The notes beneath the pieces were generated by a model, which was given only the letters and a program-made list of their open reading frames with translations, ran no database searches and was not told where the DNA came from. A stretch of DNA of 64,000 nt from Anas platyrhynchos. Taxonomy: Eukaryota; Chordata; Aves; Anseriformes; Anatidae. The stretch spans positions 1,033,501 to 1,097,500 of the forward strand of contig NC_092603.1 in NCBI RefSeq assembly GCF_047663525.1. The letters run 5' to 3'. Shown in pieces: positions 1 through 64,000 of the stretch. The first letter of the stretch is position 1, and every line of letters starts with the position of its first letter. The translations under genes and the position numbers were made by a program.

Positions 1-385
1 CCTTTTTCATCTTGAGGACAGGCTTCCCTCTTATACCCTTCTCTCCACAGCAGTTCTTTTCAAAACACCTTTTCATTGGTCAAACAACTTTGCATATAAC
101 AACAGCAAACACCCAGAAATTCCATGCCTTAATGGCTGGAGAACAAGAGACCAGCTGGAGAACAAGAATCCAGAGACTGCATGGAGTCTCCTGAATCACC
201 CTTCTTTGTTCCCTCTAAACTCTTTTATATTCCTGATGGCCTCATCATTAAGAGTCTAATGTTATCTCAATCACGGGGTTTTCCAACCCCCATGGCCACA
301 CTCCCAAATCTCCCCCTTCTTTATTAATATCAACCATTTTCTCAACACAAATTACCACTCCACATATAACAACTCAATATATAAC
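1..385 (-). mobile_element. LTR-like family 1 element, partial, cut by window edge
   Basis: The segment matches, in reverse, the first part of the 1.4 kb repeat at 26726-28153 and the same-strand copy at 29200-29571, including the stretches around CTTGAGGACAGG and the terminal ATATAACA. It ends about 145 bp upstream of the hemITAM start codon of gene A. A second short ATATAACA end lies just inside position 385, suggesting a small duplication. The rest of the element is outside the window. Confidence 0.75.
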
Positions 386-529
386 AGGGGCATTGAATGG
401 CCGTGAGCTGTGGCAGGAAGCTCCAGCCCCGCCACTGGTTTGCACTTCACCAGTACAGCTCTGAGCATTTTGGTTTCCTGTCCTCTGGACCCTGTCGTGT
501 CCCCTCCACCTTCTGCGTGTCCTTCTGCC

Positions 530-614
530 ATGGAGGATGAGGATGGCTACATGGCCTTGGACAGGCGATGCAAGCGGGGTGCTGCGGAGAGGCCGGGACC
601 CCTCCGGGACGCAG
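530..614 (+). CDS. Gene A alternative first exon 1a: hemITAM cytoplasmic tail
   Basis: The 85-nt coding part starts at an ATG and ends at a CAG/GTAGCG donor in phase 1. It encodes a tail beginning [10 protein letters not shown]. This matches the hemITAM layout known from CLEC-2, Dectin-1, CLEC9A and NKp80: an acidic triplet directly before a single YxxL, which recruits Syk after receptor clustering. Joined to the TM exon at 3730 it stays in frame. The 5' flank has ETS-like GGAA cores (for example AGGAAG near 416), which is weak promoter evidence only. Confidence 0.8.
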
Positions 615-3600
615 GTAGCGGGGTCCGATCCTCCGTCCCACCATGGGTTTGTGGTGGCGAGAGCATACCCCGGGTGGCGATTGGTTGGCAGGGGGAAGAA
701 GCGGGGTGGTGCAGCTCTTGGGGTCCCAGAGAGTCACTCAAGCTGGGGAAACTGTGAGGTGGCTTACCGGGGATGCTTGCCTTTGATAAACTCGGTATTA
801 TGGAACAAAAATGGTTTTGCACCAGAACTGGGAACAAGGGCAAGCAGAGGAAATGCCAGAGAGGTGGTTCCATCGGTCTGTGAGGGCTGGAGATGGATGA
901 AGTGTGAGAAAAGAGAGAGAAAGGAAGCATTTTTGGGACCTCTGCTCTATGGAACCCGCTTGCACGGCAAAGTGCTTGGCAGTGCACACCCATTGTCTAG
1001 AATCATAACATTGGTCAGTGGTACACCACAGGAGGTAAATTTATGTAGTAGCACACTTCAGGGGAATAGGAGAAATGGGAAATAAGGGTCCCAGGGGAAA
1101 AGGGGATGTCCCTGGGACAGTGCATACTGAGAGTCCTTTAGGAAGAATGCTAAGGAATCGGTTGCAGCAAGGTTTGTAGCTCTGGGGGAGCATGGGAGGA
1201 TGGGGAGAGCATGCAGGGCTGATGCGTGTCTTTTGAAGGCACCTGCACTTGTTTGAGGACTTCCAGATGGATTTAGAGGTGGCTGCATGGTAAAATTCAG
1301 AGTCTCTCCTCCCCCCACCCAAAAAAACTGGCCAGTGCTCATCCCACCAATGCCCCACCAGAGCCAGATCTTGCTTTCCCCCAGCATTACCCCATTTATA
1401 TTGTTTTTCTTCATCTCTTGGAGGAACTTCTTCAAACAGGAAGTTCTTGTAAACAGGCTATCCAAAATAAATGTCTTGCAATTAAATTTTCTGGATGCAG
1501 ATTTTTACCAAAATATGTATATATATATAATTTTTTTAAGTTTTGCAAGCTATGGTCAGGATGGAGGCAGAGCCTTTTGAAGCCTTTTTTTTTTAATTAC
1601 TGGTGGTGGTGGTGGTGTGGTTTTTTTTTGACACCTTTTTTTTGATACCGTGAAGGAAGAGAAATGTAAAAGCGGGCCTGCCTCTGCTCACCACAGAAAA
1701 TAGAGTACAAAACTTTCCATGAGGTCAATGAGAGCTGAAGGCAGAGTAACAACGAACAGCAAATTGGACTGGTGGTGCTTTTTCCCCAGTCCTAGGAAGT
1801 GCCAGCTGCTCCATGCAGCAGAGACTAGGTCAAGCTGGCATGAAAAAATTAAATTAAACATCAAGATAATGCATATTTATTTTGCTGCAGAAAATAAGCA
1901 AGGAAAAAAACCCTCTTTGCCTCTTCTGGTGCAAAAGTTACAGGATAAATTACTTGGCGTGGAAGAAAAAGCAACAAATTGCAATCAAAACCATCCCCTT
2001 CCAGCTTTTGGGTTACACACAACTGATGCCCAAGCCGTATTCCAGGGAAGACACACCAAATACCACCTTTCTCCTCCTTCCCCGACTATCTGCTGGTACG
2101 AATTGGCCTGACCCCCATTAATAAATACATATATTATTTAAGGGCTTTTATTTTGTCTTTTGTCACCTCTCTGCTCTCCTGGCAGCTCAGCACCGCAGTG
2201 CTTGCTGTGGTCGCTAAAGACAAAAGGTGTTTTCTGCACCTCGAGAGGTGCGACCTCCTCCTGCCTTGAGGATGTCTGCCTACCTGCCATCCTTCGACTG
2301 AAAGGGACCACCATCCCTGGAGGTCTTTAAAGAGGTTTAAAGATGTTGAGCTTAGGGATATGGTTTAGTGAAGGACTTTTTAGTTTTAGGTCAGAGGTTG
2401 GACTAGGTGATCTGGAAGGTCTCTTCCAACCTAGATGATTCTGTGAAAGGAAAGTCTGTAGCATATATCTATGAACCTATAAAAGAAAAAAAAAAAAAAA
2501 AAAAACACAAACAAAACAAACAAAAAAAAAAACACACACACACACACACAAAAAAAAAAAACAAAAAAAAACAAAAAAAAACAAAAAAAAACACACAACA
2601 AAGAAGAAGACTAAATAAAGCCATTTCCTGGTGCTGGACGCAGGCGCAAGAAGGTTCAAGAAGGTTGGTCATAATGCAAAGGTTGCCCGGGGACGTTGTC
2701 ACTCCTGGGACGCTTCTGCAGGCGGGCGAGCTGACCATGGCTGGGGAAATTATGTACGCTGATTTAAGGCAGCCCGGAGGGGGCTCTTCACCTGTTGAGA
2801 GGCGTCACAGTAAGTGCAATTTTGGGTGGTGGGCGCTCACGGTGAGCTTCATTTCCCCCAGGAAGAGCTGGCGCTTTGGTCCGCTTGCATCTTGGCCAAG
2901 AAACATGGCCAAGTGCCAGTTGGGTTGCGGTGTTGATCCCGGTTTGTGCAGGCAGTGAAAGGAAGGAAGGAAAGAAGGAAGGACGGGGGAGAAAGAAGCT
3001 TGCAAATGGCCAGAGCTTCAACGATTTCACTGCTGGGGCTGCTCTCTCTGCAGCAAAAATCAGCCCTAACGCAAGCCGTTGGAAGTCAAAGCTTGGCGAA
3101 ACACGCCCAGGACCCTGGTGGAGAGGAGCTGTGGAGGGACCCGAGTCCCACCAGCTGCCACCTGTTCTAAATGAGGCCAATTTCCCAAGAGTTTGAGTCT
3201 GTCCCCCCTGCTCTTGAGGACCCCCACCGCCTCCCAGAGCACCTAGAGGTGACAGCCTCGCTTCCAAGCCCAACCTCAGCACCCAGCCTCCAACAGGAGC
3301 AAAGCCCACCACCAGGACTCCTTCCCCAGTGGAACCCACTGGTGCAACTGGGAAGCCGCAACCCAGCTGCTCCCCATCCCCTCCAAGCACCTGGAGGCTT
3401 TGCTCCAGCCAAAGCAGCACAACGGCGAGCAGTGGGACCCACGCGAGGAGGGTCCTGGGGTGGGAGATGCAGAGAGAAGGTTGTGATCGTTGGGTTTTCA
3501 CTTGTTTTTGTGTGATTGTGGAGGTAGCAAAGCAGCTGTCAACTTCTGCTCAAACATAGGGGCTCTCTTTTCTTTTCGTTTCATTTCTTTCTTTTCTTTT

Positions 3601-5944
3601 CTCATTATTTTATTACATTTTTATATTAATTTTATTGATTTATTTCATATTATTTCATTTTCACTTCATTGTATTTTAATTTTATTTTACAAGAAAGCAT
3701 TTTCTGAACAAAACCACGGACTCTTTCAGCTCCCGCCGTGTGCCCACGGTGGCACGGAGTCTTTCTGAAGCTGAGTGGGCTGGGCTACCTGGTGCTGCTG
3801 GTGCTGGTGGCGGTGCTCAGTGTGCAGGGTAAGTAAAACCCACTCGAAAACACATCTAAAACCCAAGCGATCACAAGGGAATGTGTACTTTGTTTGTTGT
3901 TTTTTTTTTTTTTCTTCGCCAAGGGGAGGACAGGGTTTTATCCCAGGAACCATGTAGATACCACGGGACGCATCCAGCAAGAGTAAATCCCCTCTCAAAA
4001 CAAACAAACAAACAAATAAAACAACAACAAAAACACAGAAAAACATACACACAAAAAAAAAGGCTTTTAAAGCAAGGGTGGTGGACACAAGCAACATTTT
4101 TATGCTTCTGCAAACGTTGGGTGCAATCATGACGAGAAAAAGAGTTTGCACAATAGATCTGGAAACCCAACTCAGCCCTGCTTGGTTTTCACGGTGAAGC
4201 ACACAAACAGCCTCAATCTCACCCCAAAATTTTACCTCCAAGTTTTTCAGAAGACGCCGACACCTCCCAACACTCTGCAGAACAAGAGTGAGGCCAGGGG
4301 AAGGAACAGGACGGAGGTGTGCATGGCTCCCTCCCTGCTGCGCTACTTCTGCCGCTGGAACAGCTCTGCAGGTAACCCCTTCCCCGGAGGGGTCCCTGTG
4401 GTGGGATGGGTGTCCCCGGGGGGCTGCAAGTCCAGCTTGGTGTCAATGAGCATGGTGAGGAAGAGCTCGTTTTGCTGATCATCTCCATCCTCTGTGGGCC
4501 TCCGGGAGGAGGAGGCACCTCTCCACCTTCCCCGTGCTCACCCCACCGTGTCCTCTTTGTGGTGGATGGGTGGGAAAAGCGGGCAGGAAAAATTTGGGAG
4601 GGGAGAGAGCTCCCTCCCCAGTGCCTCTTGGCTGGTTTGAGCGAGACCTCGAGCGCTTTTTGGGGTGTCTCATGGCTCCGTCTCCTCTCCAGGCCACGGG
4701 GGCTGCAAGCTGTGCCCCCAGTCTTGGCAGCTTTTGGGGGACCAGTGCTACCAGGTTTCCAAATCAATTGGGACTTGGATGGATGGCAAAAAAGACTGCG
4801 AAAGTCGGGGGTCCCATCTGGCCGTGCTCCGAAACACCGTCGATATGGTAAGTGCAGAGTGGAGAAGGCCTGAAAAAGATCCAAAAGTCCTTGGTTTTGG
4901 TGGGTAGAGGGGCAAAAACTGCCCCGGAGCTGCTGGTTGGTGGCAGGAGGCTTGGTAGCTCCAAGCAACCACCTGCTAAGAGGTGGAAAGAGGGCTGAAT
5001 CAGCACCAAAAGGGCTTTGGAGGCCCTTTCCCACCTTTGGCACGGAAGGAAAGAAGGACACAGAGCTCGGGGGGAGCCTCTGGTGTCTCAGGCTCTGAAT
5101 TTAAGCTCTTTCCACCCACTGAGTGAGGCAGCACCCAAGGCACAGGTCATGGTTAGGGCCCGTCTCTTTGAGGATGAACCAAACGGGTTCAAAAAGCCAG
5201 CTTTACACCCCAACAAGCCTCTTGCCCTGGAAGCCAACACTTCTCTCCCATTTCCCAGGAGCACTTACGTGAGATCATCCTCCAGGACAAGCTAACGGTG
5301 TGGATCGGATTAAAGGTATCCAACAACATATGGAAATGGGTGGACAACTCCTCCTTCGATGCCACCATGTGAGTACAGCTGCAACCCATGATGTGCAGAG
5401 CAGCTTTGCTCCATTTCAGCCCCAAGATCTCCAATATTTTGGTGTCCACAACAGTCTTGCAATGCCCTGGTAAGTCTTTGCAGCCTGAAAGTTGGCTGTA
5501 CTGAGCACTGTAACCCACCATCTCATCACACCTACGCAGCCAACGTGGTTTTAATGCCCTGGGCATGCTCCAGTGGAGGAAGGAGCCAGATGGTAGTGCA
5601 AGCACAGCAATCTGCACGCGCATCTGGGCAAGCCCGCAGCAAGAAGCCTCCTGGAGCCCAGTGAGACAGGCTGGGGGGAAGCTCCCATTGCCCCCTCTCC
5701 CAAGAGAGAAAGGAGCTGCTTTTGGGTGCTGATGGTTTTGGTTTGCAGGTTCCGTTCCCTTGGGAGTGTGGAGAACGGCTGCGTGACCTTCGTAGAGAAG
5801 GGGCTGGAAGACAATGGCTGTGGGAGCAAATACAAGTGGGTTTGCCAGACAGAACCCTTCCATCTCCTTTCAAAGACTGCAGGAGACAGAGACCTGTATG
5901 GTGCCCACCCTGAAAAGCCCATCCTGCAGGATGCTTGCTGCTAA
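530..5944 (+). CDS. Gene A: KLR-like C-type lectin-like receptor with alternative hemITAM or ITIM first exon
   Basis: Type II membrane receptor of the NK C-type lectin-like class. Exons by splice sites and phase: first exon 530-614 (hemITAM) or 2737-2809 (ITIM), transmembrane 3730-3828, stalk 4243-4371, CTLD1 4693-4847, CTLD2 5259-5368, CTLD3 5749-5944. The total is 774 or 762 nt, both divisible by three (257 or 253 aa). The TM exon encodes CPRWHG followed by an uncharged Leu/Val-rich helix. The CTLD shows CPQSW, QCYQVS, WIGL, KWVDNS, NGCVTF and KWVCQ, with no EPN or QPD calcium-site motif, so carbohydrate binding through calcium is unlikely. The stalk holds two cysteines that could dimerise the protein. 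The stalk acceptor at 4242 is chosen because it alone keeps the frame after a phase-1 donor; a CAG 8 bp further on would not. All exons are open. The gene converges on CLEC2-like gene E. Family membership is well supported; the ligand is inference. Confidence 0.85.
615..2736 (+). other. Gene A intron between alternative first exons
   Basis: No coding exon seen. The part at about 1040-1470 resembles the 5' flank of CLEC2-like gene E (9710-9880), so it may be an old duplicated promoter/first-exon region. The rest holds a CR1 3' end at about 2286-2455 and an A-rich and CA-rich tract at 2481-2610. The 59.4-62.0 kb part of gene C is the inverted duplicate of this intron. Confidence 0.6.
2286..2455 (+). 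mobile_element. CR1 LINE 3' end fragment
   Basis: Carries the usual CR1 3' UTR phrases (ACCATCCCTGGAGGTCTTTA, GGTTGGACTAGGTGATCTGG, TTCTGTGA) in the plus orientation. It lies between the hemITAM and ITIM first exons of gene A. Confidence 0.85.
2737..2809 (+). CDS. Gene A alternative first exon 1b: ITIM cytoplasmic tail
   Basis: The 73-nt coding part starts at ACCATGG, a strong start context, and ends at a GTAAGT donor in phase 1, the same phase as exon 1a. It encodes MAGEIMYADLRQP, a canonical ITIM (I-x-Y-x-x-L) of the kind that recruits SHP phosphatases. An acceptor-like CTTCTGCAG lies just upstream, but splicing exon 1a into it would hit a stop after about 14 codons. The exon is therefore best read as an alternative first exon and not as an internal exon. 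Confidence 0.8.
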
Positions 5945-6069
5945 TATTTGGGTTGAAGCCAACCCTCCTTGTTACGGCTCTGCAAGGAATTTCAGGGTTT
6001 GAACCCAACCAAGCACAGCCAAGAGTATTAGTGTAGGCTCTGTTGCAATTAGCTTCCAATTTTTATTTT

Positions 6070-6078
6070 TTTATTAAA
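6070..6078. terminator. Overlapping bidirectional poly(A) signals between genes A and E
   Basis: TTTATTAAA reads ATTAAA on the plus strand (6073-6078, for gene A) and AATAAA on the minus strand (6075-6070, for gene E). The A stop codon is about 130 bp upstream. The CR1 insertion now separates E's coding end from this signal. The same arrangement is kept in the E'/C and E''/B pairs. Confidence 0.65.
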
Positions 6079-6471
6079 AAATCCATCCAAATACGTTCAT
6101 ACAGACTGTATCTGTTCCAATCATACCTTGTCCTCCTTCCAATAGGAAGTTCAAAATATAATAGCATAATAGCATTATTGCATAGCACATCAGATTTACA
6201 GGTTTCAAATTCGTTACTACAAACATGCCGTTTGCAAACGTAGAAAAAAATAAAACACTACTTTCTGCTGCAGAAGCAGAGAGAGGAACAGCGATGCTGC
6301 TGACTTGAGTACAAAAGATTGACAGAGCCTTCACAAAAGAGCCTGAGCAGAAAGGAAACTCAGCAATACTGTTGTGGCAAAGAAGCAGACCTAAATAAGA
6401 TTTACAATTTTTTTCTGTCACTATCATGAGCTTTATGTTTATGGGATCTTTTACTCAGGGTAAATCTTTCG

Positions 6472-8055
6472 CTCGGTGCTTGGGCTCGGTACTGGGGCCG
6501 GTCCTCTTTAATATCTTCATCAATGATCTGGACAAGGGCATTGAGTGCACCCTCAGTAAGTTCACAGATGACACCAAGCTATGTGCATGTGTCGATCTGC
6601 TCGAGGGTAGGAAAGCTCTGCGGGAGGATCTGGATAGGCTGCACCGATGGGCTGAGGTCAACTGCATGAAGTTCAACAAGGCCAAGTGCCGGGTCCTGCA
6701 CCTGGGGCGCAATAACCCCAAGCAGAGCTACAGGCTGGGAGAGGAGTGGTTGGAGAGCTGCCTGGCAGAGAATGACCTGGGAGTGATGGTGGACAGTCGG
6801 CTGAATATGAGCCAGCAGTGTGCTCAGGTGGCCAAGAAGGCCAACGGCATCCTGGCTTGTATCAGAAACAGTGTGACCAGCAGGGCTAGGGAGGTGATCG
6901 TCCCCCTGTACTCAGCTCTGGTGAGGCCGCACCTCGAGTACTGTGTTCAGTTTTGGGCCCCTCGCTACAAGAAGGACACCGAGGTGCTTGAGCGGGTCCA
7001 GAGAAGGGCGACGAAGCTGGTGAGGGGCCTGGAGAGCAAGTCCTACGAGGAGAGGCTGAGGGAGCTGGGCTTGTTCAGCCTGGAGAAGAGGAGGCTCAGG
7101 GGTGACCTTATCGCTCTCTACAGATACCTCAAAGGAGGCTGTAGAGAGGTGGGGGTTGGCCTGTTCTCCCACGTGACTGGTGACAGGACAAGGAAGAATG
7201 GGTTTAAGTTGCGCCAGGGGAGTTTTAGGTTAGATATTAGGAAGAACTTCTTTACTGAAAGGGTTGTGAGGCACTGGAACAGGCTGCCCAGGGAAGTGGT
7301 GGAGTCACCATCTGTCCTGGTTTCAGTTAGAACAGAATTAATTTTCTTCCTAGTAGCTGGTGGAATGCTGTGTATTGGCTTAGGATGAGAAGAGTGCTGA
7401 TAACACCCCGATGTTTTAATTGTTGCAGAGCAGTGCTTATACTAAGCCAAGGATGTCTCAGCTTCTTGCTTTGTCCTGCCAAGAGGCAGGCTGGGGGTGC
7501 AGTAAGAGCTGGGAGGGGACAGACCCGGGACAGGTGACCCAAAGTAGGCAAAGGGGTATTCCATACCATCTGGGGTCATGCTAAACAATATATAGGGGTG
7601 GCTAGCCAGGGGGAGGGGGCCGGACTGCTCGGGGTTAGGCTGGGCATCGGTTAGCGGGTGTTGAGCAATTGCATTGTGCATCACTTGTTTGTACATATTA
7701 TTAGTAGTAGTACTATTATCACCATTGTATTATTATTATTATTTTTATTTTGTTATTATTGTCATTATTATTTTCCTGTTTTATAAAACTGTCTTTATCT
7801 CAGCTCACAGGTTTCACTTCCCGTTTCTCTCCCCTGTGCCCGATAGGGAGGGTGAGCGAACGCCTGTGTGGTGTGTAGCTGATAGACAGGCTCAACCATG
7901 ACACCATCCCTGGAAGTCTTTAAAAAACGGTTAGATGTAGAGCTTAGGGATATGGTTTAGTGGATGACTTGTCAGTATTAGGTCAGAGGTTGGACTCGAT
8001 GATCTTGAGGTCTCTTCCAATCTAGAAATTCTGTGATTCTGTGATTCTGTGATTC
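6472..8055 (+). mobile_element. 5'-truncated CR1 LINE, inserted in the last exon of gene E
   Basis: Starts within the reverse-transcriptase region ([16 protein letters not shown]-type peptide) and ends in repeated ATTCTGTG. The open frame 6426-7388 covers the C-terminal RT and maturase-like part, but the catalytic FADD is changed to FTDD, so it is dead. The flanks match E' sequence on both sides: the left flank is the reverse of the E' terminal codons and 3' UTR, the right flank the reverse of the YVLW codons. The insertion therefore splits E's terminal exon. A solo LTR is nested inside at 7313-7903. Confidence 0.9.
7313..7903 (+). mobile_element. Solo LTR, ERVK-like family 2, nested in CR1
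   Basis: The 591-bp element begins TGTCCTGG and ends CATGACA (TG...CA). It is flanked by a perfect 5-bp target duplication CCATC (7308-7312 and 7904-7908) inside CR1 sequence that is otherwise continuous. The 3' half contains a TTATTA-rich tract and a TTATAAAACTG segment followed by GTCTTTATCTCA. The copy at 16027-17522 carries a lysine PBS, which assigns the family to the betaretrovirus-like ERVK class. Confidence 0.9.
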
Positions 8056-9924
8056 GCGTCCAGAGGACGTAGTCATTGGGCCTGCTGCAGATCCAGTATT
8101 TCTCCGTGTGGCAGAGGGCTGAGCTGATCTCCTGGTTTAGGTACGCACAAGGGCCACCTCCCCACACCTCAAACCTGCAATGCAGACACACTCAGGAGTG
8201 AGCAGAAAAGGAAGTAGGAAAACTACCCTAAAAACGGGAAGAAAACCTGGGGTTTCCTCTCCTGGGAAGGTCAGAAGGGGCAGCATTCAAGGTTTAATAG
8301 GGGTTCAGAGCACAGCGTCCTTGGTCCGCACCAAGCCTCCCGTGGTGAACCAGTGGTGCGGTGGCAGGAGGAGGTCCCCATCCCAAAAGAGGCCATCCCA
8401 GATCCTATAAGAACTCCTGGCCTAATTGCCAACCCAAAGCACCCAACCCCAACATGCGGAGGGACTGACCAGTTGTTGAAGGCTGTGCCGTTGGTCCACC
8501 TCCACTGGCCGTTGACTTCCTCCTGCAGCCCGAACCAGTGGTTTCCTTGGCCCATGTATCGCTTGATGAAAGCCTTTAGAGAAGAAATAAAATAAAATAA
8601 ATAATAATCGGGTTTAAGCAATCCAGTCTTCCCAAAACAAAACTCAGCCAGGTTCTGCCTACAGCCTGCAGAGCACCCTGCAATAGGAAGGTGATTAGAT
8701 TCTACAATCCTTCAGTTTCACAGAAAAAGGAAGCCCCTTGAGGGCAAAGCTCAGGACAGCACCCATCTGGATGTAGGGACAGAGTTTTGGAGAAAATGTG
8801 ATATTGCTCATCCCCCAGCCCAGGATGGTACTTTCCCTGGGGCATCTTCTCCTGGCTTTGGCAGTGGGTGAAATTTGGGGGAAAATGGGTTTTTGGTCTG
8901 GTCCCACACATTTTCCACACCAGAGCGGGCACTGGGGCTCGTGCCCAGTTCTCACCAGTTCCTCCCAGCTGTCTATGGAGGTCAGGGAGGCTTCCATGGC
9001 CTTGCAGTTCTCCAAGCTGGTATTCCAGTTGCTTTCATTGTCCGAGAAATAGTAGCACTTGCTTTGGAAGCCGATCCACATGTCTGGGCACATGTGGGAG
9101 AATTGGGGATGTGATGAGCAAGACTGCAGACGCACAACTGTAAAAGGGGAAAACCGAGCAGGTGAGATGCATGGACAGCCACCAAAAAAAAAAAAAAAAA
9201 AAAGGCAAAAAAATAACATTTTTTTTAGTTATATGTATTCCCCTCCAGCAAGCGTAGGGGGGTTGGGATGCAGCAAGATGGGGCACCCGCTAGGAAAGGC
9301 TGAGTAGAACCTGGCTGAGGGGACAAAAGCGGGTGCTTCATGAAACAGACTCAGTGCTATGCTTGGAGGGCTTCTCATCCTGCTGGGAAAACCCTGGAAT
9401 TCCCCACTCCATCCCTGAAACAGGTTCCTGGCCCATCTCCCTGCCGTGGGGATGCTCCAGTGGGACTCACCAACCAAGGCCACCAGCGGAACAAGGACAA
9501 GGACACTCAGCACCACACACAGAGGAGCCAGGAGCTTTTGTACACGACAACATTTCTTTTCCATCCCATGGGGGCTGGAGTCTGGTGGAGAAGAGAGCAG
9601 GAGATGTGGGCTGGGTCTTTCCACCCCCCATTTGCCCTTTTTCTGCTGGATCCATGGTTGATCCTATAGCCCTCCCCCTTGGGATAGGAGCTCCCTTCTT
9701 TGAGGCCCTGCAGGTGGATTAAGAGGTGGCTACATGATAAAATTCAGAGTCTGTCCTCACCCACCAAAACACCCTGGCTGGTGCCCATCCCACCAGTGCC
9801 CCACTGGAGCCAGATCTCGCTTTCCCCCAGCATTACCCCATTTGCATTGTTTTTCTGCATCTCTTGGAGGGTTCAGCACTTCTTCTTGGTTGGGGTGATT
9901 TTTTTCTTGGGCTCCTTTCCCCAT
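7931..9924 (-). CDS. Gene E: CLEC2/CD69-like C-type lectin-like protein, damaged
   Basis: Type II protein of the CLEC2 class, whose mammalian members act as ligands of NKR-P1-type receptors. Exons (minus): 9924-9861, 9581-9471 (TM), 9137-8956 (CTLD1), 8573-8470 (CTLD2), 8174-7931 (CTLD3), giving 234 aa. Visible motifs are the TM helix LLAPLCVVLSVLVLVPLVAL, MWIGFQSKCYYFS, NHWFGL, GQWRWTNGTAF, CAYLNQEIS and YWICSRP. Two faults are seen against the twin E'. The first-exon donor reads GAG/ATGCAG where E' has GAG/GTGAAG. A CR1 insertion also cuts the last exon after YVLW and adds a 42-residue tail read from antisense CR1. The CTLD cysteines are all kept. A conserved Met in the TM exon (GMEKKCC) could serve as start if exon 1 is not spliced. 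It may be a pseudogene or encode an altered protein. Confidence 0.75.
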
Positions 9925-11537
9925 GGCTGGCAAGGAAATGTCGGGTCTCACTGATCACATCCACACATCCAGCGCTCTCAAGCAACCGGCTGACCATGCT
10001 GCGATAGCAAGGAGAGGGTTGAGTGTTGGGGGGCCAGCAAAGCCCCCCGGGTCTGAGGACTTGTGGGGATCTGGAGGGGACATGGGGAAACCGTGGTTGG
10101 GGAGAGGGCTTGTGGTCTGCTGGAGGGGAATGGAGGAAGGGTGAAAGGATGGGAGAAAGAAAAGATGAAGAAAGAAAGAGAAGGAAAAGAAAAGGAGAAA
10201 AAGAAAGAGAAGGAGAAAAGAGAAAGAAGTTTAAACTGACTTTAAATGCTAAAAAAAATTAAAGGAAATGCACTGCCTATCAGGGTTCAAAGCTCAAAGG
10301 GATTTGAGCTGTTTGTGACAGAACACCCTCCCCCAGCTTTCAGCCCAGCAAGCAAGCAGGAAGCTGAATTTGAAAAAAAACAGAGGAGGTAATAAGCCAG
10401 CATTTGTTTGTGCTGACATTCTTGGTTTGCAGCCATCCATTATCTCAGTTTCCACTGCAACGATAACAGGGTGTGCTGTCTGCTGTCCAAACAGAGCAGC
10501 TCTTGCACACAGATCTTGGCACTGTTGTCGGGAAGTAATTAACAAGAAAAGACTTTGTTTCCAAAACAGCCTTCATCCACATCGCAATGTTTTAGGAATA
10601 AGCTCCTAAGGAGGAGAAAGGTTTTGGTTTTGAGTGAATGCAGCAGCACGCAAGGAAAAATTGCATGAGAAACTTTCAGTGCTAGGGGTCGTGCTGGGAA
10701 ATAGTGTGTTCAAAGAAGTTTTAGGATTGAATTTGGCAGGGGATCATAAAAATTTGTAATAAGCGTGGGATGCAGGTACCCCAAACTCTGTAGTACAAAG
10801 TCTGGCTCAGCTTCAAATTTGGCTTGCATGAGCTAAAACTACCCTAACCCAACTGAGACTTCTCTGAAAACCAAATGTTTCTGATACCAGTAAGGAAACT
10901 GATAGCATTTAATGCTTTCGTTTCTTCATTTCAAGAGAAGAGCTTCTCTTCTTCTTTTGGTTAAGCTTCCATTTTGTAACAATTGTAAAATTAACCAAAA
11001 TTCCCTTGAAAAAAGCACACACGTTAGTGGGTTTTGCAGCCTGCAGACTCAAAGGATCCTGAGCTTGTAGCCAGGTTTTATTTCTTCCCCCCCCAGTCTG
11101 CTTTTTTACTGCAGCTCCCTCCAGATTATTAATTCTACTGATCAGTATTATTTTTTTTTTGCTTCATTTCATCTTTATTTTTTTTTCTTTCCCTCCCAGG
11201 AAAACACAAGGAAAGCATGCTTTAGCTGGACGAGAAACTGGGAAAGCTCTCCCAAAGTAACAAACAGGCAAAAAATAACCAGCAAAAACAGATGGAAATG
11301 GTTAAAAATAGAAAACAAAACAAAACAAAAAAATCCCCTAGGAGTTCTAACTATCTGCAAGAAGATTCACACAGCCCTTGAGGCAGCAGAAGCTTCACTA
11401 AAGCCAGCTGAAAAGGAAAAATTTGGCAATGTGTTGTTTTTTTTTTGTCTTTTCCCAGAAAATATGAGTGGCAGGCAAGCTCACTGGGTGCACAGTTTTG
11501 GAATTAAAAAAGGGAGAGAACATGAGGAGAATGAGAA

Positions 11538-11568
<31 letters not shown>

Positions 11569-11689
11569 CAAAAAAAACAGCACAAATGCGAAAAGAAGGG
11601 CAAGAAAGAGACAAAGAGGGTGGAAAAACTGGAGAGGACAAAGGAATAAAAAAATATTTAAAAAATAAAAAGGAAGAAAGAAGATGGAG
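9925..11689. other. Region without supported gene, upstream of gene E
   Basis: The part from about 9930 to 10720 is the inverted counterpart of 52740-53550 upstream of E', so it probably holds the promoter of E. It includes a purine-rich GAAAGA/GGAAAA tract at about 10140-10260. From 10720 to 11690 I see AT-rich and A-rich sequence (AAACA repeats near 11540-11580) and no exon or recognisable repeat. Confidence 0.5.
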
Positions 11690-12960
11690 ACCCGTCCTGG
11701 CTGGCTGCTCCTTCCCTCCCCATCTCAGCCTCGAGCTGAGAGTTCCTTGCTCAGCTGGCCGCACATTTTTCTGCTCAGACCTGGACTTATCCCAGCAGCA
11801 CTCTGCCTAGTCCTGGAGTCTTATGGGAGTCATCCTGTTCGTGCGCAGTTACAGCACGGGAGGTGGAGCACTCAGCCTGATGACAACTGAAGTAGTAGGA
11901 GTGCCTTTGTGGGAATAGAAATGTTTTTGCAGAGTGCAAGGAAGGAATGCGGTACTGAGATATGCTTACAGTGATAAGAAAGCTTAGCAGGCGACCTTGT
12001 AAAAATGCAGACAACCAGACTCCATAGGACAATTAGGTGAAAATCGCGGTGTTAAGTCAAGTCAGATAAGTGAAGAAACATTACCACTTCAAGCAGTAAA
12101 AATGTCAAAAGAAATTTGAAATTTAACGGGCTGGCAACTGAAGGTCTTGCATTGTTTGTGAAGCATCAGATAGATTGTGAACCTGGATTACCCACTCAGT
12201 GGGGAAACAGGGGAGGATCCTGCCATAAAAAAGTATATAAACTGTGTTTTGGAACCAGTCAGTGCGCTCTCCTGCTTGTGGGGCACCCACCATTGCAATC
12301 GCAAATAAATTACTACTTCACTGAGATCCTCGCCTGAGCCTAAGTTATTGGCTACAGAGTGTTTCTCACACTTCTCACCAAGATTCATAACCCTCTCTTG
12401 ACCAAGAAGACTAAAGATTTCCAAACATCACTGGCTGGTCCTTGAACTTCTGTTACAATTTTTTTCCTGTTTATGAAAGAGGAAGGAACCAATATTCTAT
12501 TATTTTTCTTGAAACAAAGTGGGGAGAACTTAAGGCCCTCAGGGGGAGTAATTCTGCATGTCCTTATACAATACAAGGTTTTTCCCTCTGAGCTACTTTG
12601 CAAAGGTTTGCATGAAAAGCGGGGGGCCACAGTAACTTTGACTCACCTCTTCCTGTGAAGTTTAACTGAAGTTTATGAAGGTGTTTGAGGTCTGGTTGGC
12701 TGCTCAAAAAAACCTTTTGCCCCCTCAAAATAAGATTATCTTTTTGTTTGTTTGTTTGTTTGTTTCCTTGTGGGTGCAGTGGGCAAAGGCGAGATGGGGT
12801 GAGGATGACTCCAAGGAGATCGAGATGATTTTTCCCCTTTGGGATGGGCAAATACACGGTTGGGGGCTCAGAAAGGGGAGCCTGTCTCCATGTGTTGTGG
12901 GTTTACGTGGCAAGGTTTCAGTAGCAGGACTCCATGTCCCAAAGGATATCAAGCATAAAA
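11690..12960 (-). repeat. LTR-like repeat family 3 copy
   Basis: Shares blocks in the same relative order with 18140-19110 (same strand) and with 34400-35697 (opposite strand). Landmarks are the GGAGTAATTCTGCATG block near 12545, the TTTGTTTGTTTG tract near 12750, and the AGCAGGACTCCATGTCCCAA block near 12922. No coding frame is conserved. It is a probable solo LTR or LTR-like element of unnamed family. Confidence 0.6.
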
Positions 12961-12964
12961 ATTC

Positions 12965-14190
12965 GTGTCAGGAAGTTGGTTGATATTAATAAAGAAGGGG
13001 GAGATGTGGAGTGTGGCCATGGTGGTCAGAAAGCCCCGTGACTGATAATAACATCAAACTCTTAAGGATGAGGCCATCAGGAATATAAAAGAGTTTAGAG
13101 GGAACAAAGAAGGGTGATTCAGGAGACTCCATGCAGTCTCTGGTTTCTTCTTCTCCAGCTGGTCTCTTGTTCTCCAACCATTAAGGCATGGAAGATTCTG
13201 GGTGTTTGCTGTTGTTAAATGCAAAATTGTTTGACCAATGAAAAGTTGTTTTTGAAAAGAACTGCTGTGGAGACAAAGGTATAAGAGGGGAGCCTGTCCT
13301 CAAGATGAAAAAGGCAACGCGATGTGATGAAGTTATGTCATCAGTAAAGAAGCAGAAAGGAGGAGTGAAAAGGAGCAGGCTAGTAGAATGGAGACCAGGA
13401 CGGGAACAGGCACATTGATTGCCTCATGAAGATAGGTTCGGCCAAACTCAGCAAACTGCTCAGAGAAACTGTACGATTGTTAAGAAGTTTATGAGCCTGA
13501 AATATGGGGCCAAATTGAGGTCAAAGTGTGGGACTCTGCAACTAAAAACTACAAGGTTGCGGTGAGATTGCTGGGCACCTGGCGAGCAATCTCTGAGGCC
13601 ATAAAGAGCCGTGTGGAGCCAAAGTCATAAAAGTATGGTTTGCCAGACAGTGAGGGAGCTGCGGGCTCCTTTACTGATCCGACTGCTACGCCATCAGCCC
13701 CTCTGCTGCTACAGCCATCGAAGGCTTTTGCTGTTCTGCTCCCTGTTGACCTAACGTGCCTTTTGATCCAGGCCCTATTGACCTTCAAAAGGAGATGGGA
13801 GATGGATATGCTTTTCTTCAATCCGGGAAGAACAGGATACATAAGGCTTGAAGACCGAGTTGCTTGACAACTTAAAGCGAGACATATTGTTCAAAAGGAA
13901 TGGAAAATGGAGACTTGTTAGTAATCAAGAAGAGGAATGGAAGATTGAGACTGTTAAGTCATGGAGCTTAAAGGATTGTTTGTTACCTTTTCTGATTGCA
14001 CATATGTATAGGTGTACTCGGGTTTAGTATGTAAAAGCAATGTTCTGTATATTTGGAACATTTGATGTTCGTGTGTGCGTGTTGGTGGAGTGTAGACTCC
14101 CCGCACACCCAGCCCTGTTTACTTGCCTTTTATAAATAATTTTTTATAAACATTACGAAATTCAAATTGAGTTGTATCTTCATTTATAAC
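12965..14190 (+). mobile_element. LTR-like family 1 element (near complete)
   Basis: Homologous to 26726-28153, from GTTGATATTAATAAAG to TTCATTTATAACA. Some internal sequence is missing, around the segment that in the other copy lies at 27250-27400. It is followed directly by an inverted fragment of the same family (14191-14380), so this is another tail-to-tail arrangement. Confidence 0.8.
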
Positions 14191-14380
14191 ACTCGCTATC
14201 TGGCAAACCATACTTTTATGACTGTTGCCCCAGATGGCTCTTTATGGCCTCAGAGATTGCTCTCCCTGTGCCCAGCAATCTCACCGCAAACTTGTCATTT
14301 TTAATTGCAGAGTCCCACACTTTGACCTCAATTTGGGCCGACATTTCAGGCTCATAAACTGTCCGATTGTTAAGAAGGAG
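14191..14380 (-). mobile_element. Inverted fragment of LTR-like family 1
   Basis: Matches the minus-oriented copy at about 28690-28890 (CTATCTGGCAAACCA, TTGCAGAGTCCCACAC). It abuts the 3' end of the plus copy, and the tail portion that would form the palindrome centre is missing. Confidence 0.75.
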
Positions 14381-14639
14381 AATAAGCTGTAAGATTACCA
14401 GGACAGTCTTTGTTCCTAAGGACGTTTCTTTATTTCTTTCATTTCTTTGTTTCTTTATAACAGATCCGATATGGACAGGTGTGCTGAGGGAGGGAAGATG
14501 AAACTATTCGGGCAGCAAAGAGTTAAAGAGTTTGCGTGATCACTGAGCAAGAAAACTACAACATTTCAGGGAAATGAAACCGCAGAGGGGGTGTGGAGGA
14601 AGTGGCTAAGTGCATTTGTGTGCCCTTGTCTAGTTTCAC

Positions 14640-15760
14640 TTCAGATATTCAAAGAATCAATCATCAAGGCGGGAAAAGACCCCCAAAATGGAGGCCCACC
14701 CATCCGCCTCCCACCAATGTCACCCACTAAACCATGTCCCCAGGCACCACATCCAACCTTTCCCTGAACACCCCCAGGGACGGTGACTCCACCACCTCCC
14801 TGGGCAACCCATCCCAGTGCCTAACCACACTTTCTGAGAAGTGTCTCCAAATTTCCAACCTCAGCCTCCCCTGGCACTACTTGAGGCTGTTCCTTCAGGT
14901 CCTATCAGTAGTTATCTGTGAGAAGGGGCTGACCCCCTGCTCCCACACCTTCCTTTCAGGTAGCTGTAGGGAGCCATAAGGTCTCCCTGCCCAATTCCCC
15001 AACTGGTCTCCCAGTACCGACCCCTGAGGGACTCCACTAGATACAGGCCTCCAGCTTGACTCTGTCCCACTGACCACAACCCTCTGGCTTCTTCCCTTCA
15101 GCCTCTTCACTGCCCACCTCACTACCCCATCGTCCAGACCACACGTCCTCAGTTTAGCTGCGGGGATGCTGTGGGAGATGGTGTCAAAGGCTTTACTGAA
15201 ATCAAGATAGCCACATCCGCTGCTTTACCATCATCTATCCACCCAGTTATGTCCCCATAAAAGGCTGTCAGCTTGGTCAAGCACAACTCCCTTGGTGAAG
15301 CAAAGTGTGCCTACAATACCCCTAATGTTAATTTTATCTGTGATGTATTTAAATAAGCCCTTTTTTGTCCTTTACCCCTAGGATAAGGCTTAATTCTAGG
15401 GAGGCCCTTGCTTTCCTAGTTGCCTCTCTACATTAGCTATCAGCCTTTTATTCCTTCCACGTGGCCAGCCCCATGACCTTTAGACACTCCTCTCCCACTC
15501 AAGTTTTCCAAGTAGTTGCCTGGTTAACCACTGAGGTCTCCTGAACTCTAGTATCTCTTGCTGACTGCAACACCTCCCTGAGCAACTTGTTCCCAGTCCT
15601 AATCACTCTTTCTGAGGAAAAAATTTCCAACCTGAACCTCCCCTGGCACAACTTGCAGCCATTTCCTCTAGTCCTATCATTAATTATCTGCAGTAACAGG
15701 CCGACCCCCAGCTCACCACAAGTTCCTTTCAGATCGTTTCAAAAAGGATACAGTTCATCA
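14640..15760 (-). mobile_element. Degraded CR1 LINE fragments
   Basis: Antisense CR1 3' end phrases (ACCACCTCCCTGGGCAACCC) are followed by antisense RT sequence (GGTGTCAAAGGCTTTACTGA near 15180). A second CR1 3' end block lies at about 15560-15740. All are full of stops. Confidence 0.8.
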
Positions 15761-16026
15761 TGATAGTTGCATAGAGGATATGGCTCAGACTTCCCCAGAA
15801 TTTCCAGCATCAAGGGGCACTTTGGGATATATTTTGGTGATTTCCCCATCTTTCCACTGCATTTTTTCCTGTCGGAAAGGTCTCCCCTGGGGCAGTGTGA
15901 GCACAACCATGTTTGTTTCTCGGGAAGGGGAATGCACTGGTTTTAGGGCCGGGGCTGAATCCATCACCTGCTTTGAGCTGGCTGAGCCCAGCCAGGTTTT
16001 GGAGCTCCCAAAAAAATATAGGGGAA

Positions 16027-17522
16027 TGCCCTGGTTTCAGTTAGAACAGAATTAATTTTCTTCCTAGTAGCTGGTAGAATGCTGTGTGTTGGCTTAGGAT
16101 GAGCAGAGTGCTGATAACACCCCAATGTTTGAATTGTTGCAGAGCAGTGCTTACACCAAGCCAAGGACATAGAATCATAGAATCATAGAATCATAGAATA
16201 TCCTGAGTTGGAAGGGACACTTAAGGATCGTCAAGTCCAACTCTTGACACCGCACAGGTCTACCCAAAAGTTCAGACCATGTGACTAAGTGCACAGTCCA
16301 ATCTCTTCTTAAATTCAGACAGGCTTGGTGCAGTGACCACTTCCCTGGGGAGCCTGTTCCAGTGTGCAACCACTCTCTCTGTGAAGAACCCCTTCCTGAT
16401 GTCCAGCCTAAACTTCCCCTGCCTCAGCTTAACTCCGTTCCCGCGGGTCCTGTCGCTGGTGTTAATGGAGAAAAGGTCTCCTGCCTCTCGACACCCCCTT
16501 ACGAGGAAGTTGTAGACTGCGATGAGGTCTCCCCTCAGCCTCCTCTTCTCCAGGCTGAACAGGCCCAGTGCCCTCAGCCGTTCCTCGTACGTCTTCCCCT
16601 CCAGGCCTTTCACCATCTTCGTAGCCCTCCTCTGGACACTCTCCAACAGTTTCATGTCCTTTTTATACTGTGGTGCTCAGAACTGCACACAGTACTCGAG
16701 GTGAGGCCGCACCAGCTCAGAGTAGAGCAGGACAATCACCTCCCTCGACCTACTAGCGATGCCGTGCTTGATGCACCCCAGGACACGGTTGGCCCTCCTG
16801 GCTGCCAGGGTACACTGCCGGCTCATATTCAACTTGTTGTCTACCACGACCCCCAGATCCCTCTCTTCTAGGCTGCTCTCCAGCGTCTCATCGCCCAGTC
16901 TGTACGTGCAGCCAGGGTTTCCCCGTCCCAGGTGCAGGACCCGGCACTTGCTCTTCTTGAACTTCATGCGGTTGGTGATCGCCCAGCTCTCCAACCTATC
17001 CAGATCCCTCTGCAAGGCCTTTCCACCCTCAACAGAGTCCACAACTCCTTCAAGTTTGGTGTCAAACATCTCAGCCTTTTGCTCTGTCCTGCCAATGGGC
17101 AGGCTGAGGGTGCAGTAAGAGCTGGGAGGGGACAGAGCCAGGACAGGTGACCCAAACTAGCCCAAGGGGTATTCCATACCATCTGGGGTCATGCTAAACA
17201 ATATATAGGGGTGGCTAGCCAGGGGGAGGAGGCTGGACTGCTCGGGGTGAGGCTGGGCATTGGTCAGCAGGTGGTGAGCAATTGCATTGTGCATCACTTG
17301 TTTGTACACATTATTAGTGGTAGTACTATTGTCATCATTGTATTATTATTATTATTATTATTATTATATTATTATTATTGTTATTATTATTTTCCTGTCT
17401 TATTAAACTGTCTTTATCTCAACTCACAGGCTTCACTTTCCATTTCTCTCCCCCGTCCCAGAGAGGGAGGGTGAGTGAACGGCTACGTGGTGTGTAGCTG
17501 CCAGCTGGGTTAAACCACGACA
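16027..17522 (+). mobile_element. ERVK-like family 2 LTR with nested CR1 and downstream PBS
   Basis: Begins TGCCCTGG and ends CACGACA. It matches the solo LTR at 7313-7903 along its length once the antisense CR1 at about 16169-17070 is removed. The seven-base GTCTTTT that follows leads into a lysine primer-binding site at 17530, marking this as a 5'-type LTR end. No gag or pol sequence follows. Confidence 0.85.
16169..17070 (-). mobile_element. CR1 LINE fragment nested in the ERVK-like LTR
   Basis: Antisense CR1 with 3' ATAGAATCATAGAATC repeats. Two antisense frames (16272-16655 and 16677-17069) encode the C-terminal RT region. The two frames are offset, so the ORF is frameshifted. A possible ACAT duplication flanks it (left AAGGACAT, right CAAACAT). 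Confidence 0.85.
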
Positions 17523-17529
17523 GTCTTTT

Positions 17530-17547
17530 TGGCGCCCAACGTGGGGC
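17530..17547 (+). promoter_or_regulatory. Lysine tRNA primer-binding site (PBS)
   Basis: TGGCGCCCAACGTGGGGC is complementary to the last 18 nt of mature tRNA-Lys including CCA. This is the PBS class used by betaretrovirus-like ERVs. It lies 7 nt after the LTR end. Confidence 0.9.
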
Positions 17548-17605
17548 TCGAACCCATGACCCTGGGATTAAGAGCCCCATGCTCTACCGACTGAGCTAGC
17601 CGGGC
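17530..17605 (-). tRNA. tRNA-Lys(CUU) sequence with encoded CCA, fused to an LTR (retro-copy)
   Basis: Read on the minus strand, 17605 to 17530 is a full 73-nt tRNA-Lys plus CCA: GCCCGGCTAGCTCAG start, CTCTTAA anticodon loop (CUU), GGTTCGA T-loop and TTGGGCG 3' stem. Relative to the usual vertebrate sequence there is a change giving a G-U pair at the anticodon stem and one change before the T stem. Animal tRNA genes do not encode CCA, and no T-run terminator follows on the minus strand. It is therefore best explained as reverse-transcribed primer tRNA joined to the ERV's PBS, not as a working tRNA gene. Confidence 0.85.
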
Positions 17606-18139
17606 CAAGGAAGGACCAAAGGCTGCTGGAGTAGGATCCCCATCCCACCTCCTTTCTGTGTCACAGCCACCCAAGATCTCATTGGGAAGGTGCCAGGATA
17701 GGTCCCAGCCCACCACCTATGGGAAGGGGCACGAAAACCATTTCTGCATGAGCAGATGTGACAGCAAGGCCATTGGTAGATGGCCACAGGTTTCTTGCCC
17801 TGGACAAGTTAATCTAGGACTGAAAAAACAGGCCCTTTGTGGTTATAAAACCCATAGACACCAGAGGGGGGAGAAGGTGAGGAGAAGACAAGGGGAGAAG
17901 GCAGCAAAGGACGTGACTTCAGGTCTTGCTGCTTTCAATTTTGTCACAACAGCAAATGTTAGAGGTAAATTTCTTGCCAATTTGAGAATGAGGACAATGA
18001 GAAAAAAAGAAGAAAAAAAAAAAAAAGAAAAAGAAAAAAAGCAGCACAAACACATAAAGAAATGGGAGAGAGAGACAGAGTGTAGAAAAGTGGGAGAGGG
18101 GAAGGGAACAAAAAAAAAATCTTAAGAAAAAAAAGAAGG
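17606..18139. other. Spacer downstream of the LTR-tRNA fusion
   Basis: No gene seen. An A-rich GAAAA tract lies at about 18000-18135. No clear duplication of the sequence before the LTR (GGGGAA) is found after the tRNA; the nearest is AGGAA at 17608, with a mismatch. Confidence 0.4.
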
Positions 18140-19110
18140 AAAGAAGATGGAAACCCATCCTGACTGGCTGCTCCTTCCCTCCATATTTCAGCCCCTAGCC
18201 GAGCATTGTTTGCTCAGCCAGCCCCCAGTTTTGTTGCTCACATGTGGACTTACCCTAAGAACAGTGTGTCTGCTCCTGGTGTCTCATGTCTTGCTTGTGC
18301 TGCAATTCAGTGAACAAGAGGAGTAACTGCTGCAGAAGCAGGGAGTTAAATTTAAAGCGTGGGGAGTGGTATCGCTCAGCCTGTGATCTTGCAGAAGAGC
18401 AGAGGCAGTAAGAACGCCTCTCATGACCAATATATGTAAAGTGACTCAAACCTCAGTGGCTGACACTTGAACACAGGTTATAAAAGTTTGCCTGATAACA
18501 AAAGTGAAAGGGAAGCAATCCTCTGTTACTTTTATTGAAGAAAGCCAGTGGAAGGAGTTTAAGGCCCCCGGGGGGGGGAGTAATGCTGCATGTACTGCAG
18601 TAACACTTAAAGCACCAATACAACATTTTATTGTCTGAGCTGGCTTGCAAGGACTTGCATGCAAAGTGGGGACCATGGTAACGTGGCTTTGACTCACCTC
18701 TTCCTGGGGCAAAACTGAAGTTTTTGAGGATGTTTGAGGTCTGGTGGGCTGCTCAAAATAACCTTTTGTCCCCTCAAAATAGGATTATCTTTTTGTTTTG
18801 TTTCTTTATTTTCTTGTGGGTACAGAGGGCAAAGGGGAGAAGGGGCGAGGACGACTCCCAGGAGATCAAGATTATTTTTCCCCCTTGGGATGGGCAAACA
18901 CACGGCTGGGGGCTCAGAAAGGGGAGCCTGTCTCCATCTGTTGTGGGTTTACGTGGCAGGGTTTCGGTAGCAGGACTCCACGTCCCAAAGGACATTGAGC
19001 CCCATATGATGCAGCCGAGTCTCTGCACATTTGGGGAGCCTGAAGGACCCTGCCAGGAGCACGAGGGATGGATCTGATGGGGAAAAGTGTGCTGGGGGAG
19101 GGAGAATGAA
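18140..19110 (-). repeat. LTR-like repeat family 3 copy
   Basis: The inverted counterpart of 34800-35697 over most of its length (for example the block around GTGTCTGCTCCTGGTGTC near 18268, and GATGGGCAAACACACGGCTG near 18889). No coding sequence. Confidence 0.7.
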
Positions 19111-22100
19111 ACCATCTGGGCAGCAAAGAGATAAATGACGGGGATTTCCACAGCACTGAGCAAGATGACCCAGGCATTTTGTGGAAATTCAGTGGGAAGG
19201 AGGCGGAGCAAGCGGCTGTGTGCATTTGTGCACCCGTGGCTGCTCTCCTCATCCCGGACACCCTTTGGCATTGCAAATTGCTCCCTAAAGTCCCCCAAAA
19301 TGTATTATTATTTTTTTCCCCAGGCATGTCCCAGCACCCCTGTGGTTAAAGGCGGCTGTGCTGCTGTCACCGACCTCCTCCCAGTCTCAGCTGTGATTGC
19401 TCAGAGCATCCAGAAGAAGTTCTTCCCATGACAGCAGGGTGTAGCTTGTCATAAAACAATTCCCGGTTGTTTTGTCCCAGGAAATTATGTCATGCTGCGT
19501 TGTTCATTATTCCTAATCTCTCTTCTCCCTGCTTCCTCCAATGCTGTGTGAGTAGGGGTGTTACCAGAGCTGTGCATCAGCCTTTGGTGTGCTGAGAAAC
19601 GTTTTTTTTTTCTCCTTTTAAATACTGCCCCTTGCTCTAGCCACTCCCCTTGTTAATAAAATATTGAGGAGGAGTGGCCAAAAAATAAAAATACAAAGAG
19701 AAGCGCACATTTCCATTAGAAACCTGCCCGTTTGCTAAAACACATATTTTCTCCCAGACAAAGCTGTGGGCAGCTCTTGGAGACAAAGGAGCTCTGCAGA
19801 GCATGCAGCACACAACAAGAAGGCATTGGAAGCTCTCCATCAAATGCCATATATTCAGGCCATAGTTTCTGCTTTTAAACCAGCAGTAACCAGAGCACCA
19901 AATTCCTCTGCCGCCAAGGCAGGAGGTGTCTCTAGAAATTTGCTTTATGTTTTCACAGAATGACAGAATTGTAGGGGTTGGAAGGGACCTCAAGAAATCA
20001 TCAGGTCCAACCCCCATTTCCTTCAAAAACGACAAATTTTGCAAGAAAGCCATCTTTCAATTTTATTTTATTTTTTCCAATTTTATCTTTAAAGCTAGAG
20101 CAGCGTCTCTTCACACTTGGGTTTGAAAGAGCACCTTTAGGTTGGCCACAGACTGGTGAAAACATCACTTTTATGGAGAAAAAGGGTTTTTGAACGTGCT
20201 GGGTGGCAGCTTTAAAGCTGGTTTGCTCCTTGCAAGTGTAAATGAATTTTGCCTGTCTCAATTCCCCTACTCCCTGCCCTTTGCAAACCCAAAGCTCAAT
20301 TTTAATCCGCTCATTTTTGAAGTTTTCCAGAATTGGGACCCATGCCTGGAGGGAGCTTTGGCTCAGCTGGGGGGAAGCCTCTGTGATCCAGAGCAGGAGT
20401 AGTCATTGTGTGTTGCTCCCTCTACCGGAGAAAATAAGGTGATAATAATGTGTTTTGGGTTGGGAAAGGTTGTGTTTGAGGCGGTCGAATAAAAAGGGGG
20501 TTTATAGGTTAGTTTTGGGCAGCTCCAGCCCTAAAAGAGAGGGGGTGAAGCAGGAAAGATGGGACGGGCTACTGGGATGGACCAAGCTCTGGGTTTTGGG
20601 TGAAGGATGGAGTTTGGAAGAGGAATCTATTTAGAAAAAAAAAAAAATAAATCAAACACAGTGGATGCAAAATCATTTGAACCAAAATTTTGGGTGTTGA
20701 AAGGACACCTAAAAATCCCCAACATGAATTTGTACAAGACACAAAACGTAGACAAAGGACAATGGGATGGACGCATCCTTTCTGCCGTGCCCTGGGATCC
20801 CCATTTGGGGCTGTCTTTTAGAGAATGATGATTTCTCGTCTGCTTTATTTGACCAAAAAACAACCTGCAGAGCAAAGCCACATCCTCCAGTACCTCACAG
20901 AGCACGAGGGAGAGCAGAGCGCTGCTGCTGCAGGAGGAAACCTCAGGGCTTCAGTTGTTTTCCCCAGCCTAAGAGGGGACAAGAAGGGTCTGGGGGATCC
21001 GTGCCACGATGATTGGAGCCGTCACCTCGTTGGCATTGGTTGGTGTGTGAAGGTGTTTTGGATTTTGGGATGGGCTGCAGGAAAAGTGGGAAAAGTTGCA
21101 GGTTTTTCACCTATTTCTTCCCTTGGAGCATTTCTTCAGCTGGTTCACCACCACCAACCACAGAGTCTTGTGCAACCCCTTCTCCACAAAAACCTTCTCT
21201 CAGTCATTAATTCCACGAAATTTTGTCCTCTCCACCCCAAACAGAGGAGACGTTTCCACCACTTTGCTCTGCAACCCTTGTACTCTTTGCTCTGGGGTAT
21301 AGAGGCTGCGATGTGAGCTCAGATATCTCAAACCTGAATTTAGTTGATAAATGCAGCAAGGTTCGTTGACGAAATCATTACATCCAACCTTCTTAATGAG
21401 GTGGCTCTTCTGTGCCCGTATTCCCAAGAATTTTGGCGGAGAAATTTATGGAAAATGGAAATTTTGCGCCTCTAAAGCCTCAGCCATCTAAAGGAAGGGA
21501 GATGATGGGGGTGATGTTTGGGGTAAAGCATCTCCTCATGCTTGACCACGATTTGTGAGAATATAAATTAAAATAAAATAAATGAAGGTGCTAAACTATG
21601 GGGTGAAATGGAGCAAAAATAAATCAGAGGAAACAGGGATGCTAGGACTTAAAAACCAGAATCATAGAATATCCCTAGTTGGAAGGGGCCCATAAATTAA
21701 AATGAAAAATAAAAATAGGAAGGAAATTTCATCCTGGCGTGGACTTCTTGCTGCTGCAAATTTCTTGTGCATGAAAAGAAATTTGCCTGGGGGTTATTTA
21801 AAAGAGAAAGTGCAGAATCCAAGAGAAACCAAGAAAATTCAAAAGCTCAGAGGCAGGAAGGGCTGAAGACAGGGAGGTTTGGGGTTTGGTGGCTTAAAAA
21901 TTAAACGAAGACACAAAACATAACGAGGTGTTAATCTGTTAAATCTTGTCGTGGATGAGGTTCTGAAAAGGTGCTAAACCACCCGCTGCTGCTGTCAAGG
22001 GAACAGTTTTGCAGCACTTTTGCAAAAAATGTTAGGGAGGGAGCAGCCGTGCAGATTCTACCCTAAAATCTATTTCATTTTATTTATTTTTGCTAAAATC

Positions 22101-22712
22101 CCCATCCCTTATACCTGTCCCTGGCTTGCAGAGGTGCTGGAGGCAAAGGGGCTGAGCGCTGGTGGCTTCTGCTTCTTCTTCCCCCCTCCAAGGTTTTACC
22201 TTCACCTCCAAAGGTGGGAAAGGGAGAGGTACTGATTATTAAGTGGAATTTTGGGGATAATTGCGTGGAAAAGGGCTTTATGCTCCCCTCCCCAACTTGG
22301 TGCCAAGGTGCACAAACCTCTGTGCAAGAAGATAATTGCAATACAAACATGATAATAAATGAGATGAAAGCCCTGCCCTGACCCCGCTCTCCTGGAGAAG
22401 AAGGGGTTGCTATTGCTTTTTTAATGCTTTTGATTTTGATATTTCTTTTTGCTATATATATATATATTTTAAGTTTTATGCTAATTAAATAAAATGTCCT
22501 TCCCTTTGCACCTCTCAGAGGCTGCTTTGCTTTCGGAAACCGCTTTTTGTGGGCGGCCTCAGCAGGTTGGGGAGCAGAGGGCAGCAGGCGAGGCTCAGAC
22601 ACCCAGCGTCGCTTCACCCAGCTTTACCTCCAGAAAAAAAAATATAAAATAATAATAATTTCCTTTTTCTGCCCCTGCACCTGGCTCTGCTGCTCCCTGG
22701 GGACTGCTGGCG
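19111..22712. other. 5' region of gene D, duplicated in inverted form at 43.99-45.2 kb
   Basis: No exon supported. Blocks at 19310-19440, 20090-20170, 20280-20420 and 20680-20800 recur in reverse at 45060-45165, 44645-44745, 44400-44540 and 44010-44140. Short CR1 3' ends lie at about 19956-20025 and 21659-21700. The stretch nearest the start codon (22500-22712) is the likely promoter of D, but no core element is clear. Confidence 0.5.
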
Positions 22713-25700
22713 ATGGCGCTGACAACGGTTTACACCGACCTGGAGTTGCCACCGGGTCCCAGAGGCATCCCACAGCTCCCAAAGCCTCACGGTGAGTGGA
22801 TTTGCTTCGTACCCATGGGTGCAGGGGTCCCTCTGGGCTTTGGACCTGTATCTTTTGGGGGAGGTGGGCTGGACGCCCTACAAACGGTGCTGGTGCTGTC
22901 CCTGGTGCCACTCCGGAGCTGCTGGGCCCTAGAATGGGGCGGGGGAAACACAGGAAGAAGAAATTTTTTATTTTTTTTTTTTTTCTGGCCCAAATCCTCA
23001 TTTTCCTCGAGGATGTTTGCTGTCCACCTCCGCTACGGGGCAGAGCAGCTGCACGAGCAGATTTCTTTCCCCAAATCTCTCTGAAATGTGCTGCAAGGAG
23101 AATTTCCCCGAGGACACCGCTACCTGCAGAGCTTTTGCACGCTCCCCTTTCTCACCTCGCTCGAGGGCTTCTGCAAGCGGGCTGCAACCGAGCAGCAATT
23201 GTGGCTTTGAGCACCCCAAGGCTTCATTTTGGGCCCTTCCCTTGAGCCAGGACCCCCCCAAGCCCCCTCCCAGGTGCAGCATGGGGTGCAAGGAGCTGAG
23301 CTGCTGTTCATCACCTCGGCCAAGTGAGGGAGGCAGCTTGTGGGTGTTTTTTTTGCTTCTCAGCTCCCCTCCAAGATACCTTGCAGGATGCAGGGCGAGG
23401 GGGGGAGGGGGGACAGACGTGTCTGTCCCCATGACGTGGACACCAAACTGAAAGGGGTTAAAACAGGGAAGGGATGGTGACGTTGTGGGTTTCTCTCCCA
23501 ATACAGGTCCCGTTGCAGGTCACCGGTGGTACTGGGTGATAATGGGAACCGGATGGGTTGGGGCCGCCGTCCTGGCGGGCATCGTGGTGTGGCTGCTGCA
23601 GCGACACGGTGAGTGGCGGGGTGTCAGGGTGGGGGGACAACAAATCAAATCCCCCCCCACAAATGCCATGGCAGCTCTGTATTGCACCTGTATTTAGAGA
23701 ACATCTCCTGGACACACCAGGTTGTTTTTTTGTTTGTTTTTTTTTGTTTATTTATTTGTTTTGTGGGTTTGATGCCTGTGCTGCCACAAATCCCTGCTCC
23801 CTCTGGCAGCACCTTGCTCCATCCCACGCCGAGGGTGGCTCCGCACAAGGGTTTCACCCCACTGCTTGCATCCTGGGGTCAAACCCATCCCGCCCCCCCA
23901 ATTTCAGATGGAAACAGCCTCAATCCCACTGGCTCATGCTCCTGGGAACCCTGCCTGGGCAAGGACACCCCCAGCTCCAACTGCTCCCTGAACTACTTCC
24001 AGCTGGGGCTCAGAGAGCGGCTGTGCGAGGCCGAGAGCCACCAGGCACCAGGTAGCCCACGCTGTTACGGGGGTGTTGGCTTGCTTTGGGCCCCTCCACG
24101 CAGAAAATGGGGCCCAACGGCCAGGGAAAGCCCCCCTGGACTCCCCATCCTGCTGCTTTCCCTCCGCGTTGTCACCTTTATCCTTCCCCTCTCCATGCAC
24201 CCCTCTTTGTCCCTTCAACCTCTGCTCCTATCCCTCCAACCCCAGCTTTCCCCCCAGTTCTCATAAAGACTTTTATCCTAAAAAACAAAACAAAACAAAA
24301 CAAGGGGTTGAGAAAAGCTTGGGAGGGCCCTGGGGAGGGGTCTCCCAGCTTCGCCCCTTACCCAGCTCACGTCCCCAACCCCTGCCCCAGGTGCCGAGGG
24401 CTGCTGGCTCTGCCCTGCGGGCTGGCAGCCCTTTGCCACCAAATGCTACTGGGTTTCTGCAAAAACCCTGCCCTGGGAAGAGGCAGGAGGTGACTGCAAG
24501 GACAGGAGGGCAGAGCTGGTGGTGCTGAAGAGCATGGAGGAGAAGGTAAAAGACCAAAGAGAAAGCATCACGACCCCAATCAGATTTTTTTGCAGCTGAT
24601 GCTGCCTGCCCAAGTTGCAGAGACAATCGGATGTCAGGGAAAAATAAATAATAATAAAGAGGGGGGAATAATAATGATAAAATAATAAAATAATAATAGA
24701 AGGGGGAGAAAAGGAGGTGAAGGGGGGGGAAAAGAGGGAGGGGGAAGAAAAGGGAGAGAAGGGGGGAAGAAAAGGGAGAGAAAAAGAGGATAAGGGGGAA
24801 AGGGGGATAAGGTGGGAAAAAGAGGGAGAGTGGGGAAAAAGGATGGGGGGGGAAAATGGGGAGGAGGAGAAAACGGGGGAGAAGGGGTGAAAAGGAAGAG
24901 AAAGGGGGGGAAAAACAGGGAGATGGGGTCTGCTTCCTCCTCCCCTAGGACTTCATTGGGACCATGAGCAAAGAATTACCAGGGAGCTGGACGGGGCTCA
25001 GCACCATCCTGACTCACGGTGAGGAGTGGACGTGGATGGATGGATCCCCTTTGCAGGATGATTTGTGAGTTGTTCCCGAGCCCCATGCAAAAATCCCATC
25101 CCAGGAGAAATTTGGGTTGCTCACCCCCTTCCTTGACAGCAAACTCCCCCCAGAATCCTTCCAGAGCTGGTGGGGAGCAAATGAAATTTGGGCAATGCGG
25201 GCCCGCAGCCCCCAGCTGCTCGGCAAGGAGAGGAAGAAGTGATCAAAACATTTTTCCTACATATTTTCCCTGTAATTTCAGGCAGGGAAATTTCAACTGG
25301 TTAAAAAGGAGATGCCCCAGTCAGGGATATTTTGCAGCTGGGGTCCTCCTGTAGCCACATTGACTTTGATATCCAAAAAAAAAAAAAATAGAGCTTTTGG
25401 GAGAGATAAATATTTATTAACAAAGCTGAGGGTGGATGGGGAGGAGAAACAAGTGTGTTTTTTTTTTTGTTTGTTTTGGTTTGTTTCTTTTGTTTTGTTT
25501 TGTTTTGTTTTTTTAGTATTTTTTGTATTTTTGTTTTGGTTTGGTTTGTTTGTTTTTTTTGTGGGGCAAAAGCTGGAAAATTGCTTTCTCTGGAGAAATA
25601 GGAGGCAAACAGGGTGGTACACTCCAAGCTGAACGGCTGACTTGGTTAAACTTTTTTGGGGGGCTAAACAACCATCTGAAGAGATGAAATGTTGCTGCCG

Positions 25701-25885
25701 GAAGCAGCATCCAAGCGCTTTCTGTTGGGCTGACTAAAATCTTGCTTACGGTGCTCCCCAGGCTGCAGGTGTTTGGGGAAAGGAAGGCGAATGCCTGTGT
25801 GGCGATATCGAAGGGGCAGCTCCGCTCCCACTTGTGCAGCACGCCGTTGCATTGGATTTGCCAGAAAGAGGCCGCCAAGATTTAA
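22713..25885 (+). CDS. Gene D: KLR-like C-type lectin-like receptor with ITIM-like tail
   Basis: Six exons: 22713-22791, 23507-23608 (TM), 23908-24051 (stalk), 24391-24545 (CTLD1), 24949-25064 (CTLD2), 25762-25885 (CTLD3), totalling 239 aa with all phases matching (1,1,1,0,2). The tail begins MALTTVYTDLEL. Its tyrosine motif TVYTDL resembles an ITIM but has Thr where I, V, L or S is usual. The TM is GAAVLAGIVVWLL with a GTGW lead and no charged residue in the core. The stalk has four cysteines and two N-glycosylation sequons (SNCS, and GNSL followed by NPT). The CTLD shows CPAGW, KCYWVS, SWTGL in place of WIGL, EEWTWMDGS, NACVAIS and HWICQKE. It has no calcium-site motif. It converges on F, 501 bp from stop to stop. 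All exons are open and probably functional. Confidence 0.85.
24640..24930 (+). repeat. Polypurine tract in gene D intron 4
   Basis: About 290 bp, almost entirely A and G (runs such as GGGGGGGAAAAG), after an AATAATAAT tract. It lies between the CTLD1 and CTLD2 exons. The inverted copy is the polypyrimidine stretch at 43685-43985 in D'. Confidence 0.85.
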
Positions 25886-26247
25886 GCACAGCTTCAACTG
25901 AGGGAGCCACGACAAGGCACAAACGGGATGGGACACAGCACCGGGATGCCAAAAAGTTGCTCCAGAGCTTCGAGGCTGGTGGCTTCTCCCAGCTCTGCTT
26001 CGTTCTTCCACTTTCCCTTTCTCCTCCTATATCTGAATCCCACAAACAAGGGCATCAAGCCCTCAAGCTTCAGAGTGCTGGACAAATGTTTTTTCCAAAC
26101 CTTTTGGATATTCCCAAGTCTCTCTGCAACTGCTACAAAGACGCGAGTGGCTGAAGGATCCTTTTATCCCAGAGCTCCACGCTGTTGTTTCAAGGAGTTT
26201 CTACTTCTGCAAGCTGAAGTTAAAATAAATTAATACTTATTTTTTTA

Positions 26248-26287
26248 AATAAAGCACCGTCAGGAACCCTACACAAGGGGGTTTAAT
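26248..26287. terminator. Convergent poly(A) signals of genes D and F
   Basis: AATAAA at 26248-26253 serves D on the plus strand (about 360 nt after its stop). ATTAAA on the minus strand at 26287-26282 serves F (about 100 nt after its stop). The two signals are under 40 bp apart, so the transcripts would meet or overlap slightly. Confidence 0.65.
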
Positions 26288-26386
26288 GATAGCAGCTTTC
26301 TCTTCGTTATCTTCACGGTGTAAATTCGGAGGCGACTCCAGGATGCAGGAGGATGCTGCAGGGGGCCACTCAGGGCTCTCCTCCAA

Positions 26387-29300
26387 CTATGCTCCCCTGG
26401 GGCTCTGCAGGGGGTGGCTGCAGACTGAATACTTCTGCTGGGAGCACCAGTCACTGCTGACCCCAGCCAGGTTGATGTAGGCACATTGGCCATTGCCCTT
26501 GATATCGAACCTGCACAGAGTAGCAGAAGGAGAAGTCAAGGGGCTGAGCATCTCCCACATAAGCAAACGGTGCTGGAAGGAGGAGGAAGAATCCTTTCCA
26601 GCGGACAATGACCCCCATACAAAGCTAAATCTGCCCCCTTCCATGAAGGAAGAAATATTTTTGGTTGATTAATCCCATATGGGTTCATCCAGGGATGCCC
26701 TCTGCATCCACAAGCTGCTTCCCAGTGTTATATATGGAATGGTAATTCGTGTCGAGAAAATGGTTGATATTAATAAAGAAGGGGGAGATTTGAGAGTGTG
26801 GCCATGGGGGTCAGAAAGCCCTGTGGTTGAGATACCATTAGACTCTTAACGACGAGGCCATCAGGAATATAAAAAAGATTAGAGGGAACAAAGAAGGGTG
26901 ATTCAGGAGACTCCATGCAGTCTCTGGTTTCTTGTTCTCCAGATGGTCTCTTGTTCTCCAGTCATTAAGGCATGGATGTTTCTGGGTGTTTGCTGTTGTT
27001 GTTACATTCAAAGTTGTCTGACCAATGAAAAGTTGTTTTGAAAAGAACCGCTGTGGAGAGAAGGGTATAAGAGGGGAGCCTGTCCTCAAGATGAAAAAGG
27101 CAACACTATGTGATGAAGTTATGTCATCAATAAAGAAGCAGAAAGAAGGAATGAAAAGGAACAGGCTGGCAGAATGGAGACCAGTACAGGAACAGGCACA
27201 TTGATCGCCTCATGAAGATAGGTTCGACCAAACTTGGCAAACTGCTCAGAGAAGCTCGTACAGAAAGTCACTGGAAATGGGCGCACCGGAGCTGGGAAGA
27301 AGCTCAAGCTGACAGAAGCGGACCTGTGCACACAACTGCCCCTCGCTGGTCAGCAGTTGCGCGTTATGGGGAATCAACACCCTAAGGAACAAAGACTGTC
27401 CTGGTAACCTTAAAATCAGACAGTTTATGATCCTGAAACATGGGACCAAATTGAGGTCAAGGTGTGGGACTCTGCAACTAAAAGTGGCAAGGTTGCGGTG
27501 AGATTGCTGGGCACCTGGTGAGCAATCTCTGAGGCCTTAAAGAGCCATTTGGGGCCACAGTCAGAGACGTGTGGTTTGTCAGATAGTGAGGGAGCTGTGG
27601 GCTCCTTTACTGATCCGACTGCTACGCCATCAGCCCCTCTGCTGCTACAGCCATCGAAGGCTTTTGCTGTTCCGCCCCCTGTTGGCCTGAACGTGGCTTT
27701 TGACCCAGGCCTCATTGGCCTTGAAAAGGGAGATGGATATGCTTTTCTTCGATCCGGGAAGAACGGGATACATAAGGCCCAAAGGCCAAGTCACTTGACA
27801 ACTTAAAGCGAGACAGATTGTTGAAAAGGAATGGAAAATGGAGACTTGTTTGTAATCAATAAAAGGAATGGAAGATTGAGACTGTTAAGTCATGGATCTT
27901 AAAGGATTGTTTGTTACCTTTCCTGATTGTACGTATGTATAGGTGTACTCGGGTTTAGTATGTAAAAGCGATGTTCTGTATATTTAGAATGTTTGATGTT
28001 CGTGTGTGTGTGTTGGTGGAGCGTAGACTCCCCGCACACCCAGCCCTATTTACTTGCCTTTTATAGTTTTTATACCTTTTATAGCTTTTATACCTTCTAT
28101 AGATTTTAGAAATATTACAAAATTCAGATTGAGTTGAGACTTCATTTATAACATTAGTATTATAAATGAAGTCTCAACTCAATCTGAATTTAGTAATATT
28201 TATACTTATAAAAGGTATAAAAGGCAATTAAACAGCGCTGGGTGTGCGGGGAGTCTACGCTCCACCAACACACACACACGAACAGCAAACATTCTAAATA
28301 TACAGAACATCGCTTTTACATACTAAACCCGAGTACACCTATACATACGTACAATCAGGAAAGGTAACAAACAATCCTTTAAGATCCATGACTTAACAGT
28401 CTCAATCTTCCATTCCTTTTCTTGATTACAAACAAGTCTCCATTTTCCATTCCTTTTGAACAATATGTCTCTCTCCCAGTTGTCAAGCAACTCAGCCTTC
28501 AGGCCTTATGTATCCCATTCTTCCGGGATCGAAGAAAATCATACCCATCTCCTTTTCAAGCCAATGAGGCCTGGGTCAAAAGGCACGTCCAGGTCAGCAG
28601 GGGGCGTAACAGCAAAGGCCTGAGATGGCTGTAGCGGCAGAGGGGCCCATGGCGTGGCAGTCGGATCAGTAAAGGAGCCCACAGCTCCCTCACTATCTGG
28701 CAAACCACATGTTTGTGAATTGTGGATCCACATGGCTCTTTAAGGCCTCAGGGATTGCTCGCCAGGTGCCCAGCAATCTCACCGCAACCTTGTCGTTTTT
28801 AGTTGCAGAGTCCCACACCTTGACCTCAATTTGGTCCCATGTTTCAGGCTTATAAACTGTCCAATTGTTAATAAGGAGAATAAGCTGTAAGGTTACCAGG
28901 ACAGTCTTTGTTCCTTAGGGCGTTGATTCCCCATAACGCGCAACTGCTGACCAGCGAGGGGCAGTTGTGTGCACAGGTCCGCTTCTGTCAGCTTGAGCTT
29001 CTTCCCAGCTCCGGTGCGCCCATTTCCAGTGACTTTCTGTACGAGCTTCTCTGAGCAGTTTGCCAAGTTTGGTCGAACCTATCTTCATGAGGCGATCAAT
29101 GTGCCTGTTCCTGTACTGGTCTCCATTCTACTAGCCTGCTCCTTTTCACTCCTCCTTTCTGCTTCTTTATTGATGACATAACTTCATCACATCGTGTTGC
29201 CTTTTTCATCTTGAGGACAGGCTTCCCTCTTATACCCTTCTCTCCACAGCAGTTCTTTTCAAAACACCTTTTCATTGGTCAAACAACTTTGCATATATCA

Positions 29301-31457
29301 GCAGCAAACACCCAGAAACATCCATGCCTTAATGGCTGGAGAACAAGAAACCAGTTGGAGAACAAGAAACCAGAGACTGCATGGAGTCTCCTGAATCACC
29401 CTACTTTGTTCCCTCTAAACTCTTTTATATTCCTGATGGCCTCGTCGTTAAGAGTCTAATGGTATCTCAACCACAGGGCTTTCCAACCCCCATGACCACA
29501 CTCCCACATCTCCCCCTTCTTTATGAATATCAACCATTTTCTCGACACGAAGTACCACTCCATATGTAACACCAAGGACCAAGCATTAGAAGAAGGGGTG
29601 GTTAATTGCTCCCAGTCCATTACAAAATATGAGGAAAAGCAGCCATGACGTACAGGTTGTTGAAGAGAGACCCGTTACACCATCTCCAGGGGTTGGATCC
29701 CTCTCGATGCAGACCAACCCAGTAGTGCAAGGGACGTCCGTAGTGCAATAGGAAGTGCTGGAAAGCAAAGAAGAAATGTTGTGCCCATCTTCACCTTACA
29801 TCCTCCAAGGAACCCCACAGCTGCTTCCCAAAAAGCCACCCCAGCACCCGGCAAACCCCTCTTTTAACCAAGTCCTCCTGGCTGTCGATGGTGGCCAGCT
29901 GGGCTCCTAGGGAGAGGCAGAAGCTCTGGCTCTTGTTCCAGTTGGTCTCGTTCTGCACAAAGTAGAAGCATTTCTCCCTGAACCCGATGCCGTTTTCTGA
30001 GCAGGTGGGAAGGATGGGAGAGGGGCAGGATGGACATTTCCTGGCTGGAAATAAGCAGAAGGAAATCTGCTTATTTTAATCAGTGGTGATGATTTGTGAG
30101 ATCTAATCCCGTAAAAAACATGTTCATTTCCACTTCTCATTTTATTTTTGTTGTTTTCACCTTTCTGTTCAAAATATTCATTTTCAGTTCAAGAAGCCAT
30201 TTAGGGCTGAAATAAACACCTCCTTCCTCTCCATAAAGGTCTTTCTGCAGCTTCCTCCTGGAGCAGAGTGTTTTGAGGCAATTTTGGCCCCTTTACGGAC
30301 AAATTTTGCCCCCATCCAGGTTTTCCCGTGGCATCCCATGCCCAGCCCCTGCCCTATCCTCACCACTGGGTTTTCCAAAGGGGAGGAGAGGATTCTGGTA
30401 GGGCCACCTCCATCCTCTTACCCGCCAGGGCAATGACGGTGATCACCAACGCTGTCACGAGCACGGTGGCCCCGATGGGGATCAGTTTGTCCTTAAGGCA
30501 CTTGAGGCTAAAAGCTGGAGGGAGAACAAAGCAACGGAGCACAGAGGAGAGGCACGGTCAACAAACATGGGGTGCAAGTGCCTCCAAGAGCCCCCCGAGC
30601 TGCCCACTGCCCCTCTATTCCCCCCAGCACCTGAAAATACACCCAGAAAGTACATATCCGGGGGAAAAGGCTCAGTTCAGAGGCTGCCTTTGGCTTCTGA
30701 GGATTTTTAGGGCTGCCTGAGCTCATTGCATCACTTCCATCCCCTTCAAGCTTGGATATGAGCATTGCACCCACACCCACAGCTCACGCCATTCCATACC
30801 TCTCACAGCTTTCCCATCCTTACGCTCCTCTCCCCAGCTATTTTAATTAAATTAAATTATGCCCATGTAGCTCTAAGCTCTGCCATGACCTCCAGCAGCA
30901 CTGCGGCATCCCAAAAAAAGGACTGGTGCTTACTCGTCTCCGTTGCTCTTTGGCGTGGGGACATCATCACAGCAGTCGGGTCCTCACCTATAACAAAGCC
31001 AAGGGGCTGGTAAGGACGTGGAGGAGCCCCTCTGCCTCCTGCCTGGCCCCGTGAGCAGGATCAGGCCCCACACACCCCTCTGCACCCATTAGGGCCAGCC
31101 CGAGGGCTGCAGCAGCAGTTCATCCCCTTATTTTGGGGAAGATGGAAAGCAGACAGTGGTGGATGCATGGTTTCCACCTTCCTGCTTTGAAGGAGAACTC
31201 GAGCCCATTGTTTTTGAGCCAGGAAACCATTTCAGCACCTTCTGTTTGCCATGGGGAAGTGCGGTCTCGATAACTTCCCCATTTCTTCAACGTTTTTTGG
31301 CTCCAGCCCCCGCTCCACTTGACAGCCCACCAGAAGAACACACTATAGCAACATAACCCTAAAATCCAAACCACCCATCGCAGGCAGGGCAGCCCTTAAG
31401 ACCAGTAAGGAAAGAGCACGGGGGTTATTTACCTGCATCAGGAAGGGTTTCTGCCAT
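26387..31457 (-). CDS. Gene F: CLEC2/CD69-like C-type lectin-like protein
   Basis: Six exons on the minus strand: 31457-31433, 30987-30934, 30514-30422 (TM), 30044-29869 (CTLD1), 29757-29654 (CTLD2), 26510-26387 (CTLD3), giving 191 aa with phases 1,1,1,0,2. The tail (MAETLPDAGEDPT...) has no tyrosine motif, as expected for a CLEC2-type ligand. TM: LIPIGATVLVTALVITVIAL. The CTLD shows NGIGFREKCFYF, NETNWNKS, HYWVGL, PWRWCNGSLF, QCAYINLAG and YSVCSH. The CTLD1 donor is a weak GTTAAA and the CTLD2 donor is GTACGT, so splicing may be inefficient. The last intron is 3.1 kb because it holds the palindromic LTR pair. The gene converges on receptor gene D. Confidence 0.8.
26726..28153 (+). mobile_element. 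LTR-like family 1 element, left arm of a palindrome
   Basis: About 1.43 kb, starting TGTTATATATGG and ending TTTATAACA (TG...CA). Inside is a gag-like open stretch and short shards recognisable from a retroviral RT region (near 27855-27915: GTAATCAATAAAAGG, CTTAAAGGATTGTTTG). Its outer flank is CCCAG. Confidence 0.85.
28160..29571 (-). mobile_element. LTR-like family 1 element, right arm of a palindrome
   Basis: The inverted copy of the left arm over its full length with only scattered differences. It meets the left arm tail to tail across a few spacer bases at about 28154-28159. The outer end reads TAACA followed by CCAAG, one base different from the left flank CCCAG, a possible target duplication for the pair as one unit. 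Confidence 0.85.
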
Positions 31458-31952
31458 CCTCAAAGTCCCTTTTTTTCCTGTTTTTTGTTTGTTTGTTTGT
31501 TTCTCCAGCCAGCTCTTCTAAAAAATATCCGAGATGCTATTTAGGCCTGGACGCACCATTTTCTTAAAGCGCATGGGAAAACATCCTCATTTCTTGCTGT
31601 TTCTATTCACTCCAAACTTCGTTCAGTCCCACAGGCTGCAGAAAATGTCCCAGCTCGTAACTGAAAATAAGTAAATAAAAAGAAAAATTAACGATAAAAC
31701 AAGAAAACCACAGATGAAGCTATTGCCACGGAATCATTTCCATCTCAAAAAGAGCTCAGGCTCTTTAACGGAAGAGCCTCCAGGTGCGTTGAACAAAGCC
31801 CAGATGATTATTCTGTGTAAACAGGCAAAACATTGGGATATCCAGACCATGCGGCTGTTTTTTTCTGCTTTGTTTTACAAGAATTTCCCAGGCAAAACCA
31901 GCTTGGCCTTTTATTTCCCAAACAAAGCATAAAAAGGTCTTAGTTTTTCTGG

Positions 31953-32645
31953 TGGTTTTACCATGCTGGGCAGCTAAACCCCACAACCGCTCTCTCACTC
32001 CCCTTCCTTTAGATGAGGAGGGGGAGAAGGAAAGCAAAGAACAACTCACGGGTTGAGATAAGGGTAATTTAATTAAAGGGAAATAATAATAACAATTAAA
32101 TAAAGACTACCATGAACTAAACAGTTTAACTAAGGGGGAAAAAAAAGGGAAAGGGGAAAAGGGAGGGGAAAAGGAAAAAAATAAAAAGAAGGGAGGAAAA
32201 CAAACAAAATAAATGAAGGCTATATGGAAGTGCAGAGGAAAGAAATTACTCTCTACTTCCCACAAATGAGCGATGATTGACCACGTCCTTGAAGCAAGGC
32301 CTCAACGCACGCAGCCGGTGTTGGAGAGGAGGACCGACGTCTTCCAAACGAGAGCCCACCCCTCCTCTGTTCTTCCTTTTTCCACCTTTTCTTGCCGAGT
32401 GTGACATCACATGGTACGGAATATCCCTTTGATTGGTTTAGGCCAGCTGCCCTAGTGATGCTTCCCTCCTCACTTTTTGCCCACCCCCTAGGAGGGTTAG
32501 AGAGAGTCCTGATGCTGTGCCAGCACTGCTCAGCAGCAGACACAACACTGGTGTGGTAACACTGCTGTTCCAGCTACAAGTACAGAGTACGGCACTGTAT
32601 GGGCTGCTGCCGGGAAAGTTAACATTCCAGCCAGACCCAGTACAG
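31953..32645 (-). mobile_element. Solo LTR (family 4), upstream of gene F
   Basis: On the minus strand it starts TGTACTGGGTCTGGCTGG and runs through GTTAACTTTCCCGG, a GATATTCCGTACCATGTGA block and a final GGTAAAACCA. This wording is typical of avian ERV LTRs. No internal retroviral sequence is adjacent. Confidence 0.7.
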
Positions 32646-34370
32646 TTTTAAAATTGCTCCATTTTGGATAAAGTTGGACCTGGGCAGAGCTTTGCTGCCT
32701 TACAACAGCTCGTTGCCACCCTCCTCAGAACCAACTCATCCCCAAAGGACTAAACTGCTCCTGCCCCAGACTACAGCTTGGTGTGTTTGGGAGGAAAAAA
32801 AAAAAGAAAAAAGGCAATAAAGGCTGTTTTCACATCAGATAGCATGCTGAAATCCGTAGGAGCAAACTTTGGTCTCAGTTTCATGGCTCCAGTGGGAAGA
32901 GAATTTACTGCCTGATCCAGCAGCACCCTCAGCAAACATGTTGGCAATGAAAACAAAGGCTCTTTGTCCAAGCAAAAAAAAAAAAAAAAAAAAGACAGAA
33001 ACACAGAAACCCTATGCCTGGTTGTTTGGTGCTGGTGGGCAGCTCGGCTCCATCGGGCTGCTCCTGCTCCCCATCCCCAAAGAGCTGGAGGAGAAAATAG
33101 GATGAAAAGAAAGCTCAAGGGTTGAGAAAAGGAGAAGGGATCCCAATTATACAGCCAAAACAGCCTCAGTATAGACAGATTTTAATTTATTGCCTGCTAA
33201 TTTATTGCCTGCTAAGAACAGACTGCAGCAGGGAGGACTAAAAACAAAACAAAACCAAATTCTGCCCCATCGACCCTCTTCTACCTGCTCCCCATGAGCT
33301 GGGCAGGGAAATGGGGTTGAGGTTGGTCCCTAATGCTTTGTCATTGCTGCTCCTTTGTGGGCACCCCCTGCTCCCCAAATCTTGCCCCATAAGCTCAACA
33401 CAACAGCTCCGATAAGCCAAATCCACCCAGCAGCAGCAGCCCCGTGCCCAAATCATAGCTCACCTGCATCCTCCAGCACATTCTGCAGGCACTCTCTTCC
33501 CCTCACCGCCATTGAAGTTAATTAGCTGGTGGCAAGTAAACGGTGGTTTAATAAATAACTCCAGCTGGTCACTCTGCAGCTGCACAGGTTAAATCTCCTC
33601 TTTTGTTTTTAGCTCAAAAAAATCCCTGGAATTAGGCTCAGGCATCCTTTGCCCAAACCTCACACAGTTCACACCCCTATAGCTCACCACTTGGTTCAAG
33701 GGAAGGGCAGCACATGCGGTTATCTGGAAACCCAATTTCAGCTCCCTGGCTCTTTGACTCAAGGCTTTTCGACCCTCTGCGGACCAGCTGGAGGCTTTTC
33801 AACCCGTGCCGATACGTGGCATTGGAACAGAGCCGAGTGGACTTTGAGCCCTGTTGCTAAAAAATGCAAAAAGTGTTTTTTTGATTTTTTTTTTCCAGTT
33901 CCATGAAACTCCTATAGAAAAACACACAAAGACTCTGCAGTGTCTGATTAGAGAATAAAAAGCAGACAATGTGGCAGGTTCCTAGCTGTCTCTGAGTCAT
34001 GGAAACAAAACAACAATGCTCTGCCCCCACCAGCATCAGAAATAAAAATAAAAATAATAATTAAAAAAAGGTTACTTACATTATTTGGCACTGCTGGTGC
34101 CTCTCTGTCTCAGGGGAAAATGAAACAAGACAGAGAAAAACACAGCTGCATCTGGGCTCGAAGCCAGATAACGGACAGAAAGTGTTGAGTTCCAGAAAGT
34201 GTTTTCTTCTGTGGTGTTTTTTTCCAAGTATCTTTCTGCTGCTCATAGAAGCAGCCTCCCATTTATTTTTAGTTCTGCAGGGTCAAATGGAAATATTTTC
34301 TTAAAAAAGAAAGGCTCTCTAAATATTCGTACTGTTAAAATTATCATGCCCAACAGCAGCCGGCTGGAAG
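32646..34370. other. Region without supported gene
   Basis: I see no exon or recognisable repeat apart from an A-run at 32972-32991 and a short tandem TTTATTGCCTGCTAA at about 33185-33215. Open frames here are short and without similarity that I recognise. Confidence 0.4.
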
Positions 34371-35697
34371 TAATAAACCCTTGCAACCCAGGTGGTTTCA
34401 TCCTCCCTTCCTTTCCCCCCCCTGAGCATTTTTCCCCATTGGATCCATCCCTTGTGATCCTGCCAGGGTCTTTCAGGTTCCCCAAATGTGCGCAGACTCG
34501 GCTGCATCACACGGCTGCTCCAACCCTTTTTTTCCATAAAAGGGAAAGGTTGGATGTGGTGCTTGGGGACGCGGTTTAGTGGGTGACATCGGTGGTAGGG
34601 GGATGGGTGGGTCTCCATTTTGGGGGTCTTTTCCCGCCTGGATGATTGATGCTTTGAATATCTGAAGGGAAAGCAATGGTTAATGACAGGCACACAAATG
34701 CACACAGCTGCTGGCTCTGCCTCCTTCCCACTGAGTTTCCACAAAATGCCATGCTCATTGCTGAGAACACTCATGGTCATTTAACTCCTTGCTGCCCAGA
34801 TGGTTTCATCCTCCCTCCCCCAGCACACTTTTCCCCATCGGATCCATCCCTCGTGCTCCTGGCAGGGTCCTTCAGGCTCCCCAAGTGTGCAGACACTCGG
34901 CTGCATCGTATGGGGCTCGATGTCCTTTGGGACGTGGAGTCCTGCTACCAAAACCCTGCCACGTAAACCCACACTAGTTGGAAGCAGACTCCCCTATCTG
35001 AGCCCCCAGCTGTGTGCTTGCACATCCCAAAGGGGAAAAATCATCTTGATCTCCTGGGAGTCGTCCTCGCCCCTTCTCCCCTTTGCCCTCTGCACCCACA
35101 AGAAAACAAACAAACAAACAAAAAGATAATCCTATTTCGAGGGGACAAATGTATATTTTGAGTGGCAAACCAGACCTCAAACATCCTCAGAAACTTCAGT
35201 TTTGCCCCAGGAAGAGGTGAGTCAAAGCCACGTTACCATTGACCCCCACTTTGCACGCAAACATTTGCAAGCCAGCTCAGACAATAAAATGTTGTATTGG
35301 TGCGTTAAGTGTTACTGCAGTACGTGCAGCATTACTCACCCCGGCGGCCTTAAACTCCTTCCCCTGGCTTTCTTCAATAAAAGTAACAGAGGATTGCTTC
35401 CCTTTCACTTTTGTTATCAGGAATTCATTTATAACCTGTGTTCAAGTGGCAGCCAGCGAGGTTTGAGTCACTTTACATATATCGGTCAAGAGAGGCGTTC
35501 CTACTGCCACTGTTCTGCAAGACCACAAGATCTTGCACAAGATCAGCAGACTGAGCGATACCCCTCCCCTCGCTCTTAAGTAACACTCCATGCTTCTGTA
35601 GCAGCTATTCCTCTCGTTCACTGAATTGCAGCACAAGCAAGACATGAGACACCAGGAGTAGACACACTGCTCTTAGGGTAAGTCCATGTGTGGACTT
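34371..35697 (+). repeat. LTR-like repeat family 3 copy, truncating E''
   Basis: The longest plus-strand copy of family 3. It includes two related blocks with TTTCCCCATTGGATCCATCC or TTTCCCCATCGGATCCATCC, a CAATAAAAGTAACAGAGG block near 35374 and the end ACACTGCTCTTAGGGTAAGT. It ends where the E'' terminal codons begin, so it replaced the rest of that gene. A CR1-like 3' end block lies at about 34550-34620. Confidence 0.65.
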
Positions 35698-35735
35698 ACT
35701 ACGTCGAGTGGAGGCAAAAGATTTACCCCAAGTAA
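35698..35735 (+). pseudogene. E'' remnant: last codons and 3' UTR of a CLEC2-like gene
   Basis: The terminal codons YVEWRQKIYPK plus stop (35733-35735) and the following 3' UTR match the end of E' (YVLWRQKISPE). All earlier exons are gone, replaced by repeat family 3. The 3' UTR homology resumes after a CR1 insertion and runs to the shared poly(A) region near 36650. It shows that receptor gene B once had its own CLEC2-like partner. Confidence 0.8.
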
Positions 35736-35876
35736 AAGATCCCATAAACATAATGCTTGTGCCAAAACTAGCACAAAAGCTGGTAAAAACTTACTTAAAT
35801 CTGCTTCTTTGCAGCAACATTATTAGAATTTCCTTTCTGCTCCGATTCTTGGAGGCTCAGTCAATCTTCTGTACTG

Positions 35877-36490
35877 TCCAGCCACAAGAGGGATCTGGGA
35901 GTTTTAGCTGAGAGCAAGGTGAATGAATATGAGCCAGCAGTCTGCCCTGGCAGCCAGGAGGGCCAACCATACCCTGGGGTGCATCAAGCACTATATCACT
36001 AATCTGTCGAGGCAGTTGATTGTCCCGCTCTACTCTGCACTGGGCTGGCCTCCCCTTCGAGTACTGTGTGCAGTTTTGGGCACCACAGCACAAAAAGGAC
36101 ATTAAAGTGTTGGAGAGTGTCCAGAGAAGAGCCACAGAGATGGTGAAGGGCCCAGAGGGGAAGACGTATGAGGAGCTGCTGAGGGCACTTGGCCTGTTCA
36201 GGCTCAAAAAGAGGAGGCTGATGGCAGACCTCGTCATGGTCTACAGCTTCCTCCTGAGGTGGAGTGGAGGGACAGGTGCCGATCTCTTCTCTTTAGTGAC
36301 CAGGGATAGGACCCACGGAATGGTGTCAAGCTGGGGCAGGGGAAGTTCAGGCTGGCCATCAGGAAGAGGTTCTTCACCAAGAGGGTGGTTGCACGCTGGA
36401 ACAGGCTCCCCAGGGAAGCAGTCACTGCAGCAAGCCTGTTTGAGTTTAAGAAGCATTTTATCTGTGCTCTTAGTCATAGGGCATGAACTT
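35877..36490 (+). mobile_element. CR1 LINE fragment in the E''/B intergenic region
   Basis: Plus-strand CR1 C-terminal RT region (translated MSQQSALAARRANHTLG and similar) with frameshifts. E'-like 3' UTR continues on both sides. Confidence 0.85.
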
Positions 36491-36646
36491 TCATAAACCT
36501 GTATGTTTGTAATACTAGATCTGAAACCTACAAATCTGATGTGCTATGGAATTATGCTATTTTTTTTACTATACATTTTCTGTTGGAAGGAGGACAAAGC
36601 AAGAATGGAACAAATACAGTCTGTATGTACATATAGGTATGCTTTT

Positions 36647-36655
36647 TTTAATAAA
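36647..36655. terminator. Overlapping bidirectional poly(A) signals between E'' and B
   Basis: TTTAATAAA gives AATAAA on the plus strand (36650-36655) and ATTAAA on the minus strand (36652-36647). The minus signal is about 120 nt after the stop codon of gene B. Confidence 0.65.
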
Positions 36656-36773
36656 AAAAAAAAAAATAAACCACATGCTAATTTCACTGATAGTCTCAGC
36701 TGTTATTGGTTGGCTTCAAACCCCGAAATTCCTCGCAGAGCTGTAACACGGAGGGTTGGCTTCACCCCAAATA

Positions 36774-39620
36774 TTAGCAGCAAGCATCCTGCAGGCTGGG
36801 CTTTTCGGAGTGGGCACTGCACAGCTCTCCATCTCCTGCAGTCTTTGAAAGGAGATGGAAGGGTTCTGTCTGGCAAACCCAGTACTGGTGGCTCCCACAG
36901 CCATTGACCTCCAGCTTCTTGTCTCTGAAGGTCACGCAGCCGTTCTCCACACTCTGAAGGGAACCAAACCTGCAAACCAAAACCATCAGCACCCAAAAGC
37001 AGCTCCTTTTGCTCTTGGGAGAGGGGGCAACGGGAGCTTCTCCCCCAGCCTGTCTCACTGGGCTCCAGGAGGCTTCTTGCTGCGGGCTTGCCCAGATGTG
37101 CATGCAGATTGCTGTGCTTGCACTACCATCTGGCTCCTTCCTCCACTGGAGCATGCCCAGGGCATTAAAACCACGTTGGCTGCGTAGGTGTGATTAGATG
37201 TTGGGTTATAGTGCTTCGTACAGCCAACTATTGGGCTATAAAGCCATTCGGGGGGATTAAGAAGCTGTCGCAGATACCAAATATTGGAGATTTTGGGGCA
37301 GAAGTGGAGCAAAGCTGCTCCGCACACCACGGGTTGCAGCTGTACTCACATGGTGGCATCGAAGGAGGAGTTGTCCACCCATTTCCATATGTAGTTGGAT
37401 GGTTTTAATCCAATCCACACCGTTAGCTTCTCCTTGCTGTCCTGCTGGATCCCCTCATTTAAGTGCTCCTGGGAAATGGGAGAGGAGTGTTGGCTTCCAG
37501 GGGCCTTCAGCAAGAGGCTCATTGGGGTGCAAAGCTGGCTTTTTGAACCCATTTGGTTCATCCTCAAAGAGACGGGCCCTAAACACCACCCGTCCCTTGG
37601 GTGCTGCCTCACTCAGTGGGTGGAAAGAGCTTAAATTCAGAGCCTGAGACACCAGAGGCTCCCCCTGAGCTCTGTGTCCCTCCTTCTTTCCATGCCAAAG
37701 GTAGGAAGAGGCCTCCAAAGCCCTTTTGGAAGAGATTCAGCCCCGTTCCCTCCTTAGTACGAAGTGGCTTGGAGCTACCAAGCCTCCTGCCGCCAACCAG
37801 CAGCTGCGGGGCAGTTTTTGCCCCTCTACCCACCAAAACCCAGGACTTTTGGGTCCTTTTCAGGCCTTTTACACTCTGCACTTACCATATCGGTGGTGTT
37901 TCGGAGCACGGCCAGATGGGACCCCCGACTTTCGCAGTCTTTTTTGCCTTCCGTCCAAGTCCCAGTTGATTTGGAAACTTGGTAGCACTGGTCCCCAAAA
38001 AGCTGCCAAGACGGGGGGCACAGCTTGCAGCCCCCGTGGTCTGGAGAGGAGATGGAGCCGTGAGACACCCCAAAAGTGCTCGAGGTCTCGCTCAAACCAG
38101 CCAAGAGGCACTGGGGAGGGAGCTCTCTCCCCTCCCAAATTTTTCCTGCCCACTTTCCCCACCCATCCACCACAAGGAGCACACAGTGGGGTGAGCACGG
38201 GGAAGGTGGAGAGGTGCCTCCTCCTCCCGGAGGCCCACAGAGGATGGAGATGATCAGCAAAACGAGCTCTTCCTCACCATGCTCATTGACACCGAGCTGG
38301 GCTTGCAGCCCCCCAGGGACACCCATCCCACCTCAGGGACCCCCCCGGGAAAGGGGTTACCTGCGGAGCCATTCCAGCGGCAGAAGTAGCGCTGCAGGGA
38401 GGAAATCACGCACACCTCCATCCTGTTCCTTCCCCCAGCCTCGCTCTTGTTCTGCAGAGCACTTGGAGGTGTCGGCGTTTTCTGAAAAACTTGTAAGTAA
38501 AATTTTGGGGTGAGACTGAGGCTGTTTGAGGGCAACGTCGTGAAAACCGAGCAGGGCTGAGTTGGGTTCTCCAGGCTATTTTGCAAGCTCCCTTTGTGGT
38601 CACGACTATACCCAACTTTTGCAGAAGCATAAAAATGTTTCTTGTGTCCTCCACCCTTGCTTTAAAAGCATTTTTTTGTGTGTTTTTGTGTTTCTTTGTT
38701 TGTTTTGAGAGGGGATTTACTCTTGTTGGATGCATCTTGTGGGGCAAAATTGTCCCCATCCAAATGGAGATGGTCACTAGGATAAAACCCTGAACACCCC
38801 TTGGCGAAAAAGAAATAAAATAAAAAAGTCCCTCATGGTCGCTAGGGTTTTGGACATGTTTACGAGTGTTTTTTACTCACCCTGTACACTGAGCATCACC
38901 AGCAGCACCAGCAGCACCACGTGGCTCAGCACACTCAGTTTCAGAAGGACTCCGTGCCACCGTGGGCATGTGGTAGGAGCTGAAAGAGTCCGTGGTTTTA
39001 TTCAGAAAGCACTTTCTTGTAAATTAAAATTTAAATACAACGGAAAGAAATAAATTGATATAAAATAATATCAAATAAATAAATAAATAAAAATTAATAA
39101 ATACAATATAAAAATAGTTTTTTAGAGCCCCTCTCTTTGAGCAGATCTTGACAGACGCTTTGCTACCTGCACATAAACCAAAAAAAAAAAAAAAAAAAAA
39201 GTGAAAACCCAATGATCACAACCTTCTTTCTCTCTCTTTTCTCACACTTCATCCATCTCCAACCCTCATGGAACTATGGCACCACCCCTCTGGTATTTCC
39301 TCTGCTTGCCCATTTTCCCAGTTCTGTTGCAAAACCATTTATATTCCATGATACTGAACTTATCACAGACAAGCGTCCCCCCCAAACCCCCTCTCAGTTT
39401 CCCCATCTCAAGCGACTCTCTGGGACCCCAAGAGCTGCTCCACCCCGCATCTTCCCCCCGCCAAGCAGTCGCCACCCGGGGTATCCTCTCGCCACCACAA
39501 ACCTGTGCTGGGGACGGAGGACCGGACCCCGCTATCTGCGTCCTGGAGGGGTCCCGGCCTCTCCGCAGCACCCCGCTTGCATCGCCTGTCCAAGGCCATG
39601 TAGCCATCCTCATCCTCCAT
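36774..39620 (-). CDS. Gene B: KLR-like receptor, hemITAM exon only
   Basis: Exons (minus): 39620-39536 (hemITAM), 38979-38881 (TM), 38489-38361 (stalk), 38040-37886 (CTLD1), 37468-37350 (CTLD2), 36969-36774 (CTLD3), 260 aa if the normal first-exon end is used. It is close to A and C throughout. CTLD2 is 9 bp longer (three extra residues, SKE) and the TM reads VVLLVLLVMLSV. CTLD motifs CPPSW, QCYQVS, WIGL, KWVDNS, YWVCQ are intact. The first-exon donor is AT where A and C have GT. A CAG/GTTTGT site 33 nt further on (exon end 39503) would keep phase 1 and add 11 residues. The ITIM exon is absent through a deletion. It may be functional with the cryptic donor; otherwise it is a recent pseudogene. 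Confidence 0.75.
39536..39620 (-). CDS. Gene B hemITAM first exon with mutated donor
   Basis: Encodes [17 protein letters not shown], the same hemITAM as in A. The intron start after GACGCAG reads ATAGCG instead of GTAGCG. The next exon (TM) is only about 0.55 kb away, with no other first exon between, which supports this exon belonging to the receptor. Confidence 0.75.
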
Positions 39621-39779
39621 GGCAGGAGAACACAAGGACACGCAGCAGGTGGAGGGGACACAATGGAGTCTGGAGGACAGGAAACCAAAATGCTCAGAGC
39701 TGCAACGCTGAAGTGCAAACCAGTGGTGGGGCTGGAACTTCCTGCCACAGCTCACGGCCATTCAATGCCCCTGAAAGTT

Positions 39780-40320
39780 TTTGGGGTCACCAACACCCTC
39801 GCCTAGTGCCCGGGTGAGAGGCACAAGATCCTCCTGCCTCCTCCAGGCTCACGGCCCGCCCTGTAAATTACATCCCTAATGAGAAGATAGGGTCAGACTT
39901 GGGTCTTAATGCTGTCTCATGGCCAAAAAAAGGGCTTTTGTCTTTTAGTGTTTTACCCCATTCTGGTGTGGGCCCAGCTAAATTCCTTTGATGTGCACAA
40001 GGCACTGCTTCTTTGTGATTCCAGTAAGAAAGGCAGATGTCCTTGAAAGCAGATAAGAAAGTTGGTTGGTTTTTGTTTGTTTGTTTTTTAATAACTCCAG
40101 CATTTAATCCTGTCATCACTGCTCTGCCAGGCACTGGCAGAAACCTTTGCTCAGCCCCTGCCTGTGCACAGCTTTCCGGCTGTGTTCTTCCAGGATTTTC
40201 TTTGAAAAAAAAAAAAAAAAAAAGTAAAAAAAAAAAGAAAACAGAGAACAGTTGTTTCTTCTGTTGTTTTTTTTCCTGTTGCTACAGCAAGCCGGAGCTA
40301 AGATTGGCTTTTCACACCAT
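39780..40320. other. 5' flank of gene B, no gene seen
   Basis: At 39770 the sequence parts from A and C, which instead have an LTR-like family 1 element there, so this is probably the ancestral upstream flank. An A-run follows at 40204-40240. No coding sequence is supported. Confidence 0.45.
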
Positions 40321-41290
<970 letters not shown>

Positions 41291-41515
41291 TGGGAGGGAA
41301 GGGGCAGCCAGCCAGGGCAGGTTTCCCAAATTTTTCTTTCATTTTTTTAAAGATTTCAGTAGTAGTACTATTGCCATTATTATTATTCTTTTCCTTTCTT
41401 TTCTGTCCTAATAAACCATGTCTATCTCAATCCACAGGCTTCATTTTTTTGCTGATGCTCTCCCCCATCCCAGAGAGGGGGGGAAAGGGTGTGACCGAAC
41501 CCAGCGTGGTGCTGT
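41291..41515 (+). mobile_element. ERVK-like family 2 LTR, 3' fragment
   Basis: Matches the 3' half of the 7313-7903 LTR: the AGTAGTACTATT and ATTATTATT tract, CTAATAAACCATG, TCCACAGGCTTCA, and the CCCAGAGAGGG block. Confidence 0.65.
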
Positions 41516-41867
41516 GAATTGCGGAAAACGGACTCCACAAGCAGTGAGATTGTAAAGTAGGTATGTTTATTTAGCGCTGGGCAGAACGGGGCTAGTCCCA
41601 CCAAAGTCTTTCGCAAGTGACACGGCAACTTGCCACGGTTATAAGCAGTAAGGAGTTATATACACATGACGTTTCACAATGAGCCTATATGTATGCATGA
41701 CCTGTTCCTGCTTCATATTAAAGTTAGTTCAAGAAGTCATCTCGATATGCTCCCCGAATCTGCGCTTGCACAGTGTCTCCTAGTGGTGGTTGCTGTGGGT
41801 CGTAGGGATGAAGGTTGGTGACTTTTCCTTGTCACCGCCTTTCAGCTACTGCCATCACAGGCCTTCT

Positions 41868-42061
41868 TGTAATCAAGAAAAGGAATGGAAAATGGAGACT
41901 GTTATATTATCTGAGAGAATTTAATGAAGTCATAGAAGATACGGGAGCACTTCAACCAGGATTACCAACTCCAACTATGCTTCCCCAGTCATGCACATTA
42001 ATAGTAATAAACTTAAAGGATTGTTTGTAAAAGACTTGCCAGAATTTGGAAAACTTTGCCA
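41868..42061 (+). pseudogene. Retroviral pol (RT) fragment, broken
   Basis: Translation contains IKKRNGKWRLL, LREFNEVIED, GALQPGLP and VINLKDCL, the N-terminal RT pattern of class II (beta/alpha-like) retroviruses. A stop follows DCL and no further pol remains. It joins at 42061 to an inverted family 1 tail. It is a non-coding relic. Confidence 0.8.
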
Positions 42062-42330
42062 TTGGTATAAATGAAGTCTCAACTCAATCTGAATTAAAAA
42101 ATATTTATAAAAGGCAAGAAAAGAGCGCTGGGTGCATGCGGAGTCTATGCTCTACCAACATGTACACAAGAACATCAAACTTTCTAGATATACAGAACAT
42201 TGCTTTTACATACCAGACCCGAGTACGGCTATACATATGTACAATCAGAAAAGGTAACAAACAATCCTTTAAGTCTATTACTATCAACGCCCATGCTATT
42301 ACTATCGATGTCCATGACTGGGGAAGCATA
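42062..42330 (-). mobile_element. Inverted LTR-like family 1 tail with pol shard
   Basis: From TATAAATGAAGTCTCAACTC it matches the 28163-28400 copy. Its inner end again carries RT codons on the minus strand (MLPQSW, LIVIDLKDCL). It abuts the plus-strand pol fragment, another tail-to-tail join with the centre deleted. Confidence 0.75.
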
Positions 42331-42440
42331 GTTGGAGGAGAGCCCTGAGCTGCCCCCCTGCAGCATCCTCCTGCAACCTGAAGTCGCCTCCGAATTTTCG
42401 CCGTGAAGATGACTAAGAGAAAGATGCTACCATTAAACCC
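42325..42440 (+). pseudogene. F' remnant: 3' end of a CLEC2-like gene
   Basis: From GCATAGTTGGAGGAGAGCCC to ATTAAACCCCC it matches the reverse of F's stop codon and 3' UTR (26282-26390), including the ATTAAA signal at 42433-42438. No CTLD exon remains. The break lies at a short shared stretch (CCAACTATGC) between the F-type 3' end and the pol relic. Confidence 0.7.
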
Positions 42441-42838
42441 CCTTGTGTAGGGTTTGTGACGGTGCCTTATTTAAAGAAATAAGTATTAATTTATTTTAAC
42501 TTCAGCTTGCAGAAGTAGGAACTCCTCGAAAAAACAGCGTGGAGCTCTGGGACCAAAGGATCCTTCAACCACTCATGTCTTGCGGCAGTTGCAGAGAGAC
42601 TTGGGAATATCCAAAAGGTTTGGAAAAAAAATTTGTCCAGCACTCCAAAACTTAATCCTGAGGGCTTGGTGCCCTTGTTTGGAGATTTAAAATGTAGGAG
42701 GAGAAAGGGAAAGCGGAGGAACGAAGCAGAGCTGGGAGAAGCCACCAGCCTCAAAGCTCTGGAGCTGCTTTTTGGCATCCCGGTGCCGTGTCCCATCCCG
42801 TTTGTGCCTTGTCATGGCTCCCTCAGGCAAAGCTGTGC

Positions 42839-43679
42839 TTAAATCTTGGTGGCCTCTTTCTGGCATATCCAATGCAATGGCGTGCTGCACCTGTGGGAGC
42901 GGAGCTGCCCCTTCGATATCGCCACACAGGCATTCACCCTCCTTTCCCCCATCACCTGCAGCCTGGGGAGCACCGTAAGCAAGATTTTAGTCAGCACAAC
43001 AGGAAGCGCTTGGATGCTGCTTCCAGCAGAAACATTTCATCTCTTCAGATGTTTCCCCTCCCCCCAAAAAAACACCTTAAAACGAGTTAGTCATTCAGCT
43101 TGGAGCGTACCACCCCATTTGCCTCCTGTTTCTGCAAAGAAAGCAATTTTCCAGCTTCTGCCCCACAAAAAAAAAACCAGTCGTTTCTCCTTCCCCATAC
43201 ACCCTCTGCTTTGTTAATAAATATTTATCTCTCCCAAAAGCTCTATTTTTTTTTTTTGGATATCGGAGTCACTGTGGCTACAGCAGGACCCTAGCTGCAA
43301 AATATCCCGGATTGTGGCATCTCCTTTTTAATCAGTTGAAATTTCCCTGCCTGAAATTGCAGCGAAAATACGTAGGAAAAATGCTTTAACAACTTCCTCT
43401 CCTTGCCAAGCAGCTGGGGGCTGTGGGCCCACATTGCCCAAATTTCATTTGCTCCCCACCAGCTCAGGAAGGATTTTGGGGGGAGTTTGTTGTCAAGGAA
43501 GCGGGTGAGCAACTGAAATTTCTCCGGGATGGGGTTTTTGCACGAGGCTCAGGAACAACTCACAAATCATCCTGCAAAGGGGATCCATCCACCCATGTCC
43601 ACTCCTCGCCCTGAGTCAGGATGGTGCTGAGCCCCGTCCAGCTCCCTGGTATTTCTTTGCTCATGGCCCCAGTGAAGTC
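42839..43679 (-). pseudogene. D': truncated copy of KLR-like gene D
   Basis: Only CTLD2 (43679-43564, DFTGAMSKEIPGSWTGL...) and CTLD3 (42962-42839, ...NACVAISKGQLRSHRC to HWICQKEATKI stop) remain, both open and with splice sites. The tail, TM, stalk and CTLD1 exons are missing. Upstream, intron sequence jumps to material matching 20.8 kb of the D locus. The poly(A) hexamer of D (AATAAA) is AATAAG here. It is a pseudogene. Confidence 0.85.
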
Positions 43680-43684
43680 CTAGG

Positions 43685-43985
43685 GGAGGAGGAGGCAGAC
43701 CCCATCTCCCTGTTTTTCCCCACCTTTCTCCCTCTTTTCCACCCTTCTCCCCCTTTCCTCCCTCTTCTTCCACCCTTTTTCCCCACCTCTCCCTTTTTCA
43801 CCCCCCTCACCCTTTCCCCCCCTCCCCCTTTTTTCCCCCAATCTACCTCTTTTTCCCACCTTCTCCCCCTTATCCACCTTATCCTCTTTTTCTCCCCTTT
43901 TTCTTCCTCCCTTTTCTCCCTTTTCTTCCCTGCTCCATCCCTCTTTTCTCCCCCTTCTATTATTATTGTATTATTGTATTATTAT
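43685..43985 (-). repeat. Polypyrimidine tract (inverted copy of the gene D intron tract)
   Basis: About 300 bp of almost pure C and T ending in ATTATTATT, the reverse of 24640-24930. The D' deletion junction lies at its far end (about 43995). Confidence 0.85.
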
Positions 43986-43989
43986 TATT

Positions 43990-45380
43990 TCCCCCTCTTT
44001 AAACGGGGACCCCAGGGCACAGCAGAAAGGATGCGTCCATCCCATTGTCTTTTGCCTACGTTTTGTGTCTGTACAAATTCATGTTGGGGATTTTTAGGCA
44101 TCCTTTCAACACCCAAAATTTTGGTTCAAATGATTTTGCATCCACTGTGTGTTTTTCTTGTTGTTGTTGTTGTTGCTTTGTTTTGTTTTGTTTGTTTTTG
44201 TAAATAGGTTCCTCTTCCAAACTCCATCCTTCACCCAAAACCCAGAGCTTGGTCCATCCCAGTAGCCCGTCCCATCTTTCCTGCTTCACCCCCTCTCTTT
44301 TGAGGCTGGAACTGCCCAAAACTAACCTATAAACCCCCTTTTTATTCGACCACCTCAAACACAACCTTTCCCAACCCAAAACACATTATTATCACCTTAT
44401 TTTCTCCGGTAGAGGGAGCAACACACAATGACTACTCCTGCTCTGGATCACAGAGGCTTCCCCCCAGCTGAGCCACAGCTCCCTCCAGGCATGGGTCCCA
44501 GTTCTGGAAAACTTCAAAAATGAGCAGATTAAAATTGAGCTTTGGGTTTGCAAAGGGCAGGGAGTAGGGGAATTGAGCCGGGCAAAATTCATTTACACTT
44601 GCAGGGAGCAAAAAAAATGATATATAAAGCTGCCACCCAGCACGTTCAAAAACCCTTTTTCTCCATAAAAGGGATGTTTTCACCAGTCTGTGGCCAACCT
44701 GAAAGTGTTCTTTCAAACTGAAGTGTGAAGAGACGCTGCTCTAGCTTTAAAGATAAAATTGGAAAAAAAAATAAAATTGAAAGTAAAATAAAATAAAATT
44801 TTATTTTTAGGTCACTCGTCCTCAGTATCTTCAGTAGCAAGGGGGAGTGGTTAGAACAGGGGAAGTTGTTACAAGAGAAGCAAAAAAGGTTTCTCAGCAC
44901 ACTAATCACTGATCCGGACCTTTGGTAATGGTAAATAACTCACAGAGCATTGGAGGTATCAGGAAGAAGAGAGATTAGGAACAACATGGTGCACAGTGAC
45001 TCATTGGGGCATAAAAATGGAGTTTTGGTGTATCAAGGAAACCACATCACGCTGGCACAGGCAGAACTCTCCCTGGATGCTCTGAACTATCACGGCTGAG
45101 ACTGGGAGGAGGCTCGGCGACAGCAGCACAGCCGCCTTTAACCACAGGGGTGCTGGGACATGCCTGGGGAAAAAAATAATAATACCTAAAACCAGTGTGT
45201 TCCCCTTCCCGAGAAACAAACATGGTTGTGCTCACACTGCCCCAGGGGAGAGCTTTCCGAAGGGCAAAAATGCAGTGAGAAGAGGGGGAAAGCACCAAAA
45301 TGTATCCCAAAAGGTTGACAGTGCCAAAGTGCCCCTCGATGCTGGAAATTGTGGGGAAGGCTGAGCCATATCCTCTACAC
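43990..45380 (-). repeat. Inverted duplicate of the gene D upstream region
   Basis: Reverse matches to 20.8 kb down to 15.8 kb occur in the same order (for example CTCCGGTAGAGGGAGCAACA near 44405, GCATGGGTCCCAGTTCTGG near 44488, GTGTTCCCCTTCCCGAGAAAC near 45197). No coding sequence. Confidence 0.75.
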
Positions 45381-45463
45381 AACTACCATAGTGAGATTAT
45401 ACATATCTTCTTTAAAAGAAGGTATTAGAAGAAAATATTCTATTAACATATCTTCTTTGAAAC

Positions 45464-45720
45464 TATCTGAAAGGAACCTTTGGTGAGCTGGGGGTCAGCC
45501 TCTTATCACAGATAATTAACAACAGGACTAGAGGAAATGGCCTCAAGTTGTGCCCGAGGAGGTTCTGGTTGGAAATTAGGAGACACTTTTCAGAAAGAGC
45601 GGTCAGGCACTGGGACGGGTTGCCCAGGGAGGTGGTGCAGTCACCGTCCCTGGGGGTGTTAAGGGAAAGGTTGGACATGGTGCTTGGGGACATGGTTTAG
45701 TGGGTGACATTGGTGGTAGG
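45464..45720 (+). mobile_element. CR1 LINE 3' end fragment
   Basis: Plus-strand CR1 C-terminal/3' UTR wording (GGACTAGAGGAAATGGCC, TTGCCCAGGGAGGTGGTGCA, TGGTTTAGTGGGTGACATTG). Confidence 0.85.
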
Positions 45721-45789
45721 GTGATGGGTGGGCAGAGCTGCTTGCTCTGCCTCCTTCGCTCCCAGTAGTTTCCCTTAATTATGTGGTTT

Positions 45790-46186
45790 TATTGCTCAGT
45801 TCCAGGGGGGGGGGGAATCACAGTAAGTGCAGCGTTACTCCTCCAGGGCGCCTCATCTCCACCCACTGGGCGCCTAATCTCCTCCCACTGCCGTTTTGCA
45901 ATAAAAAGAACAGACGGCGGGTGCTGTCAGGAAAACTTTTTTTACCCATGTTGAAGTTGCAGCCACTGAGGTTTTTCAGTTCTGAAGCCTTACTATTTAA
46001 GTCAGTATTTGTTTAATATCTTCAGGTATTCCTACTGCAAGAGCTCTTCCGTAGGATCATAAACTGAGTGATACCACTCCCTCGCTGCTACATGACACTG
46101 CTGCATGAGCTGGATAACACAAGCACCGTTCCTTCTCTCATTCCTTAAATTGGAGCACCAGCAAGAAGACACCAGGAGTAGACACA
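45790..46186 (+). repeat. LTR-like repeat family 3, left part, interrupted by CR1
   Basis: Runs from the GTGCAGCGTTACTCCTCC block to GGAGTAGACACACTG. The next expected bases (CTCTTAGGGTGAGTCC) resume at about 50263 after the CR1. Confidence 0.75.
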
Positions 46187-46273
46187 CTGAATCACAGAAT
46201 CACAGAATTTCTAGGTTGGAAGAGACCTCAAAATCATCGAGTCCAACCTCTGACCTAACACTAACAGTCCCCA

Positions 46274-47593
46274 CTAAACCATATCCCTAAGCTCTACATC
46301 TAAACGTCTTTTGAAGACTTCCAGGGATGGTGACTCCACCACCTCCCTGGGCAGCCCGTTCCAGTGCCTAACAACCCTTTCAGTAAAGAAATTCTTCCTA
46401 ACATCTAACCTAAAACTCCCCTGGCGTAACTTTAGCCCATTCCCCCTCGTCCTGTCACCAGGCACATGGGAGAACAGGCCAACCCCCACCTCGCTACAGC
46501 CTCCTTTAATGTACTTATACAGAGCAATAAGGTCACCCCTGAGCCTCCTCTTCTCTAGGCTGAACAAGCCCAGCTCCTTCAGCCGCTCCTCATAGGACTT
46601 GCTCTCCAGGCCCCTCACCAGCTTCGTCGCCCTTCTTTGGACCCGCTCAAGCACCTCGATGTCCTTCTTGTAGCGAGGGGCCCAAAACTGAACACAGTAC
46701 TCGAGGTGCGGCCTCACCAGAGCCGAGTACAGGGGGACGATCACCTCCCTAGCCCTGCTGGTCACACTGCTTCTTATGCAAGCCAGGATGCCGTTGGCCT
46801 TCTTGGCCACCTGAGCACACTGCTGGCTCATATTCAGCCGACTGTCCACCATCACTCCCAGGTCCTTCTCTGCCTGGCAGCTCTCCAACCATTCCTCTCC
46901 CAGCCTGTAGTTCTGCTTGGGGTTATTGCGTCCCAGGTGCAGGACCCGGCACTTGGCCTTGTTGAACTTCATACAGTTGACCTCAGCCCATCGGTGCAGC
47001 CTATCCAGATCCTCCTGCAGAGCCTTCCTACCCTCGAGCAGATCGACACACGCACCTAGCTTGGTGTCATCTGCAAACTTACTGAGGGTGCACTCAATGC
47101 CGTCATCCAGATCATTGATGAATATGTTAAAGAGGACCGGCCCCAGCACCGAGCCCTGGGGGACGCCACTAGTGACTGGCCTCCAACTGGACTTGGCTCC
47201 ATTTACCACAACTCTTTGGGCCCGGCTATCCAGCCAGTTTCTAACCCAACGAAGCGTGCGCCAGTCCAAGCCAAGAGCAGCCAGTTTCTTGAGGAGAATG
47301 CTGTGGGAGACGGTGTCAAAAGCCTTGCTGAAGTCAAGGTAGACCACATCCACAGCCTTTCCCTCATCCACCCAGCGCGTCACTTTGTCGTAGAAGGAGA
47401 TCAGGTTCGTCAAGCAGGACCTGCCTTCCATAAACCCATGCTGGCTGGGCCTGATCGCCTGCTTACCCTTCAAGTGCCGCATGATGACTCCCAAGAGGAT
47501 CTGCTCCATGAGCTTCCCTGGTAGTGAGGTCAAACTGACCGGCCTGTAGTTCCCCGGGTCTGCCCTCCGGCCCTTCTTGTAGATGGGCGTCAC
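46274..47593 (-). pseudogene. CR1 ORF2, reverse-transcriptase part (3' of frameshift)
   Basis: A 439-codon open stretch with RT blocks [40 protein letters not shown] and the catalytic KFADDTK, then the C-terminal CR1 region ending before the 3' repeats. It is in a different frame from the endonuclease part, so ORF2 as a whole is broken near 47600-47640. The RT catalytic aspartates are present. Confidence 0.9.
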
Positions 47594-47598
47594 GTTTG

Positions 47599-49095
47599 CT
47601 AGCCGCCAGTCAACTGGGACCCTGGGACCTCCCCCGATAGCCAGGACTGCTGATAAATGATGGATAGGGGCTTGGCCAGCTCCTCCGCCAGTTCTCTCAA
47701 TACCCTTGGGTGGATCCCATCCAGCCCCATCGACTTGTGCACATCCAAGTGCCGTAGCAGGTCACCAACCAGTTCTTCGCGGATAGTGAGGGCCACATCC
47801 TGCTCCCCATCCCCTTCCACCAGCTCAGGGTACTGGGTATCCAGAGAACAACCGGTATTGCTGCTAAAGACTGAGGCAAAGAAGGCATTGAGAACCTCCG
47901 CCTTTTCCTCATCTCTAGTAACTAAGTTTCCCCCTGCATCCAGGAAAGGATGGAGATTCTCCTTAGTCCTCCTTTTTGTGTTGATGTATTTATAAAAGCG
48001 TTTTTTGCTACCTTTAACAGCAGTAGCCAGATTGAGCTCCAGATGAGCTTTGGCCTTCCTAAGTTTGTCCCTGCACAGCCTCGCTACATCCTTATAGTCC
48101 TGCCTAGTGGCCTGCCCACTTTTCCAAAGATTATAAACCCTCTTTTTTCTCCTAAGATCAAGCCACAATTCTCTGTTGAGCCAGGCTGGTCTTCTTCCCC
48201 GCCGGCTCATCTTAGGGCACGTGGGGACAGACCGCTCCTGCGCCATTAGGATTTCCCTCTTGAAGAGCGCCCAGCCTTCCTGGACCCCTCTGCCCTTCAG
48301 AACCACCTCCCAAGGGACTCCACCAACTAGTGTCCTGAGCAGCTCAAAGTCAGCCCTCCGAAAGTCCAATACAGCGGTTTTATTGGTCCCCTTCCTGGCC
48401 TCGCCAAGAATAGTGAACTCCACCATTTCGTGGTCACTCTGCCCAAGACTGTTCCTGACAATCACATCCTCCACCAGTCCTTCTCTGTTTGTGAAGAGAA
48501 GGTCTAGCGAGGCACCACCCCTGGTAGGTTCACTAACCAGCTGCGTCAGGAAGCTATCTTCCACGCTCTCCAGAAACCTCCTAGACTGCTTTCTCTGGGC
48601 TGTGTTGTGCTTCCAGGATATGTCAGGGAAGTTGAAGTCCCCCACGAGTACAAGCGCAGACGATTTTGCAGCTTCTGTCAGCTGCCTGTAGAACTCCTCA
48701 TCTGTCTCCTCATCCTGGTTCGGCGGTCTATAGCAGACCCCGACCAGGACACTAGCCTTGTTGTCCCTGCCGATCCTAACCCAAAGGGACTCGATCTTGT
48801 CATTCCTAGCCTCGAGTTCTACAACATCGAAAGACTCTCTAATATAGAGAGCCACACCGCCACCCCTTCTGTGCTGCCTGTCCCTTCTGAAGAGCCTATA
48901 GCCAGGCATCGCAGCACTCCAGTCATGAGACTGGTCCCACCACGTTTCCGTGATGGCAACCAAGTCGTAGCCTGCCCGCTGCACGATGGCTTCCAGCTCC
49001 TCCTGTTTGTTACCCATGCTGCGTGCATTGGTGTAGATGCACTTCAGCTGGGCCTTTACCTTATCCTCCGGCCTTGCCATTGCTCCCCCTGGCAC
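47599..49095 (-). pseudogene. CR1 ORF2, endonuclease part (5' of frameshift)
   Basis: A 498-codon open frame beginning MPGGAMARPEDKVKAQ. AP-endonuclease features are IYTNARSMGNKQEEL, AITETWWD, GGGVALYI, GDFNFPDI and SDHEMVEF. It runs out of frame at the join with the RT part. This domain nicks target DNA for target-primed reverse transcription. Confidence 0.9.
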
Positions 49096-49136
49096 AGCCC
49101 CAACAGTCCTTGCTTCAGCCCCATCCCCCTTCTTAC

Positions 49137-50219
49137 CTAGTTTAAAGCCCTATCAATGAGCCCCGCCAGCTCCTGGCCCAGGATCCTTTTTCCCCTAAAG
49201 GATAGGGACCCGTCTACGGCCATCAGACCAGGTGCTGAGTAAACTGCCCCATGGTCGAAAAACCCAAGATTTCTGCGTAGGCACCAGCCCCGGAGCCACG
49301 TGTTTAACAGGTGGGCTTTCCTTGTCCTCTCCGTACCCCTCCCTGTCAACGTAGGGATGGACGAAAATACTACCTGCACTCCTGCTCCGTCCACTAACCG
49401 TCCCAGCCCCCTAAAGTCTCTTTTGATAGCCTTCAGGCTTCTGTCATCAATGTCATCACTACCTGCCTGAACTATCACAAGAGAATAATAGTCTGAGGGG
49501 CGTACCAGGCTGGGGAGCTTCCTGGCAACGTCCCTGACCCTGGCCCCAGGGAGGCAGCAGACTTCCCTATGGGTAGGGTCAGGCCGACAAATAGGGCCCT
49601 CTGTCCCCCTAAGGATAGAGTCTCCCACGACAATCACCCTTCTTTCTTTCTTGGTGGAGGCAGTCCTGATGCGTGGAGTCGACCTCCTCGCCCTAGGCAT
49701 CCTCCTGGGAACACTTTCTATCTCTTCCTCAGTTGCTGGTCTCTCAATCTCCAGGGCCTCAAACCTGTTTCGTAAGGGCACCTGGGAAGGTGGGGCCGGA
49801 ATGGGAGGGCATCGCCTGCCATGTCGCGCAGGGACCTGTCTCCACTCCTCCTCAACTCCCAGATCCCCTCCCTCTGTCCGACGGCGACAGGGCAGGGGGT
49901 CCACCCCCGTTTGGGGTGTCTCACCCCGGTACCTCTCCTTGAGGCCCTGCAGGGAGTTGCTCCAGAAGTCTATCTCCCGCTCACATTCCCTGATGGCCCT
50001 CAGCCTCTCCACCTCCTCCTTGAGCTCCGCCACCATGCGGATCAGGTCATCCACTTGCTCACATCTCACGCACGCAGTTTCTCTGCCTCCCGCCGACGGC
50101 AGCAGTAGGCTCTGACACTCCCTGCATCCAGTGGCCTGAACTGCTGCATTCTTTAACGGGCAGTCGGTCTGGGTGTGTACCGACCTCCTGCAGAGCGCTC
50201 CGTGCCTTGTGGAGACCAT
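49137..50219 (-). CDS. CR1 ORF1 protein (intact): zinc-binding N-terminus and esterase domain
   Basis: A 360-aa uninterrupted frame. The N-terminus has paired cysteines (CRRSVHTQTDC, GCRECQSLL, CVRCEQV) and a short coiled-coil-like LKEEVERLRAIREC segment. The C-terminal half has the SGNH/GDS esterase pattern, GDSILRG near residue 200 with later LVIVQAGSDDI, and matches the esterase domain described for CR1-like ORF1 proteins. It starts about 40 bp from the element's 5' end and ends 42 bp before the ORF2 start. Confidence 0.9.
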   Translation of the reverse strand: MVSTRHGALCRRSVHTQTDCPLKNAAVQATGCRECQSLLLPSAGGRETACVRCEQVDDLIRMVAELKEEVERLRAIRECEREIDFWSNSLQGLKERYRGETPQTGVDPLPCRRRTEGGDLGVEEEWRQVPARHGRRCPPIPAPPSQVPLRNRFEALEIERPATEEEIESVPRRMPRARRSTPRIRTASTKKERRVIVVGDSILRGTEGPICRPDPTHREVCCLPGARVRDVARKLPSLVRPSDYYSLVIVQAGSDDIDDRSLKAIKRDFRGLGRLVDGAGVQVVFSSIPTLTGRGTERTRKAHLLNTWLRGWCLRRNLGFFDHGAVYSAPGLMAVDGSLSFRGKRILGQELAGLIDRALN

Positions 50220-50260
50220 TATCGCTATCGCCTAGCTAAAGACCGTCGTTAAGAGGCGTT

Positions 50261-51470
50261 CGTAGGGTGAGTCACAGCACTATCTTTTTAAAAGATAACC
50301 CTGCTGGCTGCTGGCCATTAAGTAAAAGGAACAGAGGGTTGATCTATTTCCTGTCTGCTGTCAGGAAAACTTTTTTACCTATGTTGAAGTTGCAGCCACT
50401 GAGGTTTTTCAGTTCTGAAGCCTTACTATTTAAGACAGGATTTGTTTAATATCTTCAGGTATTCCTACTGCAAGCGCTCTTCCGTGGGATCATAGGCTGA
50501 GTGATACCACTCCCTCACTGCTACATGACACTGCTGCAGGAGCAGGATAACACAAGCACCGTTCCTTCTCTCATTCCTTAAATTGGAGCACCAGCAAGAA
50601 GACACCAGGAGTAGACACACTGCTCTTAGGGTGAGTCCATGTTGGAGCAGCAAAATTCGGGGCCGGCTGAGCAAGCAACGCTCAGGTAGGGACTGAAATG
50701 GGGCGGGAAGGAGCAGCCAGCCAGGGCAGGTTTCCATCTTTTTCCTTTTTCCTCTCTCGCTTCGCTTTGCTCTCTCCCCCCCCTCCGCTTTGCTCCCCCC
50801 GCGCGGCGCTGGGCGCCGGGTCCGCCCCCCCCCGCCCCCCCGGCGCTTTGGGCTTTTGAGGGGACAAAAGGATATTTTGAGTGGCAAACCAGACATCAAA
50901 TATCCTCAAAAGCTTCAGTTTTTACCCAGGAAGAGGTGATTCAAAGGCAAATTACCCCCAATTTGCATGCAAAATCTTTGCAAGCTAGCTCACACACAAA
51001 AACGTACTGGTGCTTTCAGGATTAATGCAGCGTTACTCCTCCTGGGCACCTTAAGCTCCTCCCACTGCCGTTTTGCAATAAAAAGAACAGACGGTGGCGC
51101 GTGCTGTCAGGAAAACTTTTTTTTTTTACTCGTGGTCAAGTTGCAGCCACTGAGGTTTTTCAGTTCTGAAGCCTTACTATTTAAGACAGGATTTGTTTAA
51201 TATCTTCAGGTATTCCTACTGCAAGAGCTCTTCCGTTGGATCATAAACTGAGTGATACCACTCCCTCGCTGCTACATGACACTGCTGCAGGAGCAGGATA
51301 ACACAAGCACCGTTCCTTCTCTCATTCCTTAAATTGGAGCACCAGCAAGAAGACACCAGGAGTAGACACACTGCTCTTAGGGTGAGTCCATGATGGAGCA
51401 GCAAAATTCGGGGCCGGCTGAGCAAGCAGCGCTTGGTGAGCAAGCAGCTCACCAAGCAAAATTCGGGGCC
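50261..51470 (+). repeat. LTR-like repeat family 3, two adjacent copies
   Basis: One copy runs from about 50261 to 50925, including a G/C-rich segment at 50780-50850, and a second from about 50926 to 51470. Both contain GTTGCAGCCACTGAGG followed by TTTTTCAG and end at the ACACTGCTCTTAGGGTGAG block. Confidence 0.7.
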
Positions 51471-51495
51471 GCCTGAGCAAGCAGCACCACCAAGC

Positions 51496-51718
51496 GGCGC
51501 TTGGTGGTGCTCTGTGGGCCCCCCCCGCCGGCGCTTGGTGGTGCTCTGTGGGCCCCCCCCGCCGGCGCTTGGTGGTGCTCTGTGGGCCCCCCCCGCCGGC
51601 GCTTGGTGGTGCTCTGTGGGCCCCCCCCGCCGGCGCTTGGTGGTGCTCTGTGGGCCCCCCCCGCCGGCGCTTGGTGGTGCTCTGTGGGCCCCCCCCGCCG
51701 GCGCTTGGTGGTGCTCTC
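51496..51718 (+). repeat. 34-bp minisatellite, about 6.6 copies
   Basis: Near-identical 34-bp units start at 51496, 51530, 51564, 51598, 51632 and 51666, with a partial unit from 51700. Each holds GGCGCTTGGTGG, TGCTCTGTGGG and an eight-C run. Because 34 is not a multiple of three and the unit lacks stops, long false frames appear in several phases. Confidence 0.95.
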
Positions 51719-52340
51719 CGCCCGCCCCCCCGGGCACTTTGCGCTCTCCCCTTTCCTTTTTTTCAAGTTTTTTTTATTCATTTTCACGCTCCCTCCGCCT
51801 CCTTCTGCTCCCTTGCCTTGGTTCTGCTTTTCCCCGAGATTTTTGGTTTTCTTGATCAGTACTGTGGAGATTGATCTCTTTGATGCCTGAATAGTTTCAC
51901 ACTTCCACGCTGCCCTACACCACTCATGTGTTTCTGTGATTAGAGCCAAAAAAAAACCACATTGCCCAAATTCTTCCTTTTCATTTGGCTTTATTGAAGC
52001 TTCTATGACCACATAGGGCGTGTAAATCTTCTTACAGATGTTTAGAACTCCTAGTGGTTTTGTTTGTTTGTTTTAAGATATTTTAAAACATTTCATGCGT
52101 TTTTTTTCTCCTGTTTATTTCTTTGGGAGGGCTTTCCCAGTCTTTCTTCTAATCTTCTAGCTAAGGCAGCTGGCTGCTTTCTTTGATTTTTTTTTTTTTT
52201 GTTTTGTTTTTTTTTCTCCTGGGAGGGAATTAAAGAAGAATAAAGTTGAAAAGAAGCAAAAAATAGTATTAATCGGTAGAACTAATAATCTGTGTGGAGC
52301 TGCAGCAAAAAAGCAGACAAGGGAGGGAAGAGGGATGACA
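51719..52340. other. Region without supported gene
   Basis: T-rich sequence with short simple tracts (TTTGTTTGTTTG near 52060 and a T-run near 52188). No exon or confident repeat. Confidence 0.4.
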
Positions 52341-52625
52341 CCTGGGTACAAGCTAGTAGCATCGCTAGTTGGTCGAGGGAAGTGATTGTCCCAATCTACT
52401 CTGTGCTGGTGCAGCTTCACCTCGAGTACTGTGTGCAGTTTTCATCGCAGTCTACAACTTCCTCATGAGGGGAAGTGGAGAGGCAGGTGACCTGTTCTCC
52501 GTAATCACCAGTGATAGGACCCGTGGGAACGGCGTTATGCTGAGGCAGGGGAAGTTTAGGCTGGACATCACAAAGAGGTTCTCCACCGAGAGGGTGGTTG
52601 CAGACTGGAGCAGGCTCCCCAGTGT
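52341..52625 (+). mobile_element. CR1 LINE fragment
   Basis: Plus-strand CR1 C-terminal RT wording (CTCGAGTACTGTGTGCAGTT, GGGAACGGCGTTATGCTGAG) with an internal deletion. Confidence 0.8.
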
Positions 52626-53552
52626 GCAAGCCAAATCTGAAGCCAAGCCAGGCTTTGTCATACGGAGTCTAGGGTACCTGCAGCCCACTCGTATTACCAC
52701 TGTTTATCCCCCCCTGCCAAATTCAGTCCTTAAACTTCTTTGAAAATGCTATTTCACAGTATGTCCCCCAGCACTGAATGTTCCTCCTGCAAGTTTTTCC
52801 TGCGTCCTGCTGTATTCCCTCAAAACCAAAACGTTTTTTCCTCCTTAGGAGCTTATTCCTAGACGTTTGGTTTTCCAATAATCCCCTCATCCAGGTGGGC
52901 AAAGCCCTTCCTTGGTGATTATTTTCCAACAATAGTACCAAGATCTGTGGCACAAGAGCTGCTCTGTTTGAACAGCAGCCAGCATGCTGTTCTATACTCA
53001 GAAAATATTGCAGGGGGAACTGAGATAAGGGATGTCTGCGAACCAAGGATGTCAGCACAAGCAGGTGCTGGCTTATATCCTTCCTTTTTTTCAAATTCAG
53101 CTTCTTGCTGGGCAGGAGACTGTTTGGGGAGGGTGTCATGTCACACATCTCAACTCCCTTTGAGCTTTGAGTGCTGATAGGCAATACATTTCTTTTAACT
53201 TCTTTTAGTATTTCATGTCAATATAAACTTCTTTCTCTTTTCTCTTTCTCCTTTTCTTTCTCTTTTTTACTTCTTTCTTTCTTCATCTTTTTTTTTCTTC
53301 TTCTTTCTCCTTCTCCCTTTCTCCCATCGTTTCACCCTTCCTCCATTCCCCTCCAGCAGACCACAAGCCCTCACCCCAACCACGGTTTCCCCATGTCCCC
53401 TCCAGATCCCCACAAGTCCTCAGAACCGGGGGGCTTTGCTGGCCCCCCAACACTCAACCCTCTTCTTGCTATTGCATCGTGCTGCAGCAGTTGTTGCCAG
53501 AGAACAAGACGGGTGGATGTGATCAATGAAACCCGATACTTCCTTGACGGCC

Positions 53553-55438
53553 ATGGAGCTAGAAGTCCGGAAAAATACTCACCCCGAGCAAGAAGAAGTG
53601 CTGAACCCTCCAAGAGGTGAAGAATATCAATATAAATGGGGTAATGCTGGGGGAAGGCGAGATCTGGCTTCGGTGGGGCACTGGTCTGAGGGCACCAGCC
53701 ATGGTTTTTAGGTGGGAGGAGGACAGGCTCTGAATTTTACCATGCAGCCATCTCTAAATCCATCTGGAGGACCTCAAAGAAGGTAGTTCCTATCCCAAGA
53801 GGGAGGGCTACAGGATCAACCATGGATCCAGCAGAAAAAGGGCAAATGGGGGGTGGAAAGACCCAGCCCACATCTCCTGCTCTCTTCTCCACCAGAATCC
53901 AGCCCCCGTGGGATGGGAAGGAAGTGTCATTGTGGACAAAAGCTCCTGGCTCTGCTGTGTGTGGTGCTGAGTCTCCTTGTCCTCGCTCTGCTGGTGGCCT
54001 TGATTGGTGAGTCCCACTGGAGCATCCCCACGGCAAGGAGATTGGCCAGGGAGCTGTTTCAGGGGTGGAGTGGGGAATTCCAGGGTTTTCCCAGCAGGAT
54101 GAGAAGCCCACAAGCATAGCACTGGGCCTGCTTCATGGGGCACCCGCTTTTGTCCCCTCAACCAGGCTCTACTCAGCCTTTCCAAGCGGGTGCCCCACGT
54201 TGGCGCATCCCAACCCCCCCTATATTTGCTGGAGGGGAATACGTATAATTTTAAAAATGTTATTTTTCTGCCTTTTTTTTTTTTGTGGCTGTCCATGCAT
54301 CTCACCTGCTCGGTTTTCTCATTTTACAGTTGTGCAGCAGCAGTCTCACTCATCACATCCCCAATTCTCCCACATGTGTCCAACCCCATGGATCGGCTTC
54401 CAAAGCAAGTGCTACTATTTCTCGGAGGATGAAAGCAACTGGAACACCAGCTTGGAGAAGTGCAAGGCCATGGAAGCCTCCCTGACCTCCATAGACAGCC
54501 TGGAGGATATGGTGAGAACTGGGCACGAGCCCCAGTGCCCGCTCTGGTGTGGAAAATGTGTGCGACCAGACTAAAAATCCATTTTCCCCCAGATTTCACC
54601 CACTGCCAAAGCCAGGAGAAGATGCCCTGGGGAAAGCACTAGCCCGGGCTGGGGGATGAGCAATATCACATTATTTTCTCCAAAACTCCCTCCCTACGTC
54701 CAGATGGGTGCTTTCCGGAGCTTTGCCCTCAAGGGGCTTCCTTTTTTCTGTTTAACTGTAGGATTGTAGAATCTCATCACCTTCCTATTGCAGGGTGCTC
54801 TGCAGGCTGGAGGCAGAACCTGGCTGAGTTTTGTTTTGGGAAGACGGGATCACCTAAAAACCGATTTATTTAAATTCATTTTTTTTCTCCTCTAAAGGCA
54901 TTCATCAGGCGCTGCAAGGGCCAGGGAAACCACTGGGTCGGGCTGCACGAGGAAGGCAACGGCCAGTGGAGGTGGACCAACGGCACAGCCTTCAACAACT
55001 GGTCAGTCCCTCTGCATGTTGGGGTTGGGTGCTTTGGGTTGGCAATTAGGGCAGGAGTTCTTAAAGGGTCTGGGATGGCCTCTTTTGGGATGGGGACCTT
55101 CTCCTGCTACCGCACCGCTGGTTCTTCATGGGAGGCTTGGTGTGGACCAAGGACGCCGAGCTCCGAACCCCTATTAAACCTTGAACACTGCCCCTTGTGA
55201 CCTTCCCAGGAGAGGAAATCCCAGGTTTCCTTCCAGTTTTTAGGGTAGTTTTCCTACTTTCTTCCCTTCTGCTCACTCCTGGGTGTGTCTGTGTTGCAGG
55301 TTTGAGGTGCGGGGAGGTGGCCCTTGTGCGTACATAAACCAGGAGATCAGCTCAGCCCTCTGCCACACGGAGAAATACTGGATCTGCAGCAGGCCCAACA
55401 ACTATGTCCTCTGGAGGCAAAAGATTTCCCCTGAGTAA
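53553..55438 (+). CDS. Gene E': CLEC2/CD69-like C-type lectin-like protein, intact
   Basis: Five exons: 53553-53616 (tail), 53896-54006 (TM), 54330-54511 (CTLD1), 54898-55001 (CTLD2), 55300-55438 (CTLD3), 199 aa with phases 1,1,0,2. The tail MELEVRKNTHPEQEEV has no tyrosine. TM: LLALLCVVLSLLVLALLVAL, preceded by cysteines that may be palmitoylated. The CTLD shows PWIGFQSKCYYFS, NHWVGL, GQWRWTNGTAF, CAYINQEIS and YWICSRPN, then a short WRQKISPE tail. N-glycosylation sequons are at NWNTS and TNGTA. There is no calcium-site motif. It is the undamaged twin of E and converges on receptor gene C, 572 bp between stops. CLEC2 family members are known ligands of NKR-P1-type receptors; binding to the neighbouring receptor is inference. 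Confidence 0.85.
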
Positions 55439-55875
55439 AAGATCCCATAAACATAAAGCTCATGATAGTGACAGAAAAAATGGTAAATCTTATTTAGGTC
55501 TGCTTCTTTGCCACAACAGTATTACTGAGTTTCCTTTCTGCTCAGATTCATGCAGGCTCTGTCAATCTTTTGTACTGAAGTCAGCAACATTCCTGTTTCT
55601 CTCTCTGCTTCTACAGCAGAAAACAGTATTTTATTTTTTTTCTGTATTTGCAAACGGCATAATGAATATGTAATAATGAATTTGAAACCTGTGAATCTGA
55701 AGTGCTATGGAATTATGCTATTATACTTCACACTACCTGTTGGAAGGAGGATAAGGAATGGTTGGAACAGATAGACTTACGCTATAATGCTGTTATACTT
55801 CACACTACATATTGGAAGGAGGAGAAGGAACGATTGGAACAGATAATGTCTGGATGTGTGTATCTGGATGGATTT

Positions 55876-55884
55876 TTTAATAAA
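55876..55884. terminator. Overlapping bidirectional poly(A) signals between E' and C
   Basis: TTTAATAAA reads AATAAA on the plus strand (55879-55884, for E', about 440 nt after its stop). On the minus strand it reads ATTAAA (55881-55876, for C, about 130 nt after its stop). Confidence 0.65.
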
Positions 55885-56010
55885 AAAAATAAAAATTGGA
55901 AGCTAATTGAAACAGAGCCTACACTAATACTCTTGGCTGTGCTTGGTTGGGTTCAAACACTGAAATTCCTTGCAGAGCCGTAACAAGAAGGGTTGGTTTC
56001 ACCCCAAATA

Positions 56011-59000
56011 TTAGCAGCAAGAGTCCTGCAGGATGGGCTTTTCAGGGCAGGCACTGAACGACTCTCCGTCTCCTGCAGTCTTTGAAAGGAGCTGGAAGGG
56101 TTCTGTCTGGCAAACCCACTTGTGGTTGCTCCCACAGCCATCGTATTCCAGCCCCTTCTCTACAAAGGTCACGCAGTCGTTCTCCACATTTAGAAGGGAA
56201 CTGAACCTGCAAACCAAAACTGTTAGCACACAAAAGCAGCTCCTTTTGCTCTTGGGAGAGGGGGCAACGGGAGCTTCTCCCCCAGCCTGTCTCACTGGGC
56301 TCCAGGTGGCTTCTTGCTGCAGGCTTGCCCAGATGCGCGTGCAGATTGCTGTGCTTGCACTACCATCTCGCTCCTTCCTCCACTGGAGCATGCCCAGGGT
56401 GTTAAAACCACGTTGGCTGCATAGGTGTGATGAGATGGTGGGTTACAGTGCTCAGTACAGCCAACTTTTGGGCTGCAAAGCCTTACCGGGGCATTGCAAG
56501 ACTGTTGTGGACACCAAAATATTGGAGATTTTGGGGATGAAATGGAGCAAAGCTGCTCCGCACACCACGGGTTGCAGCTGTACTCACGGGGTGGCGTCGA
56601 AGGAGGAGTTGTCCACCCATTTCCATATGTTGCTGGATGCCTTTAATCCGATCCACACCGTTAGCTTGTCCTGGCGGATGATCTCACGTAAGTGGTCCTG
56701 GTGAATGGGAGAGGAGTGTTGGCTTCCAGGAGCCTTCAGCAAGAGGCTCGTTGGGATGCAAAGCTGTCTTTTTGAACCCATTTGGTTCATCCTCAAAGAG
56801 ATGGGCCCTAAACACCACCTGTGCCTTGGGTGCTGCCTCGCTCAGTGGGTGGAAAGAGCTTAAATACAGAGCCTGAGACACCAGAGGCTCCCCCTGAGCT
56901 CTGTGTCTCTCCTTCCCATGCCAAAGGTGGGAAGAGGCCTCCAAAGCCCTTTTGGTGGTGATTCAGCCCTGTTCCCTCCTTAGTGCGAAGTGGCTTAGAG
57001 CTACCAAGCCTCCTGCCACCAGCCAGCAGCTCCAAGGCAGTTTTTTGCCTCTCTACCCACCAAAACCCAGGACTTTTGGGTCCTTTTCAAGCCTTCTCCA
57101 CTCTGCACTTACCATATCGGCGGTGTTTCGGAGCACGGCCAGATGGGACCCGCGACTTTCGCAGTCTTTTTTGCCTTCCATCCAAGTCCCAGTCGATTTG
57201 GGAACCTGGTAGCACTGGTCCCCAAGAAGCTGCCAAGACTGGGGGCACAGCTTGCAGCCCGCATGGCCTGGAGAGGAGACAGAGCCGTGAGATACCCCTA
57301 AAAGTGCTCGAGGTCTTGCTTAAACCAGCCAAGAGAGAGCTCTCTCCCCTCCCAAATTTTTCCTGCCCACTCTTCCCACCCATCCACCACAAGGAGCACA
57401 CGGTGGGGTGAGCACGGGGAAGGTGGAGAGGTGCCTCCTCCTCCCGGAGGCCCACAGAGGATGGAGATGATCAGCAAAACGAGCTCTTCCTCACCATGCT
57501 CATTAACACCGAGCCGGGCTTGCAGCCCCCTGGGGGCACCCATCCCACCCCAGGGACCCCCCTGGGGAAGGGGTTACCTGCGGAGCCGTTCCAGCGGCAG
57601 AAGTAGCGCAGCAGGGAGGTAATCATGCACACCTCTGTCCTGCTCCTTCCTCCAGCCTCGCTCTTGTTTTGCAGAGCGTTGGGAGGTGTCGGCGCCTTCT
57701 GAAAAACTTGAAGGTAAATTTCTGGGGTGAGACTGAGGCTGTTTGGGGGCAATGTCGTGAAAATCAAGCAGGGCTTATATGGTTTCCTGATCTATTTTGC
57801 AAACTGTTTTTCTGGTCATGATTGCACCCAACTTTTGGAATAGCATAAAAATGTTGCTTGTGTCCACCACCCTTGCTTTAAAAGCCTTTTTTTTTTGTGT
57901 ATGTTTTTCTGTGTTTTTGTTGTTGTTTTATTTGTTTGTTTGTTTTTTTTTGAGAGGGGATTTACTCTTGTTGGATGCATCCCATGGCATCTACATGGTT
58001 CCTGGGATAAAACCCTGTCCTCCCCTTGGCAAAGAAAAAAATAAAAAAACAACAAACAAAGTACACTTTTCCTTGTGATCACTTGGGTTTTAGATGTGTT
58101 TTCGAGTGGGTTTTACTTACCCTGCACACTGAGCACCGCCACCAGCACCAGCAGCACCAGGCAGCCCAGCCCGCTCAGCTTCAGAAGGACTCCGTGCCAA
58201 CGTGGGCACAAAGTGGGAGCTGAAAGAGTCCGTGGTTTTGTTCAGAAAGTGCTTTCTTGTAAAATAAAATTAAAATACAATGAAATGAAATGAAATAATA
58301 TGAAATAAATCAATAAAATTAATATAACAAAATGTAATAAAATAATAAAGGAAAGGAAAGGAAAGGAAAGGAAAGGAAAGGAAAGGAAAGGAAAGGAAAG
58401 GAAAGGAAAGGAAAGGAAAGGAAAGGAAAGGAAAGGAAAGGAAAGGAAAGGAAAGGAAAGGAAAGGAAAGGAAAGGAAAGGAAAGGAAAGGAAAGGAAAG
58501 GAAAGGAAAGGAAAGGAAAGGAAAGAGAAAAGAAAAAAGGAGAGACCCTATGTTTGAGCAGAAGTTTACAGATGCTTTGCTACCTCCACAATCACAGAAA
58601 AAAACAAGTGAAAACTCAATGATCACAACCTTCTCTCTGCATCTCCTACCCCAGGACCCTCCTCGCATGGGTCCCACTGCTCGCTGTCGTGCGGCTTTGG
58701 CTGGAGCAAAGCCTCCAGGAGCTTGGAGGGGATGGGGAGCGGCTGGGCTGCGGCTTCCCAGTTGCACCAGTGGGTTTCAGTGGGGAAGGAGTCCCAGTGG
58801 CGGGCTTTGCTCCTGTTGGAGGCTGGGTGCTGAAGTTGGGCTCAGAAGTGAGGCTGTCACCTCCGAGTGCTCTGGGAGGCGGTGGGGGTCCTCAAGAGCA
58901 GGGGGGACAGACCCAAACTCTTGGGAAATTGGCCTCATTTAGAGCAGATGGCAGCTGGTGGGACTCGGGTCCCTCCACAGCTCCTCTCCACCAGGGTCCT

Positions 59001-62000
59001 GGGCATGTTTTGCCAAGCTTTGACTGCCATCGCCTCATGTCGGGGCTGATTTTTGCTGCGGGGATAGCAGCCCCAGCAGTGAAATTATTCAAGCTCTGGC
59101 CGTTTGCAAGCTTCCTTCTCCCCTGTCCTTCCTTCTTTCCTTCCTTACTTTTGCTGCCCACACAAACTGGGATCAACCCCGCAACCCAACTGGCGCTAGA
59201 CCGTGCTTCTTGGCCAAGACACGAGCAGACCCAACACCAGCTCTTCCTGGAGGAAATGAAGCTCGCCGTGAGCACCCACTACCCAAAATCGCACTTACTG
59301 TGACACCTCTCGACAGGTGAAGGGCCCCCTCTGGGCTGCAGTGAATTGGCGTAAATAATTTCCCCAGCCATGGTCAGCTTGCCTGCTCACAGAAGTGTCT
59401 CAGGAGTGACAAAGTCTCTGGGCAACCTTTGCGTTATGACCAACCTTCTTGTGCCTGTGTCCAGCACCAGGAAATGGCTTTTTTTTTTTTTTGTCTATAA
59501 ATACACAGATATATGCTACAGACTTTTCTTTCAATTGAAGGCTGGCATGTAGGCAGATGGCCTTGAGGCAGGAGGAAGTCACACCTCTGGAGGTGCAGAA
59601 AACACCTTTTGTCTTTAGCGACCACAGCAAGCACTGCGGTGCTGAGCTACCAGGAGAGTAGAGAGGTGACAAAAGACAAAATAAAAGCCCTTCAATATAT
59701 ATATATATATATATTTTTAATGGGGGCAGACCAATGCGTACTAGCAGGTAGTTGGGAAAGGAGGCGAAAGGTGATATTTGGTGTCTTCCCTGGAATATGG
59801 CTTGGGCGTCCATTGTGTGTAACCCAAATGGTGGAAGGGGATGGTTTTGATTGCAATTTGATGCTTTTTCTTCCATGCCAAGTAATTTAACCCAGAACTT
59901 TTGCACCAGAAGAGGGAAAGAAGTTTTTTTTTTTCCCTTGCTTATTTTCTGCAGCAAATTTACATATGCATTATCTTGATGTTTAATTTCATTTTCTCAT
60001 GCCAGCTTGACCTAGCCTCCGCTGCATGGAGCAGCTGGCACTTCCTAGGACTGGGGAAAAAGCACCACCAGTCCATTTTGCTATTTGTTGTTGCTCTGCA
60101 TTCGGATTTCATTGACTTCATGGAAAGTTTTGTACTCGATTTTCAGCATTGAGCAGAGGCAGGACCACTTTTACGTTTCTCTTCCTTCACAGTGACAAAA
60201 AAAGGTGTCAAAAAAAAAAAACAAGAGACCACCTCCGCAATTAATAAAAAAAAAAAAGGCTGCAAAAAGGCTCTGCCTCCATCCTGACCATAGCTTGCAA
60301 AACTTTTAAAAATAATATTTTTTTCTCTTTTATGTAAAAATCTGCATCCTGATAACTTAATTGCAAGACATTTAGTTTGGATAGCCTGGTTTCAAAATCT
60401 TCCTATTTGAAGAAGTTCCTCCAAGAGATAAAGAAAAACAATATAAATGGGTTAATGCTGGGGGAAAGCAAGATCTGGCTGTGGTGGGGCGTTGGTGGAA
60501 TGGGTACTGGACAGGGTTTTTGAGTGTGTAGGGACAGACTCTGAATTTTACCATGCAGCCACCTCTAAATCCATCTGGAGGTCCTCAAACAAGTGCAGGT
60601 GCCTTCAAAAGACACGCATCAGCCCTGCATGCTCTTCCCATCCTTCCATGCTCCCCCAGAGCTACAAACCTTGCTGCAACCAATTCCTTAGCATTCTTCT
60701 TTCTAAGTTCATTAGCATTCATTCTAAGTTCAACAAGGCCAAGTGCCGGGTCCTGCACCTGGGGCGCAATAACCCCAAGCAGAACTACAGGCTGGGAGGG
60801 GAATGGTTGGAGAGCTGCCAGGCAGAGAAGGACCTGGGAGTGATGGTGGACAGTCGGCTGAATATGAGCCAGCAGTGTGCTCTGGTGGCCAAGAAGGCCA
60901 ACGGCATCCTGGCTTGTATCAGAAACACTGTGACCAGCAGGGCTAGGGAGGTGATCGTCCCCCTGTACTCGGCTCTGGTGAGGCCGCACCTCGAGTACTG
61001 TGTTCAGTTTTGGGCCCCTCGCTACAAGAAGGACATCGAGGTGCTGGAGCGGGTCCAAAGAAGGGCGACGAAGCTGGTGAGGGGCCTGGAGAGCAAGTCC
61101 TACGAGGAGCGGCTGAAGGAGCTGGGCTTGTTCAGCCTAGAGAAGAGGAAGCTCAGGGGTGACCTTATTGCTCTGTATAAGTACATTAAAGGAGGCTGTA
61201 GCGAGGTGGGGGTTGGCCTGTTCTCCCATGTGCCTGGTGACAGGACGAGGGGGAATGGGCTAAAGTTACGCCAGGGGAGTTTTAGGTTAGATGTTAGGAA
61301 GAATTTCTTTACTGAAAGGGTTGTGAGGCATTGGAATGGGCTGCCCAGGGAGGTGGTGGAGTCACCATCCCTGGAAGTCTTCAAAAGACGTTTAGATGTA
61401 GAGCTTAGGGATATGGTTTAGTGGGGACTGTTAGTTTTAGGTCAGAGGTTGGACTCGATGATCTTGAGGTCTCTTCCAACCTAGAAAATTCTGTGATTCT
61501 GTGATTCTGTGATTCCTACAGGACTCTCGGTAGGCACTGTCGCAGGGACATCCCCCTGTCCCCTGGGAACCTTATTGCCCATTTTTCCTATTCCCCTTAA
61601 GTGTGCTGGTACAGAAATTGATCTCCTATGGGGTAGTACACACCAACATTATGATTCTAGAAAATGGGGATGTACTGCCGAGTACTTTGCCATGCAAGGG
61701 GGTACCGTAGAGCAGAGGTCTCCAAAATGCTTCCTTTCTCTCTCTTTTCTCACACTTCATCCATCTCCAGCCCTCACGGAGCAATGGAACCACCTCTGTG
61801 GCATTTCCTGTCCTTGCCCTTCTTCCCAGTTCTGTTGCAAAACCATTTTTGTTCCACGATACTGAGCTTATCAAAGGCAAGCATCCCCTGTAATCCCCCT
61901 CTCAGTTTCCCCAGTTTGAGCAACTCTCTGGGACCCCAAGAGCTGCTCCTCCCTGCTTCTTCCCCCCGCCAAGCAATCGCCACCCGGGGTATCCTCTCGC

Positions 62001-62128
62001 CACCACAAACCCATGGTGGGGACGGAGGACTGGACCCCGCTACCTGCATCCCGGAGGGGTCCCGGCCTCTCCGCAGCACCCCGCTTGCATTGCCTGTCCA
62101 AGGCCATGTAGCCATCCTCATCCTCCAT
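56011..62128 (-). CDS. Gene C: KLR-like receptor with hemITAM first exon and degraded ITIM first exon
   Basis: Exons (minus): first exon 62128-62044 (hemITAM) or 59371-59299 (ITIM-like), then TM 58219-58121, stalk 57706-57578, CTLD1 57267-57113, CTLD2 56697-56588, CTLD3 56206-56011. That gives 257 or 253 aa with phases as in gene A. The TM is [12 protein letters not shown] after [13 protein letters not shown]. The CTLD shows CPQSW, QCYQVP, WIGL, KWVDNS, NDCVTF, KWVCQ. The hem[14 protein letters not shown] is unchanged and its GTAGCG donor is kept. In the proximal exon the motif reads IIYANS: the +3 Leu is now Ser, so it should no longer be a good ITIM. A CR1 (60.7-61.5 kb) and a long GGAAA repeat lie in its introns. 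It converges on E'. Confidence 0.85.
58347..58525 (-). repeat. Pentanucleotide microsatellite (GGAAA)n
   Basis: About 35 nearly perfect units in the intron just before the TM exon of gene C (TTTCC on the coding strand). The matching place in A (3560-3610) has only a short, irregular TTTCTTTT tract. Confidence 0.95.
59299..59371 (-). CDS. Gene C alternative first exon 1b: degraded ITIM
   Basis: 73 nt, phase 1, donor GTAAGT. Encodes [13 protein letters not shown]. Aligned without gaps to A's exon 1b, the YADL of A is YANS here. The reading frame and start are intact, so a tail with little or no inhibitory signal could still be made. Confidence 0.75.
60720..61515 (+). mobile_element. 5'-truncated CR1 LINE in gene C first intron
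   Basis: Plus-strand CR1 encoding the C-terminal RT region (frame 60492-61421, starting within [16 protein letters not shown]) and ending in GATTCTGTGATTCTG. It is absent at the same place in gene A, so it came after the A/C duplication. It is very close to the 46.2-50.3 kb CR1. Confidence 0.9.
62044..62128 (-). CDS. Gene C alternative first exon 1a: hemITAM
   Basis: 85 nt, phase 1, donor CAG/GTAGCG. Encodes [17 protein letters not shown]; one residue differs from A in this stretch. About 145 bp upstream the sequence meets an LTR-like family 1 element, as in gene A. Confidence 0.8.
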
Positions 62129-62269
62129 GGCAGGCGGACACACAGCAGGTGGAGGGGACACGACGGAGTCCGGAGGACAGGAAACCAAAATGCTCAGAGC
62201 TGCACCGGTGAAGTGCAAACCAGTGGCGGGGCCGGAGCTTCCTGCCACAGCTCGCAGCCGTTCAATGCC

Positions 62270-63250
62270 CCTCTTATATATGGAGTGGTAATTCGTGTTG
62301 AGACAATGGTTGATATTAATAAAGAAGGGGGAGATTTGGGAGTGTGGTCATGGGGGTCGGAAAGCCCTGTGGTTGAGATAACATTAGACTCTTAATGATG
62401 AGGCCATCAGGAATATAAAAGAGTTTAGAGGGAACGAAGAAGGGTGATTCAGGAGACTCCATGCAGTCTCAGGGTTTCTTTTTCTCCAGCCATTAAAGCA
62501 TGGATGTTTCTGGGTGTTTGCTGTTGTTGTTACATTCAAAGTTGTTTGACCAATGAAAAGTTGTTTTGAAAAGAACTGCTGTGGAGACAAGGTTATAAGA
62601 GGGGAGCAAGCCCTCAAGATTATAAAAGGCCACAGGATGAAGTTATGTGATCAATAAAGAAGCAGGAAAAAGGAGTGAAGAGGAACAGACAGGCAGAATG
62701 TAGACCAGAATGGGAACAGGCACTTTGATTGCCTCATGAAGATAGTGTTATATATGGAGTCAAAATTCGTGTCGAGAAAATGGTTGATACTAAGAAAGAA
62801 GGGGGAGATTTGGGAATGTGGACATGGGGGTTGGAAAGCCCCATGGTTGAGGTAACATTAGACTCTTAACGATGAGACTCTTAACGATTTGGCTGAACCT
62901 ATCTTCATGAGGCAATCAATGTGCCTGTTCCCGTCCTGGTCTCCCTTCTGCCAGCCTGTTCCTATTCATTCCTCTTTCCTGCTTCTTTATTGATGACATA
63001 AGTTCATTGTGTTGCTTTTTTTTTACTATTTTTTTTTTATATTTTTTATTTTTATTATTATGTTGCGGACAGGCTCCCCTCTTTTACCCTTCTCTCCACA
63101 GCAGTTCTTTTCAAAACAACTTTTCATTGGTCAAACACACCCAGCGCTGTTTACTTGCCTTTTATAACTTTTATAGCTTTTATACCTTTTAGAAATATTT
63201 GTTTTATAAATATTACAAAATTGAGATTGAATTGAGACCTCATTTATAAC
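62270..63250 (+). mobile_element. Rearranged LTR-like family 1 copies
   Basis: Plus-oriented 5' part (62273-62740), a second plus 5' start at about 62746 (TGTTATATATGG), then inverted sequence (62888-63130) and a plus-oriented tail ending CATTTATAACA. The first copy's 5' end faces gene C's hemITAM exon, as in gene A. Confidence 0.75.
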
Positions 63251-63420
63251 AGCCTCAAGTAGTGCCAGGGGAGGTTCAGGTTGGAAATTAGGAGACATTT
63301 CTTTTCAGAAAGAGATGTCAAGCACTGGTACGGTTTGCCCAGGGAAGTGGTGGAGTCACCGTCCCTGGGGGTGTTCAAGAAGAGGTTGGACATGGTTTAG
63401 TGGGTGACATTGGTGGTAGG
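63251..63420 (+). mobile_element. CR1 LINE 3' fragment
   Basis: Plus-strand wording GGTTTGCCCAGGGAAGTGG, GTGTTCAAGAAGAGG, TTTAGTGGGTGACATTGG. Confidence 0.75.
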
Positions 63421-63589
63421 GGGATGGATTGGCCTCCATTTTGGGGGTCTTTTCTTGCCTGGATGACTGATCCGTTGAATATCTGAAGTGAAACTAGACA
63501 AGGGCCCACAAATGCTCCGCCTCCCTTCTGCCGTTTCCAGAAGCGGAACACAGTTGTGGTTTTCTTGCTCAGTACTGTTGAAATTTAAC

Positions 63590-64000
63590 TCTTTGCTGCC
63601 CAAATGGTTTCATCCTCCTTCTCCCAGCACTTTTTTCCCCATCAGGTCCATCCCTTATGCTTCTGGCAGGGTCCTTCAGACTCCCCAAATGTGCAGAGAC
63701 TCAGCTGCATCATATGGGACTTGATGTCCTTTGGGATGTGGAGTCCTGCTACCGAAATCTTGCCAAGTAAACCCACAACAGATGGAAACAGGCTCCCCTT
63801 TCTGAGCCCCCAACCGTGTGCTTGCACATTCCAATAGGGAAAAATCATCTTGATCTCCTGGGGGTCGTCCTCGCCCCATCTTCCTTTTACCCTGTGAACC
63901 CACAAGAAAACAAACAAACTAACAAATAAAAAATAATCCTATTTTGAGGGGACAAAAGTTTTTTTTGAGCAGCCCACCAGACCTCAAACACCTTCAGAAA
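63590..64000 (+). repeat. LTR-like repeat family 3, partial at window edge
   Basis: Matches 34790-35200 in the same orientation (TGGTTTCATCCTCCTTCTCC, GATGTCCTTTGGGATGTGGA, ACAAACTAACAAATAAAA) and continues beyond the window. Confidence 0.7.

Follow-up and report, generated by a model that had tools for sequence, protein, structure and literature searches.

The 64,000-nucleotide stretch of duck DNA analysed here (hereafter, the window) encodes three paralogous lectin-like receptors, genes A, B and C, which on balance we are inclined to read as hemITAM receptors with a decaying ITIM-encoding first exon that is intact only in gene A. Gene A is also the one paralogue of the three in which both motifs are retained, on two coding first exons that read into a single receptor body.

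On the plus strand, the distal first exon of gene A (positions 530 to 614; 85 nt) encodes the hemITAM tail and ends in phase 1 at the donor CAG/GTAGCG, and the proximal first exon (2737 to 2809; 73 nt), encoding the ITIM tail MAGEIMYADLRQPGGGSSPVERRH, ends in phase 1 at the donor GTAAGT. Either exon reads in frame through the same five downstream exons: the transmembrane (TM) exon (3730 to 3828; CPRWH...LSVQ; preceded by AG, phase 1 to 1), the stalk exon (4243 to 4371) and, in our exon model, three exons of the C-type lectin-like domain (CTLD; 4693 to 4847, 5259 to 5368, and 5749 to 5944, the last including the stop codon). The products would comprise 257 amino acids with the hemITAM tail and 253 with the ITIM tail. 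All modelled introns of gene A start with GT and end with AG; the stalk acceptor ..CCAAG/ was picked by eye, because the nearby ..TTTCAG/ runs into a stop. As judged by eye, each ATG is preceded by a purine at -3 and followed by a G at +4. The exon structures of genes A, B and C are models predicted from genomic DNA, and within these models the initial annotation was right that gene A has a hemITAM and an ITIM exon, each with its own ATG and a phase 1 end and both in frame into one TM exon. Its further claim, that joining the two first exons to each other gives a quick stop, is borne out in gene A, where 530-614 joined to 2737-2809, the latter taken from its own ATG, reaches a stop 8 residues further on; in gene C, by contrast, no stop appears within the 60 residues printed, and the TM exon is entered in a different frame.

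The predicted distal tail of gene A matches the pattern [DE]3-G-Y-x-x-[LI] with its tyrosine at residue 7. An acidic triad followed by GYxxL, with Tyr7, stands at the amino terminus in all three genes, and the hemITAM motif is identical across them; acidic triad and Tyr7 fit the hemITAM lectin-like receptors as described in the available portions of a published account (PMC3819593). The proximal tail of gene A reads MAGEIMYADL, in which IMYADL matches the ITIM pattern [ILVS]xYxx[ILV], the tyrosine again being residue 7. The TM core, taken as the 18 residues at the end of the TM exon, is free of charged residues in genes A and C, includes a single histidine in gene B, and is immediately preceded by a lysine. 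Given the uncharged core of genes A and C, coupling to a charged adaptor would not be expected for these two receptors, and whether they activate or inhibit should depend on the tail. On viral contigs, six stretches match the peptide pattern, none of which encodes a relative, and the hemITAM DNA pattern has no matches.

Pfam Lectin_C was assigned to genes A, B and C, and the best six of 171 PDB matches to the gene A body are KLRB1B, KLRB1A (two), KLRB1, KLRF2 and KLRF1; judged by its predicted protein, the gene A body is NKR-P1/KLRB1-like. NKR-P1 receptors are type II proteins in which single tail, TM and stalk exons are followed by a CTLD split over three exons, an architecture that gene A shares in our model. 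Linkage to a CLEC2-type gene, expected of an NKR-P1 locus, is present as well: gene D (minus strand, approximate span 8059 to 9663, exons partly modelled), a CLEC2-like (CLEC2D/CD69-like) gene, neighbours gene A and is convergent with it. The best PDB matches of the gene D CTLD pieces are CLEC2D and CD69, and a second copy of gene D lies within 52625-55415. The neighbourhood around gene A is thus of the NKR-P1/CLEC2 type. A more distant NK-receptor-like gene, gene E (22713 to 25885, plus strand), for which NKG2-D is the best PDB match, followed by KLRB1B and KLRF1, was modelled with a single, proximal first exon; this exon is separated from the TM exon by 0.7 kb and encodes the ITSM-like tail MALTTVYTDL (TVYTDL, tyrosine 7). 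Gene F (42320-44783, minus strand) is a shortened duplicate of the gene E region 20054-26397 (plus strand); the part that matches 20806-24655 of gene E, with the exons for tail, TM and the start of the CTLD, is gone from it, and gene F has the appearance of a pseudogene.

Gene C (62128-56011, minus strand) is laid out as gene A. Its hemITAM exon (62044 to 62128) is followed by a homologue of the ITIM exon (59299 to 59371), the only one found in the window, and, in the exon model, by TM, stalk and CTLD exons (58219-58121, 57706-57578, 57267-57113, 56697-56588 and 56206-56011). The proximal exon retains the ATG, the open frame, the tyrosine and the donor, but it reads IIYANS, with serine at Tyr+3, and fails the [ILVS]xYxx[ILV] test. 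Accordingly, of the claim that gene C shares the layout of gene A, the exon arrangement, ATG, open frame and donor stand and the ITIM does not. Gene C has, between its hemITAM and proximal exons, an intronic stretch (60726-61511) that is 97.8% identical to a retroelement end at 46185-46969 and has no counterpart in gene A.

Gene B (39620-36774, minus strand), which was absent from the initial annotation, combines a hemITAM exon (39536 to 39620) with a full five-exon body (TM, stalk and CTLD exons at 38979-38881, 38489-38361, 38040-37886, 37468-37350 and 36969-36774). The ITIM exon is absent, so that an ITIM exon common to all copies is ruled out. What gene B lacks is a segment of about 2.5 kb matching gene A from ~929 to ~3473, which contains the ITIM exon. 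A AGAGAGAA-like run, identified by eye, lies at each edge of the missing segment, which suggests a deletion in gene B via microhomology. The hemITAM exon of gene B stands 556 nt before the TM exon, with fitting phase and frame, and scans of this strand for hemITAM- and ITIM-type motifs revealed no further tail exon ahead of the TM exon. The donor of this hemITAM exon has changed from GT to AT, reading ATAGCG instead of GTAGCG; an in-frame phase 1 donor, CAG/GTTTGT, follows position 39503, 33 nt downstream of the mutated one, and from its sequence may rescue splicing of gene B.

The ITIM exon of gene A is unlikely to be a chance product. In 40 Markov-1 simulations, an exon combining an ATG, an ITIM and a phase 1 donor was expected 0.225 times per 64-kb strand (~0.0035 per kb); the two strands of the real window contain two such exons, at 2737 and at 39909, both on the plus strand. 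Nor does the hemITAM exon look like a copy of the ITIM exon, or either of them like a copy of the gene E tail, the DNA similarity being unconvincing throughout (best E 0.09).

The receptor bodies are identical at 192 of 229 positions between genes A and C, at 183/229 between A and B and at 180/229 between B and C. Between genes A and C, 429 of 4,479 non-exon positions differ, compared with 2 of 84 in the hemITAM exon (binomial P for 2 or fewer, 0.010; two-sided Fisher test against non-exon positions, p 0.022) and 10 of 72 in the ITIM exon, which is not below background (P for 10 or more, 0.15); these counts are small, and the two exons differ from each other in divergence (Fisher p 0.013). When genes A, B and C are aligned together, 3 of the 84 hemITAM exon columns vary, compared with 71 of the 455 columns flanking it (Fisher p 0.0017). 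In the ITIM exon, 7.5 of the 10 differences are nonsynonymous (dN 0.153, dS 0.155), a rate that belongs to the A/C pair rather than to gene A alone, and that leaves the Leu/Ser change unpolarised. It should also be borne in mind that 100-nt intron windows with only 2-3% A/C divergence are present (starting at 1172, 3122, 3622 and 3972), and gene conversion between copies could therefore mimic constraint on the hemITAM exon. The CTLD, with dN/dS of 0.90 (A/C), 1.24 (A/B) and 0.79 (B/C), appears to be a fast-changing ligand-binding part, the ratios between paralogues being near 1.

These patterns are best explained by a scenario in which genes A, B and C arose by duplication from a bird receptor of the NKR-P1 type (KLRB1/B-NK-like) located near CLEC2-like genes, and in which their common ancestor would already have possessed two coding first exons, a proximal one with the ITIM and a distal one with the hemITAM. 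The proximal position is the usual place of the tail exon in NKR-P1. We infer that the proximal ITIM exon is older than the hemITAM exon, because of the tail of gene E, the gene structure of mammalian receptors, and the ITIM of chicken BN-K as given in the available portions of PMC10845735. The hemITAM exon would be the tail under selection, yielding an activating receptor, and its phosphorylated Tyr7 would be predicted to recruit Syk; for genes A and C we propose this direct route because their TM core offers no charge for an adaptor. Freed from constraint, the ITIM exon would have gone from gene B and lost its motif in gene C, remaining intact in gene A, which may still yield a minor inhibitory isoform from a separate start site. 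So construed, the pattern looks more like a receptor shifting from brake to accelerator than like a proven two-way switch.

The decay of the ITIM exon may also be complete. It is possible, if rather doubtful, that this exon is a dead relic in every copy, gene A included, and that gene A is a plain hemITAM receptor whose ITIM has stayed intact through the shortness of the time elapsed. The ITIM is missing in two of the three paralogues, and the exon evolves at a neutral rate between A and C; against this, the ATG, ITIM and donor of gene A are all intact, and gene C, too, has kept its ATG, its tyrosine, its donor and an open frame. Our preferred reading overlaps with this one as well as with the one considered next, and the likelihoods we attach to the three accordingly do not sum to one.

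The initial annotation had proposed that first-exon or promoter choice makes gene A a receptor of switchable sign. Under such a model, two promoters or first-exon choices would equip a single receptor with a hemITAM that binds Syk or with an ITIM that binds phosphatases, which we consider rather unlikely from the sequence evidence, and we would be equally hesitant to suppose that a cell could thereby alter the meaning of one ligand. In its favour, each of the two gene A exons has an ATG, a phase, a motif, a donor and a frame that fit, with a purine at -3 and a G at +4 around the start codon, and an ITIM exon of this kind is improbable by chance in the Markov-1 simulations. On the other side, the ITIM is lacking in genes B and C and the ITIM exon is unconstrained in the A/C comparison. 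Close upstream of its ITIM exon, gene A also carries an insertion (~300 nt, 2305-2612, made up of what is presumably a CR1-like end and an A-rich run) that is missing from gene C, which makes the continuity of a promoter at this site uncertain. None of the sequence features described here speaks for a pair of promoters. What survives of the proposal is that gene A has mutually exclusive first exons with opposite motifs; the broken motif in C, the lost exon in B and the unconstrained exon between A and C tell against the switch. In a broader version, which we would put forward only tentatively, as somewhat improbable, gene A truly takes on either sign by first-exon choice, with one fixed lectin domain, and an ancestral gene with two tails, masked by the one-tail-per-gene view of bird NKRP1-like families, gave rise to activating-only receptors (B and C) and to others by loss of one exon.

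Several repeats lie in and around these loci. Copies of a dispersed repeat were found at 1-371, 12977-13314, 26726-27100 and 29200-29571; an end of this repeat lies ~160 nt upstream of the hemITAM ATG in genes A and C, and gene B is without it. The repeat could carry regulatory sequence. On the minus strand, 46274-49149 is a non-LTR retroelement, which we take to be of the CR1 type; its long open frames encode a reverse transcriptase domain and an endonuclease domain. An adjoining open frame of 364 amino acids (49137-50231, minus strand), with a weak, sub-threshold match to GDSL lipase (E 0.0009), is perhaps the first open frame of the same element. Positions 51495-51717 consist of perfect tandem repeats of a 34-nt unit.

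The roles of the two tails might alternatively be reversed, with the hemITAM exon unused and the ITIM exon serving as the working start of gene A. The hemITAM donor CAG/GTAGCG is the weakest of the six in gene A (55 versus 67 for the ITIM donor, on an approximate scale of base frequencies), is likewise weak in gene C, and is mutated in gene B. We nevertheless regard this reversal as decidedly improbable: the hemITAM coding sequence is conserved in three copies and that of the ITIM exon is not, motif scans of gene B for hemITAM- and ITIM-type tails gave no other tail exon upstream of its TM exon on the same strand, and a hem-ITAM occurs in seven duck NKRP1-like genes in the available portions of PMC10845735. 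It is scarcely credible that the distal exon is part of a different gene and is not joined to the TM exon at 3730, given that the junction suits both phase and reading frame in all three genes and that in gene B, where the ITIM exon is gone, the hemITAM exon lies 556 nt from the TM exon.

With both tail exons present in gene A, annotation that assigns one tail to each gene may overlook alternative tails. Sister copies in which one tail was lost by an apparent deletion or a point change would offer a concrete route from inhibitory to activating receptor with the ligand-binding domain unchanged. Should both tails of gene A be expressed, first-exon choice would amount to a sign switch.

Among the closest known systems is the duck MHC array, for which the available portions of the published account (PMC10845735) describe 17 NKRP1-like and 20 CLEC2-like genes, including nine adjacent pairs, with hem-ITAM tails in seven NKRP1-like genes, an ITIM or ITSM in four, a hem-ITAM-like tail in one and none in three. 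As in the window, receptors with hem-ITAM or ITIM/ITSM tails stand beside CLEC2-like genes in that array; in those portions, however, one tail type is assigned per gene and alternative first exons go unmentioned, whereas gene A has two. The chicken MHC contains a single B-NK, bearing an ITIM (PMC10845735), and the pairing of B-NK with B-lec resembles that of genes A and D in placing an NKR-P1-type receptor beside a CLEC2-type gene (PMC8813856, PMC5002281), although B-NK and B-lec are described as head-to-head (PMC5002281) and genes A and D are convergent. Human NKp80, NKp65 and CLEC-2 share with gene A an amino-terminal hemITAM with Tyr7 on a type II CTLD protein, and NKp80 and NKp65 are NKRP1-type receptors with CLEC2-type ligands; unlike for gene A, an alternative ITIM first exon is not described for them in the available portions of that account (PMC3819593). 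The corresponding portions of an account of the mouse Nkrp1-Clr cluster do not describe alternative tail exons, and a chicken MHCY paper makes no mention of the terms ITIM, ITAM, cytoplasmic or alternative.

Outside this family, CEACAM1 and the activating CEACAMs parallel genes A, B and C in that a shared binding part is joined to tail exons of one or the other sign, the paired receptors having arisen, according to the available accounts, through exon replacement and ITIM loss after duplication (PMC2832619, PMC5856374). CEACAMs are members of the Ig superfamily, and in the available portions of these accounts the opposite signs reside in separate genes (PMC2832619, PMC5856374), whereas gene A has both tails. 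NKp44 (PMC13072323) and mouse NKG2D-S/-L (PMC5852076) are examples of a single NK receptor whose isoforms signal differently: the mouse NKG2D isoforms differ in the adaptor, DAP10 or DAP12 (PMC5852076), and NKp44-1, with its ITIM-like tyrosine, is reported to be activating rather than inhibiting (PMC13072323), which cautions against inferring sign from a motif alone. Tails that differ between duck genes, exon replacement in CEACAMs and adaptor isoforms of NKG2D are thus already in print in these accounts. The openly accessible literature searched yielded, under the terms used, no description of alternative hemITAM and ITIM first exons in one lectin-like receptor.
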